Source: a virus | Strand: one strand, 5' to 3' | Length of the DNA stretch: 64,000 bases | Virus record (IMG/VR): IMGVR_UViG_3300047284_000202 | Location: 1 to 64,000 of that record | Shown here: piece after piece, positions 1-64,000 of the stretch | Layout: every line of letters starts with the position of its first letter | How positions within the stretch are numbered: the first letter of the stretch is position 1 | Notes under the pieces: generated by a model | The model's database searches: none | Told to the model about the DNA's origin: nothing | What the model saw: only the letters and a program-made list of their open reading frames with translations | Position numbers and translations under genes: made by a program

Positions 1-117
1 GGACAGATTGAGGATATTGCCCCACTGAATCAGATTAAAGTTATTGCTTATAAGGATAAGGTAGAGTGGAACTTAGAAAGTAAGTATAATATTGGTAAGA
101 AGAAAACTGCAGAATAA
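1..117 (+). CDS. regA: RegA translational repressor, C-terminal fragment
   Basis: The window opens in frame and the last 38 residues of this protein end at a TAA at 115-117. The tail reads ..VIAYKDKVEWNLESKYNIGK.., which I align from memory to the T4 RegA C-terminus (..VISFKQKHEWKLVPKYTIGN). RegA binds the start regions of early phage mRNAs and represses their translation. Position fits: in T4-like cyanophages regA follows the clamp-loader genes and precedes hsp20 and 43. The N-terminal two thirds lie outside the window. A strong terminator follows directly. Confidence 0.82.
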   Translation, partial: GQIEDIAPLNQIKVIAYKDKVEWNLESKYNIGKKKTAE

Positions 118-120
118 AAA

Positions 121-146
121 AGGGGGCTCATGCCCCCTTTGTTTTA
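121..146 (+). terminator. Rho-independent terminator after regA
   Basis: GGGGGC (122-127), loop TCAT, GCCCCC (132-137), then TTTGTTTT. A perfect 6-bp GC stem with a T-rich tail, four bases after the regA stop. It separates regA from the oppositely oriented small genes that follow. Confidence 0.85.
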
Positions 147-230
147 TCCAAGTGTAGCAATGTAGTATTGTGCTTCTTGGAGTTTTCTTTGTTTAATAAT
201 TTGTTTGCGAATTACATTCAACCAGTTCAT
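144..230 (-). CDS. 28-residue basic peptide, unknown function
   Basis: Starts at ATG 230-228 behind a perfect AGGAGG (about 239-244) and ends at TAA 146-144, next to the regA terminator. It encodes 28 residues beginning MNWLNVIRKQIIKQRK, a short amphipathic basic helix. The start overlaps the stop of the upstream - strand gene as ATGA, so the two are probably translationally coupled. I recognise no family. The excellent ribosome site is the main argument that it is real. Confidence 0.55.
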   Translation of the reverse strand: MNWLNVIRKQIIKQRKLQEAQYYIATLG

Positions 231-385
231 TGTGCTACCTCCTGATTCTTACAGGGACGGTAGGCAACACCACGATAGGTGTTTTGTGGATGTGCTGGTG
301 CGTGAGTTTGGGAATACCACTTACGATATTCTTCTTTAGGGGTATCAGTGTTATACTGACAACCACGATATGTTGCTTGTGACAT
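227..385 (-). CDS. DUF4278-like small protein
   Basis: 52 residues, ATG at 385-383 with AAGGAG upstream on the - strand. Two YRG(C/V)xY boxes (TYRGCQYNTD near the N-terminus, TYRGVAYRPC near the C-terminus) match the short YRG-x-x-Y signature of DUF4278, a family of small proteins common in cyanobacteria and their phages. Function unknown. It is the first gene after the hairpin leader at 428-505 and is coupled to the 28-residue gene downstream. Confidence 0.65.
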   Translation of the reverse strand: MSQATYRGCQYNTDTPKEEYRKWYSQTHAPAHPQNTYRGVAYRPCKNQEVAQ

Positions 386-427
386 TAGGTTTTCTCCTTA
401 GTGTTTTAAGTTAAAGAGCGTTCCTTC

Positions 428-505
428 AGTCGGCTTTTGCGTCCCATTCGGGATGAACGATCCGTTCCGAGTCGGCTTACTTCCGTCTGGATTTCCAGAT
501 GAACG
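428..505 (-). ncRNA. Tandem hairpin repeats in the leader of the small - strand genes
   Basis: Two imperfect copies lie at 428-459 and 470-505. Both begin AGTCGGCTT and end GATGAACG on the + strand. Each carries a hairpin between these ends, but the arms differ: TCCC/GGGA in one and TCTGG/CCAGA in the other. The change keeps the pairing, as expected for a selected RNA structure. It lies in the 5' leader of the DUF4278-like gene, between its likely promoter (516-545) and start (385). No known RNA family was recognised. Confidence 0.45.
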
Positions 506-515
506 TATAATATCT

Positions 516-545
516 ATAATACTAAGAGTGTATCATATGATACAA
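516..545 (-). promoter_or_regulatory. Candidate sigma70 promoter with a 16-bp palindrome
   Basis: On the - strand TTGTAT (545-540), an 18-base spacer and TATTAT (521-516) precede the hairpin leader of the DUF4278-like gene. A perfect palindrome TGTATCATATGATACA (529-544) covers the -35 box and spacer, which is where a repressor would act. The promoter is inferred; the palindrome is seen directly. Confidence 0.45.
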
Positions 546-866
546 TTAATCTCTCTGCCTCCAGTCTTCGGGTTTATCCTCGGTGAAGAAGTCCACAATG
601 TCGTCCACGGTGCTGAACCCACTGATCCCCTTCCCCTCATGACCGATGCCTCCGATGTCCAGTTGGTTCAGGAAGTCGTCCATATCCCCCTCTACCATGT
701 CTGGGTTGGCTGCGGTCCTTCTTGCCTGCCTGAGCATCGTTCCTGCGGTCCTGTTTGCCTTGGCAAGCTTCTCTGCCCAGATCATATCTTCTAGTTTTAC
801 CTCTGCACCTTCAACAATTCTGTTACAGATATATTCAAGACGAAGACGATATTGTGTAGAGAGCAT
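546..866 (-). CDS. Conserved cyanophage hypothetical protein, 106 residues
   Basis: Starts MLSTQYRLRLEYICNRI and continues with EGAEVKLEDMIWAEKLAKANR, a sequence I recall as recurrent in T4-like cyanophages but without a function. It is helical and acidic at the C-terminus. A T4-type late box (AATAAATA, 895-888 on the - strand) sits 22 bases before the ATG. The middle of the gene (about 561-790) is unusually GC-rich, near 60 % against roughly 40 % around it. No enzyme motif is seen. Confidence 0.7.
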   Translation of the reverse strand: MLSTQYRLRLEYICNRIVEGAEVKLEDMIWAEKLAKANRTAGTMLRQARRTAANPDMVEGDMDDFLNQLDIGGIGHEGKGISGFSTVDDIVDFFTEDKPEDWRQRD

Positions 867-887
867 AATGTTATCTCAGATTGAAAT

Positions 888-895
888 TATTTATT
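888..895 (-). promoter_or_regulatory. T4-type late promoter box AATAAATA
   Basis: Matches NATAAATA on the - strand, 22 bases before the ATG of the 546-866 gene. It overlaps the 3' end of the preceding small gene. Confidence 0.5.
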
Positions 896-980
896 GTGGA
901 TATGCATGAGTCATTCCCCAATAAACAAATGAAGTAATAGTTGAAAAGATTATTACTGCACTAATAATAGTATTCGTCAT
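891..980 (-). CDS. 29-residue single-helix membrane peptide
   Basis: ATG at 980, TAA at 893-891. The peptide begins MTNTIISAVIIFSTITSFVY, so most of it is one hydrophobic helix with a short polar tail. The start lies inside the end of the upstream acidic gene (961-1089) in another frame. No family recognised. Such tiny membrane peptides are common in cyanophage accessory blocks, but no separate ribosome site is evident. Confidence 0.4.
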   Translation of the reverse strand: MTNTIISAVIIFSTITSFVYWGMTHAYPQ

Positions 981-1089
981 CGTATTCGTCTTCGTAGGTC
1001 GATGGTTCTTCGAAGAGTTCTTTCATTTTTAATTGAAATACTCTTTCTAGTAATTTTTTATAGTCTTCATCTTTCGTCTGCTCGTTCAT
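961..1089 (-). CDS. 42-residue acidic small protein
   Basis: ATG at 1089, TAG at 963-961. The sequence is charged: KDEDYKKLLERVFQLKMKEL forms a probable helix, followed by a tail rich in Glu, Asp and Tyr ending EYYY. It overlaps its neighbours on both sides, consistent with a coupled cassette of small - strand genes. Function unknown. Confidence 0.45.
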   Translation of the reverse strand: MNEQTKDEDYKKLLERVFQLKMKELFEEPSTYEDEYDDEYYY

Positions 1090-1189
1090 GAATCACTGCT
1101 ATTCCTATAATGGGTGTCATAATCAATGCTAGGCAGAGTATACCTAGAAATATTTGATTATTTAACAATTCAACTACTAAATGTCTCAC
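1067..1189 (-). CDS. 40-residue membrane peptide, GTG start
   Basis: GTG at 1189-1187 overlaps the TGA of the upstream gene as GTGA; it ends at TGA 1069-1067. The sequence has one transmembrane helix (FLGILCLALIMTPIIGIAVI) and a charged C-terminus (HERADER). No family recognised. The start rests on the four-base coupling overlap. Confidence 0.4.
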   Translation of the reverse strand: MRHLVVELLNNQIFLGILCLALIMTPIIGIAVIHERADER

Positions 1190-1341
1190 GGTTCTTTCGG
1201 GAAATTTTGTTCTTTGTAATTGTGTAATCTGTTAATTAAATGTCGGTATTCCGATTGTGTAAGAGTATTTGGACTTCCCATAATCATTTTGTTACAGGCA
1301 ACAATTAGTTTGTTGATGTCTGACTGAGATAGCATGTACAT
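1186..1341 (-). CDS. 51-residue small protein, unknown function
   Basis: ATG at 1341 behind AAAGAGGT, TGA at 1188-1186. A second in-frame ATG at 1335 would lie further from that site. Sequence begins MYMLSQSDINKLIVACNKMI and contains SEYRHLINRLHNY, probably two short helices. It heads a run of four overlapping small genes on the - strand. Confidence 0.5.
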   Translation of the reverse strand: MYMLSQSDINKLIVACNKMIMGSPNTLTQSEYRHLINRLHNYKEQNFPKEP

Positions 1342-1353
1342 GCCGATACCTCT

Positions 1354-1488
1354 TTAACTGTAATTAACAAAGCACATTACAATAGTACCGTGTTTTCTCA
1401 TTTCGTCAAGACACTTTTTCCCCCAGCAGGTATTTCTCCATTCAGTTTTTCCGTTTGGGAGTAAAAGCATAATCGACAAGTATTTCAC
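1354..1488 (-). CDS. 44-residue Cys-containing small protein
   Basis: GTG at 1488 after a weak TAGGTAAT, TAA at 1356-1354. Contains TEWRNTCWGKKCLDEMRK, a tryptophan- and cysteine-bearing central helix, then a hydrophobic end (TIVMCFVNYS). A downstream in-frame ATG (codon 7) is an alternative start. Function unknown. The gap to the next gene is only 12 bases. Confidence 0.4.
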   Translation of the reverse strand: MKYLSIMLLLPNGKTEWRNTCWGKKCLDEMRKHGTIVMCFVNYS

Positions 1489-1647
1489 GGTACTATTACC
1501 TATGCTTGATTATTTAGTTTTTCATTTCGGTATCCCCAACAAAAATGTTGTGTTATCAATACATTCGTTTATGAACTGAAACACTAAATAATGATGGATG
1601 CCTTCGGGGTCCACTACCAAATTCTTGCTTATTTAAGGAGAAGTAAA

Positions 1648-2097
1648 ATGATCACTACCGAAACATTTTGGAAAGAATACGCACCTCACACTGTAGGTCT
1701 GGATGAAGTTTTTCATAGACTAGAAGCTATGTCTGGTCATAACATTAACTATCCTCCCTACAATTTAATCAAACATGATTCCAGTAATTTCACTATTGAA
1801 GTCGCACTTGCAGGATTTAAACGAGAAGAGATCGAAGTCTCTACTGAACAAAACATTCTCAGAGTTACCTCTAAGCATGAGGACAAAGATACTACAAGAA
1901 CTTACCTACACAAAGGATTATCAAAGAGAAGTTTCACAAGATCTTGGCAACTATCTGAAGACGTAAGAGTAAGAGATGTACTTTTCGAAGATGGACTTCT
2001 AACGATTGACCTAGAAAGAGTTATTCCCGATCACCAGAAAAGAACTGTTTACGATATTGGAGCAACAACCGAGAAACAACTACTCACAGAAAGTTGA
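1648..2097 (+). CDS. hsp20: Hsp20 / alpha-crystallin family small heat-shock protein
   Basis: 149 residues from the ATG behind AAGGAG (1635-1640); in-frame ATGs upstream (1591, 1594) lack such a site. The alpha-crystallin domain fills the C-terminal two thirds: FTIEVALAGFKREEIEVS, the GLSKRSFTRSWQL strand, and DGLLTIDLE before a tail. Small heat-shock proteins hold unfolding proteins in a refoldable state. hsp20 is a conserved cyanophage gene between regA and 43, as here, and may protect host photosystem or assembling virion proteins; that role is inference. Confidence 0.92.
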   Translation: MITTETFWKEYAPHTVGLDEVFHRLEAMSGHNINYPPYNLIKHDSSNFTIEVALAGFKREEIEVSTEQNILRVTSKHEDKDTTRTYLHKGLSKRSFTRSWQLSEDVRVRDVLFEDGLLTIDLERVIPDHQKRTVYDIGATTEKQLLTES

Positions 2098-2103
2098 TAA
2101 ATA
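2096..2103 (+). promoter_or_regulatory. T4-type late promoter box GATAAATA
   Basis: Perfect NATAAATA overlapping the hsp20 stop. A terminator at 2199-2227 lies between it and the next gene, so transcripts from it may mostly stop early. Confidence 0.35.
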
Positions 2104-2198
2104 GATTTGGGGCTACACCCATTTATCGTCGTCGCAAACAAAGAAACACCTGGCAAATATCAGGATACTGTTTCTTTTTAACAATTTAAAACTGAATA

Positions 2199-2227
2199 GG
2201 GAGGAGGTCTTGACCACTCCCTTTTTT
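2199..2227 (+). terminator. Terminator between hsp20 and the polymerase operon
   Basis: GGGAG..GGTC, a two-base loop, then GACC..CTCCC (2199-2221), followed by six T. It closes the hsp20 transcript ahead of the genes leading to 43. Confidence 0.8.
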
Positions 2228-2248
2228 AATGCTATTATGGAGATCAGT

Positions 2249-2491
2249 ATGAATCATTACGTCAATCTATGTCCACCAGAATGTGAAGACATTGAAAATC
2301 TCAATATTGACATTCCTAGCCATTATATGGATGGGATTCTAGATCTCGCAAGAGAACTATCATACGAAAAAAATATCACTCTTCGAAAGAGTATGAGTGA
2401 ATTGTTCAAAGAATCATTTAAAACATTAATGGAGAAATCATATGAGCGTAAGAATCGTAAGACTACAAAACGGGGAGGACGTTATCGCTGA
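2249..2491 (+). CDS. 80-residue hypothetical protein upstream of 43
   Basis: Start chosen at 2249 because GGAG lies six bases before it; ATG 2237 and an upstream TTG are alternatives, the latter inside the terminator. The N-terminus has two Cys (LCPPECEDIE), the middle is helical, and the C-terminus is strongly basic (ERKNRKTTKRGGRYR). It overlaps the next gene by 50 bases. Function unknown; the basic tail could bind nucleic acid. Confidence 0.55.
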   Translation: MNHYVNLCPPECEDIENLNIDIPSHYMDGILDLARELSYEKNITLRKSMSELFKESFKTLMEKSYERKNRKTTKRGGRYR

Positions 2492-2792
2492 TGTGAAAGA
2501 AGCACTCAATGATGACACCCTAGTTGGTCTTTTACTTACCGATCCTTATCAGGTTTATATTCAATCCGACCGTGTGATGGTAGAAACTGATAGTCCACAA
2601 AAGATCAATGATGTTCAAGTGCAATTTCTTCCATGGGCACCATTGTCTGAGAAAAATGAATTTCTTCTCAGACTGGAACAAATTGTAACTCTTTATAATG
2701 CCCATCCAGAAATTCTAGATCGTTATACACAAATTGTGGAGGTTACTACCGATGACAGTGAAACTACTGCTGCTGCAACAGAATCCGAATGA
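2442..2792 (+). CDS. Sm/Hfq-like small protein (candidate)
   Basis: 116 residues, GGAG upstream. The N-terminal 45 residues read RIVRLQNGEDVIADVKEA.. then ..VGLLLTDPYQVYI. An L-x-N-G-x-x-V-x-x-x-V strand followed by a spaced second strand resembles the Sm1 motif of Lsm/Hfq-fold RNA-binding proteins. The C-terminal part carries an Asp/Thr/Glu-rich tail. Such short proteins recur upstream of 43 in cyanophages. RNA binding is inference. It overlaps a gene of similar pattern (2752-3123). Confidence 0.5.
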   Translation: MSVRIVRLQNGEDVIADVKEALNDDTLVGLLLTDPYQVYIQSDRVMVETDSPQKINDVQVQFLPWAPLSEKNEFLLRLEQIVTLYNAHPEILDRYTQIVEVTTDDSETTAAATESE

Positions 2793-3123
2793 ATATCTAA
2801 TTGGTTCTCTTACTGAATTGGATGAAGAACCAGCACTGTTCGTACAAAATTGTTACAAGATTGTTGAATGTGCAGAGTATGGAGCAGATCCAGAAAATTT
2901 GGTAAGCAGAGCACATACACTAGAAAATGATCATGTTAAACTTTCTGCACGAAAAGTTGATGAGGGTTCTAAAGATTGGTATGTTTACGAATATGTAATT
3001 CTTGAGAAATTTCCCAAATACTCAGATCAACGGGACCTCTTCTTGACAACCGACTCGATCTTCACTATACTGGATCCGACTGAGGAGATTCTCAAGTTGT
3101 ACAATCGTTGCCTAGGGAGTTGA
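2752..3123 (+). CDS. Second Sm-like small protein next to 43
   Basis: 123 residues from the ATG behind GGAGGT (2739-2744). It starts LLLLQQNPNEYLIGSLTEL and continues with ..PALFVQNCYKIVEC, a strand pattern similar to the preceding protein, followed by about 70 more residues with DWYVYEYVILEKF. Its stop overlaps the polymerase start as TGATG, so it is probably coupled to 43. It could be a paralogue of the upstream gene. Function unknown. Confidence 0.5.
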   Translation: MTVKLLLLQQNPNEYLIGSLTELDEEPALFVQNCYKIVECAEYGADPENLVSRAHTLENDHVKLSARKVDEGSKDWYVYEYVILEKFPKYSDQRDLFLTTDSIFTILDPTEEILKLYNRCLGS

Positions 3124-5615
3124 TGGATTTTTATACAAACGTTGAATTGGTGGGGGATGATATTCTCTTTCGTGGTTATGAAGGTTCCGACCGAGTAACT
3201 TACAGAGAGAGTTTCTCTCCCACTCTTTTTGTACCTTCTAAAGTTGAAACTAAATTCAAAACTCTAGAGGGACAAACAGTAAAACCAATTAAATTTACCA
3301 GTCCAAGGGATGCCCGTGAGTTCATCAAGAAGTATGAAAACGTAGAGGGATTTGACGTTCATGGATATGATAGGTTTGTATATCAATTCATTGCAGATAA
3401 ATATCCAAAACAGGTTGACTATGAATTTCAAGCTCTTCAGATATACACTATCGATATTGAGGTTGCATCAGAAAATGGTTTCCCTGATGTAGAATCTGTT
3501 GCAGAAGAAATTCTTTGTATGACGATTAAGAATCTGAATACAAAGGAGATCAACACTTGGGCAACCAGAGAATTTGATGCACCTTCGGGAGTTAATGTTC
3601 ACATCTTCGATGGTGAAGAGGCAATGATGCGTCACTTCATTGAGTGGTGGGCAAAGAATACTCCCGATATTGTGACTGGATGGAACTGCAATCTGTACGA
3701 CATTCCGTATATCTGTCGTCGTGTTTCACGTATCCTTAGTGATAAGTGGGCAAAGTCTCTGTCCCCCTGGAATCGCATTAAGGAAAATGAGATCTTTATT
3801 AAGGGTCGTAAGCAACTTTCTTATACGATTCTTGGTGTTTCGATTCTAGACTATCTGGATCTCTACAAGAAGTTCACTTACACAAACCAGGAATCTTATC
3901 GTCTCGATCATATTGCTTTCGTTGAACTAGATCAACGTAAGTTGGATCACAGTGAGTTTGAGAACTTCAAGGCATTCTATACGTATGGGTGGCAGAAGTT
4001 TATTGAGTACAACATCTTCGACGTGGAACTTGTTGACCGTCTGGAAGACAAGATGAAACTCATCGAACTTGCTGTTACGATGGCATACGACGCAAAGGTA
4101 AACTTTGAGGATGTATATTCTCAGGTTCGTATGTGGGATACTCTAATCTTCAACTTCCTCAAGGAAGATAATCTTGTCGTTCCCCCTAAGAAAACTGGAG
4201 TCAATAAGGACGAAAAGTATGAAGGTGCTTATGTGAAAGAACCTATCCCTGGTCTGTATGACTGGGTGGTGTCCTTTGACTTGAACTCCCTGTACCCCCA
4301 CCTGATCATGCAGTACAACATCAGTCCTGAGACCCTGCAGGACCACAGGCACCCCTCTGCGACCGTAGATCGTCTGCTCAACCAGGAACTCGATCTGGGT
4401 GCCCTCAGGGGGGAGACGGTCTGCCCAAACGGTGCGATGTACACTACATCTGAACAGGGATTCCTCCCTAAGATGATGCAGAAAATTTATGATGAACGTA
4501 CAATCTACAAGAAATTGATGATTGAGGCAAAGAAAGAATATGAGGTGACCAAGAACAAAGATCTCACTAAAAAGATCTCAAAGTACAACAACATTCAGAT
4601 GGCACGTAAGATCCAACTTAACTCTGCCTATGGTGCCATTGGTAATCAATACTTCCGTTATTATAACTTGTTGAATGCTGAAGCAATTACTCTATCTGGT
4701 CAACTTTCTATTCGTTGGATCGAAAAGAAACTGAATCAATATTTGAATACACATCTCAAGACTGAAGATCATGACTATGTTATTGCTATCGATACTGATT
4801 CCATCTATCTGTGTTTGGATAATCTGGTTGAAACTATATTCAAGGGAAGAGAGAAAACTACTGAAAGCATTGTTTCGTTCCTTGATAAGGTCTGTAAAAT
4901 GGAACTTGAAAAATATATTGAAAGTTCTTACCAAGAATTGGCAAACTATGTAAATGCTTACGATCAGAAGATGTTCATGAAACGTGAGACTATTGCAGAC
5001 AAAGGAATCTGGACTGCAAAGAAACGTTATATTCTGAATGCTTGGGATATTGAGGGTGTTCGATTCTCAGAACCTAAACTCAAGATCATGGGAATCGAAG
5101 CAGTTAAATCTTCTACTCCAGCACCATGCCGTCAGAAGATTAAAGATGCTCTCAAGATCATCATGACCAAAACTGAAGATGATCTTATTAAGTTTATTGA
5201 GCAGTTCCGTAATGAGTTTAAAGAACTTCCATTGGATCAAATTGCATTTCCTAGGAGTGCTAATAACTTAACTAAGTTTTCTAGTTCGGTTACTATTTAC
5301 GGTAAGGGAACCCCAATGCATGTTCGTGGAGTCCTTCTATATAATTTTTACATCAAAAAGAATAAACTGACTCACAAATATCCTGTGATCCAGGACGGTG
5401 AGAAGATTAAATATCTACTTCTTCGTACACCAAATAAGATCAACGAGAATGTGATTGCATTCTTGCAGACGTTTCCTGATGAACTAGGACTTGACAAATC
5501 GGTAGATCGTGACTTACAATTTGAGAAAAGTTTCGTCGAACCACTGAAGATCATCCTTGATATCATCGGTTGGAAAACTGAAAAAGTTAACACACTAGAA
5601 TTTTTGTTTGGATAA
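3123..5615 (+). CDS. 43: Family B DNA polymerase gp43
   Basis: 830 residues; ATG 3123 is chosen because it overlaps the previous stop and gives the T4-like start MDFYTNVELVG (T4: MKEFYISIETVG). The 3'-5' exonuclease motifs are present: YTIDIEVAS (about residue 110), GWNCNLYDIPYICRR, and YNIFDVELV. Polymerase motifs follow: A, SFDLNSLYPHL (about 386); B, KIQLNSAYGAIGN; C, AIDTDSIYL (about 556). The second metal-binding aspartates are intact. It replicates phage DNA with gp44/62, 45, 32 and 41/61. Codons at 4255-4440 are strikingly GC-rich compared with the rest of the gene. Confidence 0.98.
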   Translation: MDFYTNVELVGDDILFRGYEGSDRVTYRESFSPTLFVPSKVETKFKTLEGQTVKPIKFTSPRDAREFIKKYENVEGFDVHGYDRFVYQFIADKYPKQVDYEFQALQIYTIDIEVASENGFPDVESVAEEILCMTIKNLNTKEINTWATREFDAPSGVNVHIFDGEEAMMRHFIEWWAKNTPDIVTGWNCNLYDIPYICRRVSRILSDKWAKSLSPWNRIKENEIFIKGRKQLSYTILGVSILDYLDLYKKFTYTNQESYRLDHIAFVELDQRKLDHSEFENFKAFYTYGWQKFIEYNIFDVELVDRLEDKMKLIELAVTMAYDAKVNFEDVYSQVRMWDTLIFNFLKEDNLVVPPKKTGVNKDEKYEGAYVKEPIPGLYDWVVSFDLNSLYPHLIMQYNISPETLQDHRHPSATVDRLLNQELDLGALRGETVCPNGAMYTTSEQGFLPKMMQKIYDERTIYKKLMIEAKKEYEVTKNKDLTKKISKYNNIQMARKIQLNSAYGAIGNQYFRYYNLLNAEAITLSGQLSIRWIEKKLNQYLNTHLKTEDHDYVIAIDTDSIYLCLDNLVETIFKGREKTTESIVSFLDKVCKMELEKYIESSYQELANYVNAYDQKMFMKRETIADKGIWTAKKRYILNAWDIEGVRFSEPKLKIMGIEAVKSSTPAPCRQKIKDALKIIMTKTEDDLIKFIEQFRNEFKELPLDQIAFPRSANNLTKFSSSVTIYGKGTPMHVRGVLLYNFYIKKNKLTHKYPVIQDGEKIKYLLLRTPNKINENVIAFLQTFPDELGLDKSVDRDLQFEKSFVEPLKIILDIIGWKTEKVNTLEFLFG

Positions 5616-5618
5616 ATT

Positions 5619-6656
5619 ATGGATTTTCTAAAAGAGATTGTAAAAGAGATTGGCAATGAGTATGCAACTGTTGTTGCTGATGGTGTTGCCACTGGTGACT
5701 GTGACACATTCATTGATACTGGGAGTTATATTTTTAATGCTCTACTGTCTGGATCTATTCATGGTGGAATTCCATCAAATAAGATCACTGCTATTGCTGG
5801 AGAATCATCAACTGGTAAAACATTCTTTTGCTTGAGTATTGTCAAGCATTATCTTGATAGCAATCCAGATGCTGGAGTCATCTATTTTGAATCGGAATCT
5901 GCTATCACTAAACAGATGATTGAGGATCGTGGTATTGATTCCTCTCGTATGATTATTGTTCCTGTTGTTACTGTTCAAGAATTTCGTACTCAATCGATTC
6001 GTATTCTTGATAAACTGCTGGAGCAGAAAGCAAAGGATCGTCAACCCCTAATGTTTGTTCTTGATTCTCTTGGTAATCTTTCTACCACAAAGGAAATTGA
6101 AGATAGTTCGGAAGGTAAAGAAACCAGGGATATGACCCGTTCTCAGGTTATTAAATCTGTATTCCGTGTTCTAACTTTGAAGTTGGGTAAAGTTGGTGTA
6201 CCAATGCTGGTTACTAACCATACATATGATGTGGTCGGTGCTTATGTGCCAACGAAGGAAATGGGTGGTGGATCTGGACTTAAGTATGCAGCATCTACTA
6301 TCATTCACCTAACCAAATCTAAGGAAAAGGATGGTACTGAAATTGTAGGTAACATCATTAAGTGTAAGGCACAGAAGTCAAGATTCACGAAGGAAAATTC
6401 AATCGCAGAAACTCGATTGTTCTATGATACTGGTCTTGATCCTTACTATGGTCTATTGGAACTTGGTGAAAAGCATGGAATTTTTTCCAAGTCAGCAGGA
6501 CGATACGAAATCAATGGTGTAAAAACTTATGCCAAAACAATTTTGAATGATCCTGACAAATATTTTACCCCCGAAATTATGGAGAAGTTAGATGTCGCAG
6601 CAGCAAAAGAATTCAGATACGGAAGCACAGTTTACGAAACTGAAGTACCTGACTGA
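5619..6656 (+). CDS. uvsX: RecA-like recombinase UvsX
   Basis: 345 residues starting three bases after 43. Walker A is GESSTGKT (about residues 61-68) and Walker B is [10 protein letters not shown] (about 146-155). The loop [16 protein letters not shown] and a C-terminal DNA-binding region follow the T4 UvsX layout. It forms filaments on gp32-coated ssDNA and drives strand exchange and recombination-dependent replication. Its 3' end overlaps the oxygenase gene by 65 bases. Confidence 0.96.
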
Positions 6657-7212
6657 TTATATTAAAGTTTATGATGATGTCCTCCCAAAAGAAACTTGCG
6701 AGCAACTGATCAAGGCATTTTCAGAATCTGAAGATGGTCATGAAAAGTTCGAGTATGATGGAAGACCAAACTTCACCCAATTGAATATCACAGATTATGC
6801 TGATAAAAATCCAGAATCTGTCTGGCATCCACTGCATGATCTGTTAGTTCAAGCAAGTCATAAGATGGGTGTTGCATATATGACTGAACTTGGAATGGGT
6901 CATTTTTGGCCAGATCAAAATGCTCTGGAACAATATCGAATGAAGTGGTATAAGAATGATGGTGTAGATCGTTTTGATACTCATGTTGATGTGGGTAATC
7001 ACGAAAGTGCAAAACGTTTTCTTGTCATGTTCTTTTATCTTAATGATGTTGAGGAAGGTGGAGAAACCGATTTCCCCACACTGGACTTTACAGTGAAACC
7101 GAAAGCTGGTAGACTGGTGATCTTCCCACCACTGTGGACCTACCCACATACTGGAAAACCACCGATTAGTGACGACAAATTTATCATTGGAACTTACCTC
7201 CACTATGTCTGA
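6592..7212 (+). CDS. 2OG-Fe(II) oxygenase (prolyl 4-hydroxylase-like)
   Basis: 206 residues; GGAG seven bases before the ATG inside uvsX. Double-stranded beta-helix ligands are visible: HVD in DTHVDVGN, the distal His in YPHTGKPP, and a trailing basic strand. [20 protein letters not shown] is typical of prolyl 4-hydroxylase alpha-like proteins. The family uses 2-oxoglutarate and O2 to hydroxylate proteins or bases; the phage substrate is unknown. The gene sits between uvsX and 41, a position common in cyanophages. Confidence 0.88.
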
Positions 7213-8587
7213 TAAGATTGAATCTATTATTATTTCTAAGTTGATTACTGAAGAGAAATATACCCGCAAGGTTATTCCCTTCATTAAACCAGAATACTTT
7301 GAAAATTATGTAGAGCAAGTTATTTTTACCGAGATCAATAAGCATGTGCAGGAGTATGGGACTCTCCCATCTCCTTCTATTCTTTCTATTGAGATTGAAA
7401 AGAGAAAAGATATTACAGATGATGTATACAAAGAATCATGTGAATATCTCAACCAAATAAACAAAGATAACTATAACTTTGAATGGTTAGTGAACACTAC
7501 TGAGAAGTGGTGTAAGGATCGTGCAGTATATCTTTCTTTGTTTGATGCTGTTCGAATCGCAGAAGGTAAAGATAAAGAACGTAGTAGAGATGCAATTCCT
7601 GCTATCTTATCCGAGGCACTTTCAATTAGTTTTGATGATCACGTAGGTCACGATTACATTGAAGATTACGAAAGTCGTTATGATTTCTATCATCGTAAAG
7701 AAGAAAAGATTCCCTTCGATCTGGAGTTTTTTAACAAGATCACCAAGGGTGGTCTACCTTCCAAAACACTCAATATTGCCTTGGCAGGAACGGGTGTTGG
7801 TAAATCTCTCTTCATGTGTCACTTTGCCAGTTCAGTCCTTCTTCAGGGGAAGAATGTTTTATACATTACTCTCGAAATGGCAGAAGAACGAATCGCAGAA
7901 AGAATCGACGCAAATCTTTTGAACGTAAGTGTTCAACAATTGCAGGATCTACCAAAACAGATGTATGAGAGTAAGATCATCAAACTTGCTCAAAAGACTG
8001 TAGGTAAACTAATCATTAAGGAGTATCCAACTGCATCTGCTCATGCTGGACATTTCAAAGCACTTCTTTCTGAACTTAGTTTGAAGAAAGGATTCAGTCC
8101 AGATATTATCTTTATTGATTACTTGAACATTTGTGGGAGCAGTCGTTACAAAGGTTCTATTGTAAATTCATATACCTATGTGAAAGCAATTGCAGAAGAA
8201 CTTCGTGGTTTGGCAGTTGAGTTCAATGTTCCTATCTTTAGTGCTACACAAACTACTCGTTCTGGATATAGTAGTACTGATGTGGATCTAACTGATACTT
8301 CAGAATCCTTTGGTCTTCCTGCTACTGCTGACTTGATGTTTGCTCTCATCAGCACAGAAGAACTGGAACAGATCAATCAGATCCTTGTCAAACAACTGAA
8401 AAACAGGTATAATGACCCTACGATGAATAAACGTTTCATCGTCGGAATAGATCGATCCAAAATGAGATTATATGATGTGGATCAATCAGCACAAGATAAT
8501 CTTCTAGATTCTGGTCAGGATGATGAAGAAGAGTCACCAAAACTTATGTTTGGTAAAAAAAGTACATTTGCAAGTCTAAAAGTTTGA
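7205..8587 (+). CDS. 41: Replicative DnaB-type helicase gp41
   Basis: 460 residues; ATG 7205 overlaps the oxygenase stop, and an upstream GTG at 7169 is a weaker alternative. Walker A is GTGVGKS (about residue 196) and Walker B is IIFIDYLNIC (about 302). LYITLEMAEERIAERID and the FSATQTTRSG sensor strand fit RecA-type hexameric helicases. gp41 unwinds ahead of the fork, loaded by gp59 (43405) and partnered by gp61 primase (17074). T4 gp41 is 475 residues, so the size agrees. Confidence 0.95.
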   Translation: MSDKIESIIISKLITEEKYTRKVIPFIKPEYFENYVEQVIFTEINKHVQEYGTLPSPSILSIEIEKRKDITDDVYKESCEYLNQINKDNYNFEWLVNTTEKWCKDRAVYLSLFDAVRIAEGKDKERSRDAIPAILSEALSISFDDHVGHDYIEDYESRYDFYHRKEEKIPFDLEFFNKITKGGLPSKTLNIALAGTGVGKSLFMCHFASSVLLQGKNVLYITLEMAEERIAERIDANLLNVSVQQLQDLPKQMYESKIIKLAQKTVGKLIIKEYPTASAHAGHFKALLSELSLKKGFSPDIIFIDYLNICGSSRYKGSIVNSYTYVKAIAEELRGLAVEFNVPIFSATQTTRSGYSSTDVDLTDTSESFGLPATADLMFALISTEELEQINQILVKQLKNRYNDPTMNKRFIVGIDRSKMRLYDVDQSAQDNLLDSGQDDEEESPKLMFGKKSTFASLKV

Positions 8588-8595
8588 GGTAATTT

Positions 8596-9171
8596 ATGTC
8601 TAAACAAAATGCTGGTCTTGGTTTTGAAGATTCGGAATACGCAAAACGATATGAGGAAAAGGCAAAAGCATTTGCTGAAGATGCCCAGAAGGATGCTAAC
8701 TACAGTGTCGATGAGGCAAAGGAAACTGTCGAACGGATGAAGAATGCCCGAACAGAAAACATGCGAATGGAAGTTGATTTTCCTAAGTATGTTGAATTTG
8801 TTGATGGGATGACCAGTCGTGCATCGAAGAGTACTGAAACTTGGATTGAACGTATTCGTGAACTTCAGGAAGGTGGTCTTGATGTTTCTCGTTTGACTAC
8901 TGCTGCTGTTGGAATGTCTGCCGAAGCAGGTGAGTTTCAGGAGATTGTTAAGAAGATGCTGTTCCAAGGTAAACCTTGGACTGAAGATAACAAAGAGCAT
9001 CTGATCATTGAACTTGGTGATATCATGTGGTATGTTGCACAGGCATGTATGGCACTTGGTGTCGGTATCGATGATGTTGTGTGGAAGAACACTATGAAAC
9101 TCGCAAAACGTTATCCTTCTGGTGGATTTGATGTTAGTAAGTCTGAAAATCGTCAAGCAGGTGATCGGTAA
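8596..9171 (+). CDS. mazG: MazG-like nucleotide pyrophosphohydrolase
   Basis: 191 residues. The all-alpha NTP pyrophosphatase core lies at about 90-185: GMSAEAGEFQEIVKKM supplies the first acidic helix (E-x-x-E), IIELGDIMWYV the second (E-x-x-D), and NTMKLAKRYPSGGFD the closing helix. Cyanophage MazG hydrolyses dNTPs such as dGTP and dCTP, which may recycle host nucleotides. An unusual 60-residue charged N-terminal extension (AKRYEEKAKAFAEDAQKD) precedes the canonical start near PKYVEFVDGMTSRA. The next gene overlaps by one base. Confidence 0.9.
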   Translation: MSKQNAGLGFEDSEYAKRYEEKAKAFAEDAQKDANYSVDEAKETVERMKNARTENMRMEVDFPKYVEFVDGMTSRASKSTETWIERIRELQEGGLDVSRLTTAAVGMSAEAGEFQEIVKKMLFQGKPWTEDNKEHLIIELGDIMWYVAQACMALGVGIDDVVWKNTMKLAKRYPSGGFDVSKSENRQAGDR

Positions 9172-9374
9172 TGGTTTACGAAAATCTTACGGAATTTGAG
9201 AGAGCACTTGCTCGTTTCGGTGATAAAGTAGATATGGTTGTTGGATTTGAGGTTGCTGGAAAACTATCTGCCGATGAAGCATATAAACAAATTAAAGAAA
9301 TGATGAAAGATCTCAAACGACTTCGTAAAAATGAAATCAAAGCTGGGAATGATCTAGATAACGATTCTTGGTAA
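9171..9374 (+). CDS. Small helical protein resembling a cyanobacterial family (DUF7219-like)
   Basis: 67 residues, ATG overlapping the mazG stop. NLTEFERALARFGDKVDMVV then GKLSADEAYKQIKEMMKDLK recalls small cyanobacterial proteins of the pattern N-L-x-E-F-x-x-x-V followed by K-I-x-x-x-E-A-Y-x-x-I-K-x-L-x-K-x-L-K. I match it from memory only. It forms two or three helices and has no catalytic motif. It ends the replication operon just before a terminator. Confidence 0.55.
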   Translation: MVYENLTEFERALARFGDKVDMVVGFEVAGKLSADEAYKQIKEMMKDLKRLRKNEIKAGNDLDNDSW

Positions 9375-9382
9375 TAAATTTT

Positions 9383-9418
9383 AAATTCCTCTCCTAAATA
9401 TTAAGAGAGGAATTTTTT
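9383..9418 (+). terminator. Strong terminator ending the 43-41-mazG block
   Basis: AAATTCCTCTC (9383-9393) pairs perfectly with GAGAGGAATTT (9405-9415), followed by T. The loop holds CTAAATATTAA, itself close to a late promoter box. Confidence 0.85.
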
Positions 9419-9432
9419 ATAGGTAGATACTA

Positions 9433-10155
9433 ATGAGTGCAGCATCAGACAAATACGAAAAAGACGTTGCTGATAATGTAAACAAAATTCCAGGAGTTAA
9501 AGCAGAACGTCCACCTGGTGACACTGCTTATGCTGATGTAAAAATTACCTATAAAAATAAGACTCATTGGATGGAAGTGAAGATGAATCACAAAGATAAT
9601 CTTTCCAATCCACGTGTGTATTATGAAAATGGAGTATGGAAGACAACTTACAAAACACCATCCGCAAAAGCAGCAGTTGATATCTTAAATAAAGATCCAA
9701 AGACTCTCAAGTTTTTAAAGGACATTGCTGAATTTTCAGGTATCCCATTCAAAGATCTTAAGATACCAACTACCAAAGGTGGACTAAAGCAACCTGGAGC
9801 AGTTCCTCTTGCTGTTATGAAAATGTATTTCGATCAACCAAAGGTTAATCGTTACATTGCTAACAGTTCTAATATGGATCTCGGTAAAGTTGTAACCGAA
9901 CATTATACAAAAGGTAAGGCAGCACCAGCCTACTACATGCAAGCAGGTGACGACTTCTACAGAATTTCTTCCGAGGATCCTTTTGGTTTTGGTACTAGAA
10001 TACCATTGCTATCTGGCAAGGGGGATTTCAAAGTACGTGTTGCTACCCGTTCCGAGTTCTATGAAGTTCAGGCTGAGATCAAAATTGATCAGATGCCCAC
10101 AAGTAAATATTCACTCAAACCAGGAACTAAAAAAGATAATCCATTCTTGATATAA
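9433..10155 (+). CDS. PD-(D/E)XK-like nuclease candidate, conserved cyanophage protein
   Basis: 240 residues. Near the N-terminus GDTAYADVKI.. is followed about 12 residues later by HWMEVKMNHKDN. The D-x(n)-E-x-K spacing on two strands is that of PD-(D/E)XK nucleases such as Holliday-junction resolvases. The C-terminal half is basic and has no motif I know. It opens a new unit after the terminator and precedes the head cargo-like genes. Nuclease activity is inference; the alternative is a catalytically dead structural relative. Confidence 0.6.
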   Translation: MSAASDKYEKDVADNVNKIPGVKAERPPGDTAYADVKITYKNKTHWMEVKMNHKDNLSNPRVYYENGVWKTTYKTPSAKAAVDILNKDPKTLKFLKDIAEFSGIPFKDLKIPTTKGGLKQPGAVPLAVMKMYFDQPKVNRYIANSSNMDLGKVVTEHYTKGKAAPAYYMQAGDDFYRISSEDPFGFGTRIPLLSGKGDFKVRVATRSEFYEVQAEIKIDQMPTSKYSLKPGTKKDNPFLI

Positions 10156-10158
10156 ATT

Positions 10159-10359
10159 ATGAAAACGAATGAAGATCTGACTAAAGCACTTCAAATTCTC
10201 TTAAACACTAAGAAAATGGAAGTTGCTCTTGCCTATTATGCAACAGTTATGGATTGTAAAATCTCTGTGGCAAAGACTAAAGCATTAAAACATAAATATA
10301 TTATGATGAAAAACTCAGGTTTAGAGTACATTTCAAACAATAAGAACTGGGGTAAATGA
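10159..10359 (+). CDS. 66-residue hypothetical protein
   Basis: ATG four bases after the previous stop. Predominantly helical and basic (KHKYIMMKNSGLEYIS). The end overlaps the next ATG by four bases (ATGA). No recognised domain. Tight packing between two larger genes supports it being translated. Confidence 0.6.
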   Translation: MKTNEDLTKALQILLNTKKMEVALAYYATVMDCKISVAKTKALKHKYIMMKNSGLEYISNNKNWGK

Positions 10360-11528
10360 AGAACTTTAAAGACTTTCTGACCGAAGTAAAGAACGATACT
10401 AATAAGCACGATAACAATCCTAAAACAAAGGATGATAATCTAACTTTTACTTTTGGTAGATTTAATCCACCTCATATTGGACATGAAAAACTTGTGAACG
10501 CAGTTCATGCCAAATCAAAAGGTGGTGATTATAGAATCTATGCTAGTCAATCACAAGACCCCAAAAAGAATCCTCTTCATCCAGAAGAGAAAATGAAGTA
10601 CATGCAGCATTTCTTTCCAGATCATGCAAATAATATTCACAATAATGCAAATAATGTATTTGATATTTTAAAAGGAGCACATCAAGAAGGTTATAAGAGT
10701 GTGCATATTGTAGTGGGTGCAGATAGAGTTAAAGAATTCGAGCACCTTGCTAACAAATATAATGGTTCTGAGATGTACAACTTCAAAAAGATCAAGGTGT
10801 CTTCGGCAGGTGAAAGGCACGACAATGAAGACGGTGGAGTTGAAGGTATGTCCGCATCTAAGATGAGGAAATATGCTCAGTCAAATGACCATCAATTATT
10901 CCATTCTGGTATGCCAGTTCATGTTGATCCCGAAGTGTCAAAAGAATTGATGCAGAAGGTTCAGGGAAGAATGTCAGAAGCACAAAAGAAAAAGGAAAAG
11001 AAACCATCCACAAAGAAAACAACAACAAAGGAGCAATTCGAACTTTGGGAAATTGCACCAAAACTTGATAGGGATGGTCTTCGTGAAAATTATATGGCAG
11101 GAAATATTTTTGAAGTTGGGTCATATGTTCAGCATTTAGATACTGGAATTTCTGGAAAAGTTATTCACCGTGGGACTAACTATGTGATCTATGTTGATGA
11201 GAATGATAACTCATATCGTGGATGGTTGACTCAATTGGCAGAGGGTGCTAATCCAAAAACTCAATGGGAAATTGGTACAGATGCTTATAGGAAAGCAGTA
11301 CAGAAATTAACTCCAGGACAACCAGTTAAGAAATTTTCTGATTTTGTTGCTGATGGTACTAATAGTGCTATTTGGACAGTTAAGTATCAATTAAAAGATA
11401 CTGGAGCTAAGTATCATTACCAAACAGTCACTGGTGTCAATCAGAGAGAGGCACTTATTAAAGCAAAGGCAAAATTAACAACTGCAAAGATAGTCGGATT
11501 ACCACAAAGAAATTTCAAACATAAATAA
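10356..11528 (+). CDS. Nucleotidyltransferase-like protein with a capsid-targeting-like N-terminus
   Basis: 390 residues. Residues 30-190 form a cytidylyltransferase-like Rossmann fold: FTFGRFNPPHIGHEKLV contains the HxGH box, and MSASKMRKYA stands where such enzymes have ISSTxxR. A Lys-rich linker follows, then an SH3-like segment (SYVQHLDTGISGKVIHRGT). The N-terminus MKNFKDFLTEVK matches the MK-x-[YF]-x-x-F-[IL]-x-E capsid-targeting peptide of T4 internal proteins, which the gp21 protease cuts after (L/I)-x-E. It may therefore be packaged in the head and ejected; that is inference. Confidence 0.75.
   Translation: MKNFKDFLTEVKNDTNKHDNNPKTKDDNLTFTFGRFNPPHIGHEKLVNAVHAKSKGGDYRIYASQSQDPKKNPLHPEEKMKYMQHFFPDHANNIHNNANNVFDILKGAHQEGYKSVHIVVGADRVKEFEHLANKYNGSEMYNFKKIKVSSAGERHDNEDGGVEGMSASKMRKYAQSNDHQLFHSGMPVHVDPEVSKELMQKVQGRMSEAQKKKEKKPSTKKTTTKEQFELWEIAPKLDRDGLRENYMAGNIFEVGSYVQHLDTGISGKVIHRGTNYVIYVDENDNSYRGWLTQLAEGANPKTQWEIGTDAYRKAVQKLTPGQPVKKFSDFVADGTNSAIWTVKYQLKDTGAKYHYQTVTGVNQREALIKAKAKLTTAKIVGLPQRNFKHK
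11520..11527 (+). promoter_or_regulatory. T4-type late promoter box CATAAATA
   Basis: NATAAATA match at the end of the nucleotidyltransferase gene, 37 bases before the ATG at 11564. AAGGAG lies between them. Confidence 0.55.
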
Positions 11529-11563
11529 TACAAGAAAGAATTATACTCTAAGGAGATCCTTGT

Positions 11564-13579
11564 ATGTCAATGTTTTTAGAACTAAGTAGTCGCATGATTG
11601 ACTACTTACCTGAAGAAGTTTCTAAGATTCAGAGAACTATTGAGATTGCTCTTACTGAATCTAATAGTGAAGAGGAGATGTTTGCTAAGGTTGATTCGCA
11701 ACTAACAACAAATCATCTAAGAGAAGGAGCTCGTGAATTCTGGGATGTATGGTCAAATGCATCTGACTATGCAGAACCAGTAACTGAGGGATTCGGTGGA
11801 TTCCCAATTGATAAGGCAAATGTTGCTAAAAATAGAGGTAAGGATCGTAATATTGGTAGAGTATTTGATATTAATGGACAGCAAGTTTTAGCAATCAATA
11901 AGAGAAGCAGTGGTGATTACGTTCTAATGGACAAGACTGGTCGTAGAATGGTGAAGAAAGGTGATGCTATTGGTGCAACTCGTACCGAAAAGGTAGAAGT
12001 AAATCTTTTGGATGTACTTGAAGAAGAGGATTATTCATCATCTGAGTCACCCAACCCATCTTCAAAAAAGAAGGCAGGTAAGACCACTGTTGTCGTCAAT
12101 CCAAAATTAAGTGACCTCATGAAAGAGGGAGCAAAGAAGGATTATGATGGTGATGGTAAACTAGAATCTGGTGCTAAAGAACATGCAGGTGCTGTTCATA
12201 ATGCAATTCAACGTAAGAAGGGTGGCAAACCAGATGGTCAGGACACTACAAATATTAAAGAGAAGATTGATGTAGGTGCTGATGCTGGTAAGACTATCTC
12301 AGATTTTGTTAAATCAAAAGATCCTAGATTTGAGGGTGACACCAAAAAGCAAAGAATTAAGAGAGCACTAGGTGCTTACTACGGTGCACAGAAAGAAGAA
12401 GTTGAAATCCAAGAAGATAAAGATCCTTGCTGGAAAGGATACCAAATGGTTGGTATGAAGAAAAAAGGTGGTAGAGAAGTTCCTAATTGTGTACCCAAAG
12501 AAGAGTATGAAGATCTAGTGGGTCAACTGGTTTCTGAAGGATATGAAGATGAGCAAGTTCGTGAAATTCTTGAAGCAATTGAAGATGGGTTTGAAGTTAT
12601 TTTTGAAGAGAACGGGTATTCTGTTATTACTGAAGAGACTTTAGATGAAGAAGCACAATTCCTTTCTGATGTAGAAGTAGTTGCAGATTGGTTACATGCT
12701 GAAGGTATCATCCATAATGAAGATGAGTTCTTTGAGTTAATGGAAGATCTTTCCGAAGAAGAAATCGAAGAACTATATGATGTTGTACTTGCTGAAGCAG
12801 AAGGTTCTTATGGACAAACTCCTAAGGCTAGATCTGCAATGGGCAAACTGGCTATTAGTAGAATGCGTAAACCCGCAAGTGAGTATTCACAAAGGGGTGA
12901 GAAAACCAAAAAACTAAAGGCAGCAGAAAAGCACACAAGAAGACAGGACCGACTAGCAAGTGGCAATAATCATCATGGTTCGAGAGGTCCAATGGATCAA
13001 GCTCGTAGAAATTGGTCCAGAGGTGCTGATGATTATGGTCATAGCGGATATGATGGAGATGGATATGGTGGTTCAGTAACCAAGAATCCTAAGAAACTTC
13101 GTAAGCAAAAGGCAATGGGGGAGATTGCTAAGGAGCAGTTTGAAATTGATGAAGCAACTGCAATGGCAAAACGTGGATATGACGAAACTAAACTTCGTCA
13201 ACGTGCTGGTGGTGGTGAAGCAGCAGATAGAGCAACTTCATTAGAGAATAGACCAACTTATGGTGATGCTAACAAGGCAAAGCAAAGACAGAATTATGCT
13301 AGAGCACAGAGAGGTGACTTCCGTAAAACTGCATCATCAAATCCTGGACTTCATGGATATTCCCACAAGTCCGATGATCCTAAGGTGAAAGCAAAGCAAG
13401 CAGCAAGAGGTGCTCAGAGAGGTGCACTAACACCTAATGAGAAGAAGAATCTCAACATGGGATATGAGATGATTGGTGATTCTCTAGAGGAAGGTGGAAT
13501 GGAAGTTCGTACTTATTCTTGGAGAGAAGTTATGGGTGAGGCATGGAAAAAAGGAGGTAAGAAGAATGGAAGCTGCTAA
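11564..13579 (+). CDS. Large charged virion-associated protein (candidate internal/head protein)
   Basis: 671 residues of low-complexity character. Segments seen in order: VFDINGQQVLAINKR (SH3-like, about 100-140); KKDYDGDGKLESGAKEHAG, which has the D-x-D-x-D-G spacing of an EF-hand loop (about 195-215); DPCWKGYQMVGMKKKGG..VPNCVP; an acidic helical region with many Glu; and a basic Arg/Gly/Asn-rich C-terminal third. Similar mosaics occur in cyanophage head proteins. No enzyme motif. It has a late promoter upstream and overlaps the next gene. Confidence 0.65.
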   Translation: MSMFLELSSRMIDYLPEEVSKIQRTIEIALTESNSEEEMFAKVDSQLTTNHLREGAREFWDVWSNASDYAEPVTEGFGGFPIDKANVAKNRGKDRNIGRVFDINGQQVLAINKRSSGDYVLMDKTGRRMVKKGDAIGATRTEKVEVNLLDVLEEEDYSSSESPNPSSKKKAGKTTVVVNPKLSDLMKEGAKKDYDGDGKLESGAKEHAGAVHNAIQRKKGGKPDGQDTTNIKEKIDVGADAGKTISDFVKSKDPRFEGDTKKQRIKRALGAYYGAQKEEVEIQEDKDPCWKGYQMVGMKKKGGREVPNCVPKEEYEDLVGQLVSEGYEDEQVREILEAIEDGFEVIFEENGYSVITEETLDEEAQFLSDVEVVADWLHAEGIIHNEDEFFELMEDLSEEEIEELYDVVLAEAEGSYGQTPKARSAMGKLAISRMRKPASEYSQRGEKTKKLKAAEKHTRRQDRLASGNNHHGSRGPMDQARRNWSRGADDYGHSGYDGDGYGGSVTKNPKKLRKQKAMGEIAKEQFEIDEATAMAKRGYDETKLRQRAGGGEAADRATSLENRPTYGDANKAKQRQNYARAQRGDFRKTASSNPGLHGYSHKSDDPKVKAKQAARGAQRGALTPNEKKNLNMGYEMIGDSLEEGGMEVRTYSWREVMGEAWKKGGKKNGSC

Positions 13580-15068
13580 TCAACAGGCACAAAAACAATT
13601 GCAACTTCAAAAGCAATTTGCTATGAAAAAGCAACAAATGGAGAGAGCAAAATTGCAGGCAAAGCAACAAGGCAAACTCCCCGTAAATGCTGAATCATTA
13701 GATGCTAAGATTTCTTCTTTAGTTTCTGAGAAAATCTCTAGTTTTTCTGAGGCTGGAGATTGGTGGCATCCAGATCCAGAAAAGGATAAGAAACTTCCTG
13801 GTAGAGGTCCAAAACTAAGAGCACGTGAAGATGCTGCTACTGCAACTAAATCTAAACCAGATTATAGTAAGAGTCTAAAACCAGGTGAGTCCTATATGGA
13901 TTTTGCAAAACGTAAAGCAAGAGGTGAGTCTTATGTTCCTGGACAACCTGCAGAAAAACTCGGTGCTGTAACTGCTATTCCTCAGTCTGAACGTGAAGCA
14001 GCAAAGCAGAGACTCCTTGCCAAAGCAAAGGCAAAGAGAGAAGCAATGCAGAAAGAAGAGACTGATCTTGAAGAAGGCATGACGATGAAGGACTTCAAGA
14101 AGAACCGTAGTCGTCAAAAACAAAAGGAAAAGAGGGCAGCAGAAAAGACTTCACCTCTTCGCAGAGCAGGTATTCATGATGATAAAGCATCTCCCGAGAG
14201 AGCAGCAAGACATCGTGCAAATGTAGATCCTGATTTTGAGGGTAATGATGAAAGAAATTATCCTGGTGGTAAGTTGAAGAGTTTTAAGAAAATGCGCAAA
14301 GCAAAAGCAACTGGAGAACTCACAACTGAAGGTAAAGTTGCTTGGGATGACAAGAAAAATCCAAATCCTTCTGGTTATACCCCAAAAGAAAAGTCTGAGG
14401 CAAAGAGAAAGCAACTAGGTGTAGATAATCCAGATACTCAATCGTTTGAGAAGGGTGGTCCTGGTGAGAAAGAATATGCTAGGCATGGCAATCTTTCCGC
14501 AGCACAGGAAAAGATGAAGAAGAGAGGTGAGCAACCAAAAGGAAAGCCTCATCAGTTTAAGAAAGATCCATTTTGGAAGAAAACTAAAGGTCAGGTAAAA
14601 AGAACGATGTTTGGGACAGATGTTCCTAAGAGTAAAGAGAGTTCTTACCCATCATCAGTAGCAAAGGCAAAGTCTAGAAACGAGGAAACTGAAATGCTAA
14701 CATTCTCGCAATTTATGGAAGCACGCAGAATGGATAAAGAAGGTGTCGATCGTGGGGATTCCCGTCGTTCCGAACGTGCTGAAAGAGCAAAGGCATCTCT
14801 AGCAGCAGTTAAGAAAGGTGCTGAGAGACAACAAAAGATGGCCAAGAAATATGGCACTCCTGTTACAGGTGACACTGTAGAGAAGAGAGCACATAAGAGA
14901 GACTTCCCTGGTTCTCGTCAAGAACCTAAGAAAAAGGGTGAAAAGGAAACTGCACTGCAAACTCACAACAGAAGAGTGAATCGTCAAGTTTCCAGAGTTG
15001 TCAAGCATGGACATACTGCGAAAGAGAAGGAAGCAAGCAGAGGAATGTATTCAAGTAGGTTTGACTAA
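13566..15068 (+). CDS. Highly basic coiled-coil virion-associated protein
   Basis: 500 residues; ATG 13566 follows AGGAGG, upstream GTG/ATG codons do not. The N-terminal 60 residues are a Gln/Lys coiled coil (QQAQKQLQLQKQFAMKKQQ). The rest is Lys/Arg/Glu-rich with repeated RxxxKxK stretches and almost no hydrophobic core, as in DNA-condensing internal head proteins. At about residue 377 MLTFSQFMEARRMD resembles a capsid-targeting peptide and has its own ribosome-site-like GAGGAA (see 14694). Packaging in the head is inference. Confidence 0.65.
   Translation: MEAANQQAQKQLQLQKQFAMKKQQMERAKLQAKQQGKLPVNAESLDAKISSLVSEKISSFSEAGDWWHPDPEKDKKLPGRGPKLRAREDAATATKSKPDYSKSLKPGESYMDFAKRKARGESYVPGQPAEKLGAVTAIPQSEREAAKQRLLAKAKAKREAMQKEETDLEEGMTMKDFKKNRSRQKQKEKRAAEKTSPLRRAGIHDDKASPERAARHRANVDPDFEGNDERNYPGGKLKSFKKMRKAKATGELTTEGKVAWDDKKNPNPSGYTPKEKSEAKRKQLGVDNPDTQSFEKGGPGEKEYARHGNLSAAQEKMKKRGEQPKGKPHQFKKDPFWKKTKGQVKRTMFGTDVPKSKESSYPSSVAKAKSRNEETEMLTFSQFMEARRMDKEGVDRGDSRRSERAERAKASLAAVKKGAERQQKMAKKYGTPVTGDTVEKRAHKRDFPGSRQEPKKKGEKETALQTHNRRVNRQVSRVVKHGHTAKEKEASRGMYSSRFD
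14694..15068 (+). other. Possible internal translation product with its own capsid-targeting motif
   Basis: ATG 14694 lies in frame inside the preceding gene, six bases after GAGGAA. Translation from here would give 124 residues starting MLTFSQFMEARRM, close to the T4 internal protein start (MKTYQEFIAEA), followed by an extremely basic chain. Whether it is made separately cannot be seen from sequence. Confidence 0.35.
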
Positions 15069-15116
15069 ATAAAAGGGGAAACCCAATACATTAAAAAAAA
15101 GTAAAGGAGGTTAATT

Positions 15117-15290
15117 ATGGGTGCTATCGTAGAGGTTGTAAAACCAATTCTATTTGCTCTTATTGGTTCATGCCACACTAAGAGACTTGTTGTTGAATTA
15201 GTTGAGCGTTATGCTAAAACTACCGACAACGATATTGATGATGTAATTGCTGGTACTGTTCGCACTGCACTTCTTAAGAACTGCCAGTGA
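15117..15290 (+). CDS. 57-residue small protein, conserved phage type
   Basis: ATG behind AAAGGAGG. A hydrophobic N-terminal helix (EVVKPILFALIGSC) is followed by a charged region VELVERYAKTTDNDIDDVIAG. Similar short proteins occur beside phage lysis or structural genes, but I do not know the function. The stop overlaps the next GTG as GTGA. CTAAATAA at 15065 could be a weak late box. Confidence 0.6.
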   Translation: MGAIVEVVKPILFALIGSCHTKRLVVELVERYAKTTDNDIDDVIAGTVRTALLKNCQ

Positions 15291-15451
15291 TCAGTTGTTT
15301 AGTTCTTAACTGGGGTATTACTGTTATACTGGGATTACTTCTAGCATTTTCAGAATACCTTGCTAAGACAAAACGATTTAAGGAAAACGGTATTATAGAT
15401 TTCACACGACATCTAATCAAAGCAATGCTATATGGAAAGGGGTCTCACTAA
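15287..15451 (+). CDS. 54-residue membrane peptide, GTG start
   Basis: GTG inside the stop of the upstream gene (GTGA). One transmembrane helix near the N-terminus (LNWGITVILGLLLAFSEYLA) and a basic C-terminus. Its TAA lies in the loop of the terminator that follows. Function unknown; holin-like size and topology but not beside the endolysin. Confidence 0.5.
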   Translation: MISCLVLNWGITVILGLLLAFSEYLAKTKRFKENGIIDFTRHLIKAMLYGKGSH

Positions 15452-15463
15452 GACCCCTTTTTT
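15436..15463 (+). terminator. Terminator before the Ig-like protein gene
   Basis: GGGGTCT (15439-15445), loop CACTA, AGACCCC (15451-15457), then six T. It directly abuts the late promoter box that starts the next unit. Confidence 0.85.
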
Positions 15464-15470
15464 ATAAATA
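15463..15470 (+). promoter_or_regulatory. Consensus T4-type late promoter TATAAATA
   Basis: Perfect TATAAATA 35 bases before the ATG at 15505, immediately after a terminator. This is the cleanest terminator-late promoter boundary in the window. Confidence 0.75.
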
Positions 15471-15504
15471 AATACAGGATATCAAAGTTTATTGGGAGAA
15501 CACA

Positions 15505-16107
15505 ATGTCTCTTTACGGAAGAACAGATTCAAACACAAATAAAACAAAGGCAGGTATTGGTATTGCTGCTAGCTCAATCACCCCTACTGTAGTTTTCGTT
15601 GACGAAACCGAAGCAGCACTAAACGAGAACCGCACCCGTGGTATTGATGGTCCTGGCTGGTGGTCGTATTATACTTACACCGATGCAGCAGGTGCTACCA
15701 GATATAAGGTAGAAAAGCTAGTTGCTCTTGGTGATGCAGATACAAATGCTAACGAAACTCAGTCTGATGACACAATCGCAGCAGACGTTGCATCAGCAGT
15801 AACCATCACTGGTCAACCTGCTAATGCAACTACCGTTACTGGTGGTGCAACATTCACAGTTACAACCAGCACAACTGGTACTCCTGGAACTCTTGCATAT
15901 CAGTGGCAACGTCAAACAGCAACAGGAACTAACTGGGCAAATGTTACCAACACTGGAATCTACACTGGTGCTACTACAGCAACTCTAACCCTAACTGGAG
16001 CAACAAACTCAGTTGACGGTTATAAGTATAGAGTGAAGATCACATCTGCTGGTGGTACTGAGGAAGTAACTTCTAACGGTGCAGCAACTCTAACATTCGG
16101 AACTTGA
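15505..16107 (+). CDS. Ig-like domain structural protein (capsid decoration candidate)
   Basis: 200 residues. Residues 1-85 are an N-terminal domain (MSLYGRTDSNTNKTKAG, then GWWSYYTYTDAAGATRYK). Residues 97-198 form an Ig-like fold: ITGQPANATTVTGGATFTV, LAYQWQRQTATG with the core Trp, and DGYKYRVKITSAGG. The codons are C-rich, as in highly expressed phage structural genes. Ig-like domains on phage capsids (for example T4 Hoc) are surface-exposed and often bind carbohydrate. Assignment to the capsid is inference from this and from the late promoter. Confidence 0.75.
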   Translation: MSLYGRTDSNTNKTKAGIGIAASSITPTVVFVDETEAALNENRTRGIDGPGWWSYYTYTDAAGATRYKVEKLVALGDADTNANETQSDDTIAADVASAVTITGQPANATTVTGGATFTVTTSTTGTPGTLAYQWQRQTATGTNWANVTNTGIYTGATTATLTLTGATNSVDGYKYRVKITSAGGTEEVTSNGAATLTFGT

Positions 16108-16120
16108 TGAGATGTAACCT

Positions 16121-16492
16121 ATGAGATTTGATGAGTTGAACAGTGATAATTATATAATGTTTGCTATTAAACATTATGAAAATCCTCAGTCTGTTACTAA
16201 GGAAGATTTCGAAGAAGACATTAAGAGATTTAAATACCTTAAACGTCTTCTTCGAAAATACCTGAGAGGTGGTGAATTAAGGACTCATCTAATCTTAAAC
16301 CATATTATAATTTTGTTTAATGTATTTGGTGACGCAACAATTCCATTAATGATGTATAAACTTGAAATGGAATACTGGAGTGCATTGAAAACATTTTTAG
16401 TCTTTTTAGATCGATATCCCGAATTTAATGATGGTTCATTACACGATGTTGATATCGATATGGATATTTTAAACGAACTGGAGAGAGTATAA
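16121..16492 (+). CDS. Conserved cyanophage hypothetical protein, 123 residues
   Basis: Starts MRFDELNSDNYIMFAIKHYENP, a beginning I recall from other T4-like cyanophages (DUF7207-like by memory). Mostly helical, with hydrophobic segments (HLILNHIIILFNVFG) that fit a buried helix rather than a membrane helix. Its stop overlaps the next start as TAATG. Function unknown. Confidence 0.65.
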   Translation: MRFDELNSDNYIMFAIKHYENPQSVTKEDFEEDIKRFKYLKRLLRKYLRGGELRTHLILNHIIILFNVFGDATIPLMMYKLEMEYWSALKTFLVFLDRYPEFNDGSLHDVDIDMDILNELERV

Positions 16493-16647
16493 TGGAAGGT
16501 GGAGCACCCCCAACTAATTCAATCGGAGCAAACCAGGGAGCAGAGGTATCATTACCACCTGCAGTTCAACCAGGAAGACGATTGAAACTTCGTAAAGAGA
16601 TTCAAAGAAGATTAAAGTTCGACCTGCAGAAGATGCAGGATAAGTAA
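16492..16647 (+). CDS. 51-residue proline-rich/basic small protein
   Basis: ATG overlapping the previous stop. An N-terminal Gly/Pro-rich half (MEGGAPPTNSIGANQG) is followed by a basic helix (LRKEIQRRLKFDLQKMQ). The gap to the next gene is one base. No family recognised. Confidence 0.55.
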   Translation: MEGGAPPTNSIGANQGAEVSLPPAVQPGRRLKLRKEIQRRLKFDLQKMQDK

Positions 16648-16648
16648 G

Positions 16649-17077
16649 ATGCCATTTGGATTTGGAAATTCTAAAGATATTGCAGTTCTAGAATCAAAGT
16701 TTTTGATCTATGAAGAACTATCAAAGCAGATGCTAGACAAATTAGAAACTGCAGTAAGTAAGATTACTGAATCTAACAATCATATTGCCATGATACTTGC
16801 CAAACATGATGAGAGAATTGATCAAAGTATTAAGACAGATGAACTCATCGTTAAAATGATTGAGGATGTCAAGCATCAGAACTCAGAAGAACACAAATCA
16901 GTTATCAAAAGATTAGAAACTGTAGAAGCAAATGTAAACGAACTATCAAAGTTCAAATGGCAAGCAGCAGCCTTGGTGGGTGCTGCTGTTTTGTTGGTGG
17001 GGTTCCTGGTCCCCTTTGTTGACAACCTGATGCCAAACCACTATAATGGAGGGACTGAGCAGACCCAATCCAAATGA
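16649..17077 (+). CDS. Coiled-coil protein with C-terminal membrane anchor (XhlA-like)
   Basis: 142 residues. Residues 10-105 are a continuous helix with heptad character (MLDKLETAVSKITESNNHI, KRLETVEANVNELSK). They are followed by one transmembrane helix (AALVGAAVLLVGFLVPFV) and a short polar tail. This matches hemolysin XhlA-like phage proteins, which attach to membranes and can aid lysis. GC content rises locally over the membrane helix. The adjacent primase gene overlaps by four bases. Confidence 0.55.
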   Translation: MPFGFGNSKDIAVLESKFLIYEELSKQMLDKLETAVSKITESNNHIAMILAKHDERIDQSIKTDELIVKMIEDVKHQNSEEHKSVIKRLETVEANVNELSKFKWQAAALVGAAVLLVGFLVPFVDNLMPNHYNGGTEQTQSK

Positions 17078-18075
17078 ATTTCGTTGATGCTAAGTATGTT
17101 TCGTTAATCTCAAATCGTTTTGAAAAATTTGCAAGAAAAAAAGATAATCTTTATAATCTTCGATGCCCCTACTGTGGAGACTCTCAGAAGCACAGGAATA
17201 AAGCACGGGGATATTTTTATGAGAAAAAAGGTGACTTTGTTTTCAAATGCCATAATTGTGGAGTAGGAAGAACACTTTCAAATTTCTTAAAGGATCATGC
17301 ACAGGATCTACACAAACAGTATATCCTTGAGAGTTTTAAAGAGACTACAGTTGGCAAAGGAACATTTCGACCAGAACCAAAATTCGATTTTAAAAAGACG
17401 ACATTTGAGCATAAGGTTGACGGAATTATTTCCATAGACAAACTAAATAAAGAACACCCAGCAGTTCAATACTTAGCAAAACGACAAGTTCCTGAAGAAA
17501 AATATTCAGAACTCTACTATGCCGAGAAGTATAAAACCTGGGTAAATACTCAAAAAAATACATTTAAAGTTATAGATCCTGATCATTCTAGAATTGTTAT
17601 TCCACTCATTTCTAATGGTGTTTGGTTTGGATTTCAAGCACGGGCATTAAATCCCAGAAATCCTCTGAGATATATTACAACAATCCTTGATGAGGATCAA
17701 CCTAAGATTTTTAATTTAGATGGTGTCGATTATGCTGATACAGTTTATATTACTGAAGGTCCCTTGGATAGTTTATTCGTAGATAACTGTATTGCGATGG
17801 TCGGTGCTGATATAGATTGGGGATTTTTACTCTCAAATGAAGATGTTGATTTTGTCTTCATCTATGACAACGAACCACGTAATAAGCAAATTGTCGATAG
17901 GATGGAAAATCTTATTGCTAAGGGATTACCTATTGTTATTTGGCCAAAATCTATCAAACAAAAAGATGTCAATGACATGGTATTGGCTGGACATGACGTA
18001 AATAATCTGATACAATCTAATACCTTTCAAGGTTTAGAAGCAAAAGTAAAACTCGCAGAATGGAAAAAAGTATGA
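17074..18075 (+). CDS. 61: DNA primase gp61
   Basis: 333 residues. A zinc ribbon is at the N-terminus (CPYCGDS.. and CHNCG, about residues 31-64). A TOPRIM core follows, with YITEGPLDSLF (conserved Glu) and a second acidic motif FIYDNEPRNKQ. T4 gp61 is 342 residues. It makes RNA primers on the lagging strand as part of the gp41/gp61 primosome. The gene overlaps nrdA by 16 bases. Confidence 0.94.
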   Translation: MNFVDAKYVSLISNRFEKFARKKDNLYNLRCPYCGDSQKHRNKARGYFYEKKGDFVFKCHNCGVGRTLSNFLKDHAQDLHKQYILESFKETTVGKGTFRPEPKFDFKKTTFEHKVDGIISIDKLNKEHPAVQYLAKRQVPEEKYSELYYAEKYKTWVNTQKNTFKVIDPDHSRIVIPLISNGVWFGFQARALNPRNPLRYITTILDEDQPKIFNLDGVDYADTVYITEGPLDSLFVDNCIAMVGADIDWGFLLSNEDVDFVFIYDNEPRNKQIVDRMENLIAKGLPIVIWPKSIKQKDVNDMVLAGHDVNNLIQSNTFQGLEAKVKLAEWKKV

Positions 18076-20372
18076 GCAACGGTACAAAAGTTACGAAGAG
18101 AGACGGCAAGCAGGAATACCTGAATCTTGATAAGATTCATACCATGGTAGAACATGCATGTGCTGATCTAAGTGGAGTCTCTGCTTCTCAAGTAGAAATT
18201 CAATCTGGAATTCAATTTTATAATGGAATCACTACGAATGAAATTCAAGAGATCTTGGTTAGATCGGCTAGTGACCTCATTACTCTTGACAATCCAAACT
18301 ATCAGTTTGTTGCTGCTCGTCTTCTTCTGTTCGGTCTATATAAGCAGGTCTTTGGAGCAAATTGGAAAGTAGAATTTCCAGATGTTCATGATCATCTTTG
18401 TGGTGGTGTTTCTCTAAACATTTATGATGGAGAACTTCTCGGTAAGTATTCCATGGAAGAATGGGATAAGATCAATTCATTTATTGATCATGAACGTGAC
18501 TTTTTGTTTACATATGCTGGATTGCGTCAAGTTGTAGATAAATATCTTGTACAAGATAGAAGCACTGGGAATGTCTTTGAGACACCACAATATGCATACA
18601 TGCTGGTAGCAGCAACTATCTTTGCAGAGTATCCAAAAGAAACCCGTCTATCTTATGTCAAACGATACTACGACGCAATCAGCAAGCACAAAATCAACGT
18701 TCCCACACCTATCCTGGCAGGGGTGCGAACTCCACTTCGACAATTTGCGAGCTGTGTTCTTGTTGATAGTGATGACTCCCTCGATAGCATCTTTAGTAGT
18801 GACATGGCTATTGGTCGTTATGTTTCTCAAAGGGCAGGAATCGGCATCAACGCAGGTCGCATCCGTGGCATCAACAGTAAGATCAGAGGGGGAGAAGTTA
18901 CGCACACAGGTGTTATTCCATTCCTCAAAAAGTTTGAAGCAACTGTCCGATGTTGCACTCAGAATGGCATCCGTGGTGGATCAGCAACTGTTCACTTCCC
19001 CATCTGGCACAAAGAAATAGAGGACATCCTTGTATTAAAAAATAACAAAGGAACCGAGGATAACCGTGTTCGTAAGTTAGACTACAGTATTCAAATTAGC
19101 AAGTTGTTCTATGAACGATTCATCAAGAACGAAGAAATCTCACTCTTCTCTCCGCACGACGTTCCTGGTCTGTCTGATGCTTTTGGACTTGCTGGTTTTG
19201 ACGAGTTGTATAACACTTACGAACGAGATGAGTCTATTCCAAGAAAGACTATCGGAGCTCAAGAACTCATTCTGGACCTTCTGAAAGAACGTGCTGAGAC
19301 TGGTCGTATCTACATTATGAATATCGACCACTGCAATGAGCACTCTTCTTTCAAGGATAAAGTTTGGATGAGTAACCTCTGTCAGGAGATTACACTTCCC
19401 ACCAAACCCATTCAACATATTGATGATCCCTTTGGTGAAATTGCTCTGTGTATTCTCTCAGCAATTAATGTTGGTAAGATCAAACACCTTGATGAACTAG
19501 AAGATCTTTGTGATCTTTCTGTTCGTGGATTGGATGCACTAATTGATTATCAAGAGTATCCAGTTCGTGCTGCTGAAATTTCTACAATTAGCAGGAGATC
19601 TCTAGGTATTGGTTACATTGGTCTGGCACACTATCTTGCTAAGCACGGTGAGCACTATGATGATCCTAAAGCATGGCAACTAGTTCATGATCTCACAGAA
19701 GCATTCCAGTATTACCTACTGAAGGCATCTAATCAACTTGCTAAAGAAATTGGTGCATGTGATTACTTTGATCGCACTAAGTATGCAGATGGTATTCTTC
19801 CGATTGATACATACAAAAAAGATGTAGATAACATTGTACCTAATAATCTAAACTATGATTGGGAGACACTTAGAGCATCCATCCTGGAACACGGTCTTAG
19901 GAACTCAACACTGTCCGCACAGATGCCATCGGAGAGCAGTTCCGTTGTGTCAAACGCAACAAATGGAATCGAGCCACCTAGAGGATACTTGTCCGTTAAG
20001 AAATCAAAGAAAGGACCTCTTAAGCAGATTGTCCCCCAGTATACAACTCTTAAGAATAACTATACGCTTCTTTGGGATATGCCTAACAATACTGGTTATA
20101 TCAATATTGTTGCTGTTATGCAAAAGTTCTTTGATCAGGCAATCTCGGGTAACTGGTCGTATAATCCAGAGCATTATCCCGATAATGAGGTTCCTGTGTC
20201 GGTGATGGCACAAGATCTTCTAACTACATATAAGTACGGTTGGAAAACCTCTTATTACCAGAACACATATGATGCCAAAAAAGATGTAGATGATAACGAA
20301 GAAAAACTAAAAGCACTTCTTTCTGATATTGAATTAGAAGGTGATGATGATTGCGATTCGTGTAAAGTTTAA
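18060..20372 (+). CDS. nrdA: Class I ribonucleotide reductase, large subunit
   Basis: 770 residues (ATG 18072 is an alternative start, 766 residues). An ATP-cone-like N-terminus (KRDGKQEYLNLDKIH) is followed by the catalytic barrel: the substrate-reducing Cys in FASCVLVDSD (about 232), NLCQEITLPT with the N-C-E triad (about 438-442), and the partner Cys/Tyr region. The C-terminus ends DDDCDSCKV, the CxxC shuttle used for re-reduction. It reduces NDPs to dNDPs with NrdB. Picocyanobacterial hosts mostly use a B12-dependent class II enzyme, so the phage brings a different class. Confidence 0.96.
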   Translation: MEKSMSNGTKVTKRDGKQEYLNLDKIHTMVEHACADLSGVSASQVEIQSGIQFYNGITTNEIQEILVRSASDLITLDNPNYQFVAARLLLFGLYKQVFGANWKVEFPDVHDHLCGGVSLNIYDGELLGKYSMEEWDKINSFIDHERDFLFTYAGLRQVVDKYLVQDRSTGNVFETPQYAYMLVAATIFAEYPKETRLSYVKRYYDAISKHKINVPTPILAGVRTPLRQFASCVLVDSDDSLDSIFSSDMAIGRYVSQRAGIGINAGRIRGINSKIRGGEVTHTGVIPFLKKFEATVRCCTQNGIRGGSATVHFPIWHKEIEDILVLKNNKGTEDNRVRKLDYSIQISKLFYERFIKNEEISLFSPHDVPGLSDAFGLAGFDELYNTYERDESIPRKTIGAQELILDLLKERAETGRIYIMNIDHCNEHSSFKDKVWMSNLCQEITLPTKPIQHIDDPFGEIALCILSAINVGKIKHLDELEDLCDLSVRGLDALIDYQEYPVRAAEISTISRRSLGIGYIGLAHYLAKHGEHYDDPKAWQLVHDLTEAFQYYLLKASNQLAKEIGACDYFDRTKYADGILPIDTYKKDVDNIVPNNLNYDWETLRASILEHGLRNSTLSAQMPSESSSVVSNATNGIEPPRGYLSVKKSKKGPLKQIVPQYTTLKNNYTLLWDMPNNTGYINIVAVMQKFFDQAISGNWSYNPEHYPDNEVPVSVMAQDLLTTYKYGWKTSYYQNTYDAKKDVDDNEEKLKALLSDIELEGDDDCDSCKV

Positions 20373-20382
20373 GGAGAATTAA

Positions 20383-21525
20383 ATGGTAGAAGGTATGACC
20401 GTATTCAACACCAGCAAAGTTGACGTTAAAAAACAACCTATGTTTTTTGGTGCCCCACTTGGGGTTCAACGTTACGATGGATTTAAATATCCAGTTTTCG
20501 ATAAACTTACAGAAACTCAGACTGGATACTTCTGGAGACCCCAAGAAGTATCCCTTCAAAAGGATCGTGCAGATTATGCACAACTCAGGCAAGAACAAAA
20601 GCACATCTTTACTTCTAATCTGAAGTATCAAATTCTTCTAGATTCCGTTCAGGGTCGTGGTCCTTCGTTGGCATTTCTTCCATACTGTTCTCTACCAGAA
20701 CTAGAGGCATGTATGGAAGCATGGGGATTCATGGAAATGATTCATTCCCGTTCATATACTTACATCATCAAGAATGTATATTCAGATCCTTCTGAAGTCT
20801 TTAATACTATTCTTGATGATGAAAAGATTCTTTCACGTGCTCAGTCTGTGACTAAAGCATATGATGAATTCATTCGAGCAGCACAAGATTATGGTTCTGG
20901 TAATCAATGGAAGCATCAACTTGAGGGTGTTCCTGCTGCTAAAGAAACATTGTATGAGTTGAAGAGAAAACTTTATCTTGCAATGATGAATGTCAACATT
21001 TTAGAGGGGATTAGATTCTATGTTTCGTTTGCTTGTAGCTTTGCGTTTGGTGAACTCAAACTCATGGAAGGATCAGCTAAAATTATCTCTCTCATCGCAA
21101 GAGACGAAAGTCAGCATCTTGTCATCACACAAAATATTATCAACAAGTGGCGTGATGGAGATGACCCAGACATGCTCGAAATTGCTAAAGAAGAGCAAGA
21201 AAATGTTTATGAGATGTTTAGACAGGCAGTAAATGAAGAGAAGACCTGGGCAGAGTATCTGTTCAAAGATGGATCTATGATTGGTTTGAATGACAAACTA
21301 CTCAATCAATATGTTGAGTGGATTGCAAATCGTCGTATGAAGTCTATTGGTCTTAAACCAATCTATGATGTACCACAGAACAACAATCCACTTCCTTGGA
21401 CTGAGCATTGGTTGAATTCTAAGTTGATGCAAAATGCACCACAGGAAACAGAAATTGAATCCTATGTGATCGGTGGTATTAAACAGGATGTTAAGAAAGA
21501 TACATTTGTAGGATTTGAACTATGA
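20383..21525 (+). CDS. nrdB: Class I ribonucleotide reductase, small subunit
   Basis: 380 residues, AAGGAGAA before the ATG. Di-iron helices are seen: LPELEACMEAWGFMEMIHSRSYTYI holds carboxylate and His ligands and the radical Tyr, and SLIARDESQHLVITQ holds the second Glu/His set. The C-terminal tail contacts NrdA. It generates the tyrosyl radical for NrdA. Its stop overlaps the endolysin start by four bases. Glutaredoxin (37638) could supply reducing power. Confidence 0.95.
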   Translation: MVEGMTVFNTSKVDVKKQPMFFGAPLGVQRYDGFKYPVFDKLTETQTGYFWRPQEVSLQKDRADYAQLRQEQKHIFTSNLKYQILLDSVQGRGPSLAFLPYCSLPELEACMEAWGFMEMIHSRSYTYIIKNVYSDPSEVFNTILDDEKILSRAQSVTKAYDEFIRAAQDYGSGNQWKHQLEGVPAAKETLYELKRKLYLAMMNVNILEGIRFYVSFACSFAFGELKLMEGSAKIISLIARDESQHLVITQNIINKWRDGDDPDMLEIAKEEQENVYEMFRQAVNEEKTWAEYLFKDGSMIGLNDKLLNQYVEWIANRRMKSIGLKPIYDVPQNNNPLPWTEHWLNSKLMQNAPQETEIESYVIGGIKQDVKKDTFVGFEL

Positions 21526-22859
21526 GTGTACCTGCATCAGGAGTATCTCTTATCAAAGAGTTTGAACATTGTGAGTTAGTTGCATACCCTGACCCCAAAA
21601 CTAAGGGGAAACCATACACTGTGGGTTGGGGTAGCACTCGCAAAAAGGATGGATCTCCTTTTAAGTTGGGAGAAAGGATCACCCAGAAAGAAGCAGACGA
21701 ACTCTTTGATTATCAAATTCAAAATGAATTTCTCCCGCAACTGAAAAAGATTCCATATTGGGAGGAAATGAATGACAATCAAAGAGGGGCTTTACTTTGC
21801 TTTGCTTATAATCTTGGTGGAGATTTTTATGATCATCCTGACTTCAATACTATTACAAGGGTCTTGAAGAATAAGGAGTGGTCTAAGGTTCCTGATGCAC
21901 TCTATTTGTATAGAAATCCTGGAAGTGATGTGGAGGCAGGATTGGCAAGAAGGAGAAAGGCAGAAGGTAATATGTGGAAAAGTGGCTTAGTATCTACAAC
22001 AAAGGAGGTTGATATGTCAAAAATATTGCTAAATTTTTACAAGTTCTATGATGAGAACAATCAAAATCATGTTGCTGCTGTCAGTTTACTAGAGGCAGCA
22101 ATTCCAGAATACCTTAAACAGGATTCACCATGGGTTGTCACCTATAGAGGTGGTAATGCATCTGGTGGTCCTGTAGATTTGCATAAGTTCTTTGAACATT
22201 TCTCTGAACGCAATCCCAACCACGTTAAGGCAGTCTCACAACTTGAGGAGGCACTTGCCAAGACTCATCCCCAATGCCTCGTAGAGGACGGTGTAGGGGG
22301 GTCTACGGATGCTGCTTGGATCGAGAAGTACCGTACCAAGCCACCCATTCCATCTATTCTCGCAGTGCCCTACTTTAATCAAGTAGATAACTACAGAGAT
22401 GCACATAGAACTTGCAACAGTTCTTCATGTGCTATGTGTCTTGCTTTCCTCAAACCAGGAAGCATTAAAGGTGATGATGAATATGTTAAAAAAGTCTTTG
22501 CGATTGGTGACACAACAGATCATAGTGTCCAGACAAAGGTTCTTGCATCGTATGGTGTCAAGTCTCACTTCTCATATAATCTTTCATTTGCTGATCTGGA
22601 TAAGTCCCTTGCTGCTGGAAAACCAGTAGTTATTGGTATTCTCCATAGAGGTTCTTTGAGTGCTCCTACTGGGGGACATATGGTTGTAGTTATCGGTAAG
22701 AAGGGTGATGGGTATGTTGTCAACGATCCATACGGTTCATGTAACGATGGATATACTGGTCCTGTGACTAATGGTAAGGGTGCTGTCTATAGTAAGTCCA
22801 TGCTCAAAGCACGTTGGTGCCCTGGTGGTAACGATGGCTGGGGTCGTATTTTTGATTGA
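21522..22859 (+). CDS. Two-domain endolysin: GH24 muramidase + C39-like peptidase
   Basis: 445 residues. Residues 1-155 are a GH24 lysozyme: LIKEFEHCELVAYPDP with the catalytic Glu, YTVGWGST, and LLCFAYNLG. Residues 165-260 hold two copies of a helical repeat (LLNFYKFYDENNQNHVAAVS; LHKFFEHFSERNPNHVKAVS). Residues 280-445 are a C39-like cysteine peptidase: Cys in CNSSSCAM, His in GGHMVVVIG, Asp in VNDPYGS. Together they would cut the glycan and the peptide of host peptidoglycan. A perfect AAAGGAGG plus in-frame ATG at 22014 lies exactly between the domains. A holin-like gene follows. Confidence 0.88.
   Translation: MSVPASGVSLIKEFEHCELVAYPDPKTKGKPYTVGWGSTRKKDGSPFKLGERITQKEADELFDYQIQNEFLPQLKKIPYWEEMNDNQRGALLCFAYNLGGDFYDHPDFNTITRVLKNKEWSKVPDALYLYRNPGSDVEAGLARRRKAEGNMWKSGLVSTTKEVDMSKILLNFYKFYDENNQNHVAAVSLLEAAIPEYLKQDSPWVVTYRGGNASGGPVDLHKFFEHFSERNPNHVKAVSQLEEALAKTHPQCLVEDGVGGSTDAAWIEKYRTKPPIPSILAVPYFNQVDNYRDAHRTCNSSSCAMCLAFLKPGSIKGDDEYVKKVFAIGDTTDHSVQTKVLASYGVKSHFSYNLSFADLDKSLAAGKPVVIGILHRGSLSAPTGGHMVVVIGKKGDGYVVNDPYGSCNDGYTGPVTNGKGAVYSKSMLKARWCPGGNDGWGRIFD
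22001..22016 (+). promoter_or_regulatory. Internal ribosome binding site and in-frame start in the endolysin gene
   Basis: AAAGGAGG (22001-22008), five-base spacer, ATG 22014, in frame with the endolysin. Initiation here would give a separate 281-residue protein (22014-22859) with the two helical repeats and the C39-like domain but no muramidase. Confidence 0.6.
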
Positions 22860-22861
22860 TT

Positions 22862-23095
22862 ATGGCAAATACTAGTTATTACATATGGTTGTTAGTTTTT
22901 GGTATTGTTGGATATATCTGCATTCTAGATGAGAATGTACCAAAATTTCTTTATCTCATACTGCAGATAATCAGAATACAGATTGTTAGATTCTTCTGGG
23001 GTATTCGTCTCAGAGCAGGTTTAGAATTTCAAACCTGGAAGATGAAGAGAGATATGAAGAAGTGGATTAAAAATAAGGAACAGGAAGGGGGTTGA
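22862..23095 (+). CDS. Holin-like membrane protein
   Basis: 77 residues, ATG two bases after the endolysin stop. The N-terminal half has two hydrophobic segments (YYIWLLVFGIVGYICIL; FLYLILQIIRIQIVRFF) and the C-terminal half is strongly basic (WKMKRDMKKWIKNKEQ), the class II holin layout. The position right after the endolysin supports a holin or lysis-accessory role. A terminator overlaps its 3' end. Confidence 0.6.
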   Translation: MANTSYYIWLLVFGIVGYICILDENVPKFLYLILQIIRIQIVRFFWGIRLRAGLEFQTWKMKRDMKKWIKNKEQEGG

Positions 23096-23111
23096 CACCC
23101 CTTCTTTTTTT
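23083..23111 (+). terminator. Terminator after the lysis genes
   Basis: GGAAGGGG, seven-base loop, CCCCTTC and seven T. It overlaps the last codons of the holin-like gene. Confidence 0.8.
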
Positions 23112-23146
23112 CACTAGAATCAACCATGTGGAGGGTTGAGACAAAT

Positions 23147-23154
23147 TATAAATA
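23147..23154 (+). promoter_or_regulatory. Consensus T4-type late promoter TATAAATA
   Basis: 25 bases before the ATG at 23179 and after a terminator, so it should start a late transcript for the capsid-targeted protein. Confidence 0.7.
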
Positions 23155-23178
23155 CTTCTTAGAGAAAAAAGAGAATAA

Positions 23179-24222
23179 ATGAAAACATATACTCAGTTCA
23201 TTGAAGAGTGTTATGAATATATTCTTGAAGGTGCTTATAACGACGAACATGCACTTAGAAAGACTTGGAATCACTTCATGGTTCATAAAAAGCACGGTGC
23301 TGAAGTAAGACAACATCTAGATGCTGGTGATCATAAAGCAGCACTAGATCATATGAAGTCTGAAGTTGAGAAAGCAAAGTCAGATCCTAAGCATCCACTA
23401 AGTTTCGAGAAAGCTAAGAGAGGATTTAAAACTGGTAAGACTGATGCAGATAGAAAGTCATACCATCAAGAGTTAGATAATGCTGTACATGGTGCACATA
23501 CATTGGCAACTAAAGAAAGAAGAACTGCTAATGCTGCCAAGAAAGGTCTGCCAATGCAGAACACTGGAGCAGGTAAAGCACCAGTAACAGCATCATGGGA
23601 AAAGACTGGTGCTAAGAATACAACTCCTAAGAGAGATGTTGAAATCCATGATCCTAAGAATAAGAAGCATGGTATTGGTATTAGTATGAAGAAACCTGGT
23701 GGTTCTCAACTAATGTCAGGTGGTCCAGAGGAAACACATGCAACTATCAAACATGCTGCTAAGAGACATGCTGCAGAACTAGTTAAGTCTGGTAAATCAA
23801 AAGAAGAAGCAGATGTAGCACATAAGGATATTGTCAATAGATCTGAAAGAATTTCATGGTTAGTGAAGGGAATGGAGAAAGGATCTCCCGCAAGAAAGGC
23901 AGCAATTAAGCAAGCAGCACAGAGACACATTGACCACATGCATGACAATCATCCTGGACTAGAGAATCACATCGGCAGTGAGGCATCTAGTGGCAATCAG
24001 AAGTTCGGTAAGAGGGTCTCAGCAGGGTCTGGACAGGCATCTGTGGTTCTCAAGGGTGCAGACACCAAGAAGGGTGTGGAGGCAAAGGCACAGGACATCA
24101 GCAGAAGAGAACGTGCCCGTGGATTCAAGGGTAAGTTGAGAGCAGCATTACCTAAGAGTGACAAAGTAAATCCAAAGACAGGTAAGACTAGATCTGGTAA
24201 CGTTAAATTAGATGAAAGATGA
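23179..24222 (+). CDS. Basic protein with T4 internal-protein-type capsid-targeting peptide
   Basis: 347 residues. The start MKTYTQFIEECYEYILEGAY closely follows the T4 IPII/IPIII leader (MKTYQEFIAEA), and ILE/G is a plausible gp21 protease site. The mature part is rich in Lys, His and Ala. Between about 155 and 185 VEIHDPKNKKHGIGISMKK and GGSQLMSGGPEE recall nuclease-like folds with D-x(n)-S-x-K, but that is weak. A GC-rich patch runs from 23940 to 24125. It is probably a head-packaged DNA-binding protein, possibly enzymatic. Late promoter upstream. Confidence 0.7.
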   Translation: MKTYTQFIEECYEYILEGAYNDEHALRKTWNHFMVHKKHGAEVRQHLDAGDHKAALDHMKSEVEKAKSDPKHPLSFEKAKRGFKTGKTDADRKSYHQELDNAVHGAHTLATKERRTANAAKKGLPMQNTGAGKAPVTASWEKTGAKNTTPKRDVEIHDPKNKKHGIGISMKKPGGSQLMSGGPEETHATIKHAAKRHAAELVKSGKSKEEADVAHKDIVNRSERISWLVKGMEKGSPARKAAIKQAAQRHIDHMHDNHPGLENHIGSEASSGNQKFGKRVSAGSGQASVVLKGADTKKGVEAKAQDISRRERARGFKGKLRAALPKSDKVNPKTGKTRSGNVKLDER

Positions 24223-24368
24223 TTGATAGGAAAAAATTTACATGTCCTCATTGTGGTGGAGTATTTGGTATAGGACCGAAAGGTGAAGCATCTATTTACT
24301 CCTATAAAATCTATACCTCTCACGTAAATAATTGTGAGAAGAAACCAAAACAATGTAAAAGTTGCTAA
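24219..24368 (+). CDS. 49-residue zinc-finger-like protein
   Basis: ATG overlaps the previous stop (ATGA). Cys and His positions suit zinc binding: CPHCGG at the N-terminus, then HVNNC and CKSC at the C-terminus. No family recognised. It may bind nucleic acid. Confidence 0.55.
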   Translation: MIDRKKFTCPHCGGVFGIGPKGEASIYSYKIYTSHVNNCEKKPKQCKSC

Positions 24369-24397
24369 CTAAATATCTCCATAACGGAGGTCTTTTA

Positions 24398-24832
24398 ATG
24401 GGTAGTTATGAAAATCCTTGGATGTTTAATTCAGAAGTTTTTGAATCGGATAACATTGAAGATTATTTTGGTTTTGTTTATCATATCTACTGCACTGCAA
24501 CTGGTAAGTCGTATATTGGTAGAAAGTATTTCTGGAGTTTCCGCACACCGAAGGGCAAATCTAGAAAGGTTAAATCAGAGTCTGATTGGAAAAATTATTA
24601 TGGATCATGTCCCGAACTCAAAACCGATGTTAAACTTTGGGGCAAAGCATCCTGCAACAGAACAATACTTAGCCTCCATAAAACAAAAGGACAGTGCAAC
24701 TTCGAAGAAACAAAACAACTCTTCTTGAATAATGTACTGACAGAGGCACTGGAGGATGGAAGTCCTGCCTACTACAATTCAAATATTCTCGGAAGATACA
24801 TGCGTAAAGATTACTTTGGGAAGGGGGCTTGA
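24398..24832 (+). CDS. GIY-YIG-like putative endonuclease (SegE-like)
   Basis: 144 residues from the ATG behind GGAGGT. YFGFVYHIYCTATGKSYIGR gives a VYH..YIG version of the GIY-YIG motif, followed by KYFWSFRTPKGKSRK with the basic residues expected on the next helix. Proteins of this kind in cyanophages are often labelled SegE-like. The family cuts DNA, frequently as free-standing homing endonucleases. It sits at the border of the tRNA cluster. A sigma70-type promoter overlaps its 3' end. Confidence 0.7.
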   Translation: MGSYENPWMFNSEVFESDNIEDYFGFVYHIYCTATGKSYIGRKYFWSFRTPKGKSRKVKSESDWKNYYGSCPELKTDVKLWGKASCNRTILSLHKTKGQCNFEETKQLFLNNVLTEALEDGSPAYYNSNILGRYMRKDYFGKGA

Positions 24833-24858
24833 CAGGGCAGGCAGGGGTGCTATATAAT
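24829..24858 (+). promoter_or_regulatory. Sigma70-type promoter at the head of the tRNA cluster
   Basis: TTGACA (24829-24834), 18-base spacer, TATAAT (24853-24858). Both boxes are perfect. It drives the 52-residue gene and tRNA-Arg, probably early in infection by host RNA polymerase. Confidence 0.8.
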
Positions 24859-24884
24859 TACTAGGTAAGCAACGGAGACGACCG

Positions 24885-25043
24885 ATGACTGACAAAGAGA
24901 TTCAAGATTATTTCTACGATTCTCAAATTTATCAATCTACTGTTGATGAACTAGTCGATAAACTCCATGAACTTATCTCTCAGGGTGATTTCTGCAAAGC
25001 ACAATTGGTTGCTGAGACTATCCGAGAGTTGCAATTGGGATAG
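24885..25043 (+). CDS. 52-residue acidic helical protein overlapping a tRNA
   Basis: ATG 27 bases after the -10 box, with GGAG upstream. Sequence MTDKEIQDYFYDSQIYQSTV then VDKLHELISQGDFCKAQLVA suggests three helices. Its last codons and TAG (25041-25043) are the first seven bases of tRNA-Arg, so processing of the tRNA would remove the stop codon from the mRNA. Function unknown. Confidence 0.6.
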   Translation: MTDKEIQDYFYDSQIYQSTVDELVDKLHELISQGDFCKAQLVAETIRELQLG

Positions 25044-25110
25044 TAGCTCAGTGGAATAGAGCAACTGCCTTCTAAGCAGTCGGTCGATGGTTCGAATCCA
25101 TCCTATCTCG
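25037..25110 (+). tRNA. tRNA-Arg(TCT)
   Basis: Acceptor GGGATAG/CTATCTC, D arm GCTC..GAGC, anticodon loop CTTCTAA, T arm with TTCGAAT. Discriminator G, no encoded CCA. Reads AGA, a codon abundant in this AT-rich genome. Confidence 0.93.
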
Positions 25111-25112
25111 TA

Positions 25113-25200
25113 GTCACGGAGAGACTTAAAAAGTACTGGTGGAGTCAATTTTGACCCTATTATGCCCGTCACGGATGGACGTTAACAGCACTGGTCGGGA
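25113..25200 (+). repeat. Two imperfect direct repeats, 55 bases apart
   Basis: Copy A starts at 25113 and copy B at 25168, both with GTCACGGA. They share GAC-TTAA-A-AG-ACTGGT-G over about 32 bases. Copy A continues into the palindrome GTCAATTTTGAC. The stretch has no gene. It lies between tRNA-Arg and the HNH endonuclease, so it may be debris of insertion events there. Confidence 0.45.
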
Positions 25201-25239
25201 ACCCCCCTACGGAGTTTCTAGTTTCTCTCAAAAACTGGT

Positions 25240-25275
25240 GTATCCTATATAAATAAATATAGTTATATAGGATAC
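25240..25275 (+). promoter_or_regulatory. Late promoter inside a ribosome-site-sequestering hairpin
   Basis: GTATCCTATATAA (25240-25252) and TTATATAGGATAC (25263-25275) are a perfect 13-bp inverted repeat ending one base before the HNH ATG. The right arm contains the only ribosome-site-like AGGA. TATAAATA (25248-25255) sits across the left arm and loop. A read-through transcript would fold and hide the start, while a late transcript starting around 25261 would lack the left arm. The same logic is documented for T4 I-TevI. Confidence 0.65.
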
Positions 25276-25276
25276 A

Positions 25277-25711
25277 ATGGCAACTAGAGAACAAAAGTTA
25301 GAAGCAAAAAGACGCTACTATCAAAAAAATAAAAACAAACTAAACTCAGAATCAAGAGAACTCAATACTAGATTGAGATATGAAAAGAAAAACTTTATCA
25401 TAGAATCTCTTGGATCTAAGTGTTGTGAGTGTGGGATTACTGATTGTCTAGAAATAGATCATATCAATCCTGGATTAAAAAAAGATAGAAGATGTCTTTA
25501 TGTTTGTTCTTGGGACAGAATCAAAAGTGAAATGGACAACCTCCAACTTCTCTGTAGTGCATGTCACCATGAAAGATCTCAACTTCAAAAAGATGCTTCG
25601 TGGTTTTATTTTAAAAATCTTCCCCTAGAAGAACAAAATAAAATAATGAAGCAGTTTAAAGAGGGAGGTTCTAACTTGCCTTCCTGGTCCCCGCAAGATA
25701 AGGGACAATAA
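25277..25711 (+). CDS. HNH endonuclease (candidate homing endonuclease)
   Basis: 144 residues. A basic N-terminal helix (EAKRRYYQKNKNK) precedes the HNH core: KCCECGI, LEIDHINPG and LLCSACHHERSQ, giving two CxxC pairs and the D-H dyad. The family cuts DNA with one metal and often acts as a mobile free-standing homing endonuclease. Its position in a tRNA cluster, the repeats upstream and the T4-like leader hairpin all point that way. The start is fixed by the hairpin. Confidence 0.85.
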   Translation: MATREQKLEAKRRYYQKNKNKLNSESRELNTRLRYEKKNFIIESLGSKCCECGITDCLEIDHINPGLKKDRRCLYVCSWDRIKSEMDNLQLLCSACHHERSQLQKDASWFYFKNLPLEEQNKIMKQFKEGGSNLPSWSPQDKGQ

Positions 25712-25712
25712 A

Positions 25713-25774
25713 AATTCTTGCTGGTGCGGATGGGACTCTCTCCCGCCTGGTTTCCAATTTCCAGTCAAAGAATT
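25713..25774 (+). ncRNA. Candidate structured leader upstream of the CpeT-like gene
   Basis: An outer stem AATTCTT (25713-25719)/AAGAATT (25768-25774) encloses two hairpins: one closed by GGGA/TCCC with flanking GC pairs, and one closed by CTGG/CCAG. Together they form a three-way junction. The palindrome AACTTAAGTT then abuts the ATG at 25799. It could be a cis-acting leader or a remnant RNA gene; no family recognised. Confidence 0.4.
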
Positions 25775-25798
25775 GGTGGCGAGCCTGGAACTTAAGTT

Positions 25799-26242
25799 AT
25801 GGAATTCTCTATTGTTGGACAGTACTTGAATCAAAAACAAGCATTTTCTAACCCTGCTTTTTATGCCATGATTCGTGTCATATATAAACAGGTGGGAGAT
25901 AACAAACTTAAGTCCGAAAACTGGTACGAATATTTGTACCCCTCAGGGGAACCTTATAAACAGGAATATCATTCTTATGATATAATATCCCCTACAGAAG
26001 TTGATTTTCAATCCTATAATATGGACTGGGAACCAACCTGTAAATTTAAGTTCACATGGGATGGGAACTTCTGGGTTGCTGAACCATGTGGTGAGTGCGT
26101 AGTAAAGGATATAAAAATAAACAGTACGGTCAAGTTCAATGATCAGGTTTACATTTCCGAAGATGTAGGTTATGATCGAACAGGAAACGTAGTGTTTGGT
26201 CGAGTGGGAATGCCTTTCATTTTTGATAGGATTCCCATTTGA
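25799..26242 (+). CDS. cpeT: CpeT/CpcT-like phycobiliprotein lyase
   Basis: 147 residues. The pattern VGQYLNQKQAFSNPAFYAMI (G-x-Y-x-N-x-x-Q-A-x-x-N-P), then WYEYLYPSGEPYKQEYHSY, VAEPCGECVV and DVGYDRTGNVVFGRVGMPF matches phage CpeT-family proteins as I remember them. T-type lyases attach phycoerythrobilin or phycocyanobilin to a Cys of the phycobiliprotein beta subunit. Cyanophages of Synechococcus carry such genes, perhaps to keep phycobilisomes working. Substrate is unknown. It lies between tRNA genes, next to an HNH gene. Confidence 0.75.
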   Translation: MEFSIVGQYLNQKQAFSNPAFYAMIRVIYKQVGDNKLKSENWYEYLYPSGEPYKQEYHSYDIISPTEVDFQSYNMDWEPTCKFKFTWDGNFWVAEPCGECVVKDIKINSTVKFNDQVYISEDVGYDRTGNVVFGRVGMPFIFDRIPI

Positions 26243-26247
26243 TTCCT

Positions 26248-26327
26248 GCCCAAGTGGTGAAATTGGTATACACGCTTGACTTAGGATCAAGTGCTTCGGC
26301 GTGGAGGTTCGAGTCCTCTCTTGGGTA
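26248..26327 (+). tRNA. tRNA-Leu(TAG)
   Basis: Acceptor GCCCAAG/CTTGGGT, anticodon loop CTTAGGA, variable arm TGCTTCGGCG of class II type, T loop TTCGAGT. Reads CUA. Discriminator A, no encoded CCA. Confidence 0.92.
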
Positions 26328-26329
26328 TT

Positions 26330-26401
26330 ACTCTGGTAGTCTATTGGTAAGGACGGGTGGACAACACACATGGAAACTAGGTTCGATTCCTAGACAGAGG
26401 A
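26330..26401 (+). pseudogene. Degenerate tRNA-like element
   Basis: Has a good T arm (CTAGG TTCGATT CCTAG), a D arm (GTCT..GGAC) and a 5-bp acceptor core (CTCTG/CAGAG). The anticodon region (GGGTG GACAACA CACAT) pairs poorly and lacks the universal T33, so no anticodon can be assigned. Probably a decayed tRNA. Confidence 0.45.
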
Positions 26402-26423
26402 AATAAGGTAAGGAAAGTAAAAG

Positions 26424-26504
26424 GAGCATGGGAACCGTATGGAGATACCGCACCTGCCTTGTTAACACCCCTCAAGCCTATCAACGATGCTCAAACAGAG
26501 GGGT
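26424..26504 (+). ncRNA. Candidate pseudoknot RNA upstream of tRNA-Gly
   Basis: GAGCAT (26424-26429) pairs with ATGCTC (26487-26492), and ACCCCTC (26467-26473) pairs with GAGGGGT (26498-26504). The two helices interleave as an H-type pseudoknot. A small hairpin GTAT-ggag-ATAC lies inside. It ends five bases before tRNA-Gly and contains no convincing gene. Confidence 0.4.
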
Positions 26505-26508
26505 CACT

Positions 26509-26580
26509 GCGGATTTAATTCAGTGGTAGAATGGCTGCCTTCCAAGCAGTTCGTCAGGGGTTCGAATCCCCTAATCCGCT
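26509..26580 (+). tRNA. tRNA-Gly(TCC)
   Basis: Acceptor GCGGATT/AATCCGC, anticodon loop CTTCCAA, T arm AGGGG TTCGAAT CCCCT. Reads GGA. No encoded CCA. Confidence 0.94.
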
Positions 26581-26595
26581 TGAGTTCTAAACTCT

Positions 26596-26603
26596 TATAA
26601 ATA
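26596..26603 (+). promoter_or_regulatory. Consensus T4-type late promoter TATAAATA
   Basis: Lies 23 bases before the ATG at 26626, between tRNA-Gly and a short gene that ends at a terminator: a self-contained late unit in the tRNA cluster. Confidence 0.55.
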
Positions 26604-26625
26604 AATTCATTAAAGGTCGAAAATC

Positions 26626-26724
26626 ATGAACACTGCATTTATCCAAGAGCATATTAAGTTTAACGATTACCGTTGGTATATCGTGGGAACCCCCTTTTGC
26701 GATAAATCAGTAAAACTTATGTAA
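26626..26724 (+). CDS. 32-residue peptide with its own late promoter
   Basis: ATG behind AAAGGT, TAA at 26722-26724. Sequence begins MNTAFIQEHIKFNDYRWYIV; no family recognised. The support is contextual: consensus late box, ribosome site, short frame and a strong terminator form a complete unit. Confidence 0.4.
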   Translation: MNTAFIQEHIKFNDYRWYIVGTPFCDKSVKLM

Positions 26725-26748
26725 GACCACTGATACATCAGCAAAACT

Positions 26749-26783
26749 TAAGGGGGGCAGGTTGCAAAACCACCCCCCTTTTG
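26749..26783 (+). terminator. Terminator within the tRNA cluster
   Basis: GGGGGG..GGTT, loop GCAA, AACC..CCCCCC, then TTTT. A second hairpin GGTGGG-AGA-CCCACC (26800-26814) follows, without a T tract, just before tRNA-Lys. Confidence 0.75.
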
Positions 26784-26839
26784 CTATGGTAGATTCATCG
26801 GTGGGAGACCCACCAGCACCTCGAAAATTTAAACCTCAT

Positions 26840-26911
26840 GGGTCTGTAACTCAACGGTAGAGTAACGGGCTTTTAACCTGGAAGTTGTGGGTTCGAGTCC
26901 CACCAGACCCA
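26840..26911 (+). tRNA. tRNA-Lys(TTT)
   Basis: Acceptor GGGTCTG/CAGACCC, anticodon loop CTTTTAA, T arm GTGGG TTCGAGT CCCAC. Reads AAA/AAG. No encoded CCA. Confidence 0.92.
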
Positions 26912-26914
26912 TAT

Positions 26915-27005
26915 GAGAGAGTGGCTACTGTTGGCAATACGTGTGGCTGCGGTCTGTAAAACCGTTACATAAGAACCATCGGGGGTTCAATTCCCTCCTC
27001 TCTCA
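26915..27005 (+). tRNA. tRNA-Tyr(GTA)
   Basis: Acceptor GAGAGAG/CTCTCTC, anticodon loop CTGTAAA, long class II variable arm as usual for bacterial tRNA-Tyr, T loop TTCAATT. Discriminator A. Confidence 0.92.
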
Positions 27006-27009
27006 CCTT

Positions 27010-27081
27010 GGCCCTATAGTGAAGTGGCTATCACGCATCTCTGTCCAAGATGTATCACGAGTTCGAATCTCGTTAGGGTCG
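27010..27081 (+). tRNA. tRNA-Asp(GTC)
   Basis: Acceptor GGCCCTA/TAGGGTC, anticodon loop CTGTCCA, T arm ACGAG TTCGAAT CTCGT, discriminator G. Confidence 0.92.
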
Positions 27082-27084
27082 TTG

Positions 27085-27255
27085 AGAGTCAGTATTCTAA
27101 CTCTCACGCATTTCTTAGAGTTTGCCAGTGTGTAGAGAAATGTTGTAGCAAGAACTGGAATTGGGGAGGGATTTCTAACCACCATCGGATGATGGCAGGA
27201 TTCATAAGGCTACGAAGCGTAATCCGTAAGTAACTTCGTGTGGGATACCCCTCCC
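27085..27255 (+). ncRNA. Candidate structured RNA between tRNA-Asp and tRNA-Glu
   Basis: No gene in these 170 bases. Seen: hairpin GAGAGT/ACTCTC (27085-27106), whose right arm can instead pair with AGAGTT near 27117; a domain closed by GGGAGGG (27164-27170)/CCCTCCC (27249-27255); inside it CCATC-ggat-GATGG (27182-27195) and ACGAAG/CTTCGT (27212-27239). No tRNA T arm. It could be a phage small RNA or a processing element. Confidence 0.45.
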
Positions 27256-27259
27256 ATCT

Positions 27260-27331
27260 GGTCCTATCGTCTAGTGGTGAGGACATCACTCTTTCACAGT
27301 GAAGACACGGGTTCAAATCCCGTTAGGACTA
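27260..27331 (+). tRNA. tRNA-Glu(TTC)
   Basis: Acceptor GGTCCTA/TAGGACT (one G-T pair), anticodon loop CTTTCAC, T arm ACGGG TTCAAAT CCCGT. Confidence 0.92.
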
Positions 27332-27334
27332 TAT

Positions 27335-27410
27335 CGGGGAGTAGCTCAGTTGGTAGAGCACATGTCTGAAGAACATGGTGTCGGTGGTTCAATTCCACCC
27401 TCTTCGACCA
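27335..27410 (+). tRNA. tRNA-Phe(GAA), CCA encoded
   Basis: Acceptor CGGGGAG/CTCTTCG with two G-T pairs, anticodon loop CTGAAGA, T loop TTCAATT, then A and an encoded CCA (27408-27410). Confidence 0.92.
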
Positions 27411-27483
27411 GGAAACATAGCTTAGTTGGTAAAGCATTCGACTGATAATCGAAAGAGCACTGGTTCGAGTCCAGTTGTTTCCA
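27411..27483 (+). tRNA. tRNA-Ile(GAT)
   Basis: Begins on the base after tRNA-Phe. Acceptor GGAAACA/TGTTTCC, anticodon loop CTGATAA, T arm ACTGG TTCGAGT CCAGT. Confidence 0.94.
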
Positions 27484-27485
27484 TT

Positions 27486-27568
27486 GGAAGATTGGCAGAG
27501 TGGTTAATGCAGAGGTTTGCTAAACCTTGAGGGTCACACCTCCGTTGGTTCGAATCCAACATCTTCCG
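27486..27568 (+). tRNA. tRNA-Ser(GCT)
   Basis: Acceptor GGAAGAT/ATCTTCC, anticodon loop TTGCTAA, long variable arm (GAGGGTCACACCTCC), T loop TTCGAAT, discriminator G. Confidence 0.94.
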
Positions 27569-27571
27569 TTT

Positions 27572-27645
27572 GGCAGTATAGCTCAGTCTGGTAGAGCACG
27601 GGTCTCATATTCCTATGGACGGTGGTTCAAATCCATCTACTGTCA
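27572..27645 (+). tRNA. tRNA with CAT anticodon (Met or Ile2), weak anticodon stem
   Basis: Acceptor GGCAGTA/TACTGTC, D arm GCTC..GAGC, T loop TTCAAAT, loop CTCATAT. The anticodon stem CGGGT/TCCTA has only three pairs, the terminal ones being C-A and T-T. CAT may be elongator Met or lysidine-modified Ile2; sequence alone does not decide. Confidence 0.75.
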
Positions 27646-27646
27646 T

Positions 27647-27720
27647 GTGACGTTAGCCTAGTGGTAAGGCAGTGGTTTGTGGAACCACCTAGATGGGTTC
27701 AATTCCCATACGTCACCCCA
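27647..27720 (+). tRNA. tRNA-His(GTG), CCA encoded
   Basis: Acceptor GTGACGT/ACGTCAC, anticodon loop TTGTGGA, T arm ATGGG TTCAATT CCCAT, then C and CCA. The C discriminator is typical of His. Confidence 0.93.
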
Positions 27721-27721
27721 T

Positions 27722-27795
27722 TGAGAAATCGTCTAACGGTAGGACACCTCCCTTTGAAGGAGTTTATCTAGGTTCGAGTCCTAGTTTCTCAGCCA
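27722..27795 (+). tRNA. tRNA-Gln(TTG), CCA encoded
   Basis: Acceptor TGAGAAA/TTTCTCA, anticodon loop CTTTGAA, T arm CTAGG TTCGAGT CCTAG, then G and CCA. Confidence 0.93.
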
Positions 27796-27870
27796 GTTGG
27801 GTTGGTCTAATGGTAAGATGCAGGTCTCCAAAACCTTGCGATGGGGGTTCAAATCCCTCACCCTTCGCCA
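27796..27870 (+). tRNA. tRNA-Trp(CCA), CCA encoded
   Basis: Anticodon loop CTCCAAA, T loop TTCAAAT, discriminator G and encoded CCA. The acceptor GTTGGGT/ACCCTTC carries two adjacent T-T mismatches at pairs 2 and 3, an unusual weak spot. Confidence 0.85.
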
Positions 27871-27871
27871 T

Positions 27872-27946
27872 CCTCTCTTAGCTCAGTGGATATAGAGCAC
27901 TTGACTACGGATCAAGGTGTCCTAGGTTCGAATCCTAGAGAGAGGG
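27872..27946 (+). tRNA. tRNA-Arg(ACG)
   Basis: Acceptor CCTCTCT/AGAGAGG, anticodon loop CTACGGA (A34 normally becomes inosine), T arm CTAGG TTCGAAT CCTAG. Confidence 0.93.
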
Positions 27947-27947
27947 C

Positions 27948-27976
27948 TTGACAGACTGCTTCTGGTCTGTTACTAT
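27948..27976 (+). promoter_or_regulatory. Sigma70-type promoter with internal inverted repeat
   Basis: TTGACA (27948-27953), 17-base spacer, TACTAT (27971-27976), two bases after tRNA-Arg. ACAGAC..GTCTGT forms an inverted repeat from the -35 box through the spacer, possibly an operator. Confidence 0.6.
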
Positions 27977-28001
27977 ATACTATGTGATCAGGGACAAATT
28001 T

Positions 28002-28157
28002 ATGTCACTATTATCAAAACAAGATCGAGACCTAACGGTTGAAGCAATTGAGTTCTATCTTTTTAATAAAAAGTTTGATCTCTCTGAGGAGAAAATCATG
28101 CAACTCAATGCCCTTAGGAACTGGATCCAATTAGAAAATTTTAAGCATGAAAATTAA
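28002..28157 (+). CDS. 51-residue hypothetical protein
   Basis: ATG 26 bases after the promoter at 27948. Sequence begins MSLLSKQDRDLTVEAIEFYL; three probable helices, no motif. Overlaps the next gene by 11 bases. A TTG further upstream is inside the promoter and is not favoured. Confidence 0.55.
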   Translation: MSLLSKQDRDLTVEAIEFYLFNKKFDLSEEKIMQLNALRNWIQLENFKHEN

Positions 28158-28320
28158 TCTCTGGTATTGTGAAACGATGAAACAATGGAGGTGGACTCTA
28201 ATTGATGATCATCGTCCAATTGTTAAAATGGAATCTGGTCAACAACCAGATCTTCGAGTAGCAATGAATGACATTGCTACTACTGTTGAATATATGTTAG
28301 AAAATAGTGGGGAAGTGTAA
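28147..28320 (+). CDS. Conserved cyanophage small protein overlapping a tRNA
   Basis: 57 residues starting MKINLWYCETMKQWRWTLID, then MESGQQPDLRVAMNDIATTV. I recall very similar short proteins in other cyanophages; function unknown. The last 15 bases, including TAA, are also the 5' end of tRNA-Met (28306), a second case of a gene ending inside a tRNA. Confidence 0.65.
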   Translation: MKINLWYCETMKQWRWTLIDDHRPIVKMESGQQPDLRVAMNDIATTVEYMLENSGEV

Positions 28321-28380
28321 CGGTTGCACAGAAGTCTCATAAGCTTCAGGTAGATGGTTCAATTCCATCCCCCGCCACCA
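28306..28380 (+). tRNA. tRNA with CAT anticodon (Met or Ile2), CCA encoded
   Basis: Anticodon arm GAAGT CTCATAA GCTTC, T arm GATGG TTCAATT CCATC, acceptor AGTGGGG/CCCCGCC with an A-C mismatch at the first pair, then A and CCA. It lacks the three G-C pairs of an initiator anticodon stem, so elongator Met or Ile2 is more likely. Confidence 0.82.
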
Positions 28381-28386
28381 AATCAT

Positions 28387-28458
28387 TCCCCTATAGCTCA
28401 ACGGCAGAGCAGAGAGCTGTTAACTCTAAGGTTCCTCGTTCGAATCGAGGTGGGGGAG
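28387..28458 (+). tRNA. tRNA-Asn(GTT)
   Basis: Acceptor TCCCCTA/TGGGGGA, anticodon loop CTGTTAA, T loop TTCGAAT, discriminator G. Last tRNA of the main cluster. Confidence 0.93.
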
Positions 28459-28493
28459 TCCGTGTGAAGGAAGTGTTAAAGGAGAAGTAAACT

Positions 28494-28841
28494 ATGAATT
28501 CAAATAATTTTGAGCAACTTGATTTTAAAAACTTAGAATCAAAATCTAGGTTTGCTTCTCTTTTTCCAAAAGATATTAAATTCTTAATTAAAGCAGTTGA
28601 GAATTTTTCAGTAGGGTCTGATACAGACCCTATTTCTGGATTCAGTGATTCTGTTATGATGAAAGAAAGAGTTCTTCTTAAACTTGAAGCATATCTAGAA
28701 CTCTTCGGAGGCAAAGATCCAGAAATGATTGATCCAGAATTTATTAAACATCATATGCCCGATGAATTCAAACAAAAATATTTTGAACAAATTCAAAATC
28801 TTCATCAAAAGCACACTAAGAAATTTCCTGCGAGATACTGA
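28494..28841 (+). CDS. 115-residue hypothetical protein
   Basis: ATG behind AAAGGAGAA. Helical and charged (FASLFPKDIKFLIKAVENF; MMKERVLLKLEAYLELFG). No recognised domain. A Cys-rich reading frame in the +1 frame (28762-28998) overlaps and follows its end. Confidence 0.6.
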   Translation: MNSNNFEQLDFKNLESKSRFASLFPKDIKFLIKAVENFSVGSDTDPISGFSDSVMMKERVLLKLEAYLELFGGKDPEMIDPEFIKHHMPDEFKQKYFEQIQNLHQKHTKKFPARY

Positions 28842-28998
28842 TAGTATAAATTCCAGTTCAAGCAGACAGTGCTCAAAGTGTCATGAGGTGAAACCCCTTG
28901 ACAGGGACCACTACCAGGTGGTAAAGTACTTTCGTACAGGATTCTCCTACTACTGCAATGAGTGTAGCAAACCTAAACCCCGTGAAAGTTCTTCTTGA
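28762..28998 (+). CDS. Zinc-ribbon small protein, start uncertain
   Basis: The informative part is downstream of 28841: CSKCHEVKPLDRDHYQ and YYCNECSKPK give two CxxC pairs about 25 residues apart, the zinc ribbon often found at the N-terminus of HNH endonucleases. The first ATG in frame is 28762, inside the previous gene, without a clear ribosome site. It may be a truncated nuclease remnant. Codons from 28870 to 28980 are GC-rich. Overlaps the next gene by 41 bases. Confidence 0.45.
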   Translation: MNSNKNILNKFKIFIKSTLRNFLRDTDSINSSSSRQCSKCHEVKPLDRDHYQVVKYFRTGFSYYCNECSKPKPRESSS

Positions 28999-29221
28999 AA
29001 GAGAAGGTTATCGATTTGTAGAAAAAGGTATTCTAGAAATTAATGGTAAACCAGACTTTCGTTTGCAGAAACAAAACTACTATACCAAACGGTGGTATGA
29101 CATTTATCTTTTTGATAATGGTATGCAATGCTCTCTAGCAATGGAGGATATTGAATATGCAAAATGGTTAGATCCTGATCGAGTTCCATGTTACATTAAG
29201 GGAGATGACGACGATGAATGA
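28958..29221 (+). CDS. 87-residue conserved hypothetical protein
   Basis: MSVANLNPVKVLLEREGYRF then NGKPDFRLQKQNYYTKRWYD and an acidic end DDDDE. Alternating strand-like segments suggest a small alpha/beta fold. No function known. Overlaps the following gene at the acidic tail. Confidence 0.55.
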   Translation: MSVANLNPVKVLLEREGYRFVEKGILEINGKPDFRLQKQNYYTKRWYDIYLFDNGMQCSLAMEDIEYAKWLDPDRVPCYIKGDDDDE

Positions 29222-29417
29222 TCGTGCTTTGTATCAACTTGAACGTGCTATTGATGCACTTTCACAAATGGCAAAATATCTAAGGGAAGAACAGACACCT
29301 GTTTCATTTACTGATCTGAGTTCTGGATATAATCATTCTTCTTACTGGTATGATTTTGATCGAAATCAACCAATCAATTTTGCTTCTTCTAGTTCTCCTG
29401 ATGTTATTGTTTTCTAA
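29214..29417 (+). CDS. 67-residue hypothetical protein
   Basis: Start at 29214 because GGGAG lies eight bases before; an ATG at 29205 is the alternative. An N-terminal helix (YQLERAIDALSQMAKYLREE) is followed by a Ser/Tyr/Asn-rich tail. Function unknown. Confidence 0.5.
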   Translation: MNDRALYQLERAIDALSQMAKYLREEQTPVSFTDLSSGYNHSSYWYDFDRNQPINFASSSSPDVIVF

Positions 29418-29419
29418 TT

Positions 29420-29665
29420 ATGCTCCGTATCAAAGTCGAACTTGAACCTTTCGGTATGACGATTGGTGGTAAACAACTTGCAGAGATTCGTATCTGGAAT
29501 TCCACTGGAAAGGGTCTCACTGCAAAACATAATTATGAATATGAAGTATACGAACCAACTCCTCTGAATGGAGAACCTATCATGAAACGTGGTAGTGTGA
29601 AAGGTTACGATAGACAGCAACCAGTTCTCAATCTGGTCAAAGAGGTCTTGACAGATTTGGACTGA
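29420..29665 (+). CDS. 81-residue conserved hypothetical protein
   Basis: ATG two bases after the previous stop. Beta-rich sequence (RIKVELEPFGMTIGGKQLAE; YEYEVYEPTPLNGEPIMKRG) ending in a helix. It resembles small proteins next to hli/petF in other cyanophages, from memory; function unknown. The hli promoter lies in its last codons. Confidence 0.6.
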   Translation: MLRIKVELEPFGMTIGGKQLAEIRIWNSTGKGLTAKHNYEYEVYEPTPLNGEPIMKRGSVKGYDRQQPVLNLVKEVLTDLD

Positions 29666-29677
29666 TCTCTATATAAT
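29648..29677 (+). promoter_or_regulatory. Sigma70-type promoter for hli-petF
   Basis: TTGACA (29648-29653), 18-base spacer, TATAAT (29672-29677), 23 bases before the hli ATG. Perfect boxes suggest strong early transcription. Confidence 0.8.
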
Positions 29678-29699
29678 ACAGTCTGTTAAAAAACTTAAC

Positions 29700-29918
29700 A
29701 TGACCACAACGACTAATGAATTTGGCCAACAAAACATGTTTGCCAAAGAACCAACAATGTACATTTCTGAAGAGGTAATTGAAGCTATGGATAACGGTGT
29801 ATACGAAACTCACAACGAAAAAGCAGAACGTCTGAATGGTCGTCTTGCCATGATTGGATTTGTTGCTGCTGTCGGTGCATATCTAATGACTGGTCAGATT
29901 ATTCCTGGGATTCTCTGA
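29700..29918 (+). CDS. hli: High-light-inducible protein
   Basis: 72 residues. A polar N-terminal 38 residues precede the single chlorophyll a/b-binding helix: EKAERLNGRLAMIGFVAAVG, the E-x-x-N-G-R-x-A-M-x-G-F signature, ending MTGQIIPGIL. Hlips sit in the thylakoid membrane, bind chlorophyll and carotenoid and protect photosystems under stress. Carried by most T4-like cyanophages together with psbA. It has its own strong early promoter. Confidence 0.95.
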   Translation: MTTTTNEFGQQNMFAKEPTMYISEEVIEAMDNGVYETHNEKAERLNGRLAMIGFVAAVGAYLMTGQIIPGIL

Positions 29919-29931
29919 CATTCGATTGACA

Positions 29932-30018
29932 ATGACAGAACTCTTATTTACAATGACTAGTGTTGCCTTCTTTGTATTGTTGGCAGCATCCGTAGAAAAA
30001 CTTTGTGAAACTTACTAA
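29932..30018 (+). CDS. 28-residue single-helix peptide between hli and petF
   Basis: ATG 29932, TAA 30016-30018 overlapping the petF ATG. Sequence begins [20 protein letters not shown]; one transmembrane helix with a short charged tail. The size and place among photosynthesis genes recall small photosystem subunits, but I recognise none. Confidence 0.45.
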
Positions 30019-30308
30019 TGACCTATCAAATTACTCTTCGTTCCCCTGATGGAACCGAACAAACTATTCAGTGTGCTGAGGATCAATACATTCTCGAAGC
30101 AGCAGAAGAAGCAGGAGTAGATCTTCCTTCGTCATGTAAAGCTGGTGCCTGCTCTGCTTGTGCTGGCAAACTGATTGAAGGTGAAGTTGATAACGAGGAG
30201 CAATCGTTCCTTGATGATGATCAAATGGCAGATGGATGGGTGCTTACCTGTGTAGCATATCCTAAATCTGATTGTGTAATTCTAACCGAACAGGAAGAGA
30301 ATCTGTGA
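30018..30308 (+). CDS. petF: Plant-type [2Fe-2S] ferredoxin
   Basis: 96 residues. The cluster ligands are in [14 protein letters not shown] (C-x4-C-x2-C, about residues 40-48) plus VLTCVAYP near 78. The fold and length match photosynthetic ferredoxins. It would accept electrons from photosystem I and pass them to reductases such as those for nucleotides or bilins. It follows hli and overlaps the small peptide before it and the gene after it. Confidence 0.95.
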
Positions 30309-30466
30309 TTACAACTGGAGATATGTTAGGGCAATTTAGTCTTGCCCTTCAACAACTTATAGAAGAAGGTATCTGGGATAAAGACGACGAACTAGAAGTC
30401 AAAGTCGCAGGTACGTTAAAGAAAGATAAATTCATTGTCATTCAGAATAAAACCAAGAGGGGGTGA
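30305..30466 (+). CDS. 53-residue hypothetical protein, GTG start
   Basis: GTG inside the petF stop (GTGA), with AGGAAGAG upstream; ATG 30323 is the alternative. Sequence [20 protein letters not shown] then [20 protein letters not shown]. Often found next to petF in cyanophages, from memory; function unknown. Terminator overlaps its end. Confidence 0.5.
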
Positions 30467-30478
30467 CCCCTCTTTTTT
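30455..30478 (+). terminator. Terminator between petF operon and psbA
   Basis: AAGAGGGG, loop GTGA, CCCCTCTT, T tract. Separates the early hli-petF transcript from the psbA unit. Confidence 0.8.
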
Positions 30479-30492
30479 CTTGTCCAGCCCCC

Positions 30493-30526
30493 TTGACAGG
30501 GTTTCCTGACCGTGCTATTATAAATA
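30493..30526 (+). promoter_or_regulatory. Stacked early (sigma70) and late promoters of psbA
   Basis: TTGACA (30493-30498), 17-base spacer, TATTAT (30516-30521). The -10 box overlaps TATAAATA (30519-30526). psbA could thus be read by the host sigma factor early and by the phage late sigma (gp55 type) later. Confidence 0.7.
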
Positions 30527-30588
30527 AATGTTAAGGGATGGAAACATTCTTTAATAATTTATTCCCCCAATTACTCGGAGTATTATCT

Positions 30589-31668
30589 ATGGTTGCTACT
30601 ATTGCTCAACGTAGGCAAGAAAGCACATGGGAACAGTTCTGTGAGTGGGTAACATCAACCGATAACCGTCTTTATGTCGGTTGGTTCGGAGTCCTGATGA
30701 TTCCTTGCCTGCTTGCTGCTACTATCTGTTTCATTGTTGCTTTTATTGCTGCACCTCCCGTCGATATTGACGGTATCCGTGAACCTGTTGCTGGTTCACT
30801 CATGTACGGAAACAACATTATCTCTGGTGCTGTTGTTCCCTCGTCTAATGCTATTGGACTGCACTTTTATCCCATTTGGGAAGCACTTAGCCTCGATGAG
30901 TGGCTATATAATGGTGGACCATTCCAACTGGTCGTCTTCCATTTTCTAATTGGTATCTATGCCTACATGGGTCGTGAATGGGAACTATCTTACCGACTGG
31001 GTATGCGTCCTTGGATTTGTGTTGCCTACTCTGCACCCGTTGCTGCTGCTAGCGCAGTGTTTCTGGTCTATCCCTTCGGTCAAGGATCCTTCTCTGATGC
31101 AATGCCTCTGGGGATTTCGGGAACTTTCAACTACATGCTTGTTTTCCAGGCAGAACACAACATTCTCATGCATCCTTTCCACATGCTGGGAGTTGCTGGG
31201 GTCTTCGGTGGTTCTCTTTTCTCTGCTATGCACGGATCTCTTGTCACCTCTAGTCTTGTACGTGAGACTACAGAAACTGAATCCCAAAACTACGGATACA
31301 AGTTTGGACAAGAAGAAGAGACCTACAACATTGTCGCAGCTCATGGATACTTTGGACGACTCATTTTCCAGTATGCAAGCTTCAACAACAGTCGCAGTCT
31401 TCACTTTTTCCTTGCTGCTTGGCCTGTTGTTGGTATTTGGTTTACTGCTCTTGGTGTTAGCACTATGGCATTCAACTTGAATGGTTTCAACTTTAACCAG
31501 TCGATCGTTGATAGTCAGAACCGTGTGATTCCTACTTGGGCAGACATCCTGAACCGTGGTGGTCTGGGTATGGAAGTGATGCATGAACGTAATGCTCACA
31601 ACTTCCCTCTTGACCTTGCTGCTGCTGATATGACTCCTGTAGCACTCACAGCACCTGCAATCGGTTGA
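30589..31668 (+). CDS. psbA: Photosystem II reaction centre protein D1
   Basis: 359 residues from ATG 30589. This start puts TyrZ at residue 161 and the pheophytin-contact residue at exactly 130, as in canonical D1; ATG 30538 would add 17 hydrophobic residues. Residue 130 is Glu (MGREWELSY), the D1:2-type form. QEFCEW-type start ([12 protein letters not shown]), the [13 protein letters not shown] helix and the C-terminal [10 protein letters not shown] processing region are intact. Phage D1 replaces fast-turning host D1 so photosynthesis continues during infection. No intron is seen. An HNH gene follows. Confidence 0.97.
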
Positions 31669-31681
31669 TACTCGGATTCCT

Positions 31682-31698
31682 AATAAACGACGTTTATT
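31682..31698. repeat. Palindrome after psbA
   Basis: AATAAACG-A-CGTTTATT, 8-bp arms around one base, 14 bases after the psbA stop and before its terminator. Possibly an RNA 3'-end structure or a nuclease recognition site. Confidence 0.4.
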
Positions 31699-31710
31699 GA
31701 GAAAACAACT

Positions 31711-31738
31711 AAACCACTCCTTCGGGGGTGGTTTTTTT
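31711..31738 (+). terminator. psbA terminator
   Basis: AAACCAC..CC, loop TTCG, GG..GTGGTTT and seven T. Ends the psbA transcript. Confidence 0.85.
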
Positions 31739-31743
31739 GTAAC

Positions 31744-31751
31744 AATAAATA
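31744..31751 (+). promoter_or_regulatory. T4-type late promoter box AATAAATA
   Basis: NATAAATA 21 bases before the HNH ATG at 31772, directly after the psbA terminator. Confidence 0.55.
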
Positions 31752-31771
31752 AATGTAAGTTGCAAATACTT

Positions 31772-32146
31772 ATGGGTCCCCAACACTCGTTTAAGTCCTA
31801 CTTGTACAATCTGGAAACAACAAGTAAAGCAGAAGCAAAACGAATGTGGAAAAGAAGTATAAAAGAACAATGGGAACATAAGTGTGCCTACTGTGAGTCA
31901 GAAGAAAATATCACACTAGATCATATTCTTCCTCAGTGTAAGGGTGGACTTGATGTTAAGACTAACGTAGTTGCTTGCTGTCATTCTTGCAATCAGGATA
32001 AGGGACATACACCTTGGGAAGAGTGGTACTTCAATCAACATTTCTTTTCTCATGAAAATTATGAGAAGATTAATAACTGGATGAAACCAGATAGACCTAC
32101 TAATCTTTATGCATATCCACCCAGAAAGAATTACATTCCAAAGTAA
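31772..32146 (+). CDS. HNH endonuclease downstream of psbA
   Basis: 124 residues; ATG 31772 is chosen because the frame upstream runs through the terminator. HNH core: KCAYCESEE, ITLDHILPQCKGG, NVVACCHSCNQDKGHTPWEE, with paired CxxC and D-H. A free-standing HNH gene next to an intronless psbA recalls the homing endonuclease F-CphI reported beside intron-bearing psbA in phage S-PM2. It may promote psbA-region transfer between phages; that is inference. Confidence 0.85.
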   Translation: MGPQHSFKSYLYNLETTSKAEAKRMWKRSIKEQWEHKCAYCESEENITLDHILPQCKGGLDVKTNVVACCHSCNQDKGHTPWEEWYFNQHFFSHENYEKINNWMKPDRPTNLYAYPPRKNYIPK

Positions 32147-32180
32147 CTAAATATTGTACACAGAATTTGGTGATTATGAA

Positions 32181-32525
32181 ATGAGAAATGGAATTAAAGT
32201 GGGTCGTCATGCTATCTTTGAATTATATGGTTGTGAATCATCACTCTTGGATGATGAACAATATATCGTAGATAGTCTTACTAGAGTTGCAGAAGAATTA
32301 GGTGCAACAGTATTGTCCACTTCAAGCCATAAATTTTCACCACAAGGAGTAACAGCAATACTGCTGTTATCGGAAAGTCATATAAGTATTCATACATGGC
32401 CAGAGAAACAATTTGCCACATGTGATATCTTTACTTGTGGAACATGTGTCCCCGAGGATGGAATTGAAATTTTTAAATCAAAGTTCAAAGCAACAGAAAC
32501 AAACTCTATAGTTTTCGATAGATAA
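32181..32525 (+). CDS. speD: S-adenosylmethionine decarboxylase proenzyme
   Basis: 114 residues from ATG 32181; a TTG at 32154 is an alternative. GRHAIFELYGCE starts the fold, and LSESHISIHTWPE contains the Glu-Ser-His self-cleavage site that forms the pyruvoyl cofactor. CDIFTCG follows. The enzyme makes decarboxylated SAM for polyamine synthesis; polyamines condense DNA and affect photosynthesis. A known cyanophage auxiliary gene. Its TAA overlaps the next ATG. Confidence 0.9.
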   Translation: MRNGIKVGRHAIFELYGCESSLLDDEQYIVDSLTRVAEELGATVLSTSSHKFSPQGVTAILLLSESHISIHTWPEKQFATCDIFTCGTCVPEDGIEIFKSKFKATETNSIVFDR

Positions 32526-35482
32526 TGGCAGATACAAACAAAGGACAAACTAATAATCCAGATCAGCATTGTTATACCAATGAGGAACCAACACAAGATG
32601 CTGGTGAATACTATAGAAGTTTTGTGCGTGATCCAAGGACTGTTTTTAGTCCTGCTCCACAAATGCCTGACCCTGTGCGTGGGTTGTCAGATAACTTGGA
32701 TCAACTTTGTTATCCATCTGAAGCACCAATGTCTATTGCTTCTTATGTACCAGAAGAGGAAGGACTTAAATTACCTTCTTTTACTTTCGAAGGTCCAATA
32801 GATATCTGTAAATGGATTCCTGACCTTTGTGATAAACTACCAAAAACATTTTCCATTGACTTTGATGGTGTCAAACCATGCATAGTTCTTGAGGGTGATG
32901 AATGTTATGATCCAACTGAGTGGGATTTTGAACCAAACTCTTGTATTCAAGATGCAATTGAATGTATCTTCAAACCATTTTCTCAGGCTGGTGGATGGTT
33001 GCCAACTGCTTCTGACTGTGACACATTTTATCCACCAGGTTTTAATAGAAACCCAGACAATAAGACTTGTATTTTGAATTGTGTTCCAGAAAGAATTCCA
33101 GTCTATGAATGGAAGTGGAATGGTAGTGATAAAACAGATTACTACTACACAACAAATGAAAATGAAACTCCTTCTGGATATGTGAGAGTTAGACCTGCAT
33201 CATCTGGTGGTTCTGTTGCTAAGATTTCCATCTCCACTGCACAATCTGCTGGTGTATATCAGCAAGGTAATTGGAAAGAGATGAAAATTGACAAGTCATA
33301 TGTCAACGAGGCAGGTAATTTGTGGTGGCCAAGTCTTCCTAATAAAAAATTTGAAGGTAAGTTTAGACTTGGAAATAAAGGTGCAGTGGTCGAGATGATC
33401 ATTGCTGGAAAACGTGATGGTGGTGAATGGGATACCAGATATGTTCTGAAAGGATTTGAGAATAGAGGTGACGGATATACAGTTGGGGAAACATATGAAC
33501 TCAGATCTTTAGATAGTAGTAATACTCTTCTTGGGTATGTTCAAATCTCAGAAATCAAATCCCAAGAACCTAGTTTTTACATTCTCAAAAATGCACAGAT
33601 GAATTCATCTGGAAATGTCGTTCCCCTATATCATCTGTTCTCTTCCAGCAGACAGGATAGTTTGTTAACGACAGATTTATCTGCAGAATCTAATAGAATT
33701 AGTAATGGATCATATGTAGTTAAGGGTATTTTGGGTTATGTTTTCAAGAACAAAGATAATGTAGATGATTATCTTTGTGAAGGTGAGACTATTACTAGTC
33801 TCTATCGTTATTATCAAAGTTCTGCTGCAGGTGGTGGGCAGACTCATGTTGACCATAGGTACAGTACTATTCCCCTTGCTGTTAATGAACAACTAAAACC
33901 AGGTGAGAAAAAGTTATACTATAAAATTCCATTTCAACCTTTGAGTCCTATTATAATTCGTTATAAGGCACAAAGAGGAAGTGCAGGAAAGAAAAGTTCC
34001 TGGGGATATTATTTTGCAAATGAATCTGGAATCCCTCAAGTTGGTTATGTCCTCAGAAAGAACATGACAGACTCTGTTGCATCAGCTAATGTTGAACTAT
34101 CCGTAAATACGTTGTCAACGTATGCTGGTGGATATATTGGATTCTTTTTAATTCCTGGTGGAAATGCAGATACAAATATTTCTGATGGATCTCAGGTAAC
34201 TTTTACTGAGGTCTCAATTAATGGTCAACGAGGATATCGAGCTTATGTGAATGGCAACTTAGTATATGCTAGAGCAGGTGTTTCTGGAAATTCTAATGGA
34301 GGGGAAAATTATATTTTCTTCAGTGATAATCAATTAAATCCATATCAAAAAACCTGGACTCGTTGGAGTGGTAAGATTCAGGGATGGGAGGATTGGTATG
34401 GTGGAGATGATGATTATGATGATATTAAAGTTGACTACAATGTAAAGTGGAAAACTGGTACAAATTACAAGGCAGAAGGAATTCAATGCTATCTGTTTAA
34501 AGATGATGTACTACCAAAAGTTTACATGACATCTCAAGTTAGAGTTGGTTGTGAGGCTGATAGACTATTCAAAACTTCATTTAAAGATCCAATTATAAAA
34601 AGATTAGGATGTGGATCTACGGTTGATGGCACATATCAATCTGGAACTTGCACAGGAAATTATGTTGTAACCACAAACTGTGATCAAACAATCACATGTA
34701 GAATGGATGGTGATATTACATTAATGTCTTGGGGTTGTGATGTTCTCAGTGATTTCAAAGAAACATCTTGGAGAATGAGGTTCACTAAAAATGGTGAATA
34801 TATTTTAGATGAAGTTTATTCCGCAGCAACCTTCCCCAAAAAGGGAAGAGTTTTGCATCCAACATTTGATGTGAAGGCTGGTGATAGTTTGAGGTTTGAA
34901 TTGTTAGAGATTCAATCTGGATCTCCCAATGGAATCGTATTCCCTAAAATTAGTTTGTATGATGAATTGAATGAGATTCATGAATCAGTTATCAACATAA
35001 CTATTAATACAAAATCACATGATACAACATCATACACAACATCAGTTGCTAATGATGGAACTGGCATTAAACAGATTAGAATTGAGAGCAGTGATGGAAC
35101 ACAATCTGTAATTGGATATGATAATAATGCTACTCAAGCATCACTGATTGTAAATGATGGTGATAACTTATGGAGAAAAATTAAAGCATCTGATAGAAAC
35201 GATACTTTATATCAAAGAGTTTCTTATTCTTTCCAGAAGAGTAATCAGGGAACCAATGGTCCTCTCGATGCAATTATTCAAGTTAGAGTTGAACCTGTTA
35301 TGGGATCTAATAATAGATACCAAACAAAAGTCACTATCGAACAGGTAGTATTCAAAGGAAGAGGATTTGCAGTTGGAGATAAAATTGTGTTAGACTGGCC
35401 CAATGCCATGTATGTTGGTACGACAAGGATTCCTCAGAATAAAAAATTTCAATTTAAATTGACAGTAACAGGTGTTAACTAA
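32525..35482 (+). CDS. Large virion structural protein with lectin-like repeats (DUF5648-like)
   Basis: 985 residues. The N-terminal 190 residues are Cys/Pro-rich (DICKWIPDLCDK, NSCIQDAIECIF). From about 195, IPVYEWKWNGSDKTDYYYTT and later VVPLYHLFSSSRQDSLLTT look like two copies of the W/Y-x-F-x-x-x-x-x-D-x-x-x-T-T surface repeat known as DUF5648. The middle is beta-rich with Gly and Tyr (GGDDDYDDIKVDYNVKW), and the C-terminal 350 residues include CGSTVDGTYQSGTC. No signal peptide. Probably a tail- or surface-exposed adhesin; the exact place in the virion is unknown. Confidence 0.6.
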   Translation: MADTNKGQTNNPDQHCYTNEEPTQDAGEYYRSFVRDPRTVFSPAPQMPDPVRGLSDNLDQLCYPSEAPMSIASYVPEEEGLKLPSFTFEGPIDICKWIPDLCDKLPKTFSIDFDGVKPCIVLEGDECYDPTEWDFEPNSCIQDAIECIFKPFSQAGGWLPTASDCDTFYPPGFNRNPDNKTCILNCVPERIPVYEWKWNGSDKTDYYYTTNENETPSGYVRVRPASSGGSVAKISISTAQSAGVYQQGNWKEMKIDKSYVNEAGNLWWPSLPNKKFEGKFRLGNKGAVVEMIIAGKRDGGEWDTRYVLKGFENRGDGYTVGETYELRSLDSSNTLLGYVQISEIKSQEPSFYILKNAQMNSSGNVVPLYHLFSSSRQDSLLTTDLSAESNRISNGSYVVKGILGYVFKNKDNVDDYLCEGETITSLYRYYQSSAAGGGQTHVDHRYSTIPLAVNEQLKPGEKKLYYKIPFQPLSPIIIRYKAQRGSAGKKSSWGYYFANESGIPQVGYVLRKNMTDSVASANVELSVNTLSTYAGGYIGFFLIPGGNADTNISDGSQVTFTEVSINGQRGYRAYVNGNLVYARAGVSGNSNGGENYIFFSDNQLNPYQKTWTRWSGKIQGWEDWYGGDDDYDDIKVDYNVKWKTGTNYKAEGIQCYLFKDDVLPKVYMTSQVRVGCEADRLFKTSFKDPIIKRLGCGSTVDGTYQSGTCTGNYVVTTNCDQTITCRMDGDITLMSWGCDVLSDFKETSWRMRFTKNGEYILDEVYSAATFPKKGRVLHPTFDVKAGDSLRFELLEIQSGSPNGIVFPKISLYDELNEIHESVINITINTKSHDTTSYTTSVANDGTGIKQIRIESSDGTQSVIGYDNNATQASLIVNDGDNLWRKIKASDRNDTLYQRVSYSFQKSNQGTNGPLDAIIQVRVEPVMGSNNRYQTKVTIEQVVFKGRGFAVGDKIVLDWPNAMYVGTTRIPQNKKFQFKLTVTGVN

Positions 35483-35769
35483 TGAATGATTTTAATTTAG
35501 AACCAGAAATTGAATCTGCTGCCAAACGCAACAGTAACTGGGATAGGAAACTTGCAAGTTCGATTATGGAACTTCAGGATCTCCAATCCGTAATGAAAAA
35601 ATATGAAAGTGATCCAGCAGAGATGCGAAAGCAAATCAAAAAGGTAAGAAAGTATCACAAGTCTCCCCTTGCCGCAATTAAAGTTTTGGATATCCCCAAA
35701 GAGAGCTTGACAAATCCTGTGGACCTTGCTATGCTAGATAATGTGGATGAAAATCCATTACAACCTTAA
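35482..35769 (+). CDS. 95-residue charged helical protein
   Basis: ATG overlaps the previous stop; TAA overlaps the next in-frame ATG (TAATG). ASSIMELQDLQSVMKKYESD and EMRKQIKKVRKYHKSP suggest long helices. No function known. A sigma70-type promoter for the porin gene lies near its end. Confidence 0.6.
   Translation: MNDFNLEPEIESAAKRNSNWDRKLASSIMELQDLQSVMKKYESDPAEMRKQIKKVRKYHKSPLAAIKVLDIPKESLTNPVDLAMLDNVDENPLQP
35707..35735 (+). promoter_or_regulatory. Sigma70-type promoter for the porin gene
   Basis: TTGACA (35707-35712), 17-base spacer, TATGCT (35730-35735), 49 bases before ATG 35784. It would allow porin expression early, independently of the late structural operon. Confidence 0.6.
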
Positions 35770-35783
35770 TGATACTAATGTTT

Positions 35784-37262
35784 ATGAAACTCAATCAACT
35801 GATGCTTGCACCTGTTGCTCTGGGAATGGTTGCTCCTGTTGCTGCGAATGCCGCAGACCTTAATATGGCAGCAGTCAATCAATATTCCTCAGAACAGGTT
35901 ACAAGTGTTTCGCAACTGTCTGATGTCCGTCCTACCGATTGGGCATATCAGGCACTCACTAATCTCGTTGACCGTTATGGTTGCGTTGCTGGTTATCCTA
36001 ACGGCACCTATGGTGGTGGTCGTGCTATGACTCGTTATGAGGCAGCAGCACTTCTGAATGCTTGTCTCGATCGTGTGACTGAAGTTACTGATGAACTCAA
36101 ACGTCTTACTAGTGAGTTTGCTGCTGAACTTACTGTTCTTCGTGGTCGTGTTGACGGACTTGAAGCTAAAGTTGGTCAACTGGAAGCAACTCAATTCTCT
36201 ACCACTACCAAACTGAAGGGTGAAGCAAATTTCATTCTCGGTGGTGTTCCTGGTGCTCGTACCACGAACGGTGCTAATGTTGGAAACACTGCTTTCAACT
36301 ATGATCTTCGTCTGAACTTTGATACTTCGTTTACTGGTAAGGACTTGCTCCGTACTCGTCTTCGTTCTGGCAACTTCAGTGCTCAACCTTTCGGTTCCAG
36401 TTCTTCAATCCTGAAACTGGATAAGGCAGAGACTTACGAAAATCAAGTTACTCTTGACCGTCTGTACTACAGTTTCCCTGCACTTGCTAAGGGTGTAACT
36501 CTTACTGCAGGTCCTCTGGTTCGTAACACTGAGATGGCATGGATTCCTACTGCCTACCGTTCAGAAATCCTTGACTTCTTCACCACTGCTGGTGTTCCTG
36601 GTGTCTATAACAAGGCAACTGGAGCTGGTTTCGGTGCTCAGTATGTTCAACCTGGTAAGAAAGGTGGATTTGTTGCTGGTGTAAACTATGTTGCCCAAAA
36701 TGGTGATAACAGTGACACTGGTGTGTTCAATGAGCAAGGTGCTCTGAATACCCTGGCACAAATCGGTTATCGTGCCCCTCAGTACGGTATTGCTTTTGGT
36801 TATCGTTATGGTACTCAAGGCACCCGTGTTCGTACCTACAATGGTCTTCTCGGTGCTAACGGTACTCTTGCTGCTAACCAAACCTCGAATGGTTATGCTG
36901 TGAATGCTTACTGGCAACCCAAGACATCTGGCATCATTCCTTCTGTGAGTGGTGGTTATGGTTGGAACACTGTCAGTGGACCTTCGACTCCTAGAAATGC
37001 AACCAACACCTCTACTTGGTTTGCTGGTCTTCAGTGGAGTGATGTGTTCGGCAAAGGCAATGGTGCTGGTATTGCTTATGGTCAACCTGGCAATGCTGCT
37101 GGTCTCAGTGAGAAAGCTGGTCTGCTTGAAATTTTCTATAAGTATCGTGTAAGTGATAACATCAGCATTACTCCTGCTGTTATCTACGTTGCTAATAACC
37201 AAGCATTCCAAGGTTCTTCCTCTAACTGGGGTGGTGTGATTCAGACGAAGTTTACGTTCTGA
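35784..37262 (+). CDS. Cyanobacterial-type outer-membrane porin (SLH + OprB)
   Basis: 492 residues; ATG 35784 gives the host-like start MKLNQLMLAPVALGMVAPVA with a cleavable signal ending ANA/ADL. ATG 35769, coupled to the previous stop, is the alternative. An SLH domain follows (LSDVRPTDWAYQALTNLVDR, CVAGYPNGTY, MTRYEAAALLNACLDRV), then a periplasmic coiled coil (VLRGRVDGLEAKVGQLEATQ), then a long beta-barrel of the OprB carbohydrate-selective type ending in Phe (VIQTKFTF), the Bam recognition residue. The layout and wording match Synechococcus SomA/SomB porins. Codon use resembles psbA. It is probably host-acquired. It may change nutrient uptake or mask phage receptors; both are inference. 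Confidence 0.9.
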   Translation: MKLNQLMLAPVALGMVAPVAANAADLNMAAVNQYSSEQVTSVSQLSDVRPTDWAYQALTNLVDRYGCVAGYPNGTYGGGRAMTRYEAAALLNACLDRVTEVTDELKRLTSEFAAELTVLRGRVDGLEAKVGQLEATQFSTTTKLKGEANFILGGVPGARTTNGANVGNTAFNYDLRLNFDTSFTGKDLLRTRLRSGNFSAQPFGSSSSILKLDKAETYENQVTLDRLYYSFPALAKGVTLTAGPLVRNTEMAWIPTAYRSEILDFFTTAGVPGVYNKATGAGFGAQYVQPGKKGGFVAGVNYVAQNGDNSDTGVFNEQGALNTLAQIGYRAPQYGIAFGYRYGTQGTRVRTYNGLLGANGTLAANQTSNGYAVNAYWQPKTSGIIPSVSGGYGWNTVSGPSTPRNATNTSTWFAGLQWSDVFGKGNGAGIAYGQPGNAAGLSEKAGLLEIFYKYRVSDNISITPAVIYVANNQAFQGSSSNWGGVIQTKFTF

Positions 37263-37264
37263 TA

Positions 37265-37287
37265 CCTTCGGGGGGTTGACGGACCCC
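37265..37287 (+). terminator. Candidate terminator after the porin gene
   Basis: GGGGGG, eight-base loop, CCCCCC, followed by TTCC only, so termination may be weak. The -35 box of the tRNA-Ser promoter lies in its loop. Confidence 0.45.
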
Positions 37288-37305
37288 CCTTCCACCATAT
37301 ATAAT
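37276..37305 (+). promoter_or_regulatory. Sigma70-type promoter of tRNA-Ser with inverted repeat around -10
   Basis: TTGACG (37276-37281), 18-base spacer, TATAAT (37300-37305). The -10 box is bracketed by CCACCA (about 37292-37297) and TGGTGG, an inverted repeat that could be an operator. Confidence 0.6.
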
Positions 37306-37322
37306 GTGGTGGTCAAACAAAT

Positions 37323-37407
37323 GGAAGTGTGGCCGAGTGGTTGAAGGCACTTGTCTTGAAAACAAGCATGGTGAAAGCCATCGTGGGTTCGAATCCTACC
37401 ACTTCCG
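37323..37407 (+). tRNA. tRNA-Ser(TGA)
   Basis: Acceptor GGAAGTG/CACTTCC, anticodon loop CTTGAAA, long variable arm, T arm GTGGG TTCGAAT CCTAC. The following 134 bases to tRNA-Pro hold no gene but do hold the inverted repeat TTATCACA/TGTGATAA and a GTAAGT/ACTTAC hairpin. Confidence 0.94.
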
Positions 37408-37541
37408 TTGGTACTCGTTAGGCAGATAGCCTAGAAGGAGACCAAATTATCACATGCGCCTGGAGATAAACTTGTCTGCTGTGATAAGATAGAGGGTAAG
37501 TCACTGTTATATCCTTGAGGTATATCACACTTACTCCATCT

Positions 37542-37615
37542 CGGAATGTAGCTCAGTTTGGTAGAGCACTGCTTTTGGGAAGCAGGGGCCGTAGGTTCGA
37601 ATCCTATCATTCCGA
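37542..37615 (+). tRNA. tRNA-Pro(TGG)
   Basis: Acceptor CGGAATG/CATTCCG, anticodon loop TTTGGGA, T arm GTAGG TTCGAAT CCTAT, discriminator A. Confidence 0.94.
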
Positions 37616-37637
37616 TTCCGTAAATAATGGAGCAAAG

Positions 37638-37886
37638 ATGTCAACACCTAACGTAACTGTAATTTATACCAAGAAAGGTTGTCCCTTTTGCGATAAGATT
37701 AAAGAGGTTTATAATCTCAAGGGGTGGAGTTATACTGAGTATGTTCTTGATGAACAATTCAATAGGGACCAATTCTATAATGAGTTCGGACCTGGTGCGA
37801 CATTCCCACAAGTCATTATTGATAATAAGAAGACTGGTGGAGCATCCGATACTATTCAATACTTTAAAAATAATGGTTTAGTCTGA
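37638..37886 (+). CDS. grx: Glutaredoxin
   Basis: 82 residues; GGAG precedes ATG 37638, and the frame upstream is tRNA sequence. The active site CPFC (residues 15-18) follows VTVIYTKKG. The cis-Pro strand TFPQVIIDN and GGASDTIQYF complete the thioredoxin fold. It probably reduces NrdA's C-terminal CxxC. A shorter, phage-type glutaredoxin. Confidence 0.92.
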   Translation: MSTPNVTVIYTKKGCPFCDKIKEVYNLKGWSYTEYVLDEQFNRDQFYNEFGPGATFPQVIIDNKKTGGASDTIQYFKNNGLV

Positions 37887-37887
37887 C

Positions 37888-37895
37888 AATAAATA
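37888..37895 (+). promoter_or_regulatory. T4-type late promoter box AATAAATA
   Basis: Two bases after the glutaredoxin stop, 64 bases before the next ATG. The leader between contains AAGGAGG and GGAGG, and GGGTT/AACCC can pair across it, so the start at 37960 may be structurally controlled. Confidence 0.4.
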
Positions 37896-37959
37896 GTTTT
37901 GCCATTACAAAAACAAGGAGGTTGGGTTTCGTAATAGAGGTAGTTTAACGGAGGAACCC

Positions 37960-38199
37960 ATGAGCAGTATTGAGTTTTTATACCTGTCATTCTTTATGAC
38001 AGTCGGAACATTTATTGGTGGATTTATTTTATCTTGGATCACCAAAGATTACGTAGAGGCATTCATTGATAATGCCTCATACGCAAAGGCAATTGTGCAT
38101 CCCGAAATGCTAGACGATGATGGAAGTGTTTTAAGGGATGAGTTGATTTACTTGCATTTCTCAGATGAGGATGCTATGATGGATGAGGAAGACGATTAA
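37960..38199 (+). CDS. Membrane protein, conserved cyanophage type
   Basis: 79 residues, GGAGG before the ATG. One N-terminal transmembrane helix (LYLSFFMTVGTFIGGFILSW) and an acidic soluble tail (DEDAMMDEEDD). Found before rnh in other cyanophages, from memory. Function unknown. Confidence 0.6.
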   Translation: MSSIEFLYLSFFMTVGTFIGGFILSWITKDYVEAFIDNASYAKAIVHPEMLDDDGSVLRDELIYLHFSDEDAMMDEEDD

Positions 38200-38207
38200 G
38201 GTCTATT

Positions 38208-39086
38208 ATGATTCTCATTGACATGAATCAGGTGATGATTTCAAACCTGATGGTGCACTTGACACAAAATCAAGAAATTGAAGAAGGACTAGTTCGACAT
38301 ATGGTTCTGAATTCACTTCGAATGTTTCGTTCGAAGTTTTACAAGGAATATGGTGAACTGGTCCTTTGTTATGACTCCAAAAATTATTGGAGGAAGAAAG
38401 TATTTCCTTTCTATAAAGGAACCCGAAAACGAGATAGGGAAAAGTCAGCACACAACTGGTCGAATATTTTTGATACTCTGAATAAACTTCGAGATGAGTT
38501 TAGAGAGAATCTTCCTTATCCGATTATGGATGTTGATGGTGCTGAGGCAGATGATATTATTGCTGTACTCTGTAAGTATCAAGGCACAATTAATATTCGT
38601 CTGCAGAAAGATATGCAGCCTGCAGTAAAAGTCCTCATTTTATCTGGTGATAAAGACTTTATTCAATTGCAGAAGTATAAGTTTGTGAGACAGTACAATC
38701 CAATCCAGAAGAAATTTGTTTCTGGAATTGATCCAAAACTATACATTCTTGAACACACTATCAAGGGTGATAGGTCTGATGGAATTCCTAATTTCCTTTC
38801 AGAGGATGATACTTTTGTAGAAAACAAAAGACAGAAACCATTGTCCAAAAAGAACATTGAACGATGGTTGGAAATGTCACCAGAGCAGTTTTGTCAAACT
38901 GATGAAATCCTGCAACAGTACAATAGAAATAAACAACTGATTGATTTCACTTGTATACCAAATGACGTAGAGCAAAATATTATAGATAGTTATGAATCCA
39001 TTACCCTGAACAAAAAGGGTAGACTTTACGAATACTTCATTAGGTATGGTCTTAATGAAATGCTTGACAAAATAGGAGATTTTTAA
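38208..39086 (+). CDS. rnh: RNase H / 5'-3' exonuclease (T4 Rnh family)
   Basis: 292 residues; T4 RNase H is 305. FEN-type acidic clusters: MILIDMNQVMIS at the start, MDVDGAEADDIIAVLC, LILSGDKDFIQLQ, and the helix-hairpin region KGDRSDGIPN. It removes RNA primers and adjacent DNA from Okazaki fragments together with gp32. Placed upstream of 33-59-32 as in T4. Confidence 0.93.
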   Translation: MILIDMNQVMISNLMVHLTQNQEIEEGLVRHMVLNSLRMFRSKFYKEYGELVLCYDSKNYWRKKVFPFYKGTRKRDREKSAHNWSNIFDTLNKLRDEFRENLPYPIMDVDGAEADDIIAVLCKYQGTINIRLQKDMQPAVKVLILSGDKDFIQLQKYKFVRQYNPIQKKFVSGIDPKLYILEHTIKGDRSDGIPNFLSEDDTFVENKRQKPLSKKNIERWLEMSPEQFCQTDEILQQYNRNKQLIDFTCIPNDVEQNIIDSYESITLNKKGRLYEYFIRYGLNEMLDKIGDF

Positions 39087-39087
39087 A

Positions 39088-39525
39088 ATGAGATTGTTAA
39101 TTTCTGAAGTGCTACAAAAAGTATCTAACGCAAAAACAAAGGCAGAGAAAATTTCTCTCCTTCAAAAGTATAATACCCAAACTCTCAGATCAATTTTGAT
39201 TTGGAATTTTGATGAGTCGGTCGTATCACTTATTCCAGATGGGGAAGTTCCCTACCGTCCCAATGAAGCACCAATTGGAACTGAACATACTCTACTGGAA
39301 CAAGAGTCAAAGAGATTTTATTATTTCGTTGCAAATGGTAGGACCAACATCCCCCAGATGAAAAGGGAAAACATGTTCATCCAAATGCTAGAGGGTCTTC
39401 ATAAAGATGAAGCTGAGGTGATGGTTCTGATTAAGGATCAAAAACTTGGAACTAAGTATCGGATTACAAAGGCAACCGTTCAGGAAGCATTTCCTGAGAT
39501 TGTTTGGGGGAATCGTGGTGCATGA
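39088..39525 (+). CDS. DUF6433-like conserved protein
   Basis: 145 residues, GGAG before ATG. RLLISEVLQKVSNAKTKAEK, then GEVPYRPNEAPIGTEHT and FIQMLEGLHKDEAEVMVLIK, match a family of unknown function in cyanophages and related phages (DUF6433, from memory). Mostly helical. The position between rnh and thyX is constant. It could be a replication or virion factor. Confidence 0.7.
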   Translation: MRLLISEVLQKVSNAKTKAEKISLLQKYNTQTLRSILIWNFDESVVSLIPDGEVPYRPNEAPIGTEHTLLEQESKRFYYFVANGRTNIPQMKRENMFIQMLEGLHKDEAEVMVLIKDQKLGTKYRITKATVQEAFPEIVWGNRGA

Positions 39526-39806
39526 AGTATAATTGCAAAGTTTTTAGACATGATTGCTCCCCATCGGATGCCGAAGATAAATCTCTTCCAACTAATTCTT
39601 ATCTTGTGAAATATGTTATAGAGGGATATATCAAATATGACATTGCAATTTCACATAAGAGGGTAGAAATTTTTGATTATTACTATGACCTTTTAAAAGA
39701 TGATGAGAACAGTGAAATTCTATCAATTGAATGGACATCGGGTAGGATAAATCCAAGACTTTGGAATAATCCGAACGATAAGAAACAAGAAAAGAAAAAG
39801 AAATGA
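39522..39806 (+). CDS. 94-residue conserved hypothetical protein
   Basis: ATG overlaps the previous stop (ATGA). MKYNCKVFRHDCSPSDAEDK, a strand-rich core (YVIEGYIKYDIAISHKRVEI) and a Lys-rich tail. No function known. Overlaps the next gene by four bases. Confidence 0.6.
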   Translation: MKYNCKVFRHDCSPSDAEDKSLPTNSYLVKYVIEGYIKYDIAISHKRVEIFDYYYDLLKDDENSEILSIEWTSGRINPRLWNNPNDKKQEKKKK

Positions 39807-40204
39807 ACTTTAATTTTGGGAAAAAGAAACCAGACATTAAGCAGTATGCGATTATTGGAATTGTTTTATCAACAATAATCGCAACTCTATCTCAATGTAC
39901 TGGTGTTTCCGAAATTAAACTCTGGGATCTTTTCGATGAAGTCCAAAGAAAATATTTCCCAGGAACAATTCTCAATGAGTTTGTGATTAAAGATCCTGAA
40001 AAATTAGATAGAAGGATCAAACGTGATGTTGACAAAGCCATTGATGATTACTGGGAATCTATTGGAGAAAGACCTGCTGAGGTTTCACCTCCAGTGTATT
40101 CAGAAAAAGCACCTGATGGATCTAAGGCACAAGAATTATTAGGTGGAGAAATGAGATTGTGTGCCCCATGGGTTCCTGATTGTCCTAAAGAAAATGAAAA
40201 ATAA
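39803..40204 (+). CDS. 133-residue membrane-anchored hypothetical protein
   Basis: Basic start then one transmembrane helix (YAIIGIVLSTIIATLSQ), followed by a soluble domain (EIKLWDLFDEVQRKYFPG, DRRIKRDVDKAIDDYWESIG) ending with two Cys. Type II or lipoprotein-like topology is possible. Function unknown. Confidence 0.55.
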   Translation: MNFNFGKKKPDIKQYAIIGIVLSTIIATLSQCTGVSEIKLWDLFDEVQRKYFPGTILNEFVIKDPEKLDRRIKRDVDKAIDDYWESIGERPAEVSPPVYSEKAPDGSKAQELLGGEMRLCAPWVPDCPKENEK

Positions 40205-40472
40205 GACTACAATTTTCCTCGATCCCAGAGCACTTGATGTTAAGGAAGAAGAGGAACGACAAAAACAATTAGAAGAACAAAAAGAACAAGAAGAAAAAGA
40301 AGAAGCTGCATTGCTAGGATATTCCTTCGTAATGTTCCTTGCCAAACCATTGGTTCTTATGTTATTATGGAACTGGACATTACCAGCACTTGCACCGATT
40401 GCAGCAATCAATTACTTGCAGAGCATGTCAATCTACGTTATGTCCCATATTATTTTTAGAGGTAAAAAATGA
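40194..40472 (+). CDS. 92-residue protein with charged coil and membrane helix
   Basis: Start at ATG 40194 inside the previous gene. MKNKTTIFLDPRALDVKEEE leads into a Glu/Gln/Lys coil (EEQKEQEEKEEA), then a membrane segment (FVMFLAKPLVLMLLWNW). Overlaps thyX by four bases. Function unknown. Confidence 0.55.
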   Translation: MKNKTTIFLDPRALDVKEEEERQKQLEEQKEQEEKEEAALLGYSFVMFLAKPLVLMLLWNWTLPALAPIAAINYLQSMSIYVMSHIIFRGKK

Positions 40473-41164
40473 GCAAAGTTTGTTTAGTTTCGGTGACCCC
40501 AGATGCAGAAAAGACAATGGCATATATTGCTAGAGTTAGCAATCCTGCGAATCAAGACAACGAAAACTATGCCAAGTTGCTTGGTTATTGCATTAAGCAT
40601 AATCATTGGTCTGTGTTTGAACAGGCTACTATGAGCTTGGAGATTGAAACGAATCGTGGCATCGCAGCTCAGATTTTGCGTCATCGTTCGTTTACATTTC
40701 AAGAGTTTTCGCAACGATATGCAGATGCTTCTCTTTTGACTGAAGAGATTCCTGTTCCCGAACTTCGTAAGCAGGACACTAAGAATCGTCAGAACTCTAC
40801 TGATGATCTTGATCCCGAACTAAAGAGAAGTTTTGAACGTCGTACTAAGCATCTCTTTGCAGATATTATGGATCTGTATGATGATATGCTTTCTGCAGGA
40901 GTGGCAAAGGAGTCTGCTCGTTTTGTATTGCCTTTGGCAACTCCAACTCGTATCTATATGACTGGATCATGCAGGTCGTGGATCCATTATATCAATCTTC
41001 GTTCTGCCAACGGAACTCAGAAAGAACATATGGATATTGCTCAAGCAGCAAAGAAAGTGTTCATCTGTCAGTTCCCTACTGTTGCTGAAGCACTTGGATG
41101 GTGTGACGGTAAGTGTGACTGTAGGGATTGGGAAACTGTTCAACCTTGTATTAGGATCGACTGA
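40469..41164 (+). CDS. thyX: Flavin-dependent thymidylate synthase
   Basis: 231 residues. The ThyX signature R-H-R-x7-S-x-R-Y is present as RHRSFTFQEFSQRY (about residues 71-84), with the FAD-binding YARVSN-like start (AYIARVSNPANQ) and the Ser/Arg-rich active site TGSCRSWIHYINLRS. It methylates dUMP to dTMP using FADH2 and methylene-THF. It works with NrdA/B to supply dTTP. Confidence 0.95.
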   Translation: MSKVCLVSVTPDAEKTMAYIARVSNPANQDNENYAKLLGYCIKHNHWSVFEQATMSLEIETNRGIAAQILRHRSFTFQEFSQRYADASLLTEEIPVPELRKQDTKNRQNSTDDLDPELKRSFERRTKHLFADIMDLYDDMLSAGVAKESARFVLPLATPTRIYMTGSCRSWIHYINLRSANGTQKEHMDIAQAAKKVFICQFPTVAEALGWCDGKCDCRDWETVQPCIRID

Positions 41165-41165
41165 T

Positions 41166-41351
41166 ATGTACTATGAATATCTACATCAGGAAGGTATGTT
41201 TACCGAATGGATAACATGCCAAGTATTAGATAATCTATCAGACAAAACTAAAATTTATATTCGATATAAATTAGGTCATGGTGAGTATGAAACTTGGGTT
41301 CCTGGTAATAGAATTCGATTAGTTATAAATTCAATGGAGACATCACAATGA
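41166..41351 (+). CDS. 61-residue hypothetical protein
   Basis: ATG two bases after thyX. MYYEYLHQEGMFTEWITCQV then KIYIRYKLGHGEYETWVPGN: a short beta-rich fold, SH3-like at most. Overlaps the next gene by four bases. Function unknown. Confidence 0.55.
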   Translation: MYYEYLHQEGMFTEWITCQVLDNLSDKTKIYIRYKLGHGEYETWVPGNRIRLVINSMETSQ

Positions 41352-41488
41352 ACAATCAAGAAGTAATTCAAATGGCAAAAGATTGTGGATTAATTTACAA
41401 TAACAATCATGACATCCTTGAATTTTACCAAAAGATCCGCAAGGAACTGAAAAAAGAATTTGCAGAGCCCGCAAAAACCAATAAATAA
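41348..41488 (+). CDS. 46-residue hypothetical protein
   Basis: ATG overlaps the previous stop (ATGA region). Helical, basic C-terminus (FYQKIRKELKKEFAEPAK). Its last codons AAT AAA TAA are part of a late promoter box for the next gene. Confidence 0.5.
   Translation: MNNQEVIQMAKDCGLIYNNNHDILEFYQKIRKELKKEFAEPAKTNK
41480..41487 (+). promoter_or_regulatory. T4-type late promoter box AATAAATA
   Basis: 19 bases before ATG 41506, overlapping the preceding stop codon; AAGGAG lies between. Confidence 0.5.
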
Positions 41489-41505
41489 AACCAAGGAGTG
41501 TTGAT

Positions 41506-41736
41506 ATGCCTACTTATCCCGTAAAACATAAAGAAACTGGAGAAACTCAAGATCTCTACATGTCAGTAGCTGATTATGAGCAATGGAGAAAAGACAATCC
41601 TGACTGGGATAAAGACTGGTCTAAGGGTATTGGTGGTGTAACCTATGGTGAACCAAAACAATCCGATGGTTTCAAAGAAGTTATGAGAAAAGTGCAAGAC
41701 GCACATCCAAGAGCAAACCTTAGTAGATTTACATAA
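41506..41736 (+). CDS. 76-residue conserved small protein upstream of phoH
   Basis: MPTYPVKHKETGETQDLYMS, WRKDNPDWDKDWS and DGFKEVMRKVQDAHPRANLS. The start resembles FmdB-type regulatory proteins (MPTYxYxCxxCG) but all Cys are missing, so zinc binding is lost. Similar proteins occur next to phoH in other cyanophages, from memory. Function unknown. Confidence 0.6.
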   Translation: MPTYPVKHKETGETQDLYMSVADYEQWRKDNPDWDKDWSKGIGGVTYGEPKQSDGFKEVMRKVQDAHPRANLSRFT

Positions 41737-41737
41737 C

Positions 41738-42496
41738 ATGCCAGTAAGAACTCGCAAGAACAAGGTTAACGGCAACGGCAATGGAATGAGTGCTAAACAA
41801 ATGAGACGAAAGAAACCCATTAATAATGAGCATTTAATCAATATTACACCACTAACCGAAGGACAGAAAAGAGTCTTTGAGTGTTGGGAAGATGGAAAAA
41901 ATATGATTCTTCATGGTGCAGCTGGAACTGGTAAAACATTTGTTAGTTTGTATCTTGCTCTTAGGGAAGTCTTGAATCCCAATACACCATACGATAAAAT
42001 TTATGTTGTACGTTCCCTAGTTCCAACTAGAGAAATTGGATTCCTGCCTGGAGACCATGAAGATAAATCAGCACTTTATCAGATTCCATACAAACATATG
42101 GTCAAATATATGTTTGAGATGCCAGATGACAACTCATTTGAAATGCTTTATGATAATCTTAGGGGTCAGGAGACAATCTCTTTTTGGAGTACCTCTTATA
42201 TTCGTGGTGTCACTCTTGATAATTGCATTATTATTGTTGATGAATTCTCAAACTTGAATTTCCATGAACTTGACTCAATGATTACCCGTGTCGGTCAAGA
42301 TGCCAAAATTATTTTCTCGGGTGATATTAGTCAGTCCGATCTCGTCAAGCAGAATGAGAAGAATGGAGTTCTAGACTTCATGAAAATTCTAGAAACTATG
42401 GATGAGTTTTCTTGTATTGAATTTGGTGTTGAGGATATTGTTCGTTCTGGTCTGGTTCGTTCGTATCTTATTAGTAAAATTAATCTTGGATTTTAA
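41738..42496 (+). CDS. phoH: PhoH-like P-loop ATPase
   Basis: 252 residues. Basic N-terminal tail, then LTEGQKRVFECWEDGKNMIL, Walker A GAAGTGKT (about residues 66-73), RSLVPTREIGFLPGD, Walker B IIIVDEFSNLNF and FSGDISQSDL. PhoH is linked to phosphate stress in bacteria, although phage phoH is not always phosphate-responsive and may process RNA. Very common in marine phages. Confidence 0.93.
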   Translation: MPVRTRKNKVNGNGNGMSAKQMRRKKPINNEHLINITPLTEGQKRVFECWEDGKNMILHGAAGTGKTFVSLYLALREVLNPNTPYDKIYVVRSLVPTREIGFLPGDHEDKSALYQIPYKHMVKYMFEMPDDNSFEMLYDNLRGQETISFWSTSYIRGVTLDNCIIIVDEFSNLNFHELDSMITRVGQDAKIIFSGDISQSDLVKQNEKNGVLDFMKILETMDEFSCIEFGVEDIVRSGLVRSYLISKINLGF

Positions 42497-42498
42497 TT

Positions 42499-43167
42499 AT
42501 GTTTAAATTTGTCGGGACTCCAGTTGAATTAAAAGAACTGGAGTCTTTTGAACGTGATGGTAAACGGTATTATGCTGTTCACGATAACATTGAGTATCGT
42601 TCTGTTACAACTGTAACCTCCATCAGAAGTAAGAAAAGTATTGATGCATGGAGAAAACGAGTTGGTGACGAGGTAGCAGATAATATTTCTGAACGTGCCA
42701 CTAGACGAGGGACTGCATTACATGCTATAATTGAGACATACCTCAAGAATGAACTCAAAGAAATTAATGAAGACCCTCTCCCGACTACTCTCTTCAAAGT
42801 ATGTAAGAGTACTCTTGATAGGATTAATAATATTCATGCTCTTGAAGCCCCTCTTTACTCTGATTATTTACGTCTTGCTGGTCGGGTTGATTGTATTTGT
42901 GAGTTTGATGGCATCCTTTCTGTAGTTGACTTCAAATCGGCAAGTAAAAGCAAAGAAGAAGAGTGGATTGAGAATTATTTTGTTCAGGAAACTGCATATG
43001 CAGCAATGTATTATGAAAGAACTGGCATTAAAGTAGAACAGATTGTCACTATCATCGCAACTGAAGATGGGGAGTGTCAAGTATTCATCAAGAATAATCT
43101 CGATGAATATTTTTCTTTATTAAAAGAGTACATTAAAGAGTTTGAGGTCTATAACTCACATGAATGA
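42499..43167 (+). CDS. RecB/Cas4-like PD-(D/E)XK exonuclease
   Basis: 222 residues. Motifs in order: RRGTALHAIIETYLK, LRLAGRVDCICEFDG, LSVVDFKSASK (D-x(n)-D-x-K) and QETAYAAMYYERTG, the exact pattern of single-domain RecB-family nucleases. No Cys cluster, so unlike Cas4 it has no Fe-S centre. It may trim recombination intermediates or degrade host DNA. Overlaps the next gene by eight bases. Confidence 0.85.
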   Translation: MFKFVGTPVELKELESFERDGKRYYAVHDNIEYRSVTTVTSIRSKKSIDAWRKRVGDEVADNISERATRRGTALHAIIETYLKNELKEINEDPLPTTLFKVCKSTLDRINNIHALEAPLYSDYLRLAGRVDCICEFDGILSVVDFKSASKSKEEEWIENYFVQETAYAAMYYERTGIKVEQIVTIIATEDGECQVFIKNNLDEYFSLLKEYIKEFEVYNSHE

Positions 43168-43408
43168 TTTTGAAGAAAAATTTATGACTCAAGCAAGATT
43201 TAGTGACGAAGTTGAACGTGTCGTCAAAGACAGTAATGGTTTGACCAATTATATTGATGCAGTTCTTTCAGTTTGTGATAACTATGAAATTGAAATTGAT
43301 ACTGTAAACAAACTAATTTCTAAACCACTGAAAGATAAACTTAAATATGATGCTCAGCAATTGAACTTCATCAAAAGAACTACGATGGGAGTTCTACCTA
43401 TTGTATGA
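43160..43408 (+). CDS. 33: Late transcription co-activator gp33
   Basis: 82 residues; ATG 43160. Helical (YIDAVLSVCDNYEIEIDTVN, SKPLKDKLKYDAQQLNFIKR). Identification rests on synteny: T4 has rnh-dsbA-33-59-32, and here the next genes are 59 and 32. The sequence resembles cyanophage gp33 from memory. gp33 links RNA polymerase beta-flap to the sliding clamp to activate the NATAAATA late promoters seen in this window. Confidence 0.65.
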   Translation: MNDFEEKFMTQARFSDEVERVVKDSNGLTNYIDAVLSVCDNYEIEIDTVNKLISKPLKDKLKYDAQQLNFIKRTTMGVLPIV

Positions 43409-44025
43409 CTGGGTATGATGTATACAAATTATATTTGTCTGTGAAGTTGCATTTCACCACAGATAACTATAATTTTTTTCAGTATCAAGGAAAAACGAAT
43501 GCATCTAAGGTGACATTCGATAAAAGAAAGGACAAGTATTTTTTTGAGAAGTTAGCAAATAAATATAATCAGGAGGCACTCATAGAATATTTTGTCTCCC
43601 AATTTGTTACACAGCAGGATGTTTGGGTTGGTGATATTGTAAAAGGTCAAGGTGAGAAAAACTATTACTCTTGGAAGAAAAAAACACAATCACTAGAAGA
43701 AACTTTTACAAATGAGTTAGATAATTTATTGTCTCTTATTCAAGAACCATACCAGAATAATTTTGATAAATTATTTCAATGCAATCAAGGCAGCACACAT
43801 CCACTTATACTCAGAGCATATTTTAAAAAGACGATTGGATTAGAGACCTTGGTTATTTTCAATAAAGTATTACCTTTTATCAAAGACTTGGACAAGAAAT
43901 TGTCAGATCCAATGTGGTTGACAACTAAAAATAAAATCTTGAGATATGCCCCATTCCTGCATGTGAATAGTATGGAGTATAGAAACATCATCAAGAATAA
44001 GGTAATTAAATGTCAGAGTTTTTAA
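43405..44025 (+). CDS. 59: Helicase loader gp59
   Basis: 206 residues (T4 gp59 is 217). YDVYKLYLSVKLH and DKRKDKYFFEKLANKY align with T4 SVYKLYLMIKQH and QKRRDKYFFQKLSEKY, and VTQQDVWVGDI with VANQDAWIGDI. gp59 binds forked DNA and gp32 and loads gp41. It overlaps 33 by four bases and the next gene by 16. Confidence 0.93.
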   Translation: MTGYDVYKLYLSVKLHFTTDNYNFFQYQGKTNASKVTFDKRKDKYFFEKLANKYNQEALIEYFVSQFVTQQDVWVGDIVKGQGEKNYYSWKKKTQSLEETFTNELDNLLSLIQEPYQNNFDKLFQCNQGSTHPLILRAYFKKTIGLETLVIFNKVLPFIKDLDKKLSDPMWLTTKNKILRYAPFLHVNSMEYRNIIKNKVIKCQSF

Positions 44026-44330
44026 GATCGGAAATTGTACAAAAAGAATTGTACGAAATGCAAAGGTTATACGATCGTCTTTCGAATATTGTTGAGCATC
44101 TAGCAAACTTAAGTAAAGAAGAAAAGACGGAATTTTTAGAACAAACTAAGATGCTAATCGAAAAGCAAAAAGTTTTTCATGCAAGATTGAAACTTGCTTC
44201 TTACGACGACGAAAAAATTAAAGAGATCGTGGATAATATGGATAGATTGTCTATGGTGTTTTGTGGTTCACCCATGACCACTGTTCTCAACACGATGTCT
44301 GATAAGTTAAACTCATACCTCCCCTCTTGA
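44010..44330 (+). CDS. DUF1825 family protein
   Basis: 106 residues. SEIVQKELYEMQRLYDRLSN then FLEQTKMLIEKQKVFHARLK matches DUF1825, small helical proteins found in cyanobacteria and cyanophages. Function unknown. In cyanobacteria it is near-universal, so this is probably a host-derived gene fixed between 59 and 32. A sigma70-type promoter for 32 begins in its last codons. Confidence 0.75.
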   Translation: MSEFLRSEIVQKELYEMQRLYDRLSNIVEHLANLSKEEKTEFLEQTKMLIEKQKVFHARLKLASYDDEKIKEIVDNMDRLSMVFCGSPMTTVLNTMSDKLNSYLPS

Positions 44331-44355
44331 CGGAGGCTAAATAGTGTGCTATCCT
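44327..44355 (+). promoter_or_regulatory. Sigma70-type promoter for 32
   Basis: TTGACG (44327-44332), 17-base spacer, TATCCT (44350-44355). CTAAATA in the spacer is close to a late box, so 32 may also be read late. Confidence 0.6.
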
Positions 44356-44413
44356 TAATGGGTGGCACACAGACAAACCACAGGCCAAATACTAAAACAA
44401 TACGGAGAAATAC

Positions 44414-45370
44414 ATGTCTTTTTCTAATCTCAAGCGCAATTCTGGTTCGGCATTCGACAAACTCACTAAAGAAATCGAAAAGATTTCAAACCCCGAAAGT
44501 GGTTCTAGTGCAGATACTCGATTCTGGAAACCAGAAATGGACAAATCTGGTAATGGATTCGCAGTGATTCGATTCCTTCCAGAACCTGAAGGTGAAGATA
44601 TTCCTTGGGCAAAAGTGTGGTCCCATGCTTTCCAAGGTCCTGGTGGATGGTATATTGAAAACTCACTCACCACTATGGGTAAGAAAGATCCAGTTGGTGA
44701 AATGAATCGTGAACTCTGGAACTCAGGTCATGATTCTGATAAGGAGATTGCACGTAAGCAAAAACGTAAACTCTCCTACTACACGAACATCTATGTTGTA
44801 AGTGATCCTCTTCATCCCGAAAATGAAGGCAAAGTGTTCCTTTATAAGTTCGGTAAGAAGATCTTTGATAAGATCATGGAAACCATGCAACCTCAGTTTG
44901 CAGATGAAACTCCCATCAATCCTTTTGATTTCTGGCAGGGTGCAAACTTCAAACTGAAGATTGTTAAGAAGGATGGTTATTGGAACTACGATAAGTCCGA
45001 GTTTGCCTCTCCTTCGGTTCTTGGTGATTTCTCTGACGATAAGTTGGAGAGTATTTGGAAGACCCAATACTCCCTTAAGGAGTTCACCGATGAAAGTAAT
45101 TTCAAAACTTACGAAGAACTTGAAGCACGTCTTAACATCGTTCTTAATACGGTTAAGAAAGCATCTCGTCGTGTGGATCAAGAAACTGAAGAGGACGAAG
45201 AGTGGACCCCAAGCACCTCAACTTCGACTGCATTCGGTGCACGGAAAGAGTCATCCTGGAACGAGGAGATTACATCCTTCCGAAATACAACGGTTGCTTC
45301 AGTTGCAGAAACTGATGATGATGAGGAAGACAAAATGAGTTACTTTGCTCGTCTTGCGGAGGAAGACTGA
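44414..45370 (+). CDS. 32: Single-stranded DNA-binding protein gp32
   Basis: 318 residues (T4: 301). N-terminal basic cooperativity segment (MSFSNLKRNSGSAFDKL), an OB-fold core with FAVIRFLPEPEG, YYTNIYVVSDPLHPENEG and GANFKLKIVKKDGYWNYDKS, and an acidic C-terminal tail (ETDDDEEDKM..LAEED) that contacts other replication proteins. The Zn-binding Cys/His of T4 gp32 are not obvious here. It coats ssDNA at forks and recombination sites. Confidence 0.95.
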   Translation: MSFSNLKRNSGSAFDKLTKEIEKISNPESGSSADTRFWKPEMDKSGNGFAVIRFLPEPEGEDIPWAKVWSHAFQGPGGWYIENSLTTMGKKDPVGEMNRELWNSGHDSDKEIARKQKRKLSYYTNIYVVSDPLHPENEGKVFLYKFGKKIFDKIMETMQPQFADETPINPFDFWQGANFKLKIVKKDGYWNYDKSEFASPSVLGDFSDDKLESIWKTQYSLKEFTDESNFKTYEELEARLNIVLNTVKKASRRVDQETEEDEEWTPSTSTSTAFGARKESSWNEEITSFRNTTVASVAETDDDEEDKMSYFARLAEED

Positions 45371-45534
45371 TGTATATTGCAACGAGAGAAGTGGGTCAAA
45401 CCAAACTCTATTACCAGAACGATGGTCAATGGACGATAGATAGATCTAGGGCAATGGAATTTGAAACTTCAGACGAAGCACATGTGACTTCTAATTTCCA
45501 TCAAATGTATGATGTTCTTGTGGAATCGGTATGA
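45370..45534 (+). CDS. 54-residue hypothetical protein after 32
   Basis: ATG overlaps the gp32 stop (TGATG). MYIATREVGQTKLYYQNDGQ then AMEFETSDEAHVTSNFHQMY: a small alpha/beta protein. No family known. Overlaps the next gene as ATGA. Confidence 0.55.
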   Translation: MYIATREVGQTKLYYQNDGQWTIDRSRAMEFETSDEAHVTSNFHQMYDVLVESV

Positions 45535-45791
45535 AACACATTCTTATTTCCTTTGGTGCCCTACTCTCTCTTTGCACTCCTGCATATGCTCAGTACATAC
45601 CTGGTACTATTCCTGGATGCGATAGATTTAATGGAGTCTATGTCTGCGGAGATGGATATGGAAGACGATGGATTCCCCTCCCGAGACAAAGATATGTGCG
45701 GGAGTATTATGAATATGCACCTCCTTGCAGTTCATCGACTCTTACTATTCTAGGAGTACCAATCATTGGATCGACAACCATATGTCAGTAA
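45531..45791 (+). CDS. Small exported Cys/Tyr-rich protein
   Basis: 86 residues with a signal peptide (MKHILISFGALLSLCTPAYA, cleavage after AYA). The mature part is rich in Tyr, Pro, Arg and Cys (GCDRFNGVYVCGDGYG; VREYYEYAPPC). It would go to the periplasm or outer membrane of the host. Function unknown; lysis, superinfection exclusion or surface modification are possible. Confidence 0.6.
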   Translation: MKHILISFGALLSLCTPAYAQYIPGTIPGCDRFNGVYVCGDGYGRRWIPLPRQRYVREYYEYAPPCSSSTLTILGVPIIGSTTICQ

Positions 45792-45871
45792 CACCTAAGG
45801 AACAGTTTGAATACATTTGGATTTGTCTTAAGGAAACTATAAAAATTCTTAGGACCCCAAAACGAAAATGA
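45782..45871 (+). CDS. 29-residue peptide
   Basis: ATG overlaps the previous stop; TGA at 45869-45871. MSVTPKEQFEYIWICLKETI plus a basic end. Last + strand reading frame before the convergent terminator; reality uncertain. Confidence 0.4.
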   Translation: MSVTPKEQFEYIWICLKETIKILRTPKRK

Positions 45872-45902
45872 CCCTTTAATTCCCAAAAGGTGCCGAAAAA
45901 TT

Positions 45903-45933
45903 CCCCAGGAAAAAATCGTTCCTGGGGTTTTTT
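45903..45933. terminator. Bidirectional terminator between 32 operon and - strand 53
   Basis: CCCCAGGAA, seven-base loop, TTCCTGGGG, T tract; A-rich on the other side, so it can stop transcription from both directions. It separates the convergent 32 and 53 genes. Confidence 0.85.
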
Positions 45934-45948
45934 AGTAATTTATACTTA

Positions 45949-46620
45949 TTAAATATAATTCTCAGTGATACTTGTTGGAGTTAGTGGAACATCATCATAT
46001 TCATCCTTTCTCTTATCATATGCAACAAGTTTTTCAAATTCAGAAATGAATTGACCCAAGTATTGTTTCTTAAGTAGGAAGATATCTCTTTTCTTCTCAT
46101 TCTCAGAAACTAGATATTCGTAGTTTGTAACTGCTGTTCTTACAGCATTTCCAGTAAGAAGTATTCCTGTGGTTGGATGTCGATATGTAAAATCGTGATT
46201 GACAATCAGACCACCTTCTAATATCTCAATACCATTATTAGTTGTTATTTGTACAGTTTCATAATGATGAACAGAATTCAACTCATCTAAATTTTTGAAT
46301 CTCTTTTGTGCGTAGTTGTATAATTCAGATGAACTTAATGGCCATTGATCATACACATCAGTAATATTGTTGCATAGTAAGATAACCCACTCATAGGCAG
46401 CATCTCCATAATACTCGTATGCAATTTGATATGGCTTTTCACCGTCACCAATTTGGATAGGAGTGAATACTAAATATTCTTTCTGTAGATTGTTTACTAG
46501 AGCAACGTTTCTAAAGATATTTTTGGCAAGTACATATGGCTGATCAATACCCTTTGCTGGACCCATTCGGACCCAAACATCAGGTAATTGAGAAAAGTAG
46601 AAATTATTGAGAATTGCCAT
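45949..46620 (-). CDS. 53: Baseplate wedge protein gp53
   Basis: 223 residues. Starts MAILNNFYFSQLPDVWVRMG; the LysM-like core IQIGDGEKPYQIAYEYYGDAAYEWVILLCNNITD is characteristic of gp53 (P-x-x-I-A-x-x-Y-x-G-x-x-x-Y-x-W). It joins wedges into the six-fold baseplate around the hub. It lies on the - strand with 48, opposite to the other tail genes. Confidence 0.9.
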   Translation of the reverse strand: MAILNNFYFSQLPDVWVRMGPAKGIDQPYVLAKNIFRNVALVNNLQKEYLVFTPIQIGDGEKPYQIAYEYYGDAAYEWVILLCNNITDVYDQWPLSSSELYNYAQKRFKNLDELNSVHHYETVQITTNNGIEILEGGLIVNHDFTYRHPTTGILLTGNAVRTAVTNYEYLVSENEKKRDIFLLKKQYLGQFISEFEKLVAYDKRKDEYDDVPLTPTSITENYI

Positions 46621-46626
46621 TTGATG

Positions 46627-47757
46627 TTACTTTTGAGTTTTTTGTGCTTTTGCATTATCAATCAAAGATTGGGCAACATTTTGAGAAACGAGATTAGTTG
46701 CCTTTTTTCCACCAAAATTTGCTTTTGTTAGCATTGCTGTCTCTTTGAATTGTAGATCTATTTGAACTGCTACAACTCCATAGTCACCTTTGGATGAATT
46801 GTTGTATTCGTTATTTAGATTTTTTAGAGGTGCATATGTACCATCAGGGGTATAATTCACTGACATGCCCTCTAAGACACAAAATGTTGGTAGTTGAATT
46901 AATTTATTTAATGTATAACGATCATCTACACTTGAACTATCTCCAGAACCAATAACTCTAACTAATTCTAATTTGAAAAAGTCTGGAAGAGTCAACCAAC
47001 GTTCAGAACTTACATTCACGTCACCGTTCTTGAATTTGTCAGTTAGATTTCCTTCAAATTGCTCATCAGCACCAACTCCTGCAATTCCAGGGTGCATTGC
47101 ATATCTCAAAGATGCAATGATGTTGTTAATAGTTTCTGCATCTTTGAATGATCTAGCAATTAATTTAAAAGAAAACTGGTGAGATCTGAATTCAGTTCCT
47201 TGGTAGATTAATTCTTTGTATGGATTGAGGATAGCACCTTTGGTTAGTTGAGTTACTCCTTTAGTTGAGAGTGAACTTTCTGTTCCAATTAATTGGTTAA
47301 TACCACCAATAGCACCAGACATTGCGTTGATTGCAACTTCTGGTTTTAAACCTTTTGCAGCATCTTTTAATTCTGATGCCATGGAACCCATATCACTTCT
47401 ACCACTCATCATATTAAGGATGCCAGCACCCAACATTCCAATACTTTCAGTATTATATCCTTGCTGGAATGTTTCTGACAGTTGCTGAGGCATGTATAAA
47501 TAAATGGTGTCACCTCTGCCAATAACATTAGTTGTTCCTGCCAATACAGAATTTAAAGTTGCTCCTGTAGAGTTGTTTCCCCTATTTACGTAATTTGAAT
47601 ATGAATTGCTCTCTGAGTTTATGATTTGAATTTTTAAATAATCTCTTGGCTCGTCACTTAGTTCTGCTGTTCCCTCAATAAAGTTCCTCTGCGGATCATC
47701 TTTAAAACGAAGATCCGCAGGACTTGGATACACATATACTTGACCTGAATCTGCCAT
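46627..47757 (-). CDS. 48: Baseplate tail-tube cap protein gp48
   Basis: 376 residues. VYVYPSPADLRFKDDPQRN and DYLKIQIINSESN start the protein, SHQFSFKLIARSFKDAETIN and LRYAMHPGIAG the middle, and AVQIDLQFKETAMLTK the end, all typical of gp48 in T4-like cyanophages. gp48 sits on the hub and with gp54 starts tube polymerisation. The ATG is two bases from the divergent start of 4. Its likely late promoter (47831-47824) lies inside gene 4. Confidence 0.85.
   Translation of the reverse strand: MADSGQVYVYPSPADLRFKDDPQRNFIEGTAELSDEPRDYLKIQIINSESNSYSNYVNRGNNSTGATLNSVLAGTTNVIGRGDTIYLYMPQQLSETFQQGYNTESIGMLGAGILNMMSGRSDMGSMASELKDAAKGLKPEVAINAMSGAIGGINQLIGTESSLSTKGVTQLTKGAILNPYKELIYQGTEFRSHQFSFKLIARSFKDAETINNIIASLRYAMHPGIAGVGADEQFEGNLTDKFKNGDVNVSSERWLTLPDFFKLELVRVIGSGDSSSVDDRYTLNKLIQLPTFCVLEGMSVNYTPDGTYAPLKNLNNEYNNSSKGDYGVVAVQIDLQFKETAMLTKANFGGKKATNLVSQNVAQSLIDNAKAQKTQK
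47495..47502 (+). promoter_or_regulatory. Consensus late promoter inside 48, antisense to it
   Basis: TATAAATA on the + strand within the - strand gene 48, 264 bases before gene 4. It would start the + strand tail operon with a leader antisense to the first part of 48. Confidence 0.5.
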
Positions 47758-47758
47758 T

Positions 47759-48190
47759 ATGTCCTACCGAGGAAGATATTTACCATCAAATCCCAAAAAG
47801 TACAGGGGAGATTACAATAATATTATTTATAGGAGTTTATGGGAACGAAAGTTCATGATTTACTGTGATCTGAGTGCTCACATTGTTGAGTGGGCTTCAG
47901 AAGAAATTATTATTCCCTATAGATCACCTCTAGATGGTAAAGTTCACAGATATTTTCCAGACTTTTATGTGAAAGTAAGAACTGAAAATGAAACCAAAAT
48001 TTATATCGTAGAGATTAAACCACTTAGGCAGACTAGAGAACCAAAACCACCAAAAAGGAAGACAAAGCAATATTTGAATGAGGTATTTGAGTATACTAAA
48101 AATCAAGCAAAATGGAAAGCAGCAAGAGAATGGTGTGCTGACAGAAGATATGAATTTAAAGTAATTACTGAAGTAGAATTAAAGGTATGA
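47759..48190 (+). CDS. 4: Head completion nuclease-like protein gp4
   Basis: 143 residues, close to T4 gp4 (150). SYRGRYLPSNPKKYRGDYNN, RSLWERKFMIYCD, RYFPDFYVKV and IYIVEIKPLRQT give the TnsA-like PD-(D/E)XK core: E in WERKF, PD in FPDFY, E-x-K in VEIKP. gp4 (also called 50) finishes heads after packaging before the tail joins. Start overlaps nothing; the divergent 48 starts two bases away. Confidence 0.88.
   Translation: MSYRGRYLPSNPKKYRGDYNNIIYRSLWERKFMIYCDLSAHIVEWASEEIIIPYRSPLDGKVHRYFPDFYVKVRTENETKIYIVEIKPLRQTREPKPPKRKTKQYLNEVFEYTKNQAKWKAAREWCADRRYEFKVITEVELKV
47824..47831 (-). promoter_or_regulatory. Consensus late promoter for 48-53, inside gene 4
   Basis: TATAAATA on the - strand (TATTTATA on +), 67 bases upstream of the 48 ATG. 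It lies within the coding region of gene 4. Confidence 0.6.
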
Positions 48191-48657
48191 CACTATATCA
48201 AGAGATCAAAAAAGAAATGAAGGGTTTTGGTAAAACAAATACTTGGTATCGTGACTGGTTATTTGGCAAAGTTAGTGGACATTATACTCAAAAACCAAAA
48301 CCAGGGCAGATGCTCTTTTTCTCATACTTTGCAACTACTTTAAAAGTACCATATTTTGATAAGTATCCCTTAGTTATGGTATCTGAGATCGGAGAAGATT
48401 ACTTTGCTGGTGGAAATCTTCATTATATGGAACCGACACTAAGAACTTCTATTGGCAAATCATTTAAAAATGGTGGAATGTCATATCCACTTAAGATGCA
48501 TCATAAATACTTAAAGATAAATGCTAATTCCCCCTTATTTGTTATTGATGAAGTAGAATGGGCTGATATTGGTCTCATTCCAGTAGAAGAATTTGTTAAA
48601 TTTGTTGATGGGAGAACAGTGAAAATTCCATCATCAAAGGTTTGGAACGACTCATGA
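48187..48657 (+). CDS. Conserved structural/assembly protein between 4 and 54
   Basis: 156 residues, overlapping both neighbours by four bases. KPKPGQMLFFSYFATTLKVP, YFDKYPLVMVSEIGEDYFAGGN and LHYMEPTLRTS follow a G-x-x-x-x-F-x-Y..P-x-x-D-x-x-P-L..G-x-N-L-H-Y pattern seen in several tailed phages near head-completion genes. T4 has gp2 (DNA end protector) next to 4, so that is one possibility, but the size differs and I do not assign it. Confidence 0.55.
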   Translation: MTLYQEIKKEMKGFGKTNTWYRDWLFGKVSGHYTQKPKPGQMLFFSYFATTLKVPYFDKYPLVMVSEIGEDYFAGGNLHYMEPTLRTSIGKSFKNGGMSYPLKMHHKYLKINANSPLFVIDEVEWADIGLIPVEEFVKFVDGRTVKIPSSKVWNDS

Positions 48658-49397
48658 GTTTTAACAATTTTGAAAATTTTAGACAGAGAATTACTGGGGA
48701 GGCAACATGGAATCCTGCCACCAGTAATTTGTATGGGGTTAGTATATCGAAACCAAAAGTTGCTCAACAAAAGTATCTGGGAACAATCACTCAAAGAGAG
48801 TGGGATGATAGAATAAATCTACTTGCTGATGAGGTTACGGTTCCAAGCAGACAGTTGACGACTGGTGAAGGAAGAACCTTCGGTGCAATGTATAGGTATA
48901 CAACTGGAACAACCTTCAGTGAAATTACGATCAGTTTTCTATTGACAAAGGATTTATCTATTCGTCTGTGGTTTGAGAGATGGATGAATTTCACTCAGTC
49001 AGACTCTTCTAATTTCGTTCTACCTCACGAAGATTATACAGCACAATTGAGAATATCTAAGTGGGAAGCAGGATCTAATATCGTAGTGCAACAAAAGAAT
49101 ACTGAAGGTAAAGTCATAGGTCAGAAGAGACTGAGAACATGTACTGGTAATTGGATTGTTCAGAATGCATTCCCATTCAATATTAGTACCATGACATTTA
49201 ATAATGCAGAAACAACTCTACTGAAGTGTGATGTTTCTTTTTATTATGATAGATATAGATTTGATAATGCTGGAAATGCTTCTAGTGGATTAGCAGGTGG
49301 TACAACATATATTGATAACTCAAACAATGCACTATCTGACTACATTTCTACAGTTAGAAGTAGAGGTGATGTATTTGGAAGTGTTGAGTATGAGTGA
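48654..49397 (+). CDS. 54: Tail-tube initiator gp54-like protein
   Basis: 247 residues from ATG 48654. SFNNFENFRQRITGEATWNP, FGAMYRYTTGTTFSEITISF, LWFERWMNFTQSDSSNFVLPH and FPFNISTMTFNNAETTLLKCDVSFYYDRYRF show the tail-tube fold (gp19-like) that gp54 shares. It would be the first ring on gp48. Identification is by fold pattern and position. Confidence 0.7.
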   Translation: MSFNNFENFRQRITGEATWNPATSNLYGVSISKPKVAQQKYLGTITQREWDDRINLLADEVTVPSRQLTTGEGRTFGAMYRYTTGTTFSEITISFLLTKDLSIRLWFERWMNFTQSDSSNFVLPHEDYTAQLRISKWEAGSNIVVQQKNTEGKVIGQKRLRTCTGNWIVQNAFPFNISTMTFNNAETTLLKCDVSFYYDRYRFDNAGNASSGLAGGTTYIDNSNNALSDYISTVRSRGDVFGSVEYE

Positions 49398-49403
49398 TAA
49401 ATA
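49396..49403 (+). promoter_or_regulatory. T4-type late promoter box GATAAATA
   Basis: Overlaps the stop of 54, 27 bases before the 26 ATG. Confidence 0.55.
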
Positions 49404-49430
49404 AAAATATGAATTAGTAGTTGAGTAATT

Positions 49431-50147
49431 ATGCCTTTACCTAAATTATCTGTTCCTGAGTATGAGTTGGAACTCCCTACAACAAAGGAGAAAGTAAAAT
49501 ATAGACCATTTCTCGTTCGTGAAGAGAAGATTCTATTCATGGCAATGGAATCTCAAGATGAAAAGGAAATGGTCAATGCAGTAAAAACTATTATTAAAAA
49601 TTGTACGAATGTAAAAAGAAAGGTTGAGGAACTTGCAACTTTTGAAATTGAATATCTCTTCCTGAAAATTCGTGCTAAGTCTGTGGGTGAGGGTAGTAAT
49701 TTTATGGTTACCTGCCCAGATGATGGTGAAACTCAAGTCGAAGTTAAGATCAATCTAGATGAAATTGAACTTGAGATGGATGATAATCATAGTAGAAAAA
49801 TCATGCTAGATGATTCTGTGGGTGTGATGATGAAGTATCCTTCTCTAGATACCTTCGTCAAACTAAATCTTTCTACAGAAGATACTCCATCAATGGATAA
49901 CATGTTTGAACTTGCTGCAGGTAGCATTGAGCAAATTTTCTCTGGAGATGAAGTTTGGGAAGCAAAGGGAACACCAAAGAAGGAAATCTTGGATTTCTTG
50001 GAGGGCATGAATAATGAACAATTCCAACTAATTCAATCTTTCTTTGAAACCATGCCAAAACTCAAGAAAGTTATTAATGTGAAGAATCCAAATACTGGAG
50101 TTGTATCTGAAGTTGTGCTTGAGGGATTAGCATCTTTTTTCGCATAG
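49431..50147 (+). CDS. 26: Baseplate hub assembly protein gp26
   Basis: 238 residues. MPLPKLSVPEYELELPTTKE, KYRPFLVREEKILFMAMESQ, FEIEYLFLKIRAKSVGEGSN and FMVTCPDDGE are typical of the T4 gp26 family. The C-terminus ends GLASFFA at TAG 50145-50147. Just before the stop, T TTT TTC (50135-50141) is a canonical -1 slippery heptamer in the right phase, and the -1 frame continues directly into 51. gp26 and a 26-51 fusion are both likely products. Confidence 0.88.
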   Translation: MPLPKLSVPEYELELPTTKEKVKYRPFLVREEKILFMAMESQDEKEMVNAVKTIIKNCTNVKRKVEELATFEIEYLFLKIRAKSVGEGSNFMVTCPDDGETQVEVKINLDEIELEMDDNHSRKIMLDDSVGVMMKYPSLDTFVKLNLSTEDTPSMDNMFELAAGSIEQIFSGDEVWEAKGTPKKEILDFLEGMNNEQFQLIQSFFETMPKLKKVINVKNPNTGVVSEVVLEGLASFFA

Positions 50148-50344
50148 CACTGTTGCATGATAATCTTGGAAACTATTACAAGACTAATTTCGCACTCATG
50201 CAGCACCACAAATATAGTCTGACTGAATTGGAGGATATGATACCTTGGGAAAGGGATATCTACGTTAGAATGCTTATGAAATGGTTAAAAGAAGAAGAAC
50301 AACGTCAGAGATCTGCACAAGCACAAGGTAAAGTTAGTCTCTAA
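50123..50344 (+). CDS. 51: gp51 hub assembly catalyst, read as -1 extension of 26
   Basis: The frame has no ATG or ribosome site at its head; TTG 50153 would be the first usual start codon and gives 63 residues. Through the frameshift, 26 continues as ..FFRIALLHDNLGNYYKTN. HKYSLTELEDMIPWERDIYV and MLMKWLKEEEQRQ match the gp51 family. The adjacent long genes are tape-measure-like, so a 26/26-51 pair corresponds in place to the frameshifted tail-assembly chaperones of other tailed phages. Coordinates give the open frame, not a proven start. Confidence 0.72.
   Translation, partial: GISIFFRIALLHDNLGNYYKTNFALMQHHKYSLTELEDMIPWERDIYVRMLMKWLKEEEQRQRSAQAQGKVSL
50135..50141 (+). promoter_or_regulatory. 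-1 ribosomal frameshift site joining 26 and 51
   Basis: X-XXY-YYZ heptamer T-TTT-TTC, read TTT TTC in the 26 frame and TTT TTT after a one-base slip. The -1 frame is open from 50123 to 50344. It has no ATG before the 51 homology begins. Confidence 0.7.
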
Positions 50345-53300
50345 TGGCACAGATTAAAGTTAGGTCATTCGTAAAGGTAAATCCCACTACTAAAGCTAGT
50401 AGTGGGATTGCTGCGTCTTATGCAGCAACTATAAAAGGTATCAATAGAATGGGAGGGGCAGTAGAATCCCTCGGTAAAAATTTAGAAACGGTAGATAAGT
50501 TATTTAAATTTAGAAATGAATTCTTGATTCAATCGCAGGCAAAACGAATCAAGTTAGAAGATAGGTTAAGTGCAGCAGATGCAAGAGATGAAAAACTATC
50601 TGAGCAGAAACAGAAACGTTGGTGGAGACGTTTCTTAGATCAAAAAGCAGAAGATGCTAGTGAGAAAGCAGTTAAGGATCCTGAAAAGGTAATTGATAAG
50701 AAGGCAGATATAATCAAAAAAGCATTATCACCACTTGAGAAGTTCTTCAAGGTCTTCAATGGTGTGTTGGAACCAATCATGAGAATGTTTGTTCTCATGC
50801 CAATTCTCAATTGGATCACAGGGCAGGATACTGGAAAGTTAGCAAAAACAATAGGTAATGTAATAACCATTGTTAGTTTTGTTCGAAAACTTGTTGGATT
50901 TGGTGTAGGTACATTATTAGATGGACTATCAAATCTATTTGGTGGTTTTGATAGAATTAAGCATGGAAATGTTGCTGGTGTACTGCAGGGATTTGTTGGT
51001 GCATTACAATTAGTCAGTGGTGTTGCTTTAGTTAAGGCAGCACAGTATATCTTCATGCCTTGGAAACTCATTGGTGATGTTAAGTGGGTAACCAGTCTGT
51101 TCACCGAATGGGGTAAGATTACTGGTGAGGCACAAGGTGCCGCAATGAATAAAGACATTGCTGGGTATGTTGATAAGAATGGTAATGTAATCTCTAAGGA
51201 AGATTTTGAGAAAGCAAAAGCAAAAGCACGAAAGCATGATGAAAAGGTTGCCAAAAGGCAAGGTAAGGGATGGGCATACAGTGGTGGTCAAGATTACCTA
51301 GGTGATAGGTATCGTGCACAATATGGTGGACGTAAGAAAGGATTCCTAGCACGAAATGCTCAACGTGGTAGAATTGCATTTAAACGTGGAACTAGAGGAA
51401 TTCGTGGTCAATTTAAAATGGCTGGGAATTGGATGGCAGCCAATCCAACAAAGGGTAATGCTATTTTCTCAGTTGTAGGTGGTGTAACTAGAGCAGCTAC
51501 TGGTTTAATGTCTGGTGAAGGTGGTGCAGCAGTTGGTGCTGGAGTTGGACAGGCTGCAGGTGGCATTGCTGGTTTTGCTCTTGGTAATATGCTTCTTCCT
51601 GGTATTGGAGGAATCATTGGTTCTGCTTTAGGATCATTCTTAGGTGAATGGGTTGGGACCAAATTGGGTCCAATGATTGAACCAATTATCAAACCAATTG
51701 GTAATGCATTTAAACTTGGATTTGATATTATTTCTCCTGCTGTTGGGTTTATTGCTGGTGAAGCAGGAGAGATGTTCTCTGCATTATTTGATGGTCTCGG
51801 TGCTCTATTCCAACTTTCAGGGTATATTGCTAAAGTTGGAATGGATGTGCTCAAATTTGCTTGGGAAAGTTCATTAATCAAAAAGGCAGTTGATGGATTG
51901 GTTTGGATTTGGAAAAATAAAGATAATATTGGTGGTGCAGTAAGAGATGTTTTAGCTACTGGTGCTAAGGGACTTGCTGATAGTTTGACCTTTAACGTAT
52001 TTGATTTTGATAGACAAAATAAGAAAGCAATTGGTGGTCCTGTTCCAATAATGGCAGCAGGTGGTGTTCTGGAAACAGATAGTCCAGAAGTGATGGGATT
52101 GAAGTATGCTGGATCTGCTATCATTGCAACTACTTCTTCTACACTGGACAGACTTGGTATTGTTGGTAATATTGTCAAGTCTGCAATTGCACCTCAAGTT
52201 AGTTTTTATGGTAATTTATTTGGTGTGAGTAAGGTTGCAATTTCTGGTGACAGAATGCAATCTCAGATCAATAAACCTTCTGCAGACCTAAACGTTGGAA
52301 GTCAAAGTGCTCCATCATCAGATAACAGTGCTGCGAGAAAATTAATTGGTGAAGGATCTGTAAATATTCTTACGGCACAACCAGATAAATTTAGTCCAAT
52401 AAATCAAAAAACCACCAGAGGATTACTTGCTGACATTTATAATGCTTTTGTGTCTGCACGTTTTGGTGGAGGTGGTGGAACTACCAACAATCCTGCTGTT
52501 CCAGGTACAGATGCCGCATTAACTGCAGCAGATTTAAAAGCAATTCAGGCATCTTCTGCAGATAAGAGGGCAGCAGCACACCTAGCAACTTTGGAAGCTA
52601 GTGCACCTCAACATGTTGCTGATGTTTATCAGGTAATTTTAAACAGAGCAGCAAAACAATCTGGTGGTATTCCAGCAGTTATTACGGCAAGAGAGCAGTT
52701 CTCCCCATATTCTGCGGCATTATATGGTTCCAGTGCTGATGGTGCTGCAGCATCTAAGTATGGGTCATTGAAGTTAACTAAGAAGGAACTGTTTGAACTT
52801 GCTGCTAAACCAGATGGAATACAGCAATTAACAAAGAGATTCCAAGCAGGCAATCCCAGTGTTGCTGCAAAAGTTCTTGCTGACTTTGAAATGAATGGTC
52901 CACTATCACAATCTGCTAAGAAATTTGTTGGTGGTGCTCAATATTTTATGGGGTACAAAGTTACTGCTGTTGATAGAAGAAGACCAGATGGTGGAAACTG
53001 GATTCGTGATAAGTATGCAGTTGGTGGTGTTTACAAGTATGATAATTTGATGGATTATTATGGAAGCAGAGGTAAAACTGGGCAGCAACTGAAGAAAGCA
53101 TATATGATACAGGACATTGAAGGTACAGAACTAAAAAGAAAATTTGCTGCTGGTGGTGTTTATAATTACAATTTAATACCAGCACAGGCATATGGTGCTT
53201 CTAGAGATGGTGGTCGTAGACAACATGCTGGACAGGATTTAGATATTTCTGGTAATGAAGCAGTACAAACATTTGGTGGTGGAGTTGTTGTTGGTGTATA

Positions 53301-53997
53301 TCACCAAAGTGGTGGTTATGGCAAATATATTGATATCTGGAATGATAAATTAAAAGTTGTAGAAAGAATTGCAGAACTAAGTAGTTTCAGTGTCAAGAAA
53401 GGTGATACTCTACAACCAGGTCAAATTGTAGGTAGAGGTGAGACGGACACTGGAGTTGCTCACATTGAAGTTCGTCCAATGAGTTCATATGCAGAAAAAT
53501 ATGGATTCAGTGGAACCAGAAATCCATTAGCATTTTGGAAGTCTGTGGGAGCTGCTGTTGATGTTGGTGGTAATAAAATCAAACTTACATCAAAGGTAAC
53601 TGGATCTGCAGATTTTGTCCCTTCCGATATTGCTGGTGGTGGAACTGGTGGTAAATCACTATTAGAGGGTGGTGGGGGAGTATCTGATCCATTTATTGGT
53701 GCACAACAAGATTTAGATAAAGCACTGAAATTGTGGGCAGAAGCATTTGGTGGATCTACTGCAAGTACGTCCAATTCTCTATCACCAAAGGCATCACCTT
53801 CTGTAAGTGCAGCTCCAGTGTCAACATCAACTTCATCTACAGTTCAGAGAGGTTCTGAACAACATGTATCTAGAGAAGCAACTAAACCAGGTGTGGCTGC
53901 TGTTGTTCCAGTTCCATTAGTTGCACAGGTAGGATCACCACAACCACTACCTACATTTGTTAAGAGTACAGCACTTCCAAAGGCAACAGTTAACTAA
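50344..53997 (+). CDS. Tape-measure/hub-like protein with SleB- and M23-like lytic domains
   Basis: 1217 residues. Residues 1-130 are charged and helical. Residues 130-560 have many hydrophobic and Gly/Ala-rich helices (GGAAVGAGVGQAAGGIAGFA), as in tape-measure proteins. About 740-860 resembles a SleB-type cell-wall hydrolase (HVADVYQVILNRAAKQ; AREQFSPYSAALYG). About 950-1060 is an M23 metallopeptidase: HAGQDLD for H-x3-D, then GDTLQPGQIVGRGETDTGVAHIEV. The end holds SDPFIGAQQDLDKALKLWAE, shared with the next protein. It should measure the tail and cut peptidoglycan during entry. T4 gp29 is the positional counterpart. Confidence 0.75.
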   Translation: MAQIKVRSFVKVNPTTKASSGIAASYAATIKGINRMGGAVESLGKNLETVDKLFKFRNEFLIQSQAKRIKLEDRLSAADARDEKLSEQKQKRWWRRFLDQKAEDASEKAVKDPEKVIDKKADIIKKALSPLEKFFKVFNGVLEPIMRMFVLMPILNWITGQDTGKLAKTIGNVITIVSFVRKLVGFGVGTLLDGLSNLFGGFDRIKHGNVAGVLQGFVGALQLVSGVALVKAAQYIFMPWKLIGDVKWVTSLFTEWGKITGEAQGAAMNKDIAGYVDKNGNVISKEDFEKAKAKARKHDEKVAKRQGKGWAYSGGQDYLGDRYRAQYGGRKKGFLARNAQRGRIAFKRGTRGIRGQFKMAGNWMAANPTKGNAIFSVVGGVTRAATGLMSGEGGAAVGAGVGQAAGGIAGFALGNMLLPGIGGIIGSALGSFLGEWVGTKLGPMIEPIIKPIGNAFKLGFDIISPAVGFIAGEAGEMFSALFDGLGALFQLSGYIAKVGMDVLKFAWESSLIKKAVDGLVWIWKNKDNIGGAVRDVLATGAKGLADSLTFNVFDFDRQNKKAIGGPVPIMAAGGVLETDSPEVMGLKYAGSAIIATTSSTLDRLGIVGNIVKSAIAPQVSFYGNLFGVSKVAISGDRMQSQINKPSADLNVGSQSAPSSDNSAARKLIGEGSVNILTAQPDKFSPINQKTTRGLLADIYNAFVSARFGGGGGTTNNPAVPGTDAALTAADLKAIQASSADKRAAAHLATLEASAPQHVADVYQVILNRAAKQSGGIPAVITAREQFSPYSAALYGSSADGAAASKYGSLKLTKKELFELAAKPDGIQQLTKRFQAGNPSVAAKVLADFEMNGPLSQSAKKFVGGAQYFMGYKVTAVDRRRPDGGNWIRDKYAVGGVYKYDNLMDYYGSRGKTGQQLKKAYMIQDIEGTELKRKFAAGGVYNYNLIPAQAYGASRDGGRRQHAGQDLDISGNEAVQTFGGGVVVGVYHQSGGYGKYIDIWNDKLKVVERIAELSSFSVKKGDTLQPGQIVGRGETDTGVAHIEVRPMSSYAEKYGFSGTRNPLAFWKSVGAAVDVGGNKIKLTSKVTGSADFVPSDIAGGGTGGKSLLEGGGGVSDPFIGAQQDLDKALKLWAEAFGGSTASTSNSLSPKASPSVSAAPVSTSTSSTVQRGSEQHVSREATKPGVAAVVPVPLVAQVGSPQPLPTFVKSTALPKATVN

Positions 53998-54003
53998 TAA
54001 ATA
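53996..54003 (+). promoter_or_regulatory. T4-type late promoter box AATAAATA
   Basis: At the stop of the preceding gene, 21 bases before ATG 54025; AAAGGGGAA lies between. Confidence 0.55.
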
Positions 54004-54024
54004 CTTACGGAAAGGGGAATCTAA

Positions 54025-57000
54025 ATGGCAACACCCACAGATAGACCAGCAAAACCTAAACTTTATAAGATGGTTTCTGTACCAAAGGTAACTGGTGGTG
54101 CTACTATTAAAGTTGGTGGTAGCACCATTACTGGTGGTGGTGCATCAATGACTGGAATCATCAAGGCAATGAATAGTCTTGGTGCAACTGTTAATAGTGT
54201 TGCTATTATTACGGAGTCTATTGCTAAGCAAACTCAAAGAACAATTGCTACTGAAATTAGACAGCAGAGTGAACTAATTCGTAGGCAAGAAAGACTCAGA
54301 AAAGTAAAAGCAAAAACTGACAAAGATAAGGAAGACAGAAAGAGAAAAGAAGCACAAAGACAGAGGGATGCAGAATCCGAAAAGAAATCTGAAGCAGGTG
54401 GTAAATTCTTAGTTAAGTTCACTAAATTTGCAACTGCAGCAGCAGGAGGATTCTTTCAAGGATTGGCAACATTACTTGGTGGTATTTTCAAGGCATTTGT
54501 AGTAACTGCTGTACTTGATTGGATTAGTAAACCAGGAAATACTGATAAGGTTGCTAACATCATTAAAGGTATTGTTGGTATCTTTAAGGTTTTCCAGAGA
54601 CTATTATCTTTTGGTGTAAGTAGTGCTTTAGAGGGACTTGCAAAATTAATTGAGAATCCAATATCATTCAAGGGATTATTTGGTGCAGTACAATTTATTG
54701 TAGGTGCTGCTATATTAATGAAGGGAATGAAGTGGATGATGAATCCAGCTTCCCTAGCAAAAGATTTTGTTTCGGTTCTATCCTTTGTTGCTAAGGGCAT
54801 CATTAACCTGAAGAAAGGTGTTGGTGTATATGGTGCCATAAAGAAACTTGCCTCCACCAGAGCAGGCAAATATGCCATGGCAGGTGCCGTGGGAGTCGGT
54901 GCTGGGATGGGTTCTGCCCTGCTGGGTGGCACTAAGGAGGAAGCAATCGGCACGGGTCTCGGTGCTGCAGCAGGCACCATCGGTGGGGAGATGCTCGGCA
55001 CTGCGTTGGGTGGTGAGGCTGGTGGAAAGGTTGGAGCAGCTGCTGGAGGTCTCCTAGGGGGTCTTGTGGGTGGTCCTGTGGGCAAAGCACTCAAGCCAGT
55101 TACGGATGCCATCGGTAAATTCTTCGGATTGATTGGTCAGATTCTGAAACCAGTATTTGATTTTGTAATGAATATTGGTAAAGAATTCTTCAGTGCAATT
55201 GGTGATCTAATTCAATCTGTTGTCAATTTACTTGAACCACACAAGGAAACTCTATCTTGGATTGCAAAGGGATCTCTCTTTGTTGCATTCATGCCTTTGA
55301 TCATGTTGATGAAGGGCATAACAAGTTTAATTAGATTATTCGTACCAAAAGGTTCTGCAGATAAGGGAAGAAGTGATACTACAAAAAGAGCAATAGGTGG
55401 TCCAGTTGTTGTGCCTAAGATGGCAACAGGTGGAATGATTGGAAATACTGTCATGGCAAATCCAATCACCCAACAGTTACAGCAAGCACTTTCAAATGCA
55501 ATCCTATTACCATTCAAAGCAGTTGGTATTGGATTAATTTCTGCTATGAGTATGGTCGGTAGTGTCTTTGGTGCTTTCCTACCAGGACCAATGCAAATGC
55601 TCTTAGGATCAGTATTGGCACCTATTGCATCTATGTTTGGTGTTCCTAATTCAGTCTTTAAGAAGGTTGCTGGATTTGCACTGAAAGGAATTAAGAATGC
55701 AGGACAAGCTGTAGTTGGATTTGCCAATACTGCTTCTGATGCATTATCTGATCTTTTTGATGCTTCTAGAGGTGATAGTGTTAATGGATTATTATCTAAG
55801 ATTCTTGATGCTGTTATGAAGATGGGTGGTCATACCACTCCACAAGCATCTATTGGTGGTGTAATTCCCCAAGCAGCTGCAGGTGGTTGGATTAACGGTC
55901 CTATGTCTGGTTATCCAGTATCATTGGATGGTGGAAGATCAACTGCATTTATTGGTCACGGTAGAGAATGGGTAGGATTTAAAGGTCGTGCTGCTGGTGG
56001 TGGTGCAGGATCTGCTTTTGTCATCCCATTTAATACACCAGCAACTGTCAGAACACCTAGTTTGACTTCATTGAGAATGAGTCAGGCACGTGCTGGTGGA
56101 TATGCATTACCTAGATCTATCGGTGGTGTTGTTCCACAATTTGCAACTGGTGGGGAGTTTGATCCAGCAAAATATAGAGAAGGAATTAAATCTAGTGATA
56201 GAGTTAAGATTCGTTCTCTAGATAAATCATATGTTTTTGGATATACTGTTGGTGAAGATGCACAAGTAAATATCAAACAACTCAACAAGTATACTGGTGG
56301 ATTCCTATCAAATGATCTAGTCGGAGTACAACCAGGATCACCAGAATGGAAAAAGGTAGTTAATTCTACAGATGCAATTGATTGGTTTAAATCACATTCT
56401 GTACCTGCGATCAAGTCAAGTCAAGTCAAGATTAAAGTAGATCCTCAGGCAGATCTTGGATACTGGTATAATCAAGCATATCAGACACATTATAATGATT
56501 GGAAGAAAAAGGGACTCTCCCATAGTGAAGCATCTGCTCTAGCATCTAAAGCAGCAAAGGAATTTGCTATTTCTAAAAAGGCTGGTTCATTGTTACCAGG
56601 AGCAAAGGGTGGATCTGCACCTGCTGATCTTAAGAATGTTGAAGTTGCTTCAGGTGGTCCTGCATCTGGTGATGCATTATCATCAAAAACAGAATCTGAT
56701 CCATTTGCATCGGCACAAACAACTTTAGATGAAGCACTTAAGAAATGGCAGGAAGCATTTGGTCCTAAAACTGGAGACCAATTAGATAAGCAATCTCAGG
56801 ACACCAAGAGTGCTCAGGAGAGAGCACAAATGGATGCAACTCAAGCAGCTGCAAATAAACTATCAGCAACTGCGACTGCAACTGCTGCTAATGTTGCTAA
56901 TGCAAAACCACAAGCAGCAGGGGCAATTCCATTAAATAGTACTGGTGAAAGACCTTCTTCTGATATTAATCCATTCTTAAGGTCTCAATTTGGTGTTGTT

Positions 57001-57039
57001 TCTCAAGCAAATTATGCACCCCAAAATATTGTAGTCTAA
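54025..57039 (+). CDS. Second tape-measure/hub-like protein, paralogue of the preceding one
   Basis: 1004 residues. Same plan as its neighbour without the lytic domains: a beta/Gly N-terminus, a Lys/Arg/Glu coil (DKDKEDRKRKEAQRQRD), hydrophobic helices (FVVTAVLDWISK; FLPGPMQMLLGSVLAPIASMFG), a glycine-rich stretch and repeats of the type IGGVIPQAAAGGW / IGGVVPQFATGGE. The motif SDPFASAQTTLDEALKKWQE mirrors the upstream protein. GC content jumps to about 60 % at 54845-55100 with almost only G/C-ending codons. Role in tail length or hub inferred. Confidence 0.65.
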   Translation: MATPTDRPAKPKLYKMVSVPKVTGGATIKVGGSTITGGGASMTGIIKAMNSLGATVNSVAIITESIAKQTQRTIATEIRQQSELIRRQERLRKVKAKTDKDKEDRKRKEAQRQRDAESEKKSEAGGKFLVKFTKFATAAAGGFFQGLATLLGGIFKAFVVTAVLDWISKPGNTDKVANIIKGIVGIFKVFQRLLSFGVSSALEGLAKLIENPISFKGLFGAVQFIVGAAILMKGMKWMMNPASLAKDFVSVLSFVAKGIINLKKGVGVYGAIKKLASTRAGKYAMAGAVGVGAGMGSALLGGTKEEAIGTGLGAAAGTIGGEMLGTALGGEAGGKVGAAAGGLLGGLVGGPVGKALKPVTDAIGKFFGLIGQILKPVFDFVMNIGKEFFSAIGDLIQSVVNLLEPHKETLSWIAKGSLFVAFMPLIMLMKGITSLIRLFVPKGSADKGRSDTTKRAIGGPVVVPKMATGGMIGNTVMANPITQQLQQALSNAILLPFKAVGIGLISAMSMVGSVFGAFLPGPMQMLLGSVLAPIASMFGVPNSVFKKVAGFALKGIKNAGQAVVGFANTASDALSDLFDASRGDSVNGLLSKILDAVMKMGGHTTPQASIGGVIPQAAAGGWINGPMSGYPVSLDGGRSTAFIGHGREWVGFKGRAAGGGAGSAFVIPFNTPATVRTPSLTSLRMSQARAGGYALPRSIGGVVPQFATGGEFDPAKYREGIKSSDRVKIRSLDKSYVFGYTVGEDAQVNIKQLNKYTGGFLSNDLVGVQPGSPEWKKVVNSTDAIDWFKSHSVPAIKSSQVKIKVDPQADLGYWYNQAYQTHYNDWKKKGLSHSEASALASKAAKEFAISKKAGSLLPGAKGGSAPADLKNVEVASGGPASGDALSSKTESDPFASAQTTLDEALKKWQEAFGPKTGDQLDKQSQDTKSAQERAQMDATQAAANKLSATATATAANVANAKPQAAGAIPLNSTGERPSSDINPFLRSQFGVVSQANYAPQNIVV

Positions 57040-57040
57040 T

Positions 57041-58504
57041 ATGTTACAGTCACACGGTTATAAATTAGCATCTATTGATATTACTTTGGCTGATAATAAG
57101 CAGTACAATATCAAAGGTATTGTCAGTGAATTTACTATATTTGAAAGTATTGATTCACCAGCAGTTCGTGCAGAATTTCTAATTGCTGATGCTACGGATT
57201 TCATTAGTAGCATTTATGGAAATGAGACGATTGAATTAGAGTTGGCAACTGATTCTGACACAACAGTATCTTATAAGTTGAAGCAAAAGATTTATAAGAT
57301 TGGTTCCAATGTCAAGAATGAAAGAATGCAGATGTATGTCTTACATACTGTAAGTGAGGAGGCAATTAGGAATGAAACCAACAGAGTATTCAAAACTTTT
57401 AAGGGTACTGCTTCAGATACTGTAAGAAAAGTATTAACTGATAATCTTCAAACAAGGAAAAAAGTTATTGTAGAAAATACACAATCTTCTTTCCCATTCA
57501 TTTCCCCTAGCTGGAGACCATTTGATGTGATTTCTTATCTAACCGATAAGTCAGTTAGAGTTGGTAGAGAGAAGATTCAAAGTTCATTCATGTTCTTTGA
57601 GAACAGAGATGGGATACACTTTGAGTCGATTGATTCACTGATCGAAAAATCACAAAACATGGTTCCTAGTGGAAATGTTGTGAAGGGTCTTTTGACAGGT
57701 GATAGATCAAAGGCACAGATGAAGAAATTTGTCTATGCTCAAAAGAATGTTGGATCTCCAGGTAACAACTATTATAATATTCAGAGAGTTACCTATCCAG
57801 ACAAGTATGATGTAATTAACAACCTAAGAACTGGTGTTTTAGGAAACTCAATTATTGGAATTGATTTGCATTCATTTAATGATTCTGCACTTCCAAAAGC
57901 ATCTGCAACGTCTTCATCATCAACTGCAACACCAATTGGACCAGGTGGTGGTAATTATTTTATTGCTTCTAGATCTGCAGACTCATATTGGAAAGAGTTT
58001 TCTCACATTGATAAGAATAATCCATTTGCAGTTTCTTCAAAATCTCTACTGCCAGGTAAAGGACATCGCAAAAGACTAAAGTATATTGCTGGATCTGGTT
58101 TTGCTGATACTAGTCAAGCATCTGTAACACCCAATCAACAGACTGCAAATCAGGCAGCAAAAAATCCAACAACTTCAATATCACCTCTCACCCAAGGTAC
58201 AAATAATAAAGGTGGTGCTGCTATACAACCACAGCAGATTTTAGAATCTGCATTATATTCTCTGATGAGGTATCAGGCAATCAATTTAATTAAGCTAAAT
58301 ATAGTAGTACCTGGGAATGTCGGTGTTACTGTTGGTGATGTAATTGAAGTTGAATTGCCTGCTGCGAATGAGTCTGGTAAATCCCTACCAAAAGAATCAA
58401 CATACAGTGGTTATTATTTAGTTTTAGGAGTTGTACATGTGTGGAGACCAGAGGGTGTTACTACCAATATAGATATCGGTAGGGATAGTGTTAAAGACTA
58501 TTGA
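57041..58504 (+). CDS. 27: Baseplate hub protein, gp27-like
   Basis: 487 residues. MLQSHGYKLASIDITLADNK, IFESIDSPAVRAEFLIADAT, ISYLTDKSVRVG and FFENRDGIHFESIDSL, with VPGNVGVTVGDVIEVELPA near the end, show the two tandem tube-like domains of gp27-type hub proteins, including the F-x-x-F-E-x-x-x-G-x-x-F-x-S-x-x-x-L strand pair. It would seat the gp5-like spike (59391). Longer than T4 gp27 (391) by a Ser/Gln-rich insert around 290-400. Confidence 0.65.
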   Translation: MLQSHGYKLASIDITLADNKQYNIKGIVSEFTIFESIDSPAVRAEFLIADATDFISSIYGNETIELELATDSDTTVSYKLKQKIYKIGSNVKNERMQMYVLHTVSEEAIRNETNRVFKTFKGTASDTVRKVLTDNLQTRKKVIVENTQSSFPFISPSWRPFDVISYLTDKSVRVGREKIQSSFMFFENRDGIHFESIDSLIEKSQNMVPSGNVVKGLLTGDRSKAQMKKFVYAQKNVGSPGNNYYNIQRVTYPDKYDVINNLRTGVLGNSIIGIDLHSFNDSALPKASATSSSSTATPIGPGGGNYFIASRSADSYWKEFSHIDKNNPFAVSSKSLLPGKGHRKRLKYIAGSGFADTSQASVTPNQQTANQAAKNPTTSISPLTQGTNNKGGAAIQPQQILESALYSLMRYQAINLIKLNIVVPGNVGVTVGDVIEVELPAANESGKSLPKESTYSGYYLVLGVVHVWRPEGVTTNIDIGRDSVKDY

Positions 58505-58515
58505 GGCATCAAGAA

Positions 58516-58728
58516 ATGAAAAACATAAACGATCATATTCAAAAGGATCAAAACATTTTAGAAGATCCATTAACTTCATCTCAACAGAGAAGACATGTTG
58601 AAGATGAATTGCAATCACTAAAAGCATATAAGGATAGGCATCCAAACGATGATCATGATCCATCTCCTCTAGAACTTTTCTGCGATGAGAATCCAGACGC
58701 AAAGGAGTGCAAGGTATTTGATCTATAG
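58516..58728 (+). CDS. 70-residue charged hypothetical protein
   Basis: ATG 58516, GAGG upstream. MKNINDHIQKDQNILEDPLT, SSQQRRHVEDELQSLKAYKD and a Cys-containing acidic end. Similar short proteins follow the hub gene in relatives, from memory. Function unknown. Confidence 0.55.
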   Translation: MKNINDHIQKDQNILEDPLTSSQQRRHVEDELQSLKAYKDRHPNDDHDPSPLELFCDENPDAKECKVFDL

Positions 58729-58731
58729 GGA

Positions 58732-58760
58732 TTGACACCCAAACCAAAATTTGCTACAAT
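58732..58760 (+). promoter_or_regulatory. Sigma70-type promoter of tRNA-Val
   Basis: TTGACA (58732-58737), 17-base spacer, TACAAT (58755-58760), 12 bases before the tRNA. Confidence 0.75.
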
Positions 58761-58772
58761 ACTTTCAAATCT

Positions 58773-58844
58773 GGGCAATTAACTCAGCGGTAGAGTGCCT
58801 CCTTTACACGGAGAAGGTCACTGGTTCGAATCCAGTATTGCCCA
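58773..58844 (+). tRNA. tRNA-Val(TAC)
   Basis: Acceptor GGGCAAT/ATTGCCC, anticodon loop TTTACAC, T arm ACTGG TTCGAAT CCAGT, discriminator A. Followed by a 9-bp inverted repeat TGATAGTAG (58846-58854)/CTACTATCA (58878-58886) and a CCCC-gaga-GGGG hairpin. Confidence 0.94.
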
Positions 58845-58963
58845 TTGATAGTAGCAAATTTTTTTATGAGAAAGTGACTACTATCAGTAGAGCCCAGGAA
58901 GGTGCCCCCCGAGAGGGGTGGTGGACCCCCCTTCTATTGGGATGTAGAGTTCAATCAAAATTA

Positions 58964-59326
58964 ATGCTTCTTAAAACAGTTTCAATTATTGCTTTTGGTC
59001 TTGTCGGACTGGCACCCGTAACAGCAAAAGCAGCGAGCGGATGTTCCCTCGCATCACATTATGGAATCGGTGATGGATATCATGGGCAGACAACTGCTAA
59101 CGGAGAACGATATAATGCCTATGGGAAATCGGTAGCACATAAGTGGTTGCCATTTGGTACACGGTTGAGAGTGACGAATCAACGAAATGGCAAATCCGTG
59201 ATTGTGCGTGTGAATGATCGTGGTCCTTATGTAGGTGGTAGGGATCTAGATCTATCCTATGGTGCGTTTTCTACTATTGCTTCACCAAGTCAAGGTGTAG
59301 CAAGTATTTGTTACAGTAGAGTTTGA
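58964..59326 (+). CDS. Exported RlpA-like double-psi beta-barrel protein
   Basis: 120 residues; ATG 58964, after tRNA sequence in the same frame. Signal peptide MLLKTVSIIAFGLVGLAPVT, cleaved after AKA. The barrel shows ASHYG, GQTTANGERYN, LPFGTRLRVTN, VIVRVNDRGPY and RDLDLS, with the catalytic-type Asp in VNDRGPY. RlpA-type proteins bind or cleave peptidoglycan. In the host periplasm it could help lysis or wall remodelling. A free enzyme of this fold is unusual beside the tail genes. Confidence 0.85.
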   Translation: MLLKTVSIIAFGLVGLAPVTAKAASGCSLASHYGIGDGYHGQTTANGERYNAYGKSVAHKWLPFGTRLRVTNQRNGKSVIVRVNDRGPYVGGRDLDLSYGAFSTIASPSQGVASICYSRV

Positions 59327-59331
59327 TTATC

Positions 59332-59354
59332 GGGAGGGAGACCTCCCTTTTTTT
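59332..59354 (+). terminator. Terminator after the RlpA-like gene
   Basis: GGGAGG, loop GAGA, CCTCCC and seven T. Confidence 0.85.
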
Positions 59355-59355
59355 G

Positions 59356-59363
59356 TATAAATA
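59356..59363 (+). promoter_or_regulatory. Consensus T4-type late promoter TATAAATA
   Basis: Directly after the terminator, 27 bases before ATG 59391 of the gp5-like gene. Confidence 0.7.
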
Positions 59364-59390
59364 TTTTGACGTAGTAGTAATAAATTCATA

Positions 59391-61823
59391 ATGTCAATTC
59401 TTAATGTTCCAGGAAAAGTTGACTATGCTGGCAGAGATGGATTTTTCTGGTGGTTAGGGGAAGTTGAGAAAGTTGATCTAGGTGAGCATAGATGTAAAGT
59501 AAGAGTTATCGGATGGTATACGGGTCACCAAGGTATTGACCCAAAGGACGGAACATCTGGTATTAGAAAGGAAGCTGGTTATCTCAAAGATATTCCAACT
59601 GATGATTTGCCTTGGGCATACATCATGCTGCCAAATGACCAGGAAGGTATTCATAATAGTGGCACCAGAGTACAGTTACAAGTAGGTGCTATTGTTATTG
59701 GATTCTTTGCTGATGGTGAGGAAGCACAAATTCCAATTGTACTTGGAAACATCAAAGGATACAAAACAGTTCCAGGTACTGTAGTTGCAGATCCAGAGAA
59801 TAAATTAAACTATCCAGAGAACTCTGCTGCAACTGGCATTACTGATAGAACATCGAAGGATATTGGTAATCCACAAACTACTCCATCAACAGCAAATTCA
59901 CCTGGTGGAGAAACTGGTCCAGGACCATCAAGAGGAGTTCCATCTGTTATTGCTACTGTTGCTCCAGGGCAAACTCAGACTAACCCAACAAAACCACCAA
60001 GTGAAATTAATCCAGTAGCTGATGGCATCATGGGTCCAGCTGGTGCTGGAATGGAGGCAGATCTTAAGAGAATGCTAGTTGATATTGGACAAGCATTTTC
60101 TTCAGTAATTCAAAACGAAAACGGTGAATTCATTTCTATTGTTACTGGTAAAATTGTTAAACTTAATCACTTAATTGATAACGTCAGGGCATTCATCAGT
60201 AGAGCAATCACTGGTATCATGTCCTGGTTGAAAGAAATCATTGCCAAAATTATTCAAACAATTATTGATAAGATTGTTTCCTTAATCTCCACTTTCATTC
60301 CTATTGGTGCAACTGTTGCTATTCTTGAATTAATTGAATTTATTCTCAGTTTGTTCTGTAATTTCGAAGGTGCTTATATTATTGGATATATACGAGGTGC
60401 TTTGGGCAATTTGAATGGATTTATTAATAGTGTTGTCAATAATACTTTCAATAAAGTTGCATCACCAGCAATTGCTCTAGCACAGAAAGCAGAAGAGACT
60501 GTTAATAAAGTAATCGGTCAGATTCAGACTGGATTGAATCAAGCAATTCAGACTGGACAAACTCTAGTGAGTGTAATCAATACAGTTAAAGGTGTAGCAA
60601 AAGTTGCATCTTCATTCAAAGATATTTTTAGAGTTGACTTCACTAAATTAAATTGGACAAGCATTGTTTCAATTATCAAAATGCTTCTCGGTCTTTTGAT
60701 GAAGAAGGATTGTGGTAGAGAAGCAAAGAGTGCTAAACCGAAGTTCTGGTTACCACTTCTAGGATCTACAGAATGTGATGATATTTCTGATGCACTAAAG
60801 AATGATTATAAACTTCCAGCAACTAAATCACAATATACAAAAAGCCCTGGGTCAGTAGTATCAAATTATTTTGATAATTACTATGTTGGGATGGACCCCA
60901 ATTTGATGAACATCACTTCTTATTTGAATGGTGCTTACATTCTAAATGATGCAACTCCAGGAAAAGAAAAGAGAGTCGAACAAGGTCCAGGTGGTGTTAG
61001 TAAATTTGAAGACACTAAAGGTAATATTCACCATGCAGTTCCAAACAATGAAACTAAGATCATTGGTAAGGACTCTTGTGAGACAACCAAAGGACATAAG
61101 ATTCTAACAATTGAAGGTGATCTAACTCTGAAGGTTATGGGTAACTTTAATCTTGAGGTTGGTGGAACAGTCAATAAGCATATCTCTGCTGGTATGGATG
61201 TTGCCAAGGGTGATACCAAGCAACCTAAGTTAGTTACTACAGAAGCAAGTGATAAGAATATTAACCAACAGGGTGACATTACTCTACAGGCACCAAATAT
61301 TAAACTGACTGCAATTTCTACGATTGGATTGAAAGCAGCAACCATCAAGAACGAAGCAGTTACTATTAATAATAGTGCTGATGGTGAGATTCTTAATGAG
61401 TGTGGTTGTGAGACAACCCTAGTGAACAGTCTGCAGACCACTATTATAGCACTATTCAACCCATTAGCACCAGTTACTGGAAGACTCACCTATATGCAGG
61501 GTGCTGATATGACCATCGTACAGGAGAAACTAATTGGTATCCCTGGTGTTCCACCTGTTAAGTTTGATGTGACACTAGGTGTCAAGCAACCAACAGGATT
61601 CATTCGTCTTGCTACTGGTGCTGTGAATGCCTCAAGCATTGATCTATGCCAGGGAGCAACAGCAGCAGCAGGAAGATTCGTTCAGGGTGGTTCTGGTCTC
61701 ATCTGTGATGCTAACAACTCTGGTGGTGGTGCTTCAATCTACCACAATGCTATTGGTATCTTTGCTGCAGGATGTTTGGTTGGTCCTGCTCAATTTTACG
61801 GTTTGCCAATCTTCCTGAACTGA
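59391..61823 (+). CDS. 5: Baseplate central spike protein, gp5-like without lysozyme
   Basis: 810 residues. Residues 15-120 form an OB-fold: FFWWLGEVEKVDLGEHRCKV, DLPWAYIMLPND, GAIVIGFFADGEEAQIPIVL. The middle (about 200-450) is a long helical region with hydrophobic stretches. The C-terminal part (about 555-700) is a needle-like beta-helix (DLTLKVMGNFNLEVGGTVN; DITLQAPNIKLTAISTIGLK). T4 gp5 has a lysozyme domain between OB-fold and needle; none is seen here, so wall cutting may be left to the SleB/M23 domains of the 50344 gene. Confidence 0.8.
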   Translation: MSILNVPGKVDYAGRDGFFWWLGEVEKVDLGEHRCKVRVIGWYTGHQGIDPKDGTSGIRKEAGYLKDIPTDDLPWAYIMLPNDQEGIHNSGTRVQLQVGAIVIGFFADGEEAQIPIVLGNIKGYKTVPGTVVADPENKLNYPENSAATGITDRTSKDIGNPQTTPSTANSPGGETGPGPSRGVPSVIATVAPGQTQTNPTKPPSEINPVADGIMGPAGAGMEADLKRMLVDIGQAFSSVIQNENGEFISIVTGKIVKLNHLIDNVRAFISRAITGIMSWLKEIIAKIIQTIIDKIVSLISTFIPIGATVAILELIEFILSLFCNFEGAYIIGYIRGALGNLNGFINSVVNNTFNKVASPAIALAQKAEETVNKVIGQIQTGLNQAIQTGQTLVSVINTVKGVAKVASSFKDIFRVDFTKLNWTSIVSIIKMLLGLLMKKDCGREAKSAKPKFWLPLLGSTECDDISDALKNDYKLPATKSQYTKSPGSVVSNYFDNYYVGMDPNLMNITSYLNGAYILNDATPGKEKRVEQGPGGVSKFEDTKGNIHHAVPNNETKIIGKDSCETTKGHKILTIEGDLTLKVMGNFNLEVGGTVNKHISAGMDVAKGDTKQPKLVTTEASDKNINQQGDITLQAPNIKLTAISTIGLKAATIKNEAVTINNSADGEILNECGCETTLVNSLQTTIIALFNPLAPVTGRLTYMQGADMTIVQEKLIGIPGVPPVKFDVTLGVKQPTGFIRLATGAVNASSIDLCQGATAAAGRFVQGGSGLICDANNSGGGASIYHNAIGIFAAGCLVGPAQFYGLPIFLN

Positions 61824-61827
61824 CCCC

Positions 61828-61856
61828 TTGACAGCCCCCCAGCACCCTGCTACAAT
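61828..61856 (+). promoter_or_regulatory. Sigma70-type promoter after the spike gene
   Basis: TTGACA (61828-61833), 17-base spacer, TACAAT (61851-61856). Drives two small genes and perhaps three tRNAs. Confidence 0.75.
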
Positions 61857-61881
61857 AACCTTGTACCCGAGGTCAAGACCC

Positions 61882-62079
61882 ATGGAGCCTAATTCCAATT
61901 CTACCCTTCACCATGTCGTGATAAATATCAAAGAACGAACCATTGAACTACATGGTGATGATGGTGAAGTTAAGATTGAAAAATGTTCTTGGGACGAAAG
62001 GGGTTGCCAACAGTTCGAGAATATGGTAAAATTCTGTCAAGACACACTTCCCCCTGAGATGAGGACTTACGAACTATGA
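61882..62079 (+). CDS. 65-residue hypothetical protein
   Basis: ATG 26 bases after the -10 box. HHVVINIKERTIELHGDDGE then KCSWDERGCQQFENMVKFCQ: beta hairpin plus helix, three Cys. No family recognised. Overlaps the next gene by four bases. Confidence 0.55.
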   Translation: MEPNSNSTLHHVVINIKERTIELHGDDGEVKIEKCSWDERGCQQFENMVKFCQDTLPPEMRTYEL

Positions 62080-62336
62080 TGATGACCACTATTACTCCTG
62101 AAGAGCTTGCGGGTAACCTGGGTTTTCTGCTAGAATTGGTACAACGAGGTCACACCTTTAAGATCGTAAAAGAGGGTGCTCGTTCAATTATGTTAACAAG
62201 TATTAATAATCCTATGATTCCAGATGTTGAACCTATTCCTTTGACTGGTGTTCCACCTGCTATGGATCTTGTGCCTGAGACTGAGATCCGTAACTATGTC
62301 CATGAAACTCTTGCGGACATACAAAAAGAGATGTAA
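62076..62336 (+). CDS. Phd/YefM-like antitoxin-fold candidate
   Basis: 86 residues; three ATG codons in a row at the start. TITPEELAGNLGFLLELVQRGHTFKIVKEGARSIML resembles the N-terminal fold of Phd/YefM antitoxins (E-x-x-x-N-L..x-L-x-x-V-x-x-G-x-x-x-x-I). The rest is Pro-rich (PDVEPIPLTGVPP) with a final helix. There is no toxin gene beside it. Could act alone as a transcription factor or counter a host toxin; weak assignment. Confidence 0.5.
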   Translation: MMMTTITPEELAGNLGFLLELVQRGHTFKIVKEGARSIMLTSINNPMIPDVEPIPLTGVPPAMDLVPETEIRNYVHETLADIQKEM

Positions 62337-62345
62337 TAATCTCTT

Positions 62346-62417
62346 GGGACTGTTGCTTATTGGTTAAAGCCCACTGCTTATAACGGTGTGAACAGAGTTC
62401 AATTCTCTGCAGTCCTA
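62346..62417 (+). tRNA. tRNA-Ile(TAT)
   Basis: Acceptor GGGACTG/CAGTCCT, D arm GCTT..AAGC, anticodon arm CACTG CTTATAA CGGTG, T arm CAGAG TTCAATT CTCTG, discriminator A. The TAT anticodon reads AUA directly; most bacteria use a lysidine-modified CAT tRNA instead. Confidence 0.85.
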
Positions 62418-62422
62418 CCTAT

Positions 62423-62495
62423 GGGAGTGTAGCCCAGCGGAAGAGGCAAACGACTTAAAATCGTTCAAGGGTGGGTTCGAATCCCACCACTCCTA
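62423..62495 (+). tRNA. tRNA with TAA anticodon (Leu), class I shape
   Basis: Acceptor GGGAGTG/CACTCCT, anticodon arm AACGA CTTAAAA TCGTT, T arm GTGGG TTCGAAT CCCAC. The anticodon predicts Leu (UUA), but the variable loop has only five bases, whereas bacterial tRNA-Leu is class II with a long arm. Confidence 0.8.
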
Positions 62496-62518
62496 TTGCA
62501 CATATATAATGTGTAAAT

Positions 62519-62592
62519 GCCTGAGTAGCTCAGCTGGATAGAGCAACGGTTTTGTAAACCGTAGGTCGTCGGTTCAAGTCCGACCTTGGGCT
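62519..62592 (+). tRNA. tRNA-Thr(TGT)
   Basis: Acceptor GCCTGAG/CTTGGGC, anticodon arm ACGGT TTTGTAA ACCGT, T arm GTCGG TTCAAGT CCGAC. A TATAAT box flanked by CACA/TGTG lies at 62500-62514, perhaps its own promoter. Confidence 0.93.
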
Positions 62593-62610
62593 TTAATGTT
62601 CTACAACTTG

Positions 62611-62618
62611 TATAAATA
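62611..62618 (+). promoter_or_regulatory. Consensus T4-type late promoter TATAAATA
   Basis: 29 bases before the GTG at 62647; AGGAAGG lies between. Starts the unit of fiber-like structural genes running out of the window. Confidence 0.7.
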
Positions 62619-62646
62619 AAACTGTATGAAAGGAAGGTAATACTAA

Positions 62647-63978
62647 GTGGCAGTTAAAAGAATATCACAACTTGCTACAATCTCTGATGCGGCTCTCACT
62701 GGAGAAGCAATTCTTCCTGTCGTTGTTTCCGATCCATTACTTCCAAACAGAAAGTCAAAAGTCAGTCAACTCTTTCGTGGAGTTGCTGCAGGATCAAAAA
62801 CAGCACCAGGACTTGCTTTTGACTTAGACCGTGATACGGGATTGTATCAAAATTCGTATAATGAACTTGGAGTTTCATTTGGAACTGCTTCTCTTTATCA
62901 CAGAAAGAATAGCAACAGTGATGGTTCAACTACAGTTATTATTGCAGCTGGTGATTCTGTAGCAACTAACGTTAATGTCCAGTACCAACCACAAGGTGCT
63001 GGATTTTTTACAGTAAATGGTGTTTCTAGATTTACTGATGCAAACTTCTATCTTGTAGACGATACAGATCAGAATAAGAGAGCACAGTTTCAGATTTCTG
63101 GTATCTCTACTGGTGGTGGTATTAAGACTTTTAACTTACCTTCGGTTGGATCTCAAACAGGTACTACATTACTTGGTACTGATACAGCACAGACACTTAC
63201 AAACAAATCAATTGTAATTGTAGATGCTAACTTACAACTTACTGGATCATTAAATGCAAGTAAAATTGCAAAATTTGAAGTTGATAGTTGGGATTCTGTT
63301 GGCACCAAAACTTATAAATTACCTGACCTAGGTGTGAGTGTAATTGAAGCAGTCTTAGTTGATGATAGAACTGTACAATATGTTTCAAATAAATTTTATG
63401 TAAATCCTTTGATTAGTGATACACCATCTAATGATCCCCAAAACCCAACACCATATGTTGCATTAGATAGTGCTAACATTACAGCAAATAGAGTTGCTGT
63501 ATTTCCAGATCAAAACATTGTATTTGTTGGTGAGGATTCAAACCAAGTTTTAACTAACAAAATTTATAGAGGTGCAGTTTTTGCTGACACTACAACTCTA
63601 AGTAAAAGAGTTACTTTTGATCTTTCGAACTATCTGCCACTACAGAATGCTATTGTTGGATTTCCGTCAACAAACCTAAACACTCAAACAACAGAAGTTA
63701 ACTATTTTGTTTGGGAGAGAGCAAGACAAAACCTATATAATAAAACAGCAGTTGGTTTGACAATTGCTAGTCCAACGGCACCTGCTTCTAGACAAGTTGT
63801 AATTGATACGAGTAACTTGACATCTATTCGTAATATTCAATTTCCAGATGCAGATGCTACATTACTTTCTACTAATAACGCAGGATCATTGCAGGGAATT
63901 TCATTCGGTGGTGCCCTTGGTGCCGATTCCTTTGGTGGTAGATTAAGATTACAAACTTATTTTCAGGCAGGATGGTAA
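62647..63978 (+). CDS. Virion structural protein, tail fiber/baseplate type
   Basis: 443 residues, GTG start behind AGGAAGG. MAVKRISQLATISDAALTGE is the stereotyped start of a family of cyanophage fiber-like proteins, followed by LPVVVSDPLLPNRKSKVSQL. The rest is a series of short beta repeats (TLTNKSIVIVDANLQLTGSL; QVLTNKIYRGAVF). It ends LQTYFQAGW. Probably part of the distal tail or baseplate periphery that contacts the host. Late promoter upstream. Confidence 0.75.
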   Translation: MAVKRISQLATISDAALTGEAILPVVVSDPLLPNRKSKVSQLFRGVAAGSKTAPGLAFDLDRDTGLYQNSYNELGVSFGTASLYHRKNSNSDGSTTVIIAAGDSVATNVNVQYQPQGAGFFTVNGVSRFTDANFYLVDDTDQNKRAQFQISGISTGGGIKTFNLPSVGSQTGTTLLGTDTAQTLTNKSIVIVDANLQLTGSLNASKIAKFEVDSWDSVGTKTYKLPDLGVSVIEAVLVDDRTVQYVSNKFYVNPLISDTPSNDPQNPTPYVALDSANITANRVAVFPDQNIVFVGEDSNQVLTNKIYRGAVFADTTTLSKRVTFDLSNYLPLQNAIVGFPSTNLNTQTTEVNYFVWERARQNLYNKTAVGLTIASPTAPASRQVVIDTSNLTSIRNIQFPDADATLLSTNNAGSLQGISFGGALGADSFGGRLRLQTYFQAGW

Positions 63979-63985
63979 TTAAAAA

Positions 63986-64000
63986 ATGGCAGCAGGAAGA
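63986..64000 (+). CDS. Start of a next gene, truncated by the window
   Basis: ATG seven bases after the preceding stop, followed by GCA GCA GGA AGA (MAAGR..). Only five codons are visible; probably the next structural gene, but nothing more can be said. Confidence 0.35.

Follow-up and report, generated by a model that had tools for sequence, protein, structure and literature searches.

The window analysed here, the whole 64,000-nucleotide stretch of IMG/VR virus record IMGVR_UViG_3300047284_000202 (positions 1 to 64,000), contains a free-standing HNH endonuclease gene that lies between two tRNA genes and interrupts a wcaG-type structured RNA (Table 1). The encoded protein matches the PHROG HNH profile (1e-15) and, slightly below the cut-off of 21.4 bits, Pfam family PF01844 (21.3 bits). 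Residues D61, H62, N88, H97, C49, C52, C93 and C96, which we take to be the HNH catalytic and zinc residues, are invariant in 10 of 10 HNH proteins. Scanning IMG/VR yielded nine loci that encode the protein, and a profile scan added one clear relative (L165, 70% identity); ten weaker profile matches (L166-L175, 28–40% identity) were left out of the leader comparison. In the search of cultured phages just Streptomyces phage Mildred21 (two records) matched the gene, at 32%, so the useful relatives are all IMG/VR contigs. No Rfam intron family matched positions 22000-30000 up to E 1, and a group I intron or other self-splicing element at the HNH locus was rejected.

Several other features surround this locus. 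A SegE-type GIY-YIG gene is present at 24362-24829 (PF19835, 1.3e-51); of the 15 phage records listed (758 match), 14 label the homologue 'NAD synthetase', which is likely a propagated misannotation. A match to the abiF RNA (RF03085, 50.7 bits) at 26330-26504 adjoins a tRNA-like stretch scoring slightly below the tRNA cut-off. Within 30519-32145, the box TATAAATA precedes the ATG of psbA (30538-31665) by 11 nt, and an HNH-like ORF recognized by eye at 31772, after psbA, has AATAAATA in a hairpin.

Table 1. Positions of features at the HNH locus, numbered from the first base of the window
Feature	Position	Strand	Evidence and remarks
Sigma-70-like (early-type) promoter, TTGACA-18-TATAAT	24829..24858	+	5' of tRNA cluster; 12/12 consensus positions, consensus match only
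tRNA-Arg(tct)	25036..25111	+	
Left part of interrupted structured-RNA region	25112..25239	+	Contiguous with wcaG core in HNH-free phages
Leader hairpin, left arm	25239..25252	+	Perfect inverted repeat, RNA folding, covariation
Putative late-promoter box TATAAATA	25248..25255	+	Overlapped by AATAAATA at 25252-25259
Leader hairpin, right arm	25263..25276	+	SD AGGA inside at 25269-25272
HNH endonuclease gene, 144 aa	25277..25711	+	Profile match; last ~7 codons in pre-existing wcaG RNA sequence
wcaG RNA (RF01761)	25685..25790	+	Covariance model 79.9 bits (gathering 42); 5' end overlaps HNH gene
Pseudoknot stem S1, 5' strand GTCCC	25687..25691	+	Pairs with 25702-25706
Pseudoknot stem S2, 5' strand GCAAGA	25693..25698	+	Pairs with 25716-25721
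CpeT-like gene	25799..26242	+	PF06206, 1.7e-9; directly 3' of wcaG RNA
tRNA-Leu(tag)	26247..26328	+	

Leader hairpin and late box of the HNH gene

A preliminary description of this DNA had reported a perfect inverted repeat beside the ATG that buries the only AGGA of the leader. Both are found: arms 25240-25252 and 25263-25275 pair without a mismatch, the pair T25239/A25276 extends the stem to 14 bp around a loop of 10 nt, the hairpin abuts the ATG, and the sole AGGA lies in the right arm. The same description had placed a late box across the left arm and the loop, and TATAAATA indeed has five bases in the arm and three in the loop. A late promoter NATAAATA has been reported in S-PM2 (PMC2984593), and AATAAATA is a second NATAAATA box in the leader. 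From these two overlapping boxes, late transcription could start near 25261 or near 25265, and the left arm would be absent from the late RNA either way. TATAAATA is commoner in the window than expected (nine copies, against 3.65 +/- 1.91 by chance), and two of the nine copies precede virion genes, namely a head protein at 15505 and a gp5-like hub/lysozyme at 59391. The predicted RNA fold of 25240-25300 has a free energy of -15.2 kcal/mol (z -5.4), equalled in none of 200 shuffles. The 64 kb contain two centres of perfect inverted repeats whose arms reach 13 or more and whose loops measure 3–14 (25239-25276 and 50380-50409); 40 shuffles of the entire sequence that preserved dinucleotides gave none.

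The preliminary description had proposed a comparison with hairpins before HNH genes in related phages, and a hairpin over a NATAAATA box is conserved in 11 of 11 genes (the window gene and its ten relatives). In the covariation alignment of ten leaders (nine distinct, L165 left out), 96.6% of pair cells are formed across the nine distinct leaders, and four pairs are changed on both sides, making ten such cells. The covariation score of 0.361 is reached by none of 500 shuffles (0.221 +/- 0.030), a control that, according to the tool's own warning, is inflated by the relatedness of the leaders; slid controls, with 30–59% paired, point the same way. G-U pairs, which keep RNA pairing and break DNA symmetry, occur in seven of the nine distinct leaders. 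The hairpin is thus kept in every homologue with compensatory changes and G-U pairs, which argues that it acts as RNA.

No terminator-like site was found between the early-type promoter at 24829-24858 and the hairpin. When the late RNA is modelled as starting 5 nt after the box, the predicted cost of opening the SD of the window gene is 11.9 kcal/mol in read-through RNA versus 1.0 in late RNA, in agreement with the earlier proposal that the former hides the start and the latter frees it. Across the 11 leaders the predicted values are 6.1–13.3 versus 0.1–1.8 kcal/mol, with only moderate late accessibility predicted in some (probability of being open 0.05 in L011 and L012, and 0.20 in the window). 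Shuffling only the late-absent part of the window leader abolishes the effect (ddG 15.0 versus 3.9, p 0.003). Among 27 T4 starts from two stretches, the positive controls have ddG values of 12.2–12.6 (e), 9.7 (segB) and 10.2 (49), denV with its distant box has 0.4, and mobD and 22 other starts have no box within 70 nt. The left-shuffle p values of e, segB and 49 are 0.005–0.15, so the left-shuffle control alone is not decisive.

Insertion of the HNH gene into the wcaG RNA

The preliminary description overlooked that the HNH gene interrupts a wcaG-type RNA and that the 3' end of the gene also belongs to this RNA. Parts of 25112-25276 match 32 phage records, and the part left of the hairpin is continuous with the wcaG core in four HNH-free phages (S-RIM4, S-B64, S-MS29 and DSL-LC03). 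Blast between occupied and HNH-free loci shows clean insertions. L006 differs from L148 by an insertion of 452 nt, the target retaining 1 nt between flanks that are 83% (283 nt) and 96% (157 nt) identical; the corresponding insertion and target values are 459/-1 for L005/L138, 484/-1 for L008/L016, 485/0 for L008/L092 and 481/-2 for the window and L094. Window positions 25685-25790 are 96% identical to HNH-free L149. Occupied and empty alleles with matching flanks, a mark of homing endonuclease genes, are thus found for the HNH gene.

The right junction lies about seven codons before the HNH stop, so the protein's end, ...SPQDKGQ*, is pre-existing RNA sequence. In 10 of 24 tail-scan loci (L135, L138, L141, L145, L146, L148, L149 and L151-L153) the tail stretch has no overlapping endonuclease ORF. 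The stop codon at 25709-25711 sits between the two strands of S2, inside the wcaG pseudoknot, whose two stems covary: 22 rows, 19 of them distinct, are 99.5% paired, with both partners altered in nine cells and none of 500 shuffles doing as well. The change between Ser138/Gly143 and Cys138/Ala143 in the HNH protein tracks the flip between C-G and G-C in S1 in all nine rows that have both residues. L165 keeps the hairpin and has lost the pseudoknot. Among the 80 wcaG pattern-scan matches listed, an HNH relative lies no more than 900 nt upstream in at least two (L059 and L063), and at least two have a GIY-like gene (L079 and L090).

The RNA itself may extend beyond the part covered by Rfam. A 28-nt unit is present twice left of the hairpin, at 25113 and 25168, and repeated modules consisting of a hairpin with GGTGGAGTC / GGTCGGGA are seen upstream of wcaG in the window (25112-25239) and in L015-L094, which suggests a longer RNA built from such modules, with wcaG as one of its components. 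A strong terminator-like hairpin with a T run follows within 170 nt in 57 of the 75 wcaG RNAs with enough sequence (among the matches listed, L015-L094); a TANNAT hexamer comes next at 48 of these 57 sites, and the same detector found none in 354 control stretches. The wcaG RNA may end an upstream transcript, or the terminator-like stem may be a riboswitch terminator; these stems question a plain 5'-leader view of wcaG.

Mutually unrelated ORFs other than endonucleases also end inside the wcaG P1 region (L048, L071 and L080, of 166–168 aa, and L195 and L196); they include an Sf-FS3 protein annotated as prolyl 4-hydroxylase and a 251-aa S-CAM3 protein ending in SPQDKG*. RNA-encoded tails therefore extend beyond endonucleases. 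The annotated 'endonuclease' of S-RIM32 was dropped as a parallel, being a TTG-started ORF that runs through wcaG.

Leaders of other endonuclease genes

A gene with no relation to the HNH gene, tentatively described as GIY-YIG-like, occupies the same wcaG site with the same kind of tail in L079, L090, L136, L140, L177 and L178. In its leader TTCATAT pairs with ATATGAA over the start codon, and TATAAATA lies on the left arm; homologues away from wcaG (L182-L185) showed no hairpin. A Pfam search assigned the protein to no family, and sequence searches of the PDB returned nothing useful. The AlphaFold model (mean pLDDT 70.6, pTM 0.36) weakly resembles the GIY-YIG domain of UvrC (Foldseek probability 0.97, E 0.094, 20% identity). 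Different hairpins, over TATAAATA or GATAAATA, precede the HNH genes that neighbour such modules in L059, L063 and L105. Taken together, the GIY-YIG-like gene and three other HNH lineages have unrelated hairpins over NATAAATA, with 20–24 nt from box to ATG (p 0.003–0.023).

We surveyed 1.53 Mb of loci and took the 209 genes that have NATAAATA 5–39 nt ahead of their ATG. They fall into 112 protein lineages, of which 60 have mainly TATAAATA; representatives of all 60 were scanned with PHROG, giving 36 endonuclease lineages and 24 others, with the GIY-YIG-like lineage counted as 'other' by rule. With labels set by a fixed rule on the PHROG tables, not blind to ddG, a median ddG of at least 8 is found in 16 of the 36 endonuclease lineages versus 1 of the 24 others (Fisher p 0.0009; Mann-Whitney p 0.005), and in 12/28 versus 1/16 (p 0.015) in the loci of the wcaG scan alone, among the matches listed. 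The contrast is weaker at a threshold of 5 (21/36 versus 7/24, p 0.036; in the wcaG-scan loci alone, among the matches listed, 16/28 versus 5/16, p 0.125). The hairpin is not universal, the median ddG being below 5 in 15 of the 36 endonuclease lineages with TATAAATA. Start-hiding leaders are thus commoner in endonuclease genes than in other genes with the same box, and many endonuclease genes lack them. One non-endonuclease family (13 leaders with AATAAATA), outside the 60 mainly-TATAAATA lineages, has a median ddG of 11.7 because a terminator-like stem precedes its start.

A probable late-only switch and its alternatives

The best supported explanation, and probably the correct one, is a T4-type late-only switch on a cyanophage HNH gene, of which we infer the timing and the effect on translation from the sequence. 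On this view a wcaG-type RNA of a T4-like cyanophage has taken up, at its 5' edge, a free-standing HNH gene of homing type, which carries its own putative late promoter within the hairpin that hides its start. RNA read through from early promoters further upstream would fold the hairpin and stay untranslated. The gp55-type late polymerase would start at TATAAATA (near 25261) and produce mRNA without the left arm, in which the AGGA would be free, and the endonuclease would be made late. This reading supposes that both promoters are used, that the hairpin represses, and that the protein is an active endonuclease capable of homing.

The dyad could instead be a protein-binding site in the DNA, for example for endonuclease autorepression, with incidental RNA pairing. 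The operator at which I-TevI represses its own synthesis overlaps the late promoter of that gene (PMC2988022), and the present dyad overlaps the late box. We consider an operator unlikely, because the G-U pairs of most leaders break DNA symmetry while preserving the RNA stem, the dyad abuts the ATG with the SD always inside, and the leader, as an operator or homing site, is dissimilar to five empty target sites on both strands (p 0.27–0.98). Long perfect stems can serve as an RNase III site, a 5' stabilizer or an attenuator, and read-through RNA of a tRNA operon must be processed. A processing or stability hairpin with no timing role is nevertheless quite improbable: no T run follows the stem, where the terminator search was negative, and the fixed 20–24 nt spacing and the burial of SD or start in unrelated genes would be left unexplained. 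That the hairpin is a by-product of A+T-rich sequence around the late box is very improbable. The box is self-similar (TATA/ATAT) and the background ddG in the window leader is about 4 kcal/mol; however, the shuffled windows contain no such repeat, compensatory changes are seen, and all but one of the non-endonuclease TATAAATA lineages fall short of a median ddG of 8.

The late-only switch has known counterparts. PMC2988022 describes a class of hairpins hiding the ribosome-binding site or start on free-standing endonucleases, including segB and mobE. The combination of hairpin and late promoter on such genes is therefore already published: the switch put forward in the preliminary description is supported as a prediction, and its use on a free-standing gene, even one in a tRNA cluster, is not new in kind. 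T4 segB is likewise free-standing and between tRNA genes, and the hairpin that hides its start contains NATAAATA at 22 nt from the ATG; it differs in belonging to the GIY-YIG family and in lying directly beside tRNA-Arg, not in a wcaG RNA. Aeh1 mobE is also a free-standing HNH gene, with an RBS-sequestering hairpin shown to reduce translation (reviews PMC2988022 and PMC3014915), but it sits in a ribonucleotide reductase gene. T4 e and 49 share the late box in the left arm and the same ddG range, and are phage genes proper, not mobile. I-TevI in the td intron resembles the window gene in having a late promoter in the hairpin and an ORF whose 3' end is part of a structured RNA; according to the same two reviews, td splicing suffers once its hairpin is deleted, since the intron is then entered by ribosomes. 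The host RNA harmed by early translation is there a group I intron, whereas the host RNA in the window is wcaG.

The last codons and stop of the intruder are taken from the wcaG pseudoknot, so translation and wcaG folding would compete on the same molecule, and early translation should unfold the pseudoknot. The wcaG-type RNAs may be landing sites for free-standing homing endonuclease genes, and, by analogy with td, the late-only hairpin may have been selected for keeping ribosomes off wcaG early, a proposal that we regard as possible though doubtful. In the literature searched, which mostly excluded subscription journals, we found no link between wcaG RNA and endonucleases and, by title or start of abstract, no hairpin switch of homing endonucleases in cyanophages; 'HNH' is absent from the main text of Weinberg 2010 (PMC2864571) and of the S-CREM1 paper (PMC9964418). 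What is new here is an HNH gene inserted in the wcaG RNA, with its last ~7 codons forming covarying pseudoknot strands and its stop inside; a GIY-YIG-like gene, unrelated to the first, that occupies this site too, has its tail encoded by that RNA as well and hides its start in a hairpin of unrelated sequence that covers a late box; and a survey in which endonuclease genes are enriched for such leaders, though many lack them.

These results would extend the T4 hairpin switch to cyanophages, where several unrelated endonuclease lineages appear to have it, each with a hairpin sequence of its own, and they tie mobile endonucleases to the unexplained wcaG RNA. They also offer a genetic handle on wcaG: alleles with and without the insert, amino-acid substitutions that follow the RNA pairing, and a predicted clash of translation with folding that can be put to the test. 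If true, the principle of 'better late than early', put forward for I-TevI and td, would apply to a candidate riboswitch.

Follow-up and report, generated by a model that had tools for sequence, protein, structure and literature searches.

Why would a cyanophage carry a gene for an outer-membrane porin of the kind made by its host, and what could the protein do during infection? The question is raised by a locus in a 64,000-nucleotide stretch of DNA (the window), which is part of an 87,169-base IMG/VR virus record (IMGVR_UViG_3300047284_000202, positions 1 to 64,000). The gene content of the record is that of a T4-like cyanophage and includes DNA polymerase, ribonucleotide reductase (nrdB), baseplate genes, tail genes, psbA, speD, RNase H, thyX and phoH. 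An initial annotation, made from the window's sequence, had described a host-type porin with its own early promoter and had suggested that it might change nutrient uptake or block superinfection.

The porin gene and its surroundings

The porin closes a run of auxiliary genes on the + strand. Locus L063, cited below, is a relative in which the same 985-aa and 95-aa phage genes stand before the porin.

30538..31668, + strand: psbA (photosystem II D1), opening the auxiliary run psbA, HNH endonuclease, speD, 985-aa gene, 95-aa gene, porin
31697-32146: HNH endonuclease gene directly 3' of psbA, possibly a homing endonuclease
32525..35482, + strand: 985-aa phage protein (phrog_26996), two genes before the porin, an order common to L063
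35482..35769, + strand: 95-aa phage protein (phrog_24392); the same neighbour precedes the porin in L063
35707..35735, + strand: sigma-70-like promoter, TTGACA-N17-TATGCT, inside the 95-aa ORF
35784..37262, + strand: phage-encoded SomB-type porin of 492 aa (signal peptide, SLH, coiled coil, OprB-type barrel, C-terminal Phe), assigned from domain and family matches
37322..37616, + strand: tRNA-Ser(UGA) and tRNA-Pro(UGG), immediately 3' of the porin

Based on these matches, the product is a full-length cyanobacterial SomB-type SLH/OprB porin. It scores 304.7 bits against NF033921 (por_somb; curated cut-off 100 bits) across model positions 1-485 of 485, and contains an SLH domain at residues 46-88 (PF00395, 7.9e-7) followed by an OprB domain at residues 104-492 (PF04966, 9.2e-13); none of the PHROG families matches it. 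By inspection of the sequence, the signal peptide is MKLNQLMLAPVALGMVAPVAANA and the last residue is Phe, and an export signal and a C-terminal aromatic residue are kept in most relatives. The ORF is intact, with an alternative in-frame ATG at 35769 that would add five residues, and dN/dS values of 0.10-0.24 against five relatives show that the gene is under purifying selection. Its codon usage correlates with that of psbA (r = 0.85), compared with r = 0.2-0.35 for structural genes. The initial annotation was thus right in describing an intact, phage-encoded, host-type Som porin with psbA-like codons. AlphaFold2, run on an alignment of 20 phage sequences that is too shallow, returned a mean pLDDT of 37; long strands are predicted mainly in the C-terminal half, and a PDB sequence search matched only OmpM-type SLH porins, via the SLH/coil part.

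Downstream of the porin lie phrog_275, a T4-like RNase H gene and thyX. At TAATG, the stop codon of the 95-aa ORF overlaps a possible porin start, an arrangement that may couple translation of the porin to that of this ORF. Elsewhere in the window, 17 tRNA genes are clustered in 3.4 kb (25036-28461) and six more are scattered. No pstS was found in the 87-kb contig; a candidate at 47224 scored 14.6 bits, lies within a baseplate gene and was rejected.

Viral relatives and ancestry

Homologues in cyanophages, for which the initial annotation had proposed a search, proved to be abundant: scans of IMG/VR returned 385 stretches and then at least 576 stretches encoding relatives. A Singapore reservoir yielded the lytic isolate S-SRM01, whose genome includes an 81% identical gene of the same family, annotated 'porin' (QPX48248); this gene differs from the window copy in its genome position and in having the phage leader described below. 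The porin is therefore a common cyanophage gene, found in hundreds of viral contigs and one isolate. None of the marine isolates in the collection has it. The S-SRM01 paper does not use the word porin in its main text, and our literature search turned up no work on porins encoded by cyanophages. S-CREM1 (L083:4935-5813) and S-PM2 (L084:4932-5771) encode the SLH/coil part of the family with no barrel match; these proteins, annotated 'iron uptake porin' and 'S-layer protein', are possibly phage tethers or decoys at the peptidoglycan.

The G+C content of the gene, 46% against 39% for the window, is what a host gene carried along by chance, or joined to the contig in assembly, might show. Such an origin is nevertheless vanishingly improbable given the copy in the complete S-SRM01 genome, the number of viral stretches with relatives, the single main phage clade and the low dN/dS. 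A chimera with host DNA, a concern of the initial annotation, is excluded by the isolate and the hundreds of viral contigs.

Among host porins from 151 genomes of a single picocyanobacterial family, the best matches are 60-63% identical to the phage porin. In a tree of 98 rows, 37 non-redundant phage porins form one clade (SH-aLRT 100) nested in a well-supported host clade, and a 34-row tree supports the phage clade at 100/98 and the larger clade at 100/100. Six divergent phage porins (L252, L253, L255-L258) lie at the base of the phage clade. Based on this topology, and on an identity of at most ~63% to any host porin found, the phage porins are an old separate clade and not a recent host acquisition.

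Host porins of the larger clade differ in their neighbours. Seven (L131, L132, L135, L138, L140-L142) lie directly upstream of pstS, while L133 and L139 were tested and lie directly upstream of a gene for a FutA-like iron-binding protein; L134, L136 and L137 were grouped as FutA-like-linked from the same gene layout, and L130 adjoins a ferritin gene. The 34-row tree does not decide whether the pstS-linked or the iron-linked host group is nearer to the phage clade. Two phage porins, L254 and L260, group with host porins L140 and L141, and a common origin of L254 with the other phage porins was rejected (p-AU 0.004). These two stand apart in the tree, yet they sit in a tail-lysozyme-type phage setting behind the same type of phage leader, which indicates that the porin slot has been filled at least twice.

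Gene neighbours, upstream signals and leader RNA

Phage porins occur in several contexts. In one, a tail-lysozyme-like gene is 5' and a Dps gene 3'; in another, GT11/GT25 glycosyltransferase genes are 5' and endolysin genes and a peroxiredoxin gene 3'; a further one, 985-aa gene, 95-aa gene, porin, RNase H, comprises the window and L063. Dps-type ferritin genes are close to 31 phage porins, and no futA-like neighbour was seen at the phage porin loci. At 26 of 82 phage loci, pstS lies downstream of the porin on the same strand, with gaps of 36-528 bases except in four near-identical contigs, where an S-adenosylhomocysteine hydrolase gene separates the two; most loci lack an adjacent pstS, and the complete S-SRM01 genome has none anywhere. 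The order in L253 is GT25-porin-pstS, and that in marine phage S-SM2 is GT25-DUF680-DUF680-pstS-phoA, without a porin. The freshwater-type phage PstS that was tested shares 67-70% identity with several host PstS proteins and no more than 59% with marine phage PstS, a pattern suggestive of separate capture.

Several other features were observed at these loci. A gene for S-adenosylhomocysteine hydrolase lies between porin and pstS in L071, L074, L075 and L076 (L076:9556-10809), and a peroxiredoxin gene (phrog_2281; L025:11673-12209) is 3' of the porin in glycosyltransferase-type loci. Matches to abiF RNA, PhotoRC-II and wcaG RNA occur near porins (L082:11165-11201, L022:15295-15392, L055:11228-11323, L009:7590-7687), and L012:11731-11816 gives a borderline selenocysteine tRNA match (47.4 bits; gathering score 47).

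The sigma-70-like promoter reported by the initial annotation at 35707 is present, although taken alone the pattern does not exceed chance expectation (4 sites against 3.6 expected). It gains support from L063, which has TTGACA-N17-TACACT at the same place in the same gene order, and from the relatives: 30 of the 37 non-redundant phage loci have such a site ahead of the porin, where 0.3 would be expected. The 'early' expression claimed with it is suggested by promoter type only.

Many relatives also carry repeats that resemble PhoB boxes. Exact pairs of CTTAA repeats spaced at 11 bp were found upstream of 11 of the 37 porins and of none of 401 other genes from these loci; allowing one mismatch gives 18 of 37 and 12 of 401, and 10 of those 12 precede phage pstS. 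The box CTTAACCTTCTCTTAGTT lies before DUF680-pstS in P-SSM2, and almost identical boxes lie before the porins of L003, L055 and L072. Host PhoBR is reported to control the P-SSM2 pstS, in work cited in PMC10976474; a passage of the same paper warns that Pho-box predictions in phage genomes are unreliable. No PhoB-box-like repeat was found upstream of the window porin. Fur boxes are not enriched upstream of the phage porins (mean best mismatch 8.1 observed, 8.0 shuffled).

The leaders of phage and host porin mRNAs also differ. Of 61 host porins, about three quarters carry 9-10 nt of GTGTGAGGA, the complement of Yfr1, immediately ahead of the start codon, whereas in none of 82 phage porin leaders does the pairing site GUGUGAGGA exceed 6 nt; the comparison used the conserved Yfr1 core. 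Only 1 of the 82 phage leaders has a Shine-Dalgarno-like motif. A search for the host Yfr1 gene that required a TTTTTT tail gave no match; a looser pattern, in which ACTCCTCACAC precedes a G+C hairpin and TTTT, was found in two host genomes, with a weaker match in a third. In Prochlorococcus, Yfr1 targets two porin mRNAs (PMC6778093). The absence of the pairing site from the phage leaders suggests that phage porin mRNA would escape host Yfr1 control.

A hairpin whose 11-nt, CAACTACT-type loop is conserved recurs in 26 phage leaders, located as follows.

L082:11934-11968 (also L055, L021, L022, L051 and other loci): leader hairpin, ~40-95 bases before the porin start

The hairpin covaries: among 19 distinct sequences, both partners vary together in the stem pairs that adjoin the invariant ones (CG/TA, GC/AT, CG/GC/AT/TA). 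Whole-record searches of seven phages found it exactly once per record, before the porin. Among the loci searched, a second element, GTCGTTTAGTAC, was found only before porins. Neither the hairpin nor GTCGTTTAGTAC is in the window, and an Rfam search with the porin leaders of eight loci matched no family.

Function of the phage porin

The barrel of the phage proteins differs in charge from that of host porins. The C-terminal 355 residues have a mean net charge of +9.2 in phage porins against -10 in host porins. Loss of acidic residues accounts for much of this shift, which is seen neither in the SLH/coil part nor in PstS. Host pstS/Fut-type porins carry less negative charge than most paralogues in the same genome, a comparison that makes habitat less likely as the cause of the shift. 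A basic barrel fits an anion-attracting pore, the whole-barrel charge being a proxy and not the charge of the pore. The idea that the second capture (L254/L260) gained positive charge convergently was set aside, as its host neighbours are already at +3 and +8.

Compared with the SomB or 'iron uptake porin' family (NF033921), the phage proteins are thus alike in full-length match, domain order, signal peptide and terminal Phe, and their clade differs from the host members in identity, barrel charge, lack of the Yfr1 site and, in most phages, a phage-specific 5' leader. With the pstS-adjacent porins of Synechococcus/Cyanobium type they share the order and strand of porin and pstS (in the 26 loci) and the larger clade, but form a separate branch. 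Some of them resemble the PhoBR-controlled phosphate genes of cyanophages (pstS, phoA, DUF680 gp247) in the pstS neighbour, the Pho-box-like repeats or a GT25 adjacency as in S-SM2; as a group they differ in their proposed action at the outer membrane and in their absence from the marine isolates.

We lean towards the phage porin being an auxiliary gene that would keep the outer membrane open to phosphate (anions) during infection. Phosphate is favoured by the pstS linkage, the PhoB-like boxes and the barrel charge. The nearest host porins found show the same arrangement, with pstS immediately 3', and in some loci porin-pstS stands behind GT25, as DUF680-pstS does in S-SM2. Marine picocyanobacteria increase phosphate porins under starvation (PMC7250820). 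Against this reading, the window contig lacks pstS, Pho box and phage leader, most loci lack an adjacent pstS, and S-SRM01 lacks the gene altogether; the family's NCBI name, the host Fut-type relatives and the Dps genes near 31 porins point elsewhere. Among the roles suggested in the initial annotation, phosphate uptake is the one these data favour; nitrate and sugar gain nothing, and a block to superinfection has only indirect support, from adjacent surface glycosyltransferases.

We infer insertion into the outer membrane, selectivity for anions or phosphate, and PhoB control. The phage-made porin would enter the outer membrane of an infected freshwater picocyanobacterium and let small anions, above all phosphate, keep reaching the periplasm during phage DNA synthesis. 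Where the next gene encodes a phage PstS, as in many relatives, that protein would bind phosphate and deliver it to the PstCAB pump of the host. The repeats that resemble PhoB boxes would let host PhoBR raise porin expression in phosphate-starved cells and, without a Yfr1 pairing site, the phage mRNA would avoid the repression of host porins. The window copy would be the same porin relocated in the genome, with a sigma-70-like promoter and no Pho box.

The Dps genes and the FutA-like neighbours of one host sister group, which include a permease, would fit a porin that lets more iron or another metal into the periplasm to supply the Fut system of the host, while nearby phage Dps stores or detoxifies the metal. 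Another host porin pair adjoins a ferritin gene, and NF033921 is named 'iron uptake porin', but that name spans the whole paralogous family. Fur boxes are not enriched, the phage loci have pstS and no futA-like neighbour, and a positive barrel suits anions more than iron cations. We regard iron as unlikely, though the foremost of the alternatives to phosphate. Next to it, and also improbable, is general support of the envelope, in which host porin synthesis stops and an SLH-tethered phage porin of no special substrate keeps the outer membrane attached and broadly permeable. An SLH/coil part like that of solved OmpM-type SLH porins, the missing Yfr1 site and psbA-like codon usage all agree with this, but it leaves the pstS linkage, the PhoB-like boxes and the charge shift unexplained.

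Least probable of the three is that the phage porin displaces host porins used as receptors and so excludes superinfecting phages, alongside phage glycosyltransferases that alter the surface. GT11 and GT25 genes are directly upstream in many loci, and there is a precedent: E. coli phage PA-2 encodes the porin Lc, which is linked to exclusion of OmpC-dependent phages. The initial annotation's statement that no role had been described for a phage-borne porin was therefore too strong. PA-2 is, however, a lambdoid prophage, and Lc is an unrelated enterobacterial porin without an SLH domain that serves exclusion rather than nutrient uptake. A T4-like lytic phage has little time for exclusion, neither pstS linkage nor PhoB-like boxes would be expected, and S-SM2 has GT25 beside DUF680-pstS without a porin.

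Building on the phosphate reading, we propose more tentatively that freshwater cyanophages may own a full phosphate route from outer membrane to periplasm (porin and PstS). The porin would have been reshaped, with an anion-attracting barrel, no Yfr1 site and a phage-specific leader, and its slot taken again, at least once, by a host porin that was captured independently and lies behind the same leader type (L254/L260). Known cyanophage phosphate genes work in the periplasm or cytoplasm; the porin would add a step at the outer membrane, where diffusion can limit uptake at low phosphate. Cyanophage control of phosphate entry at this membrane had not been described in the literature searched. The porin also offers a natural case of a viral mRNA without a host small-RNA control site but with a leader of its own, and makes it testable whether phages set the permeability of the host envelope.
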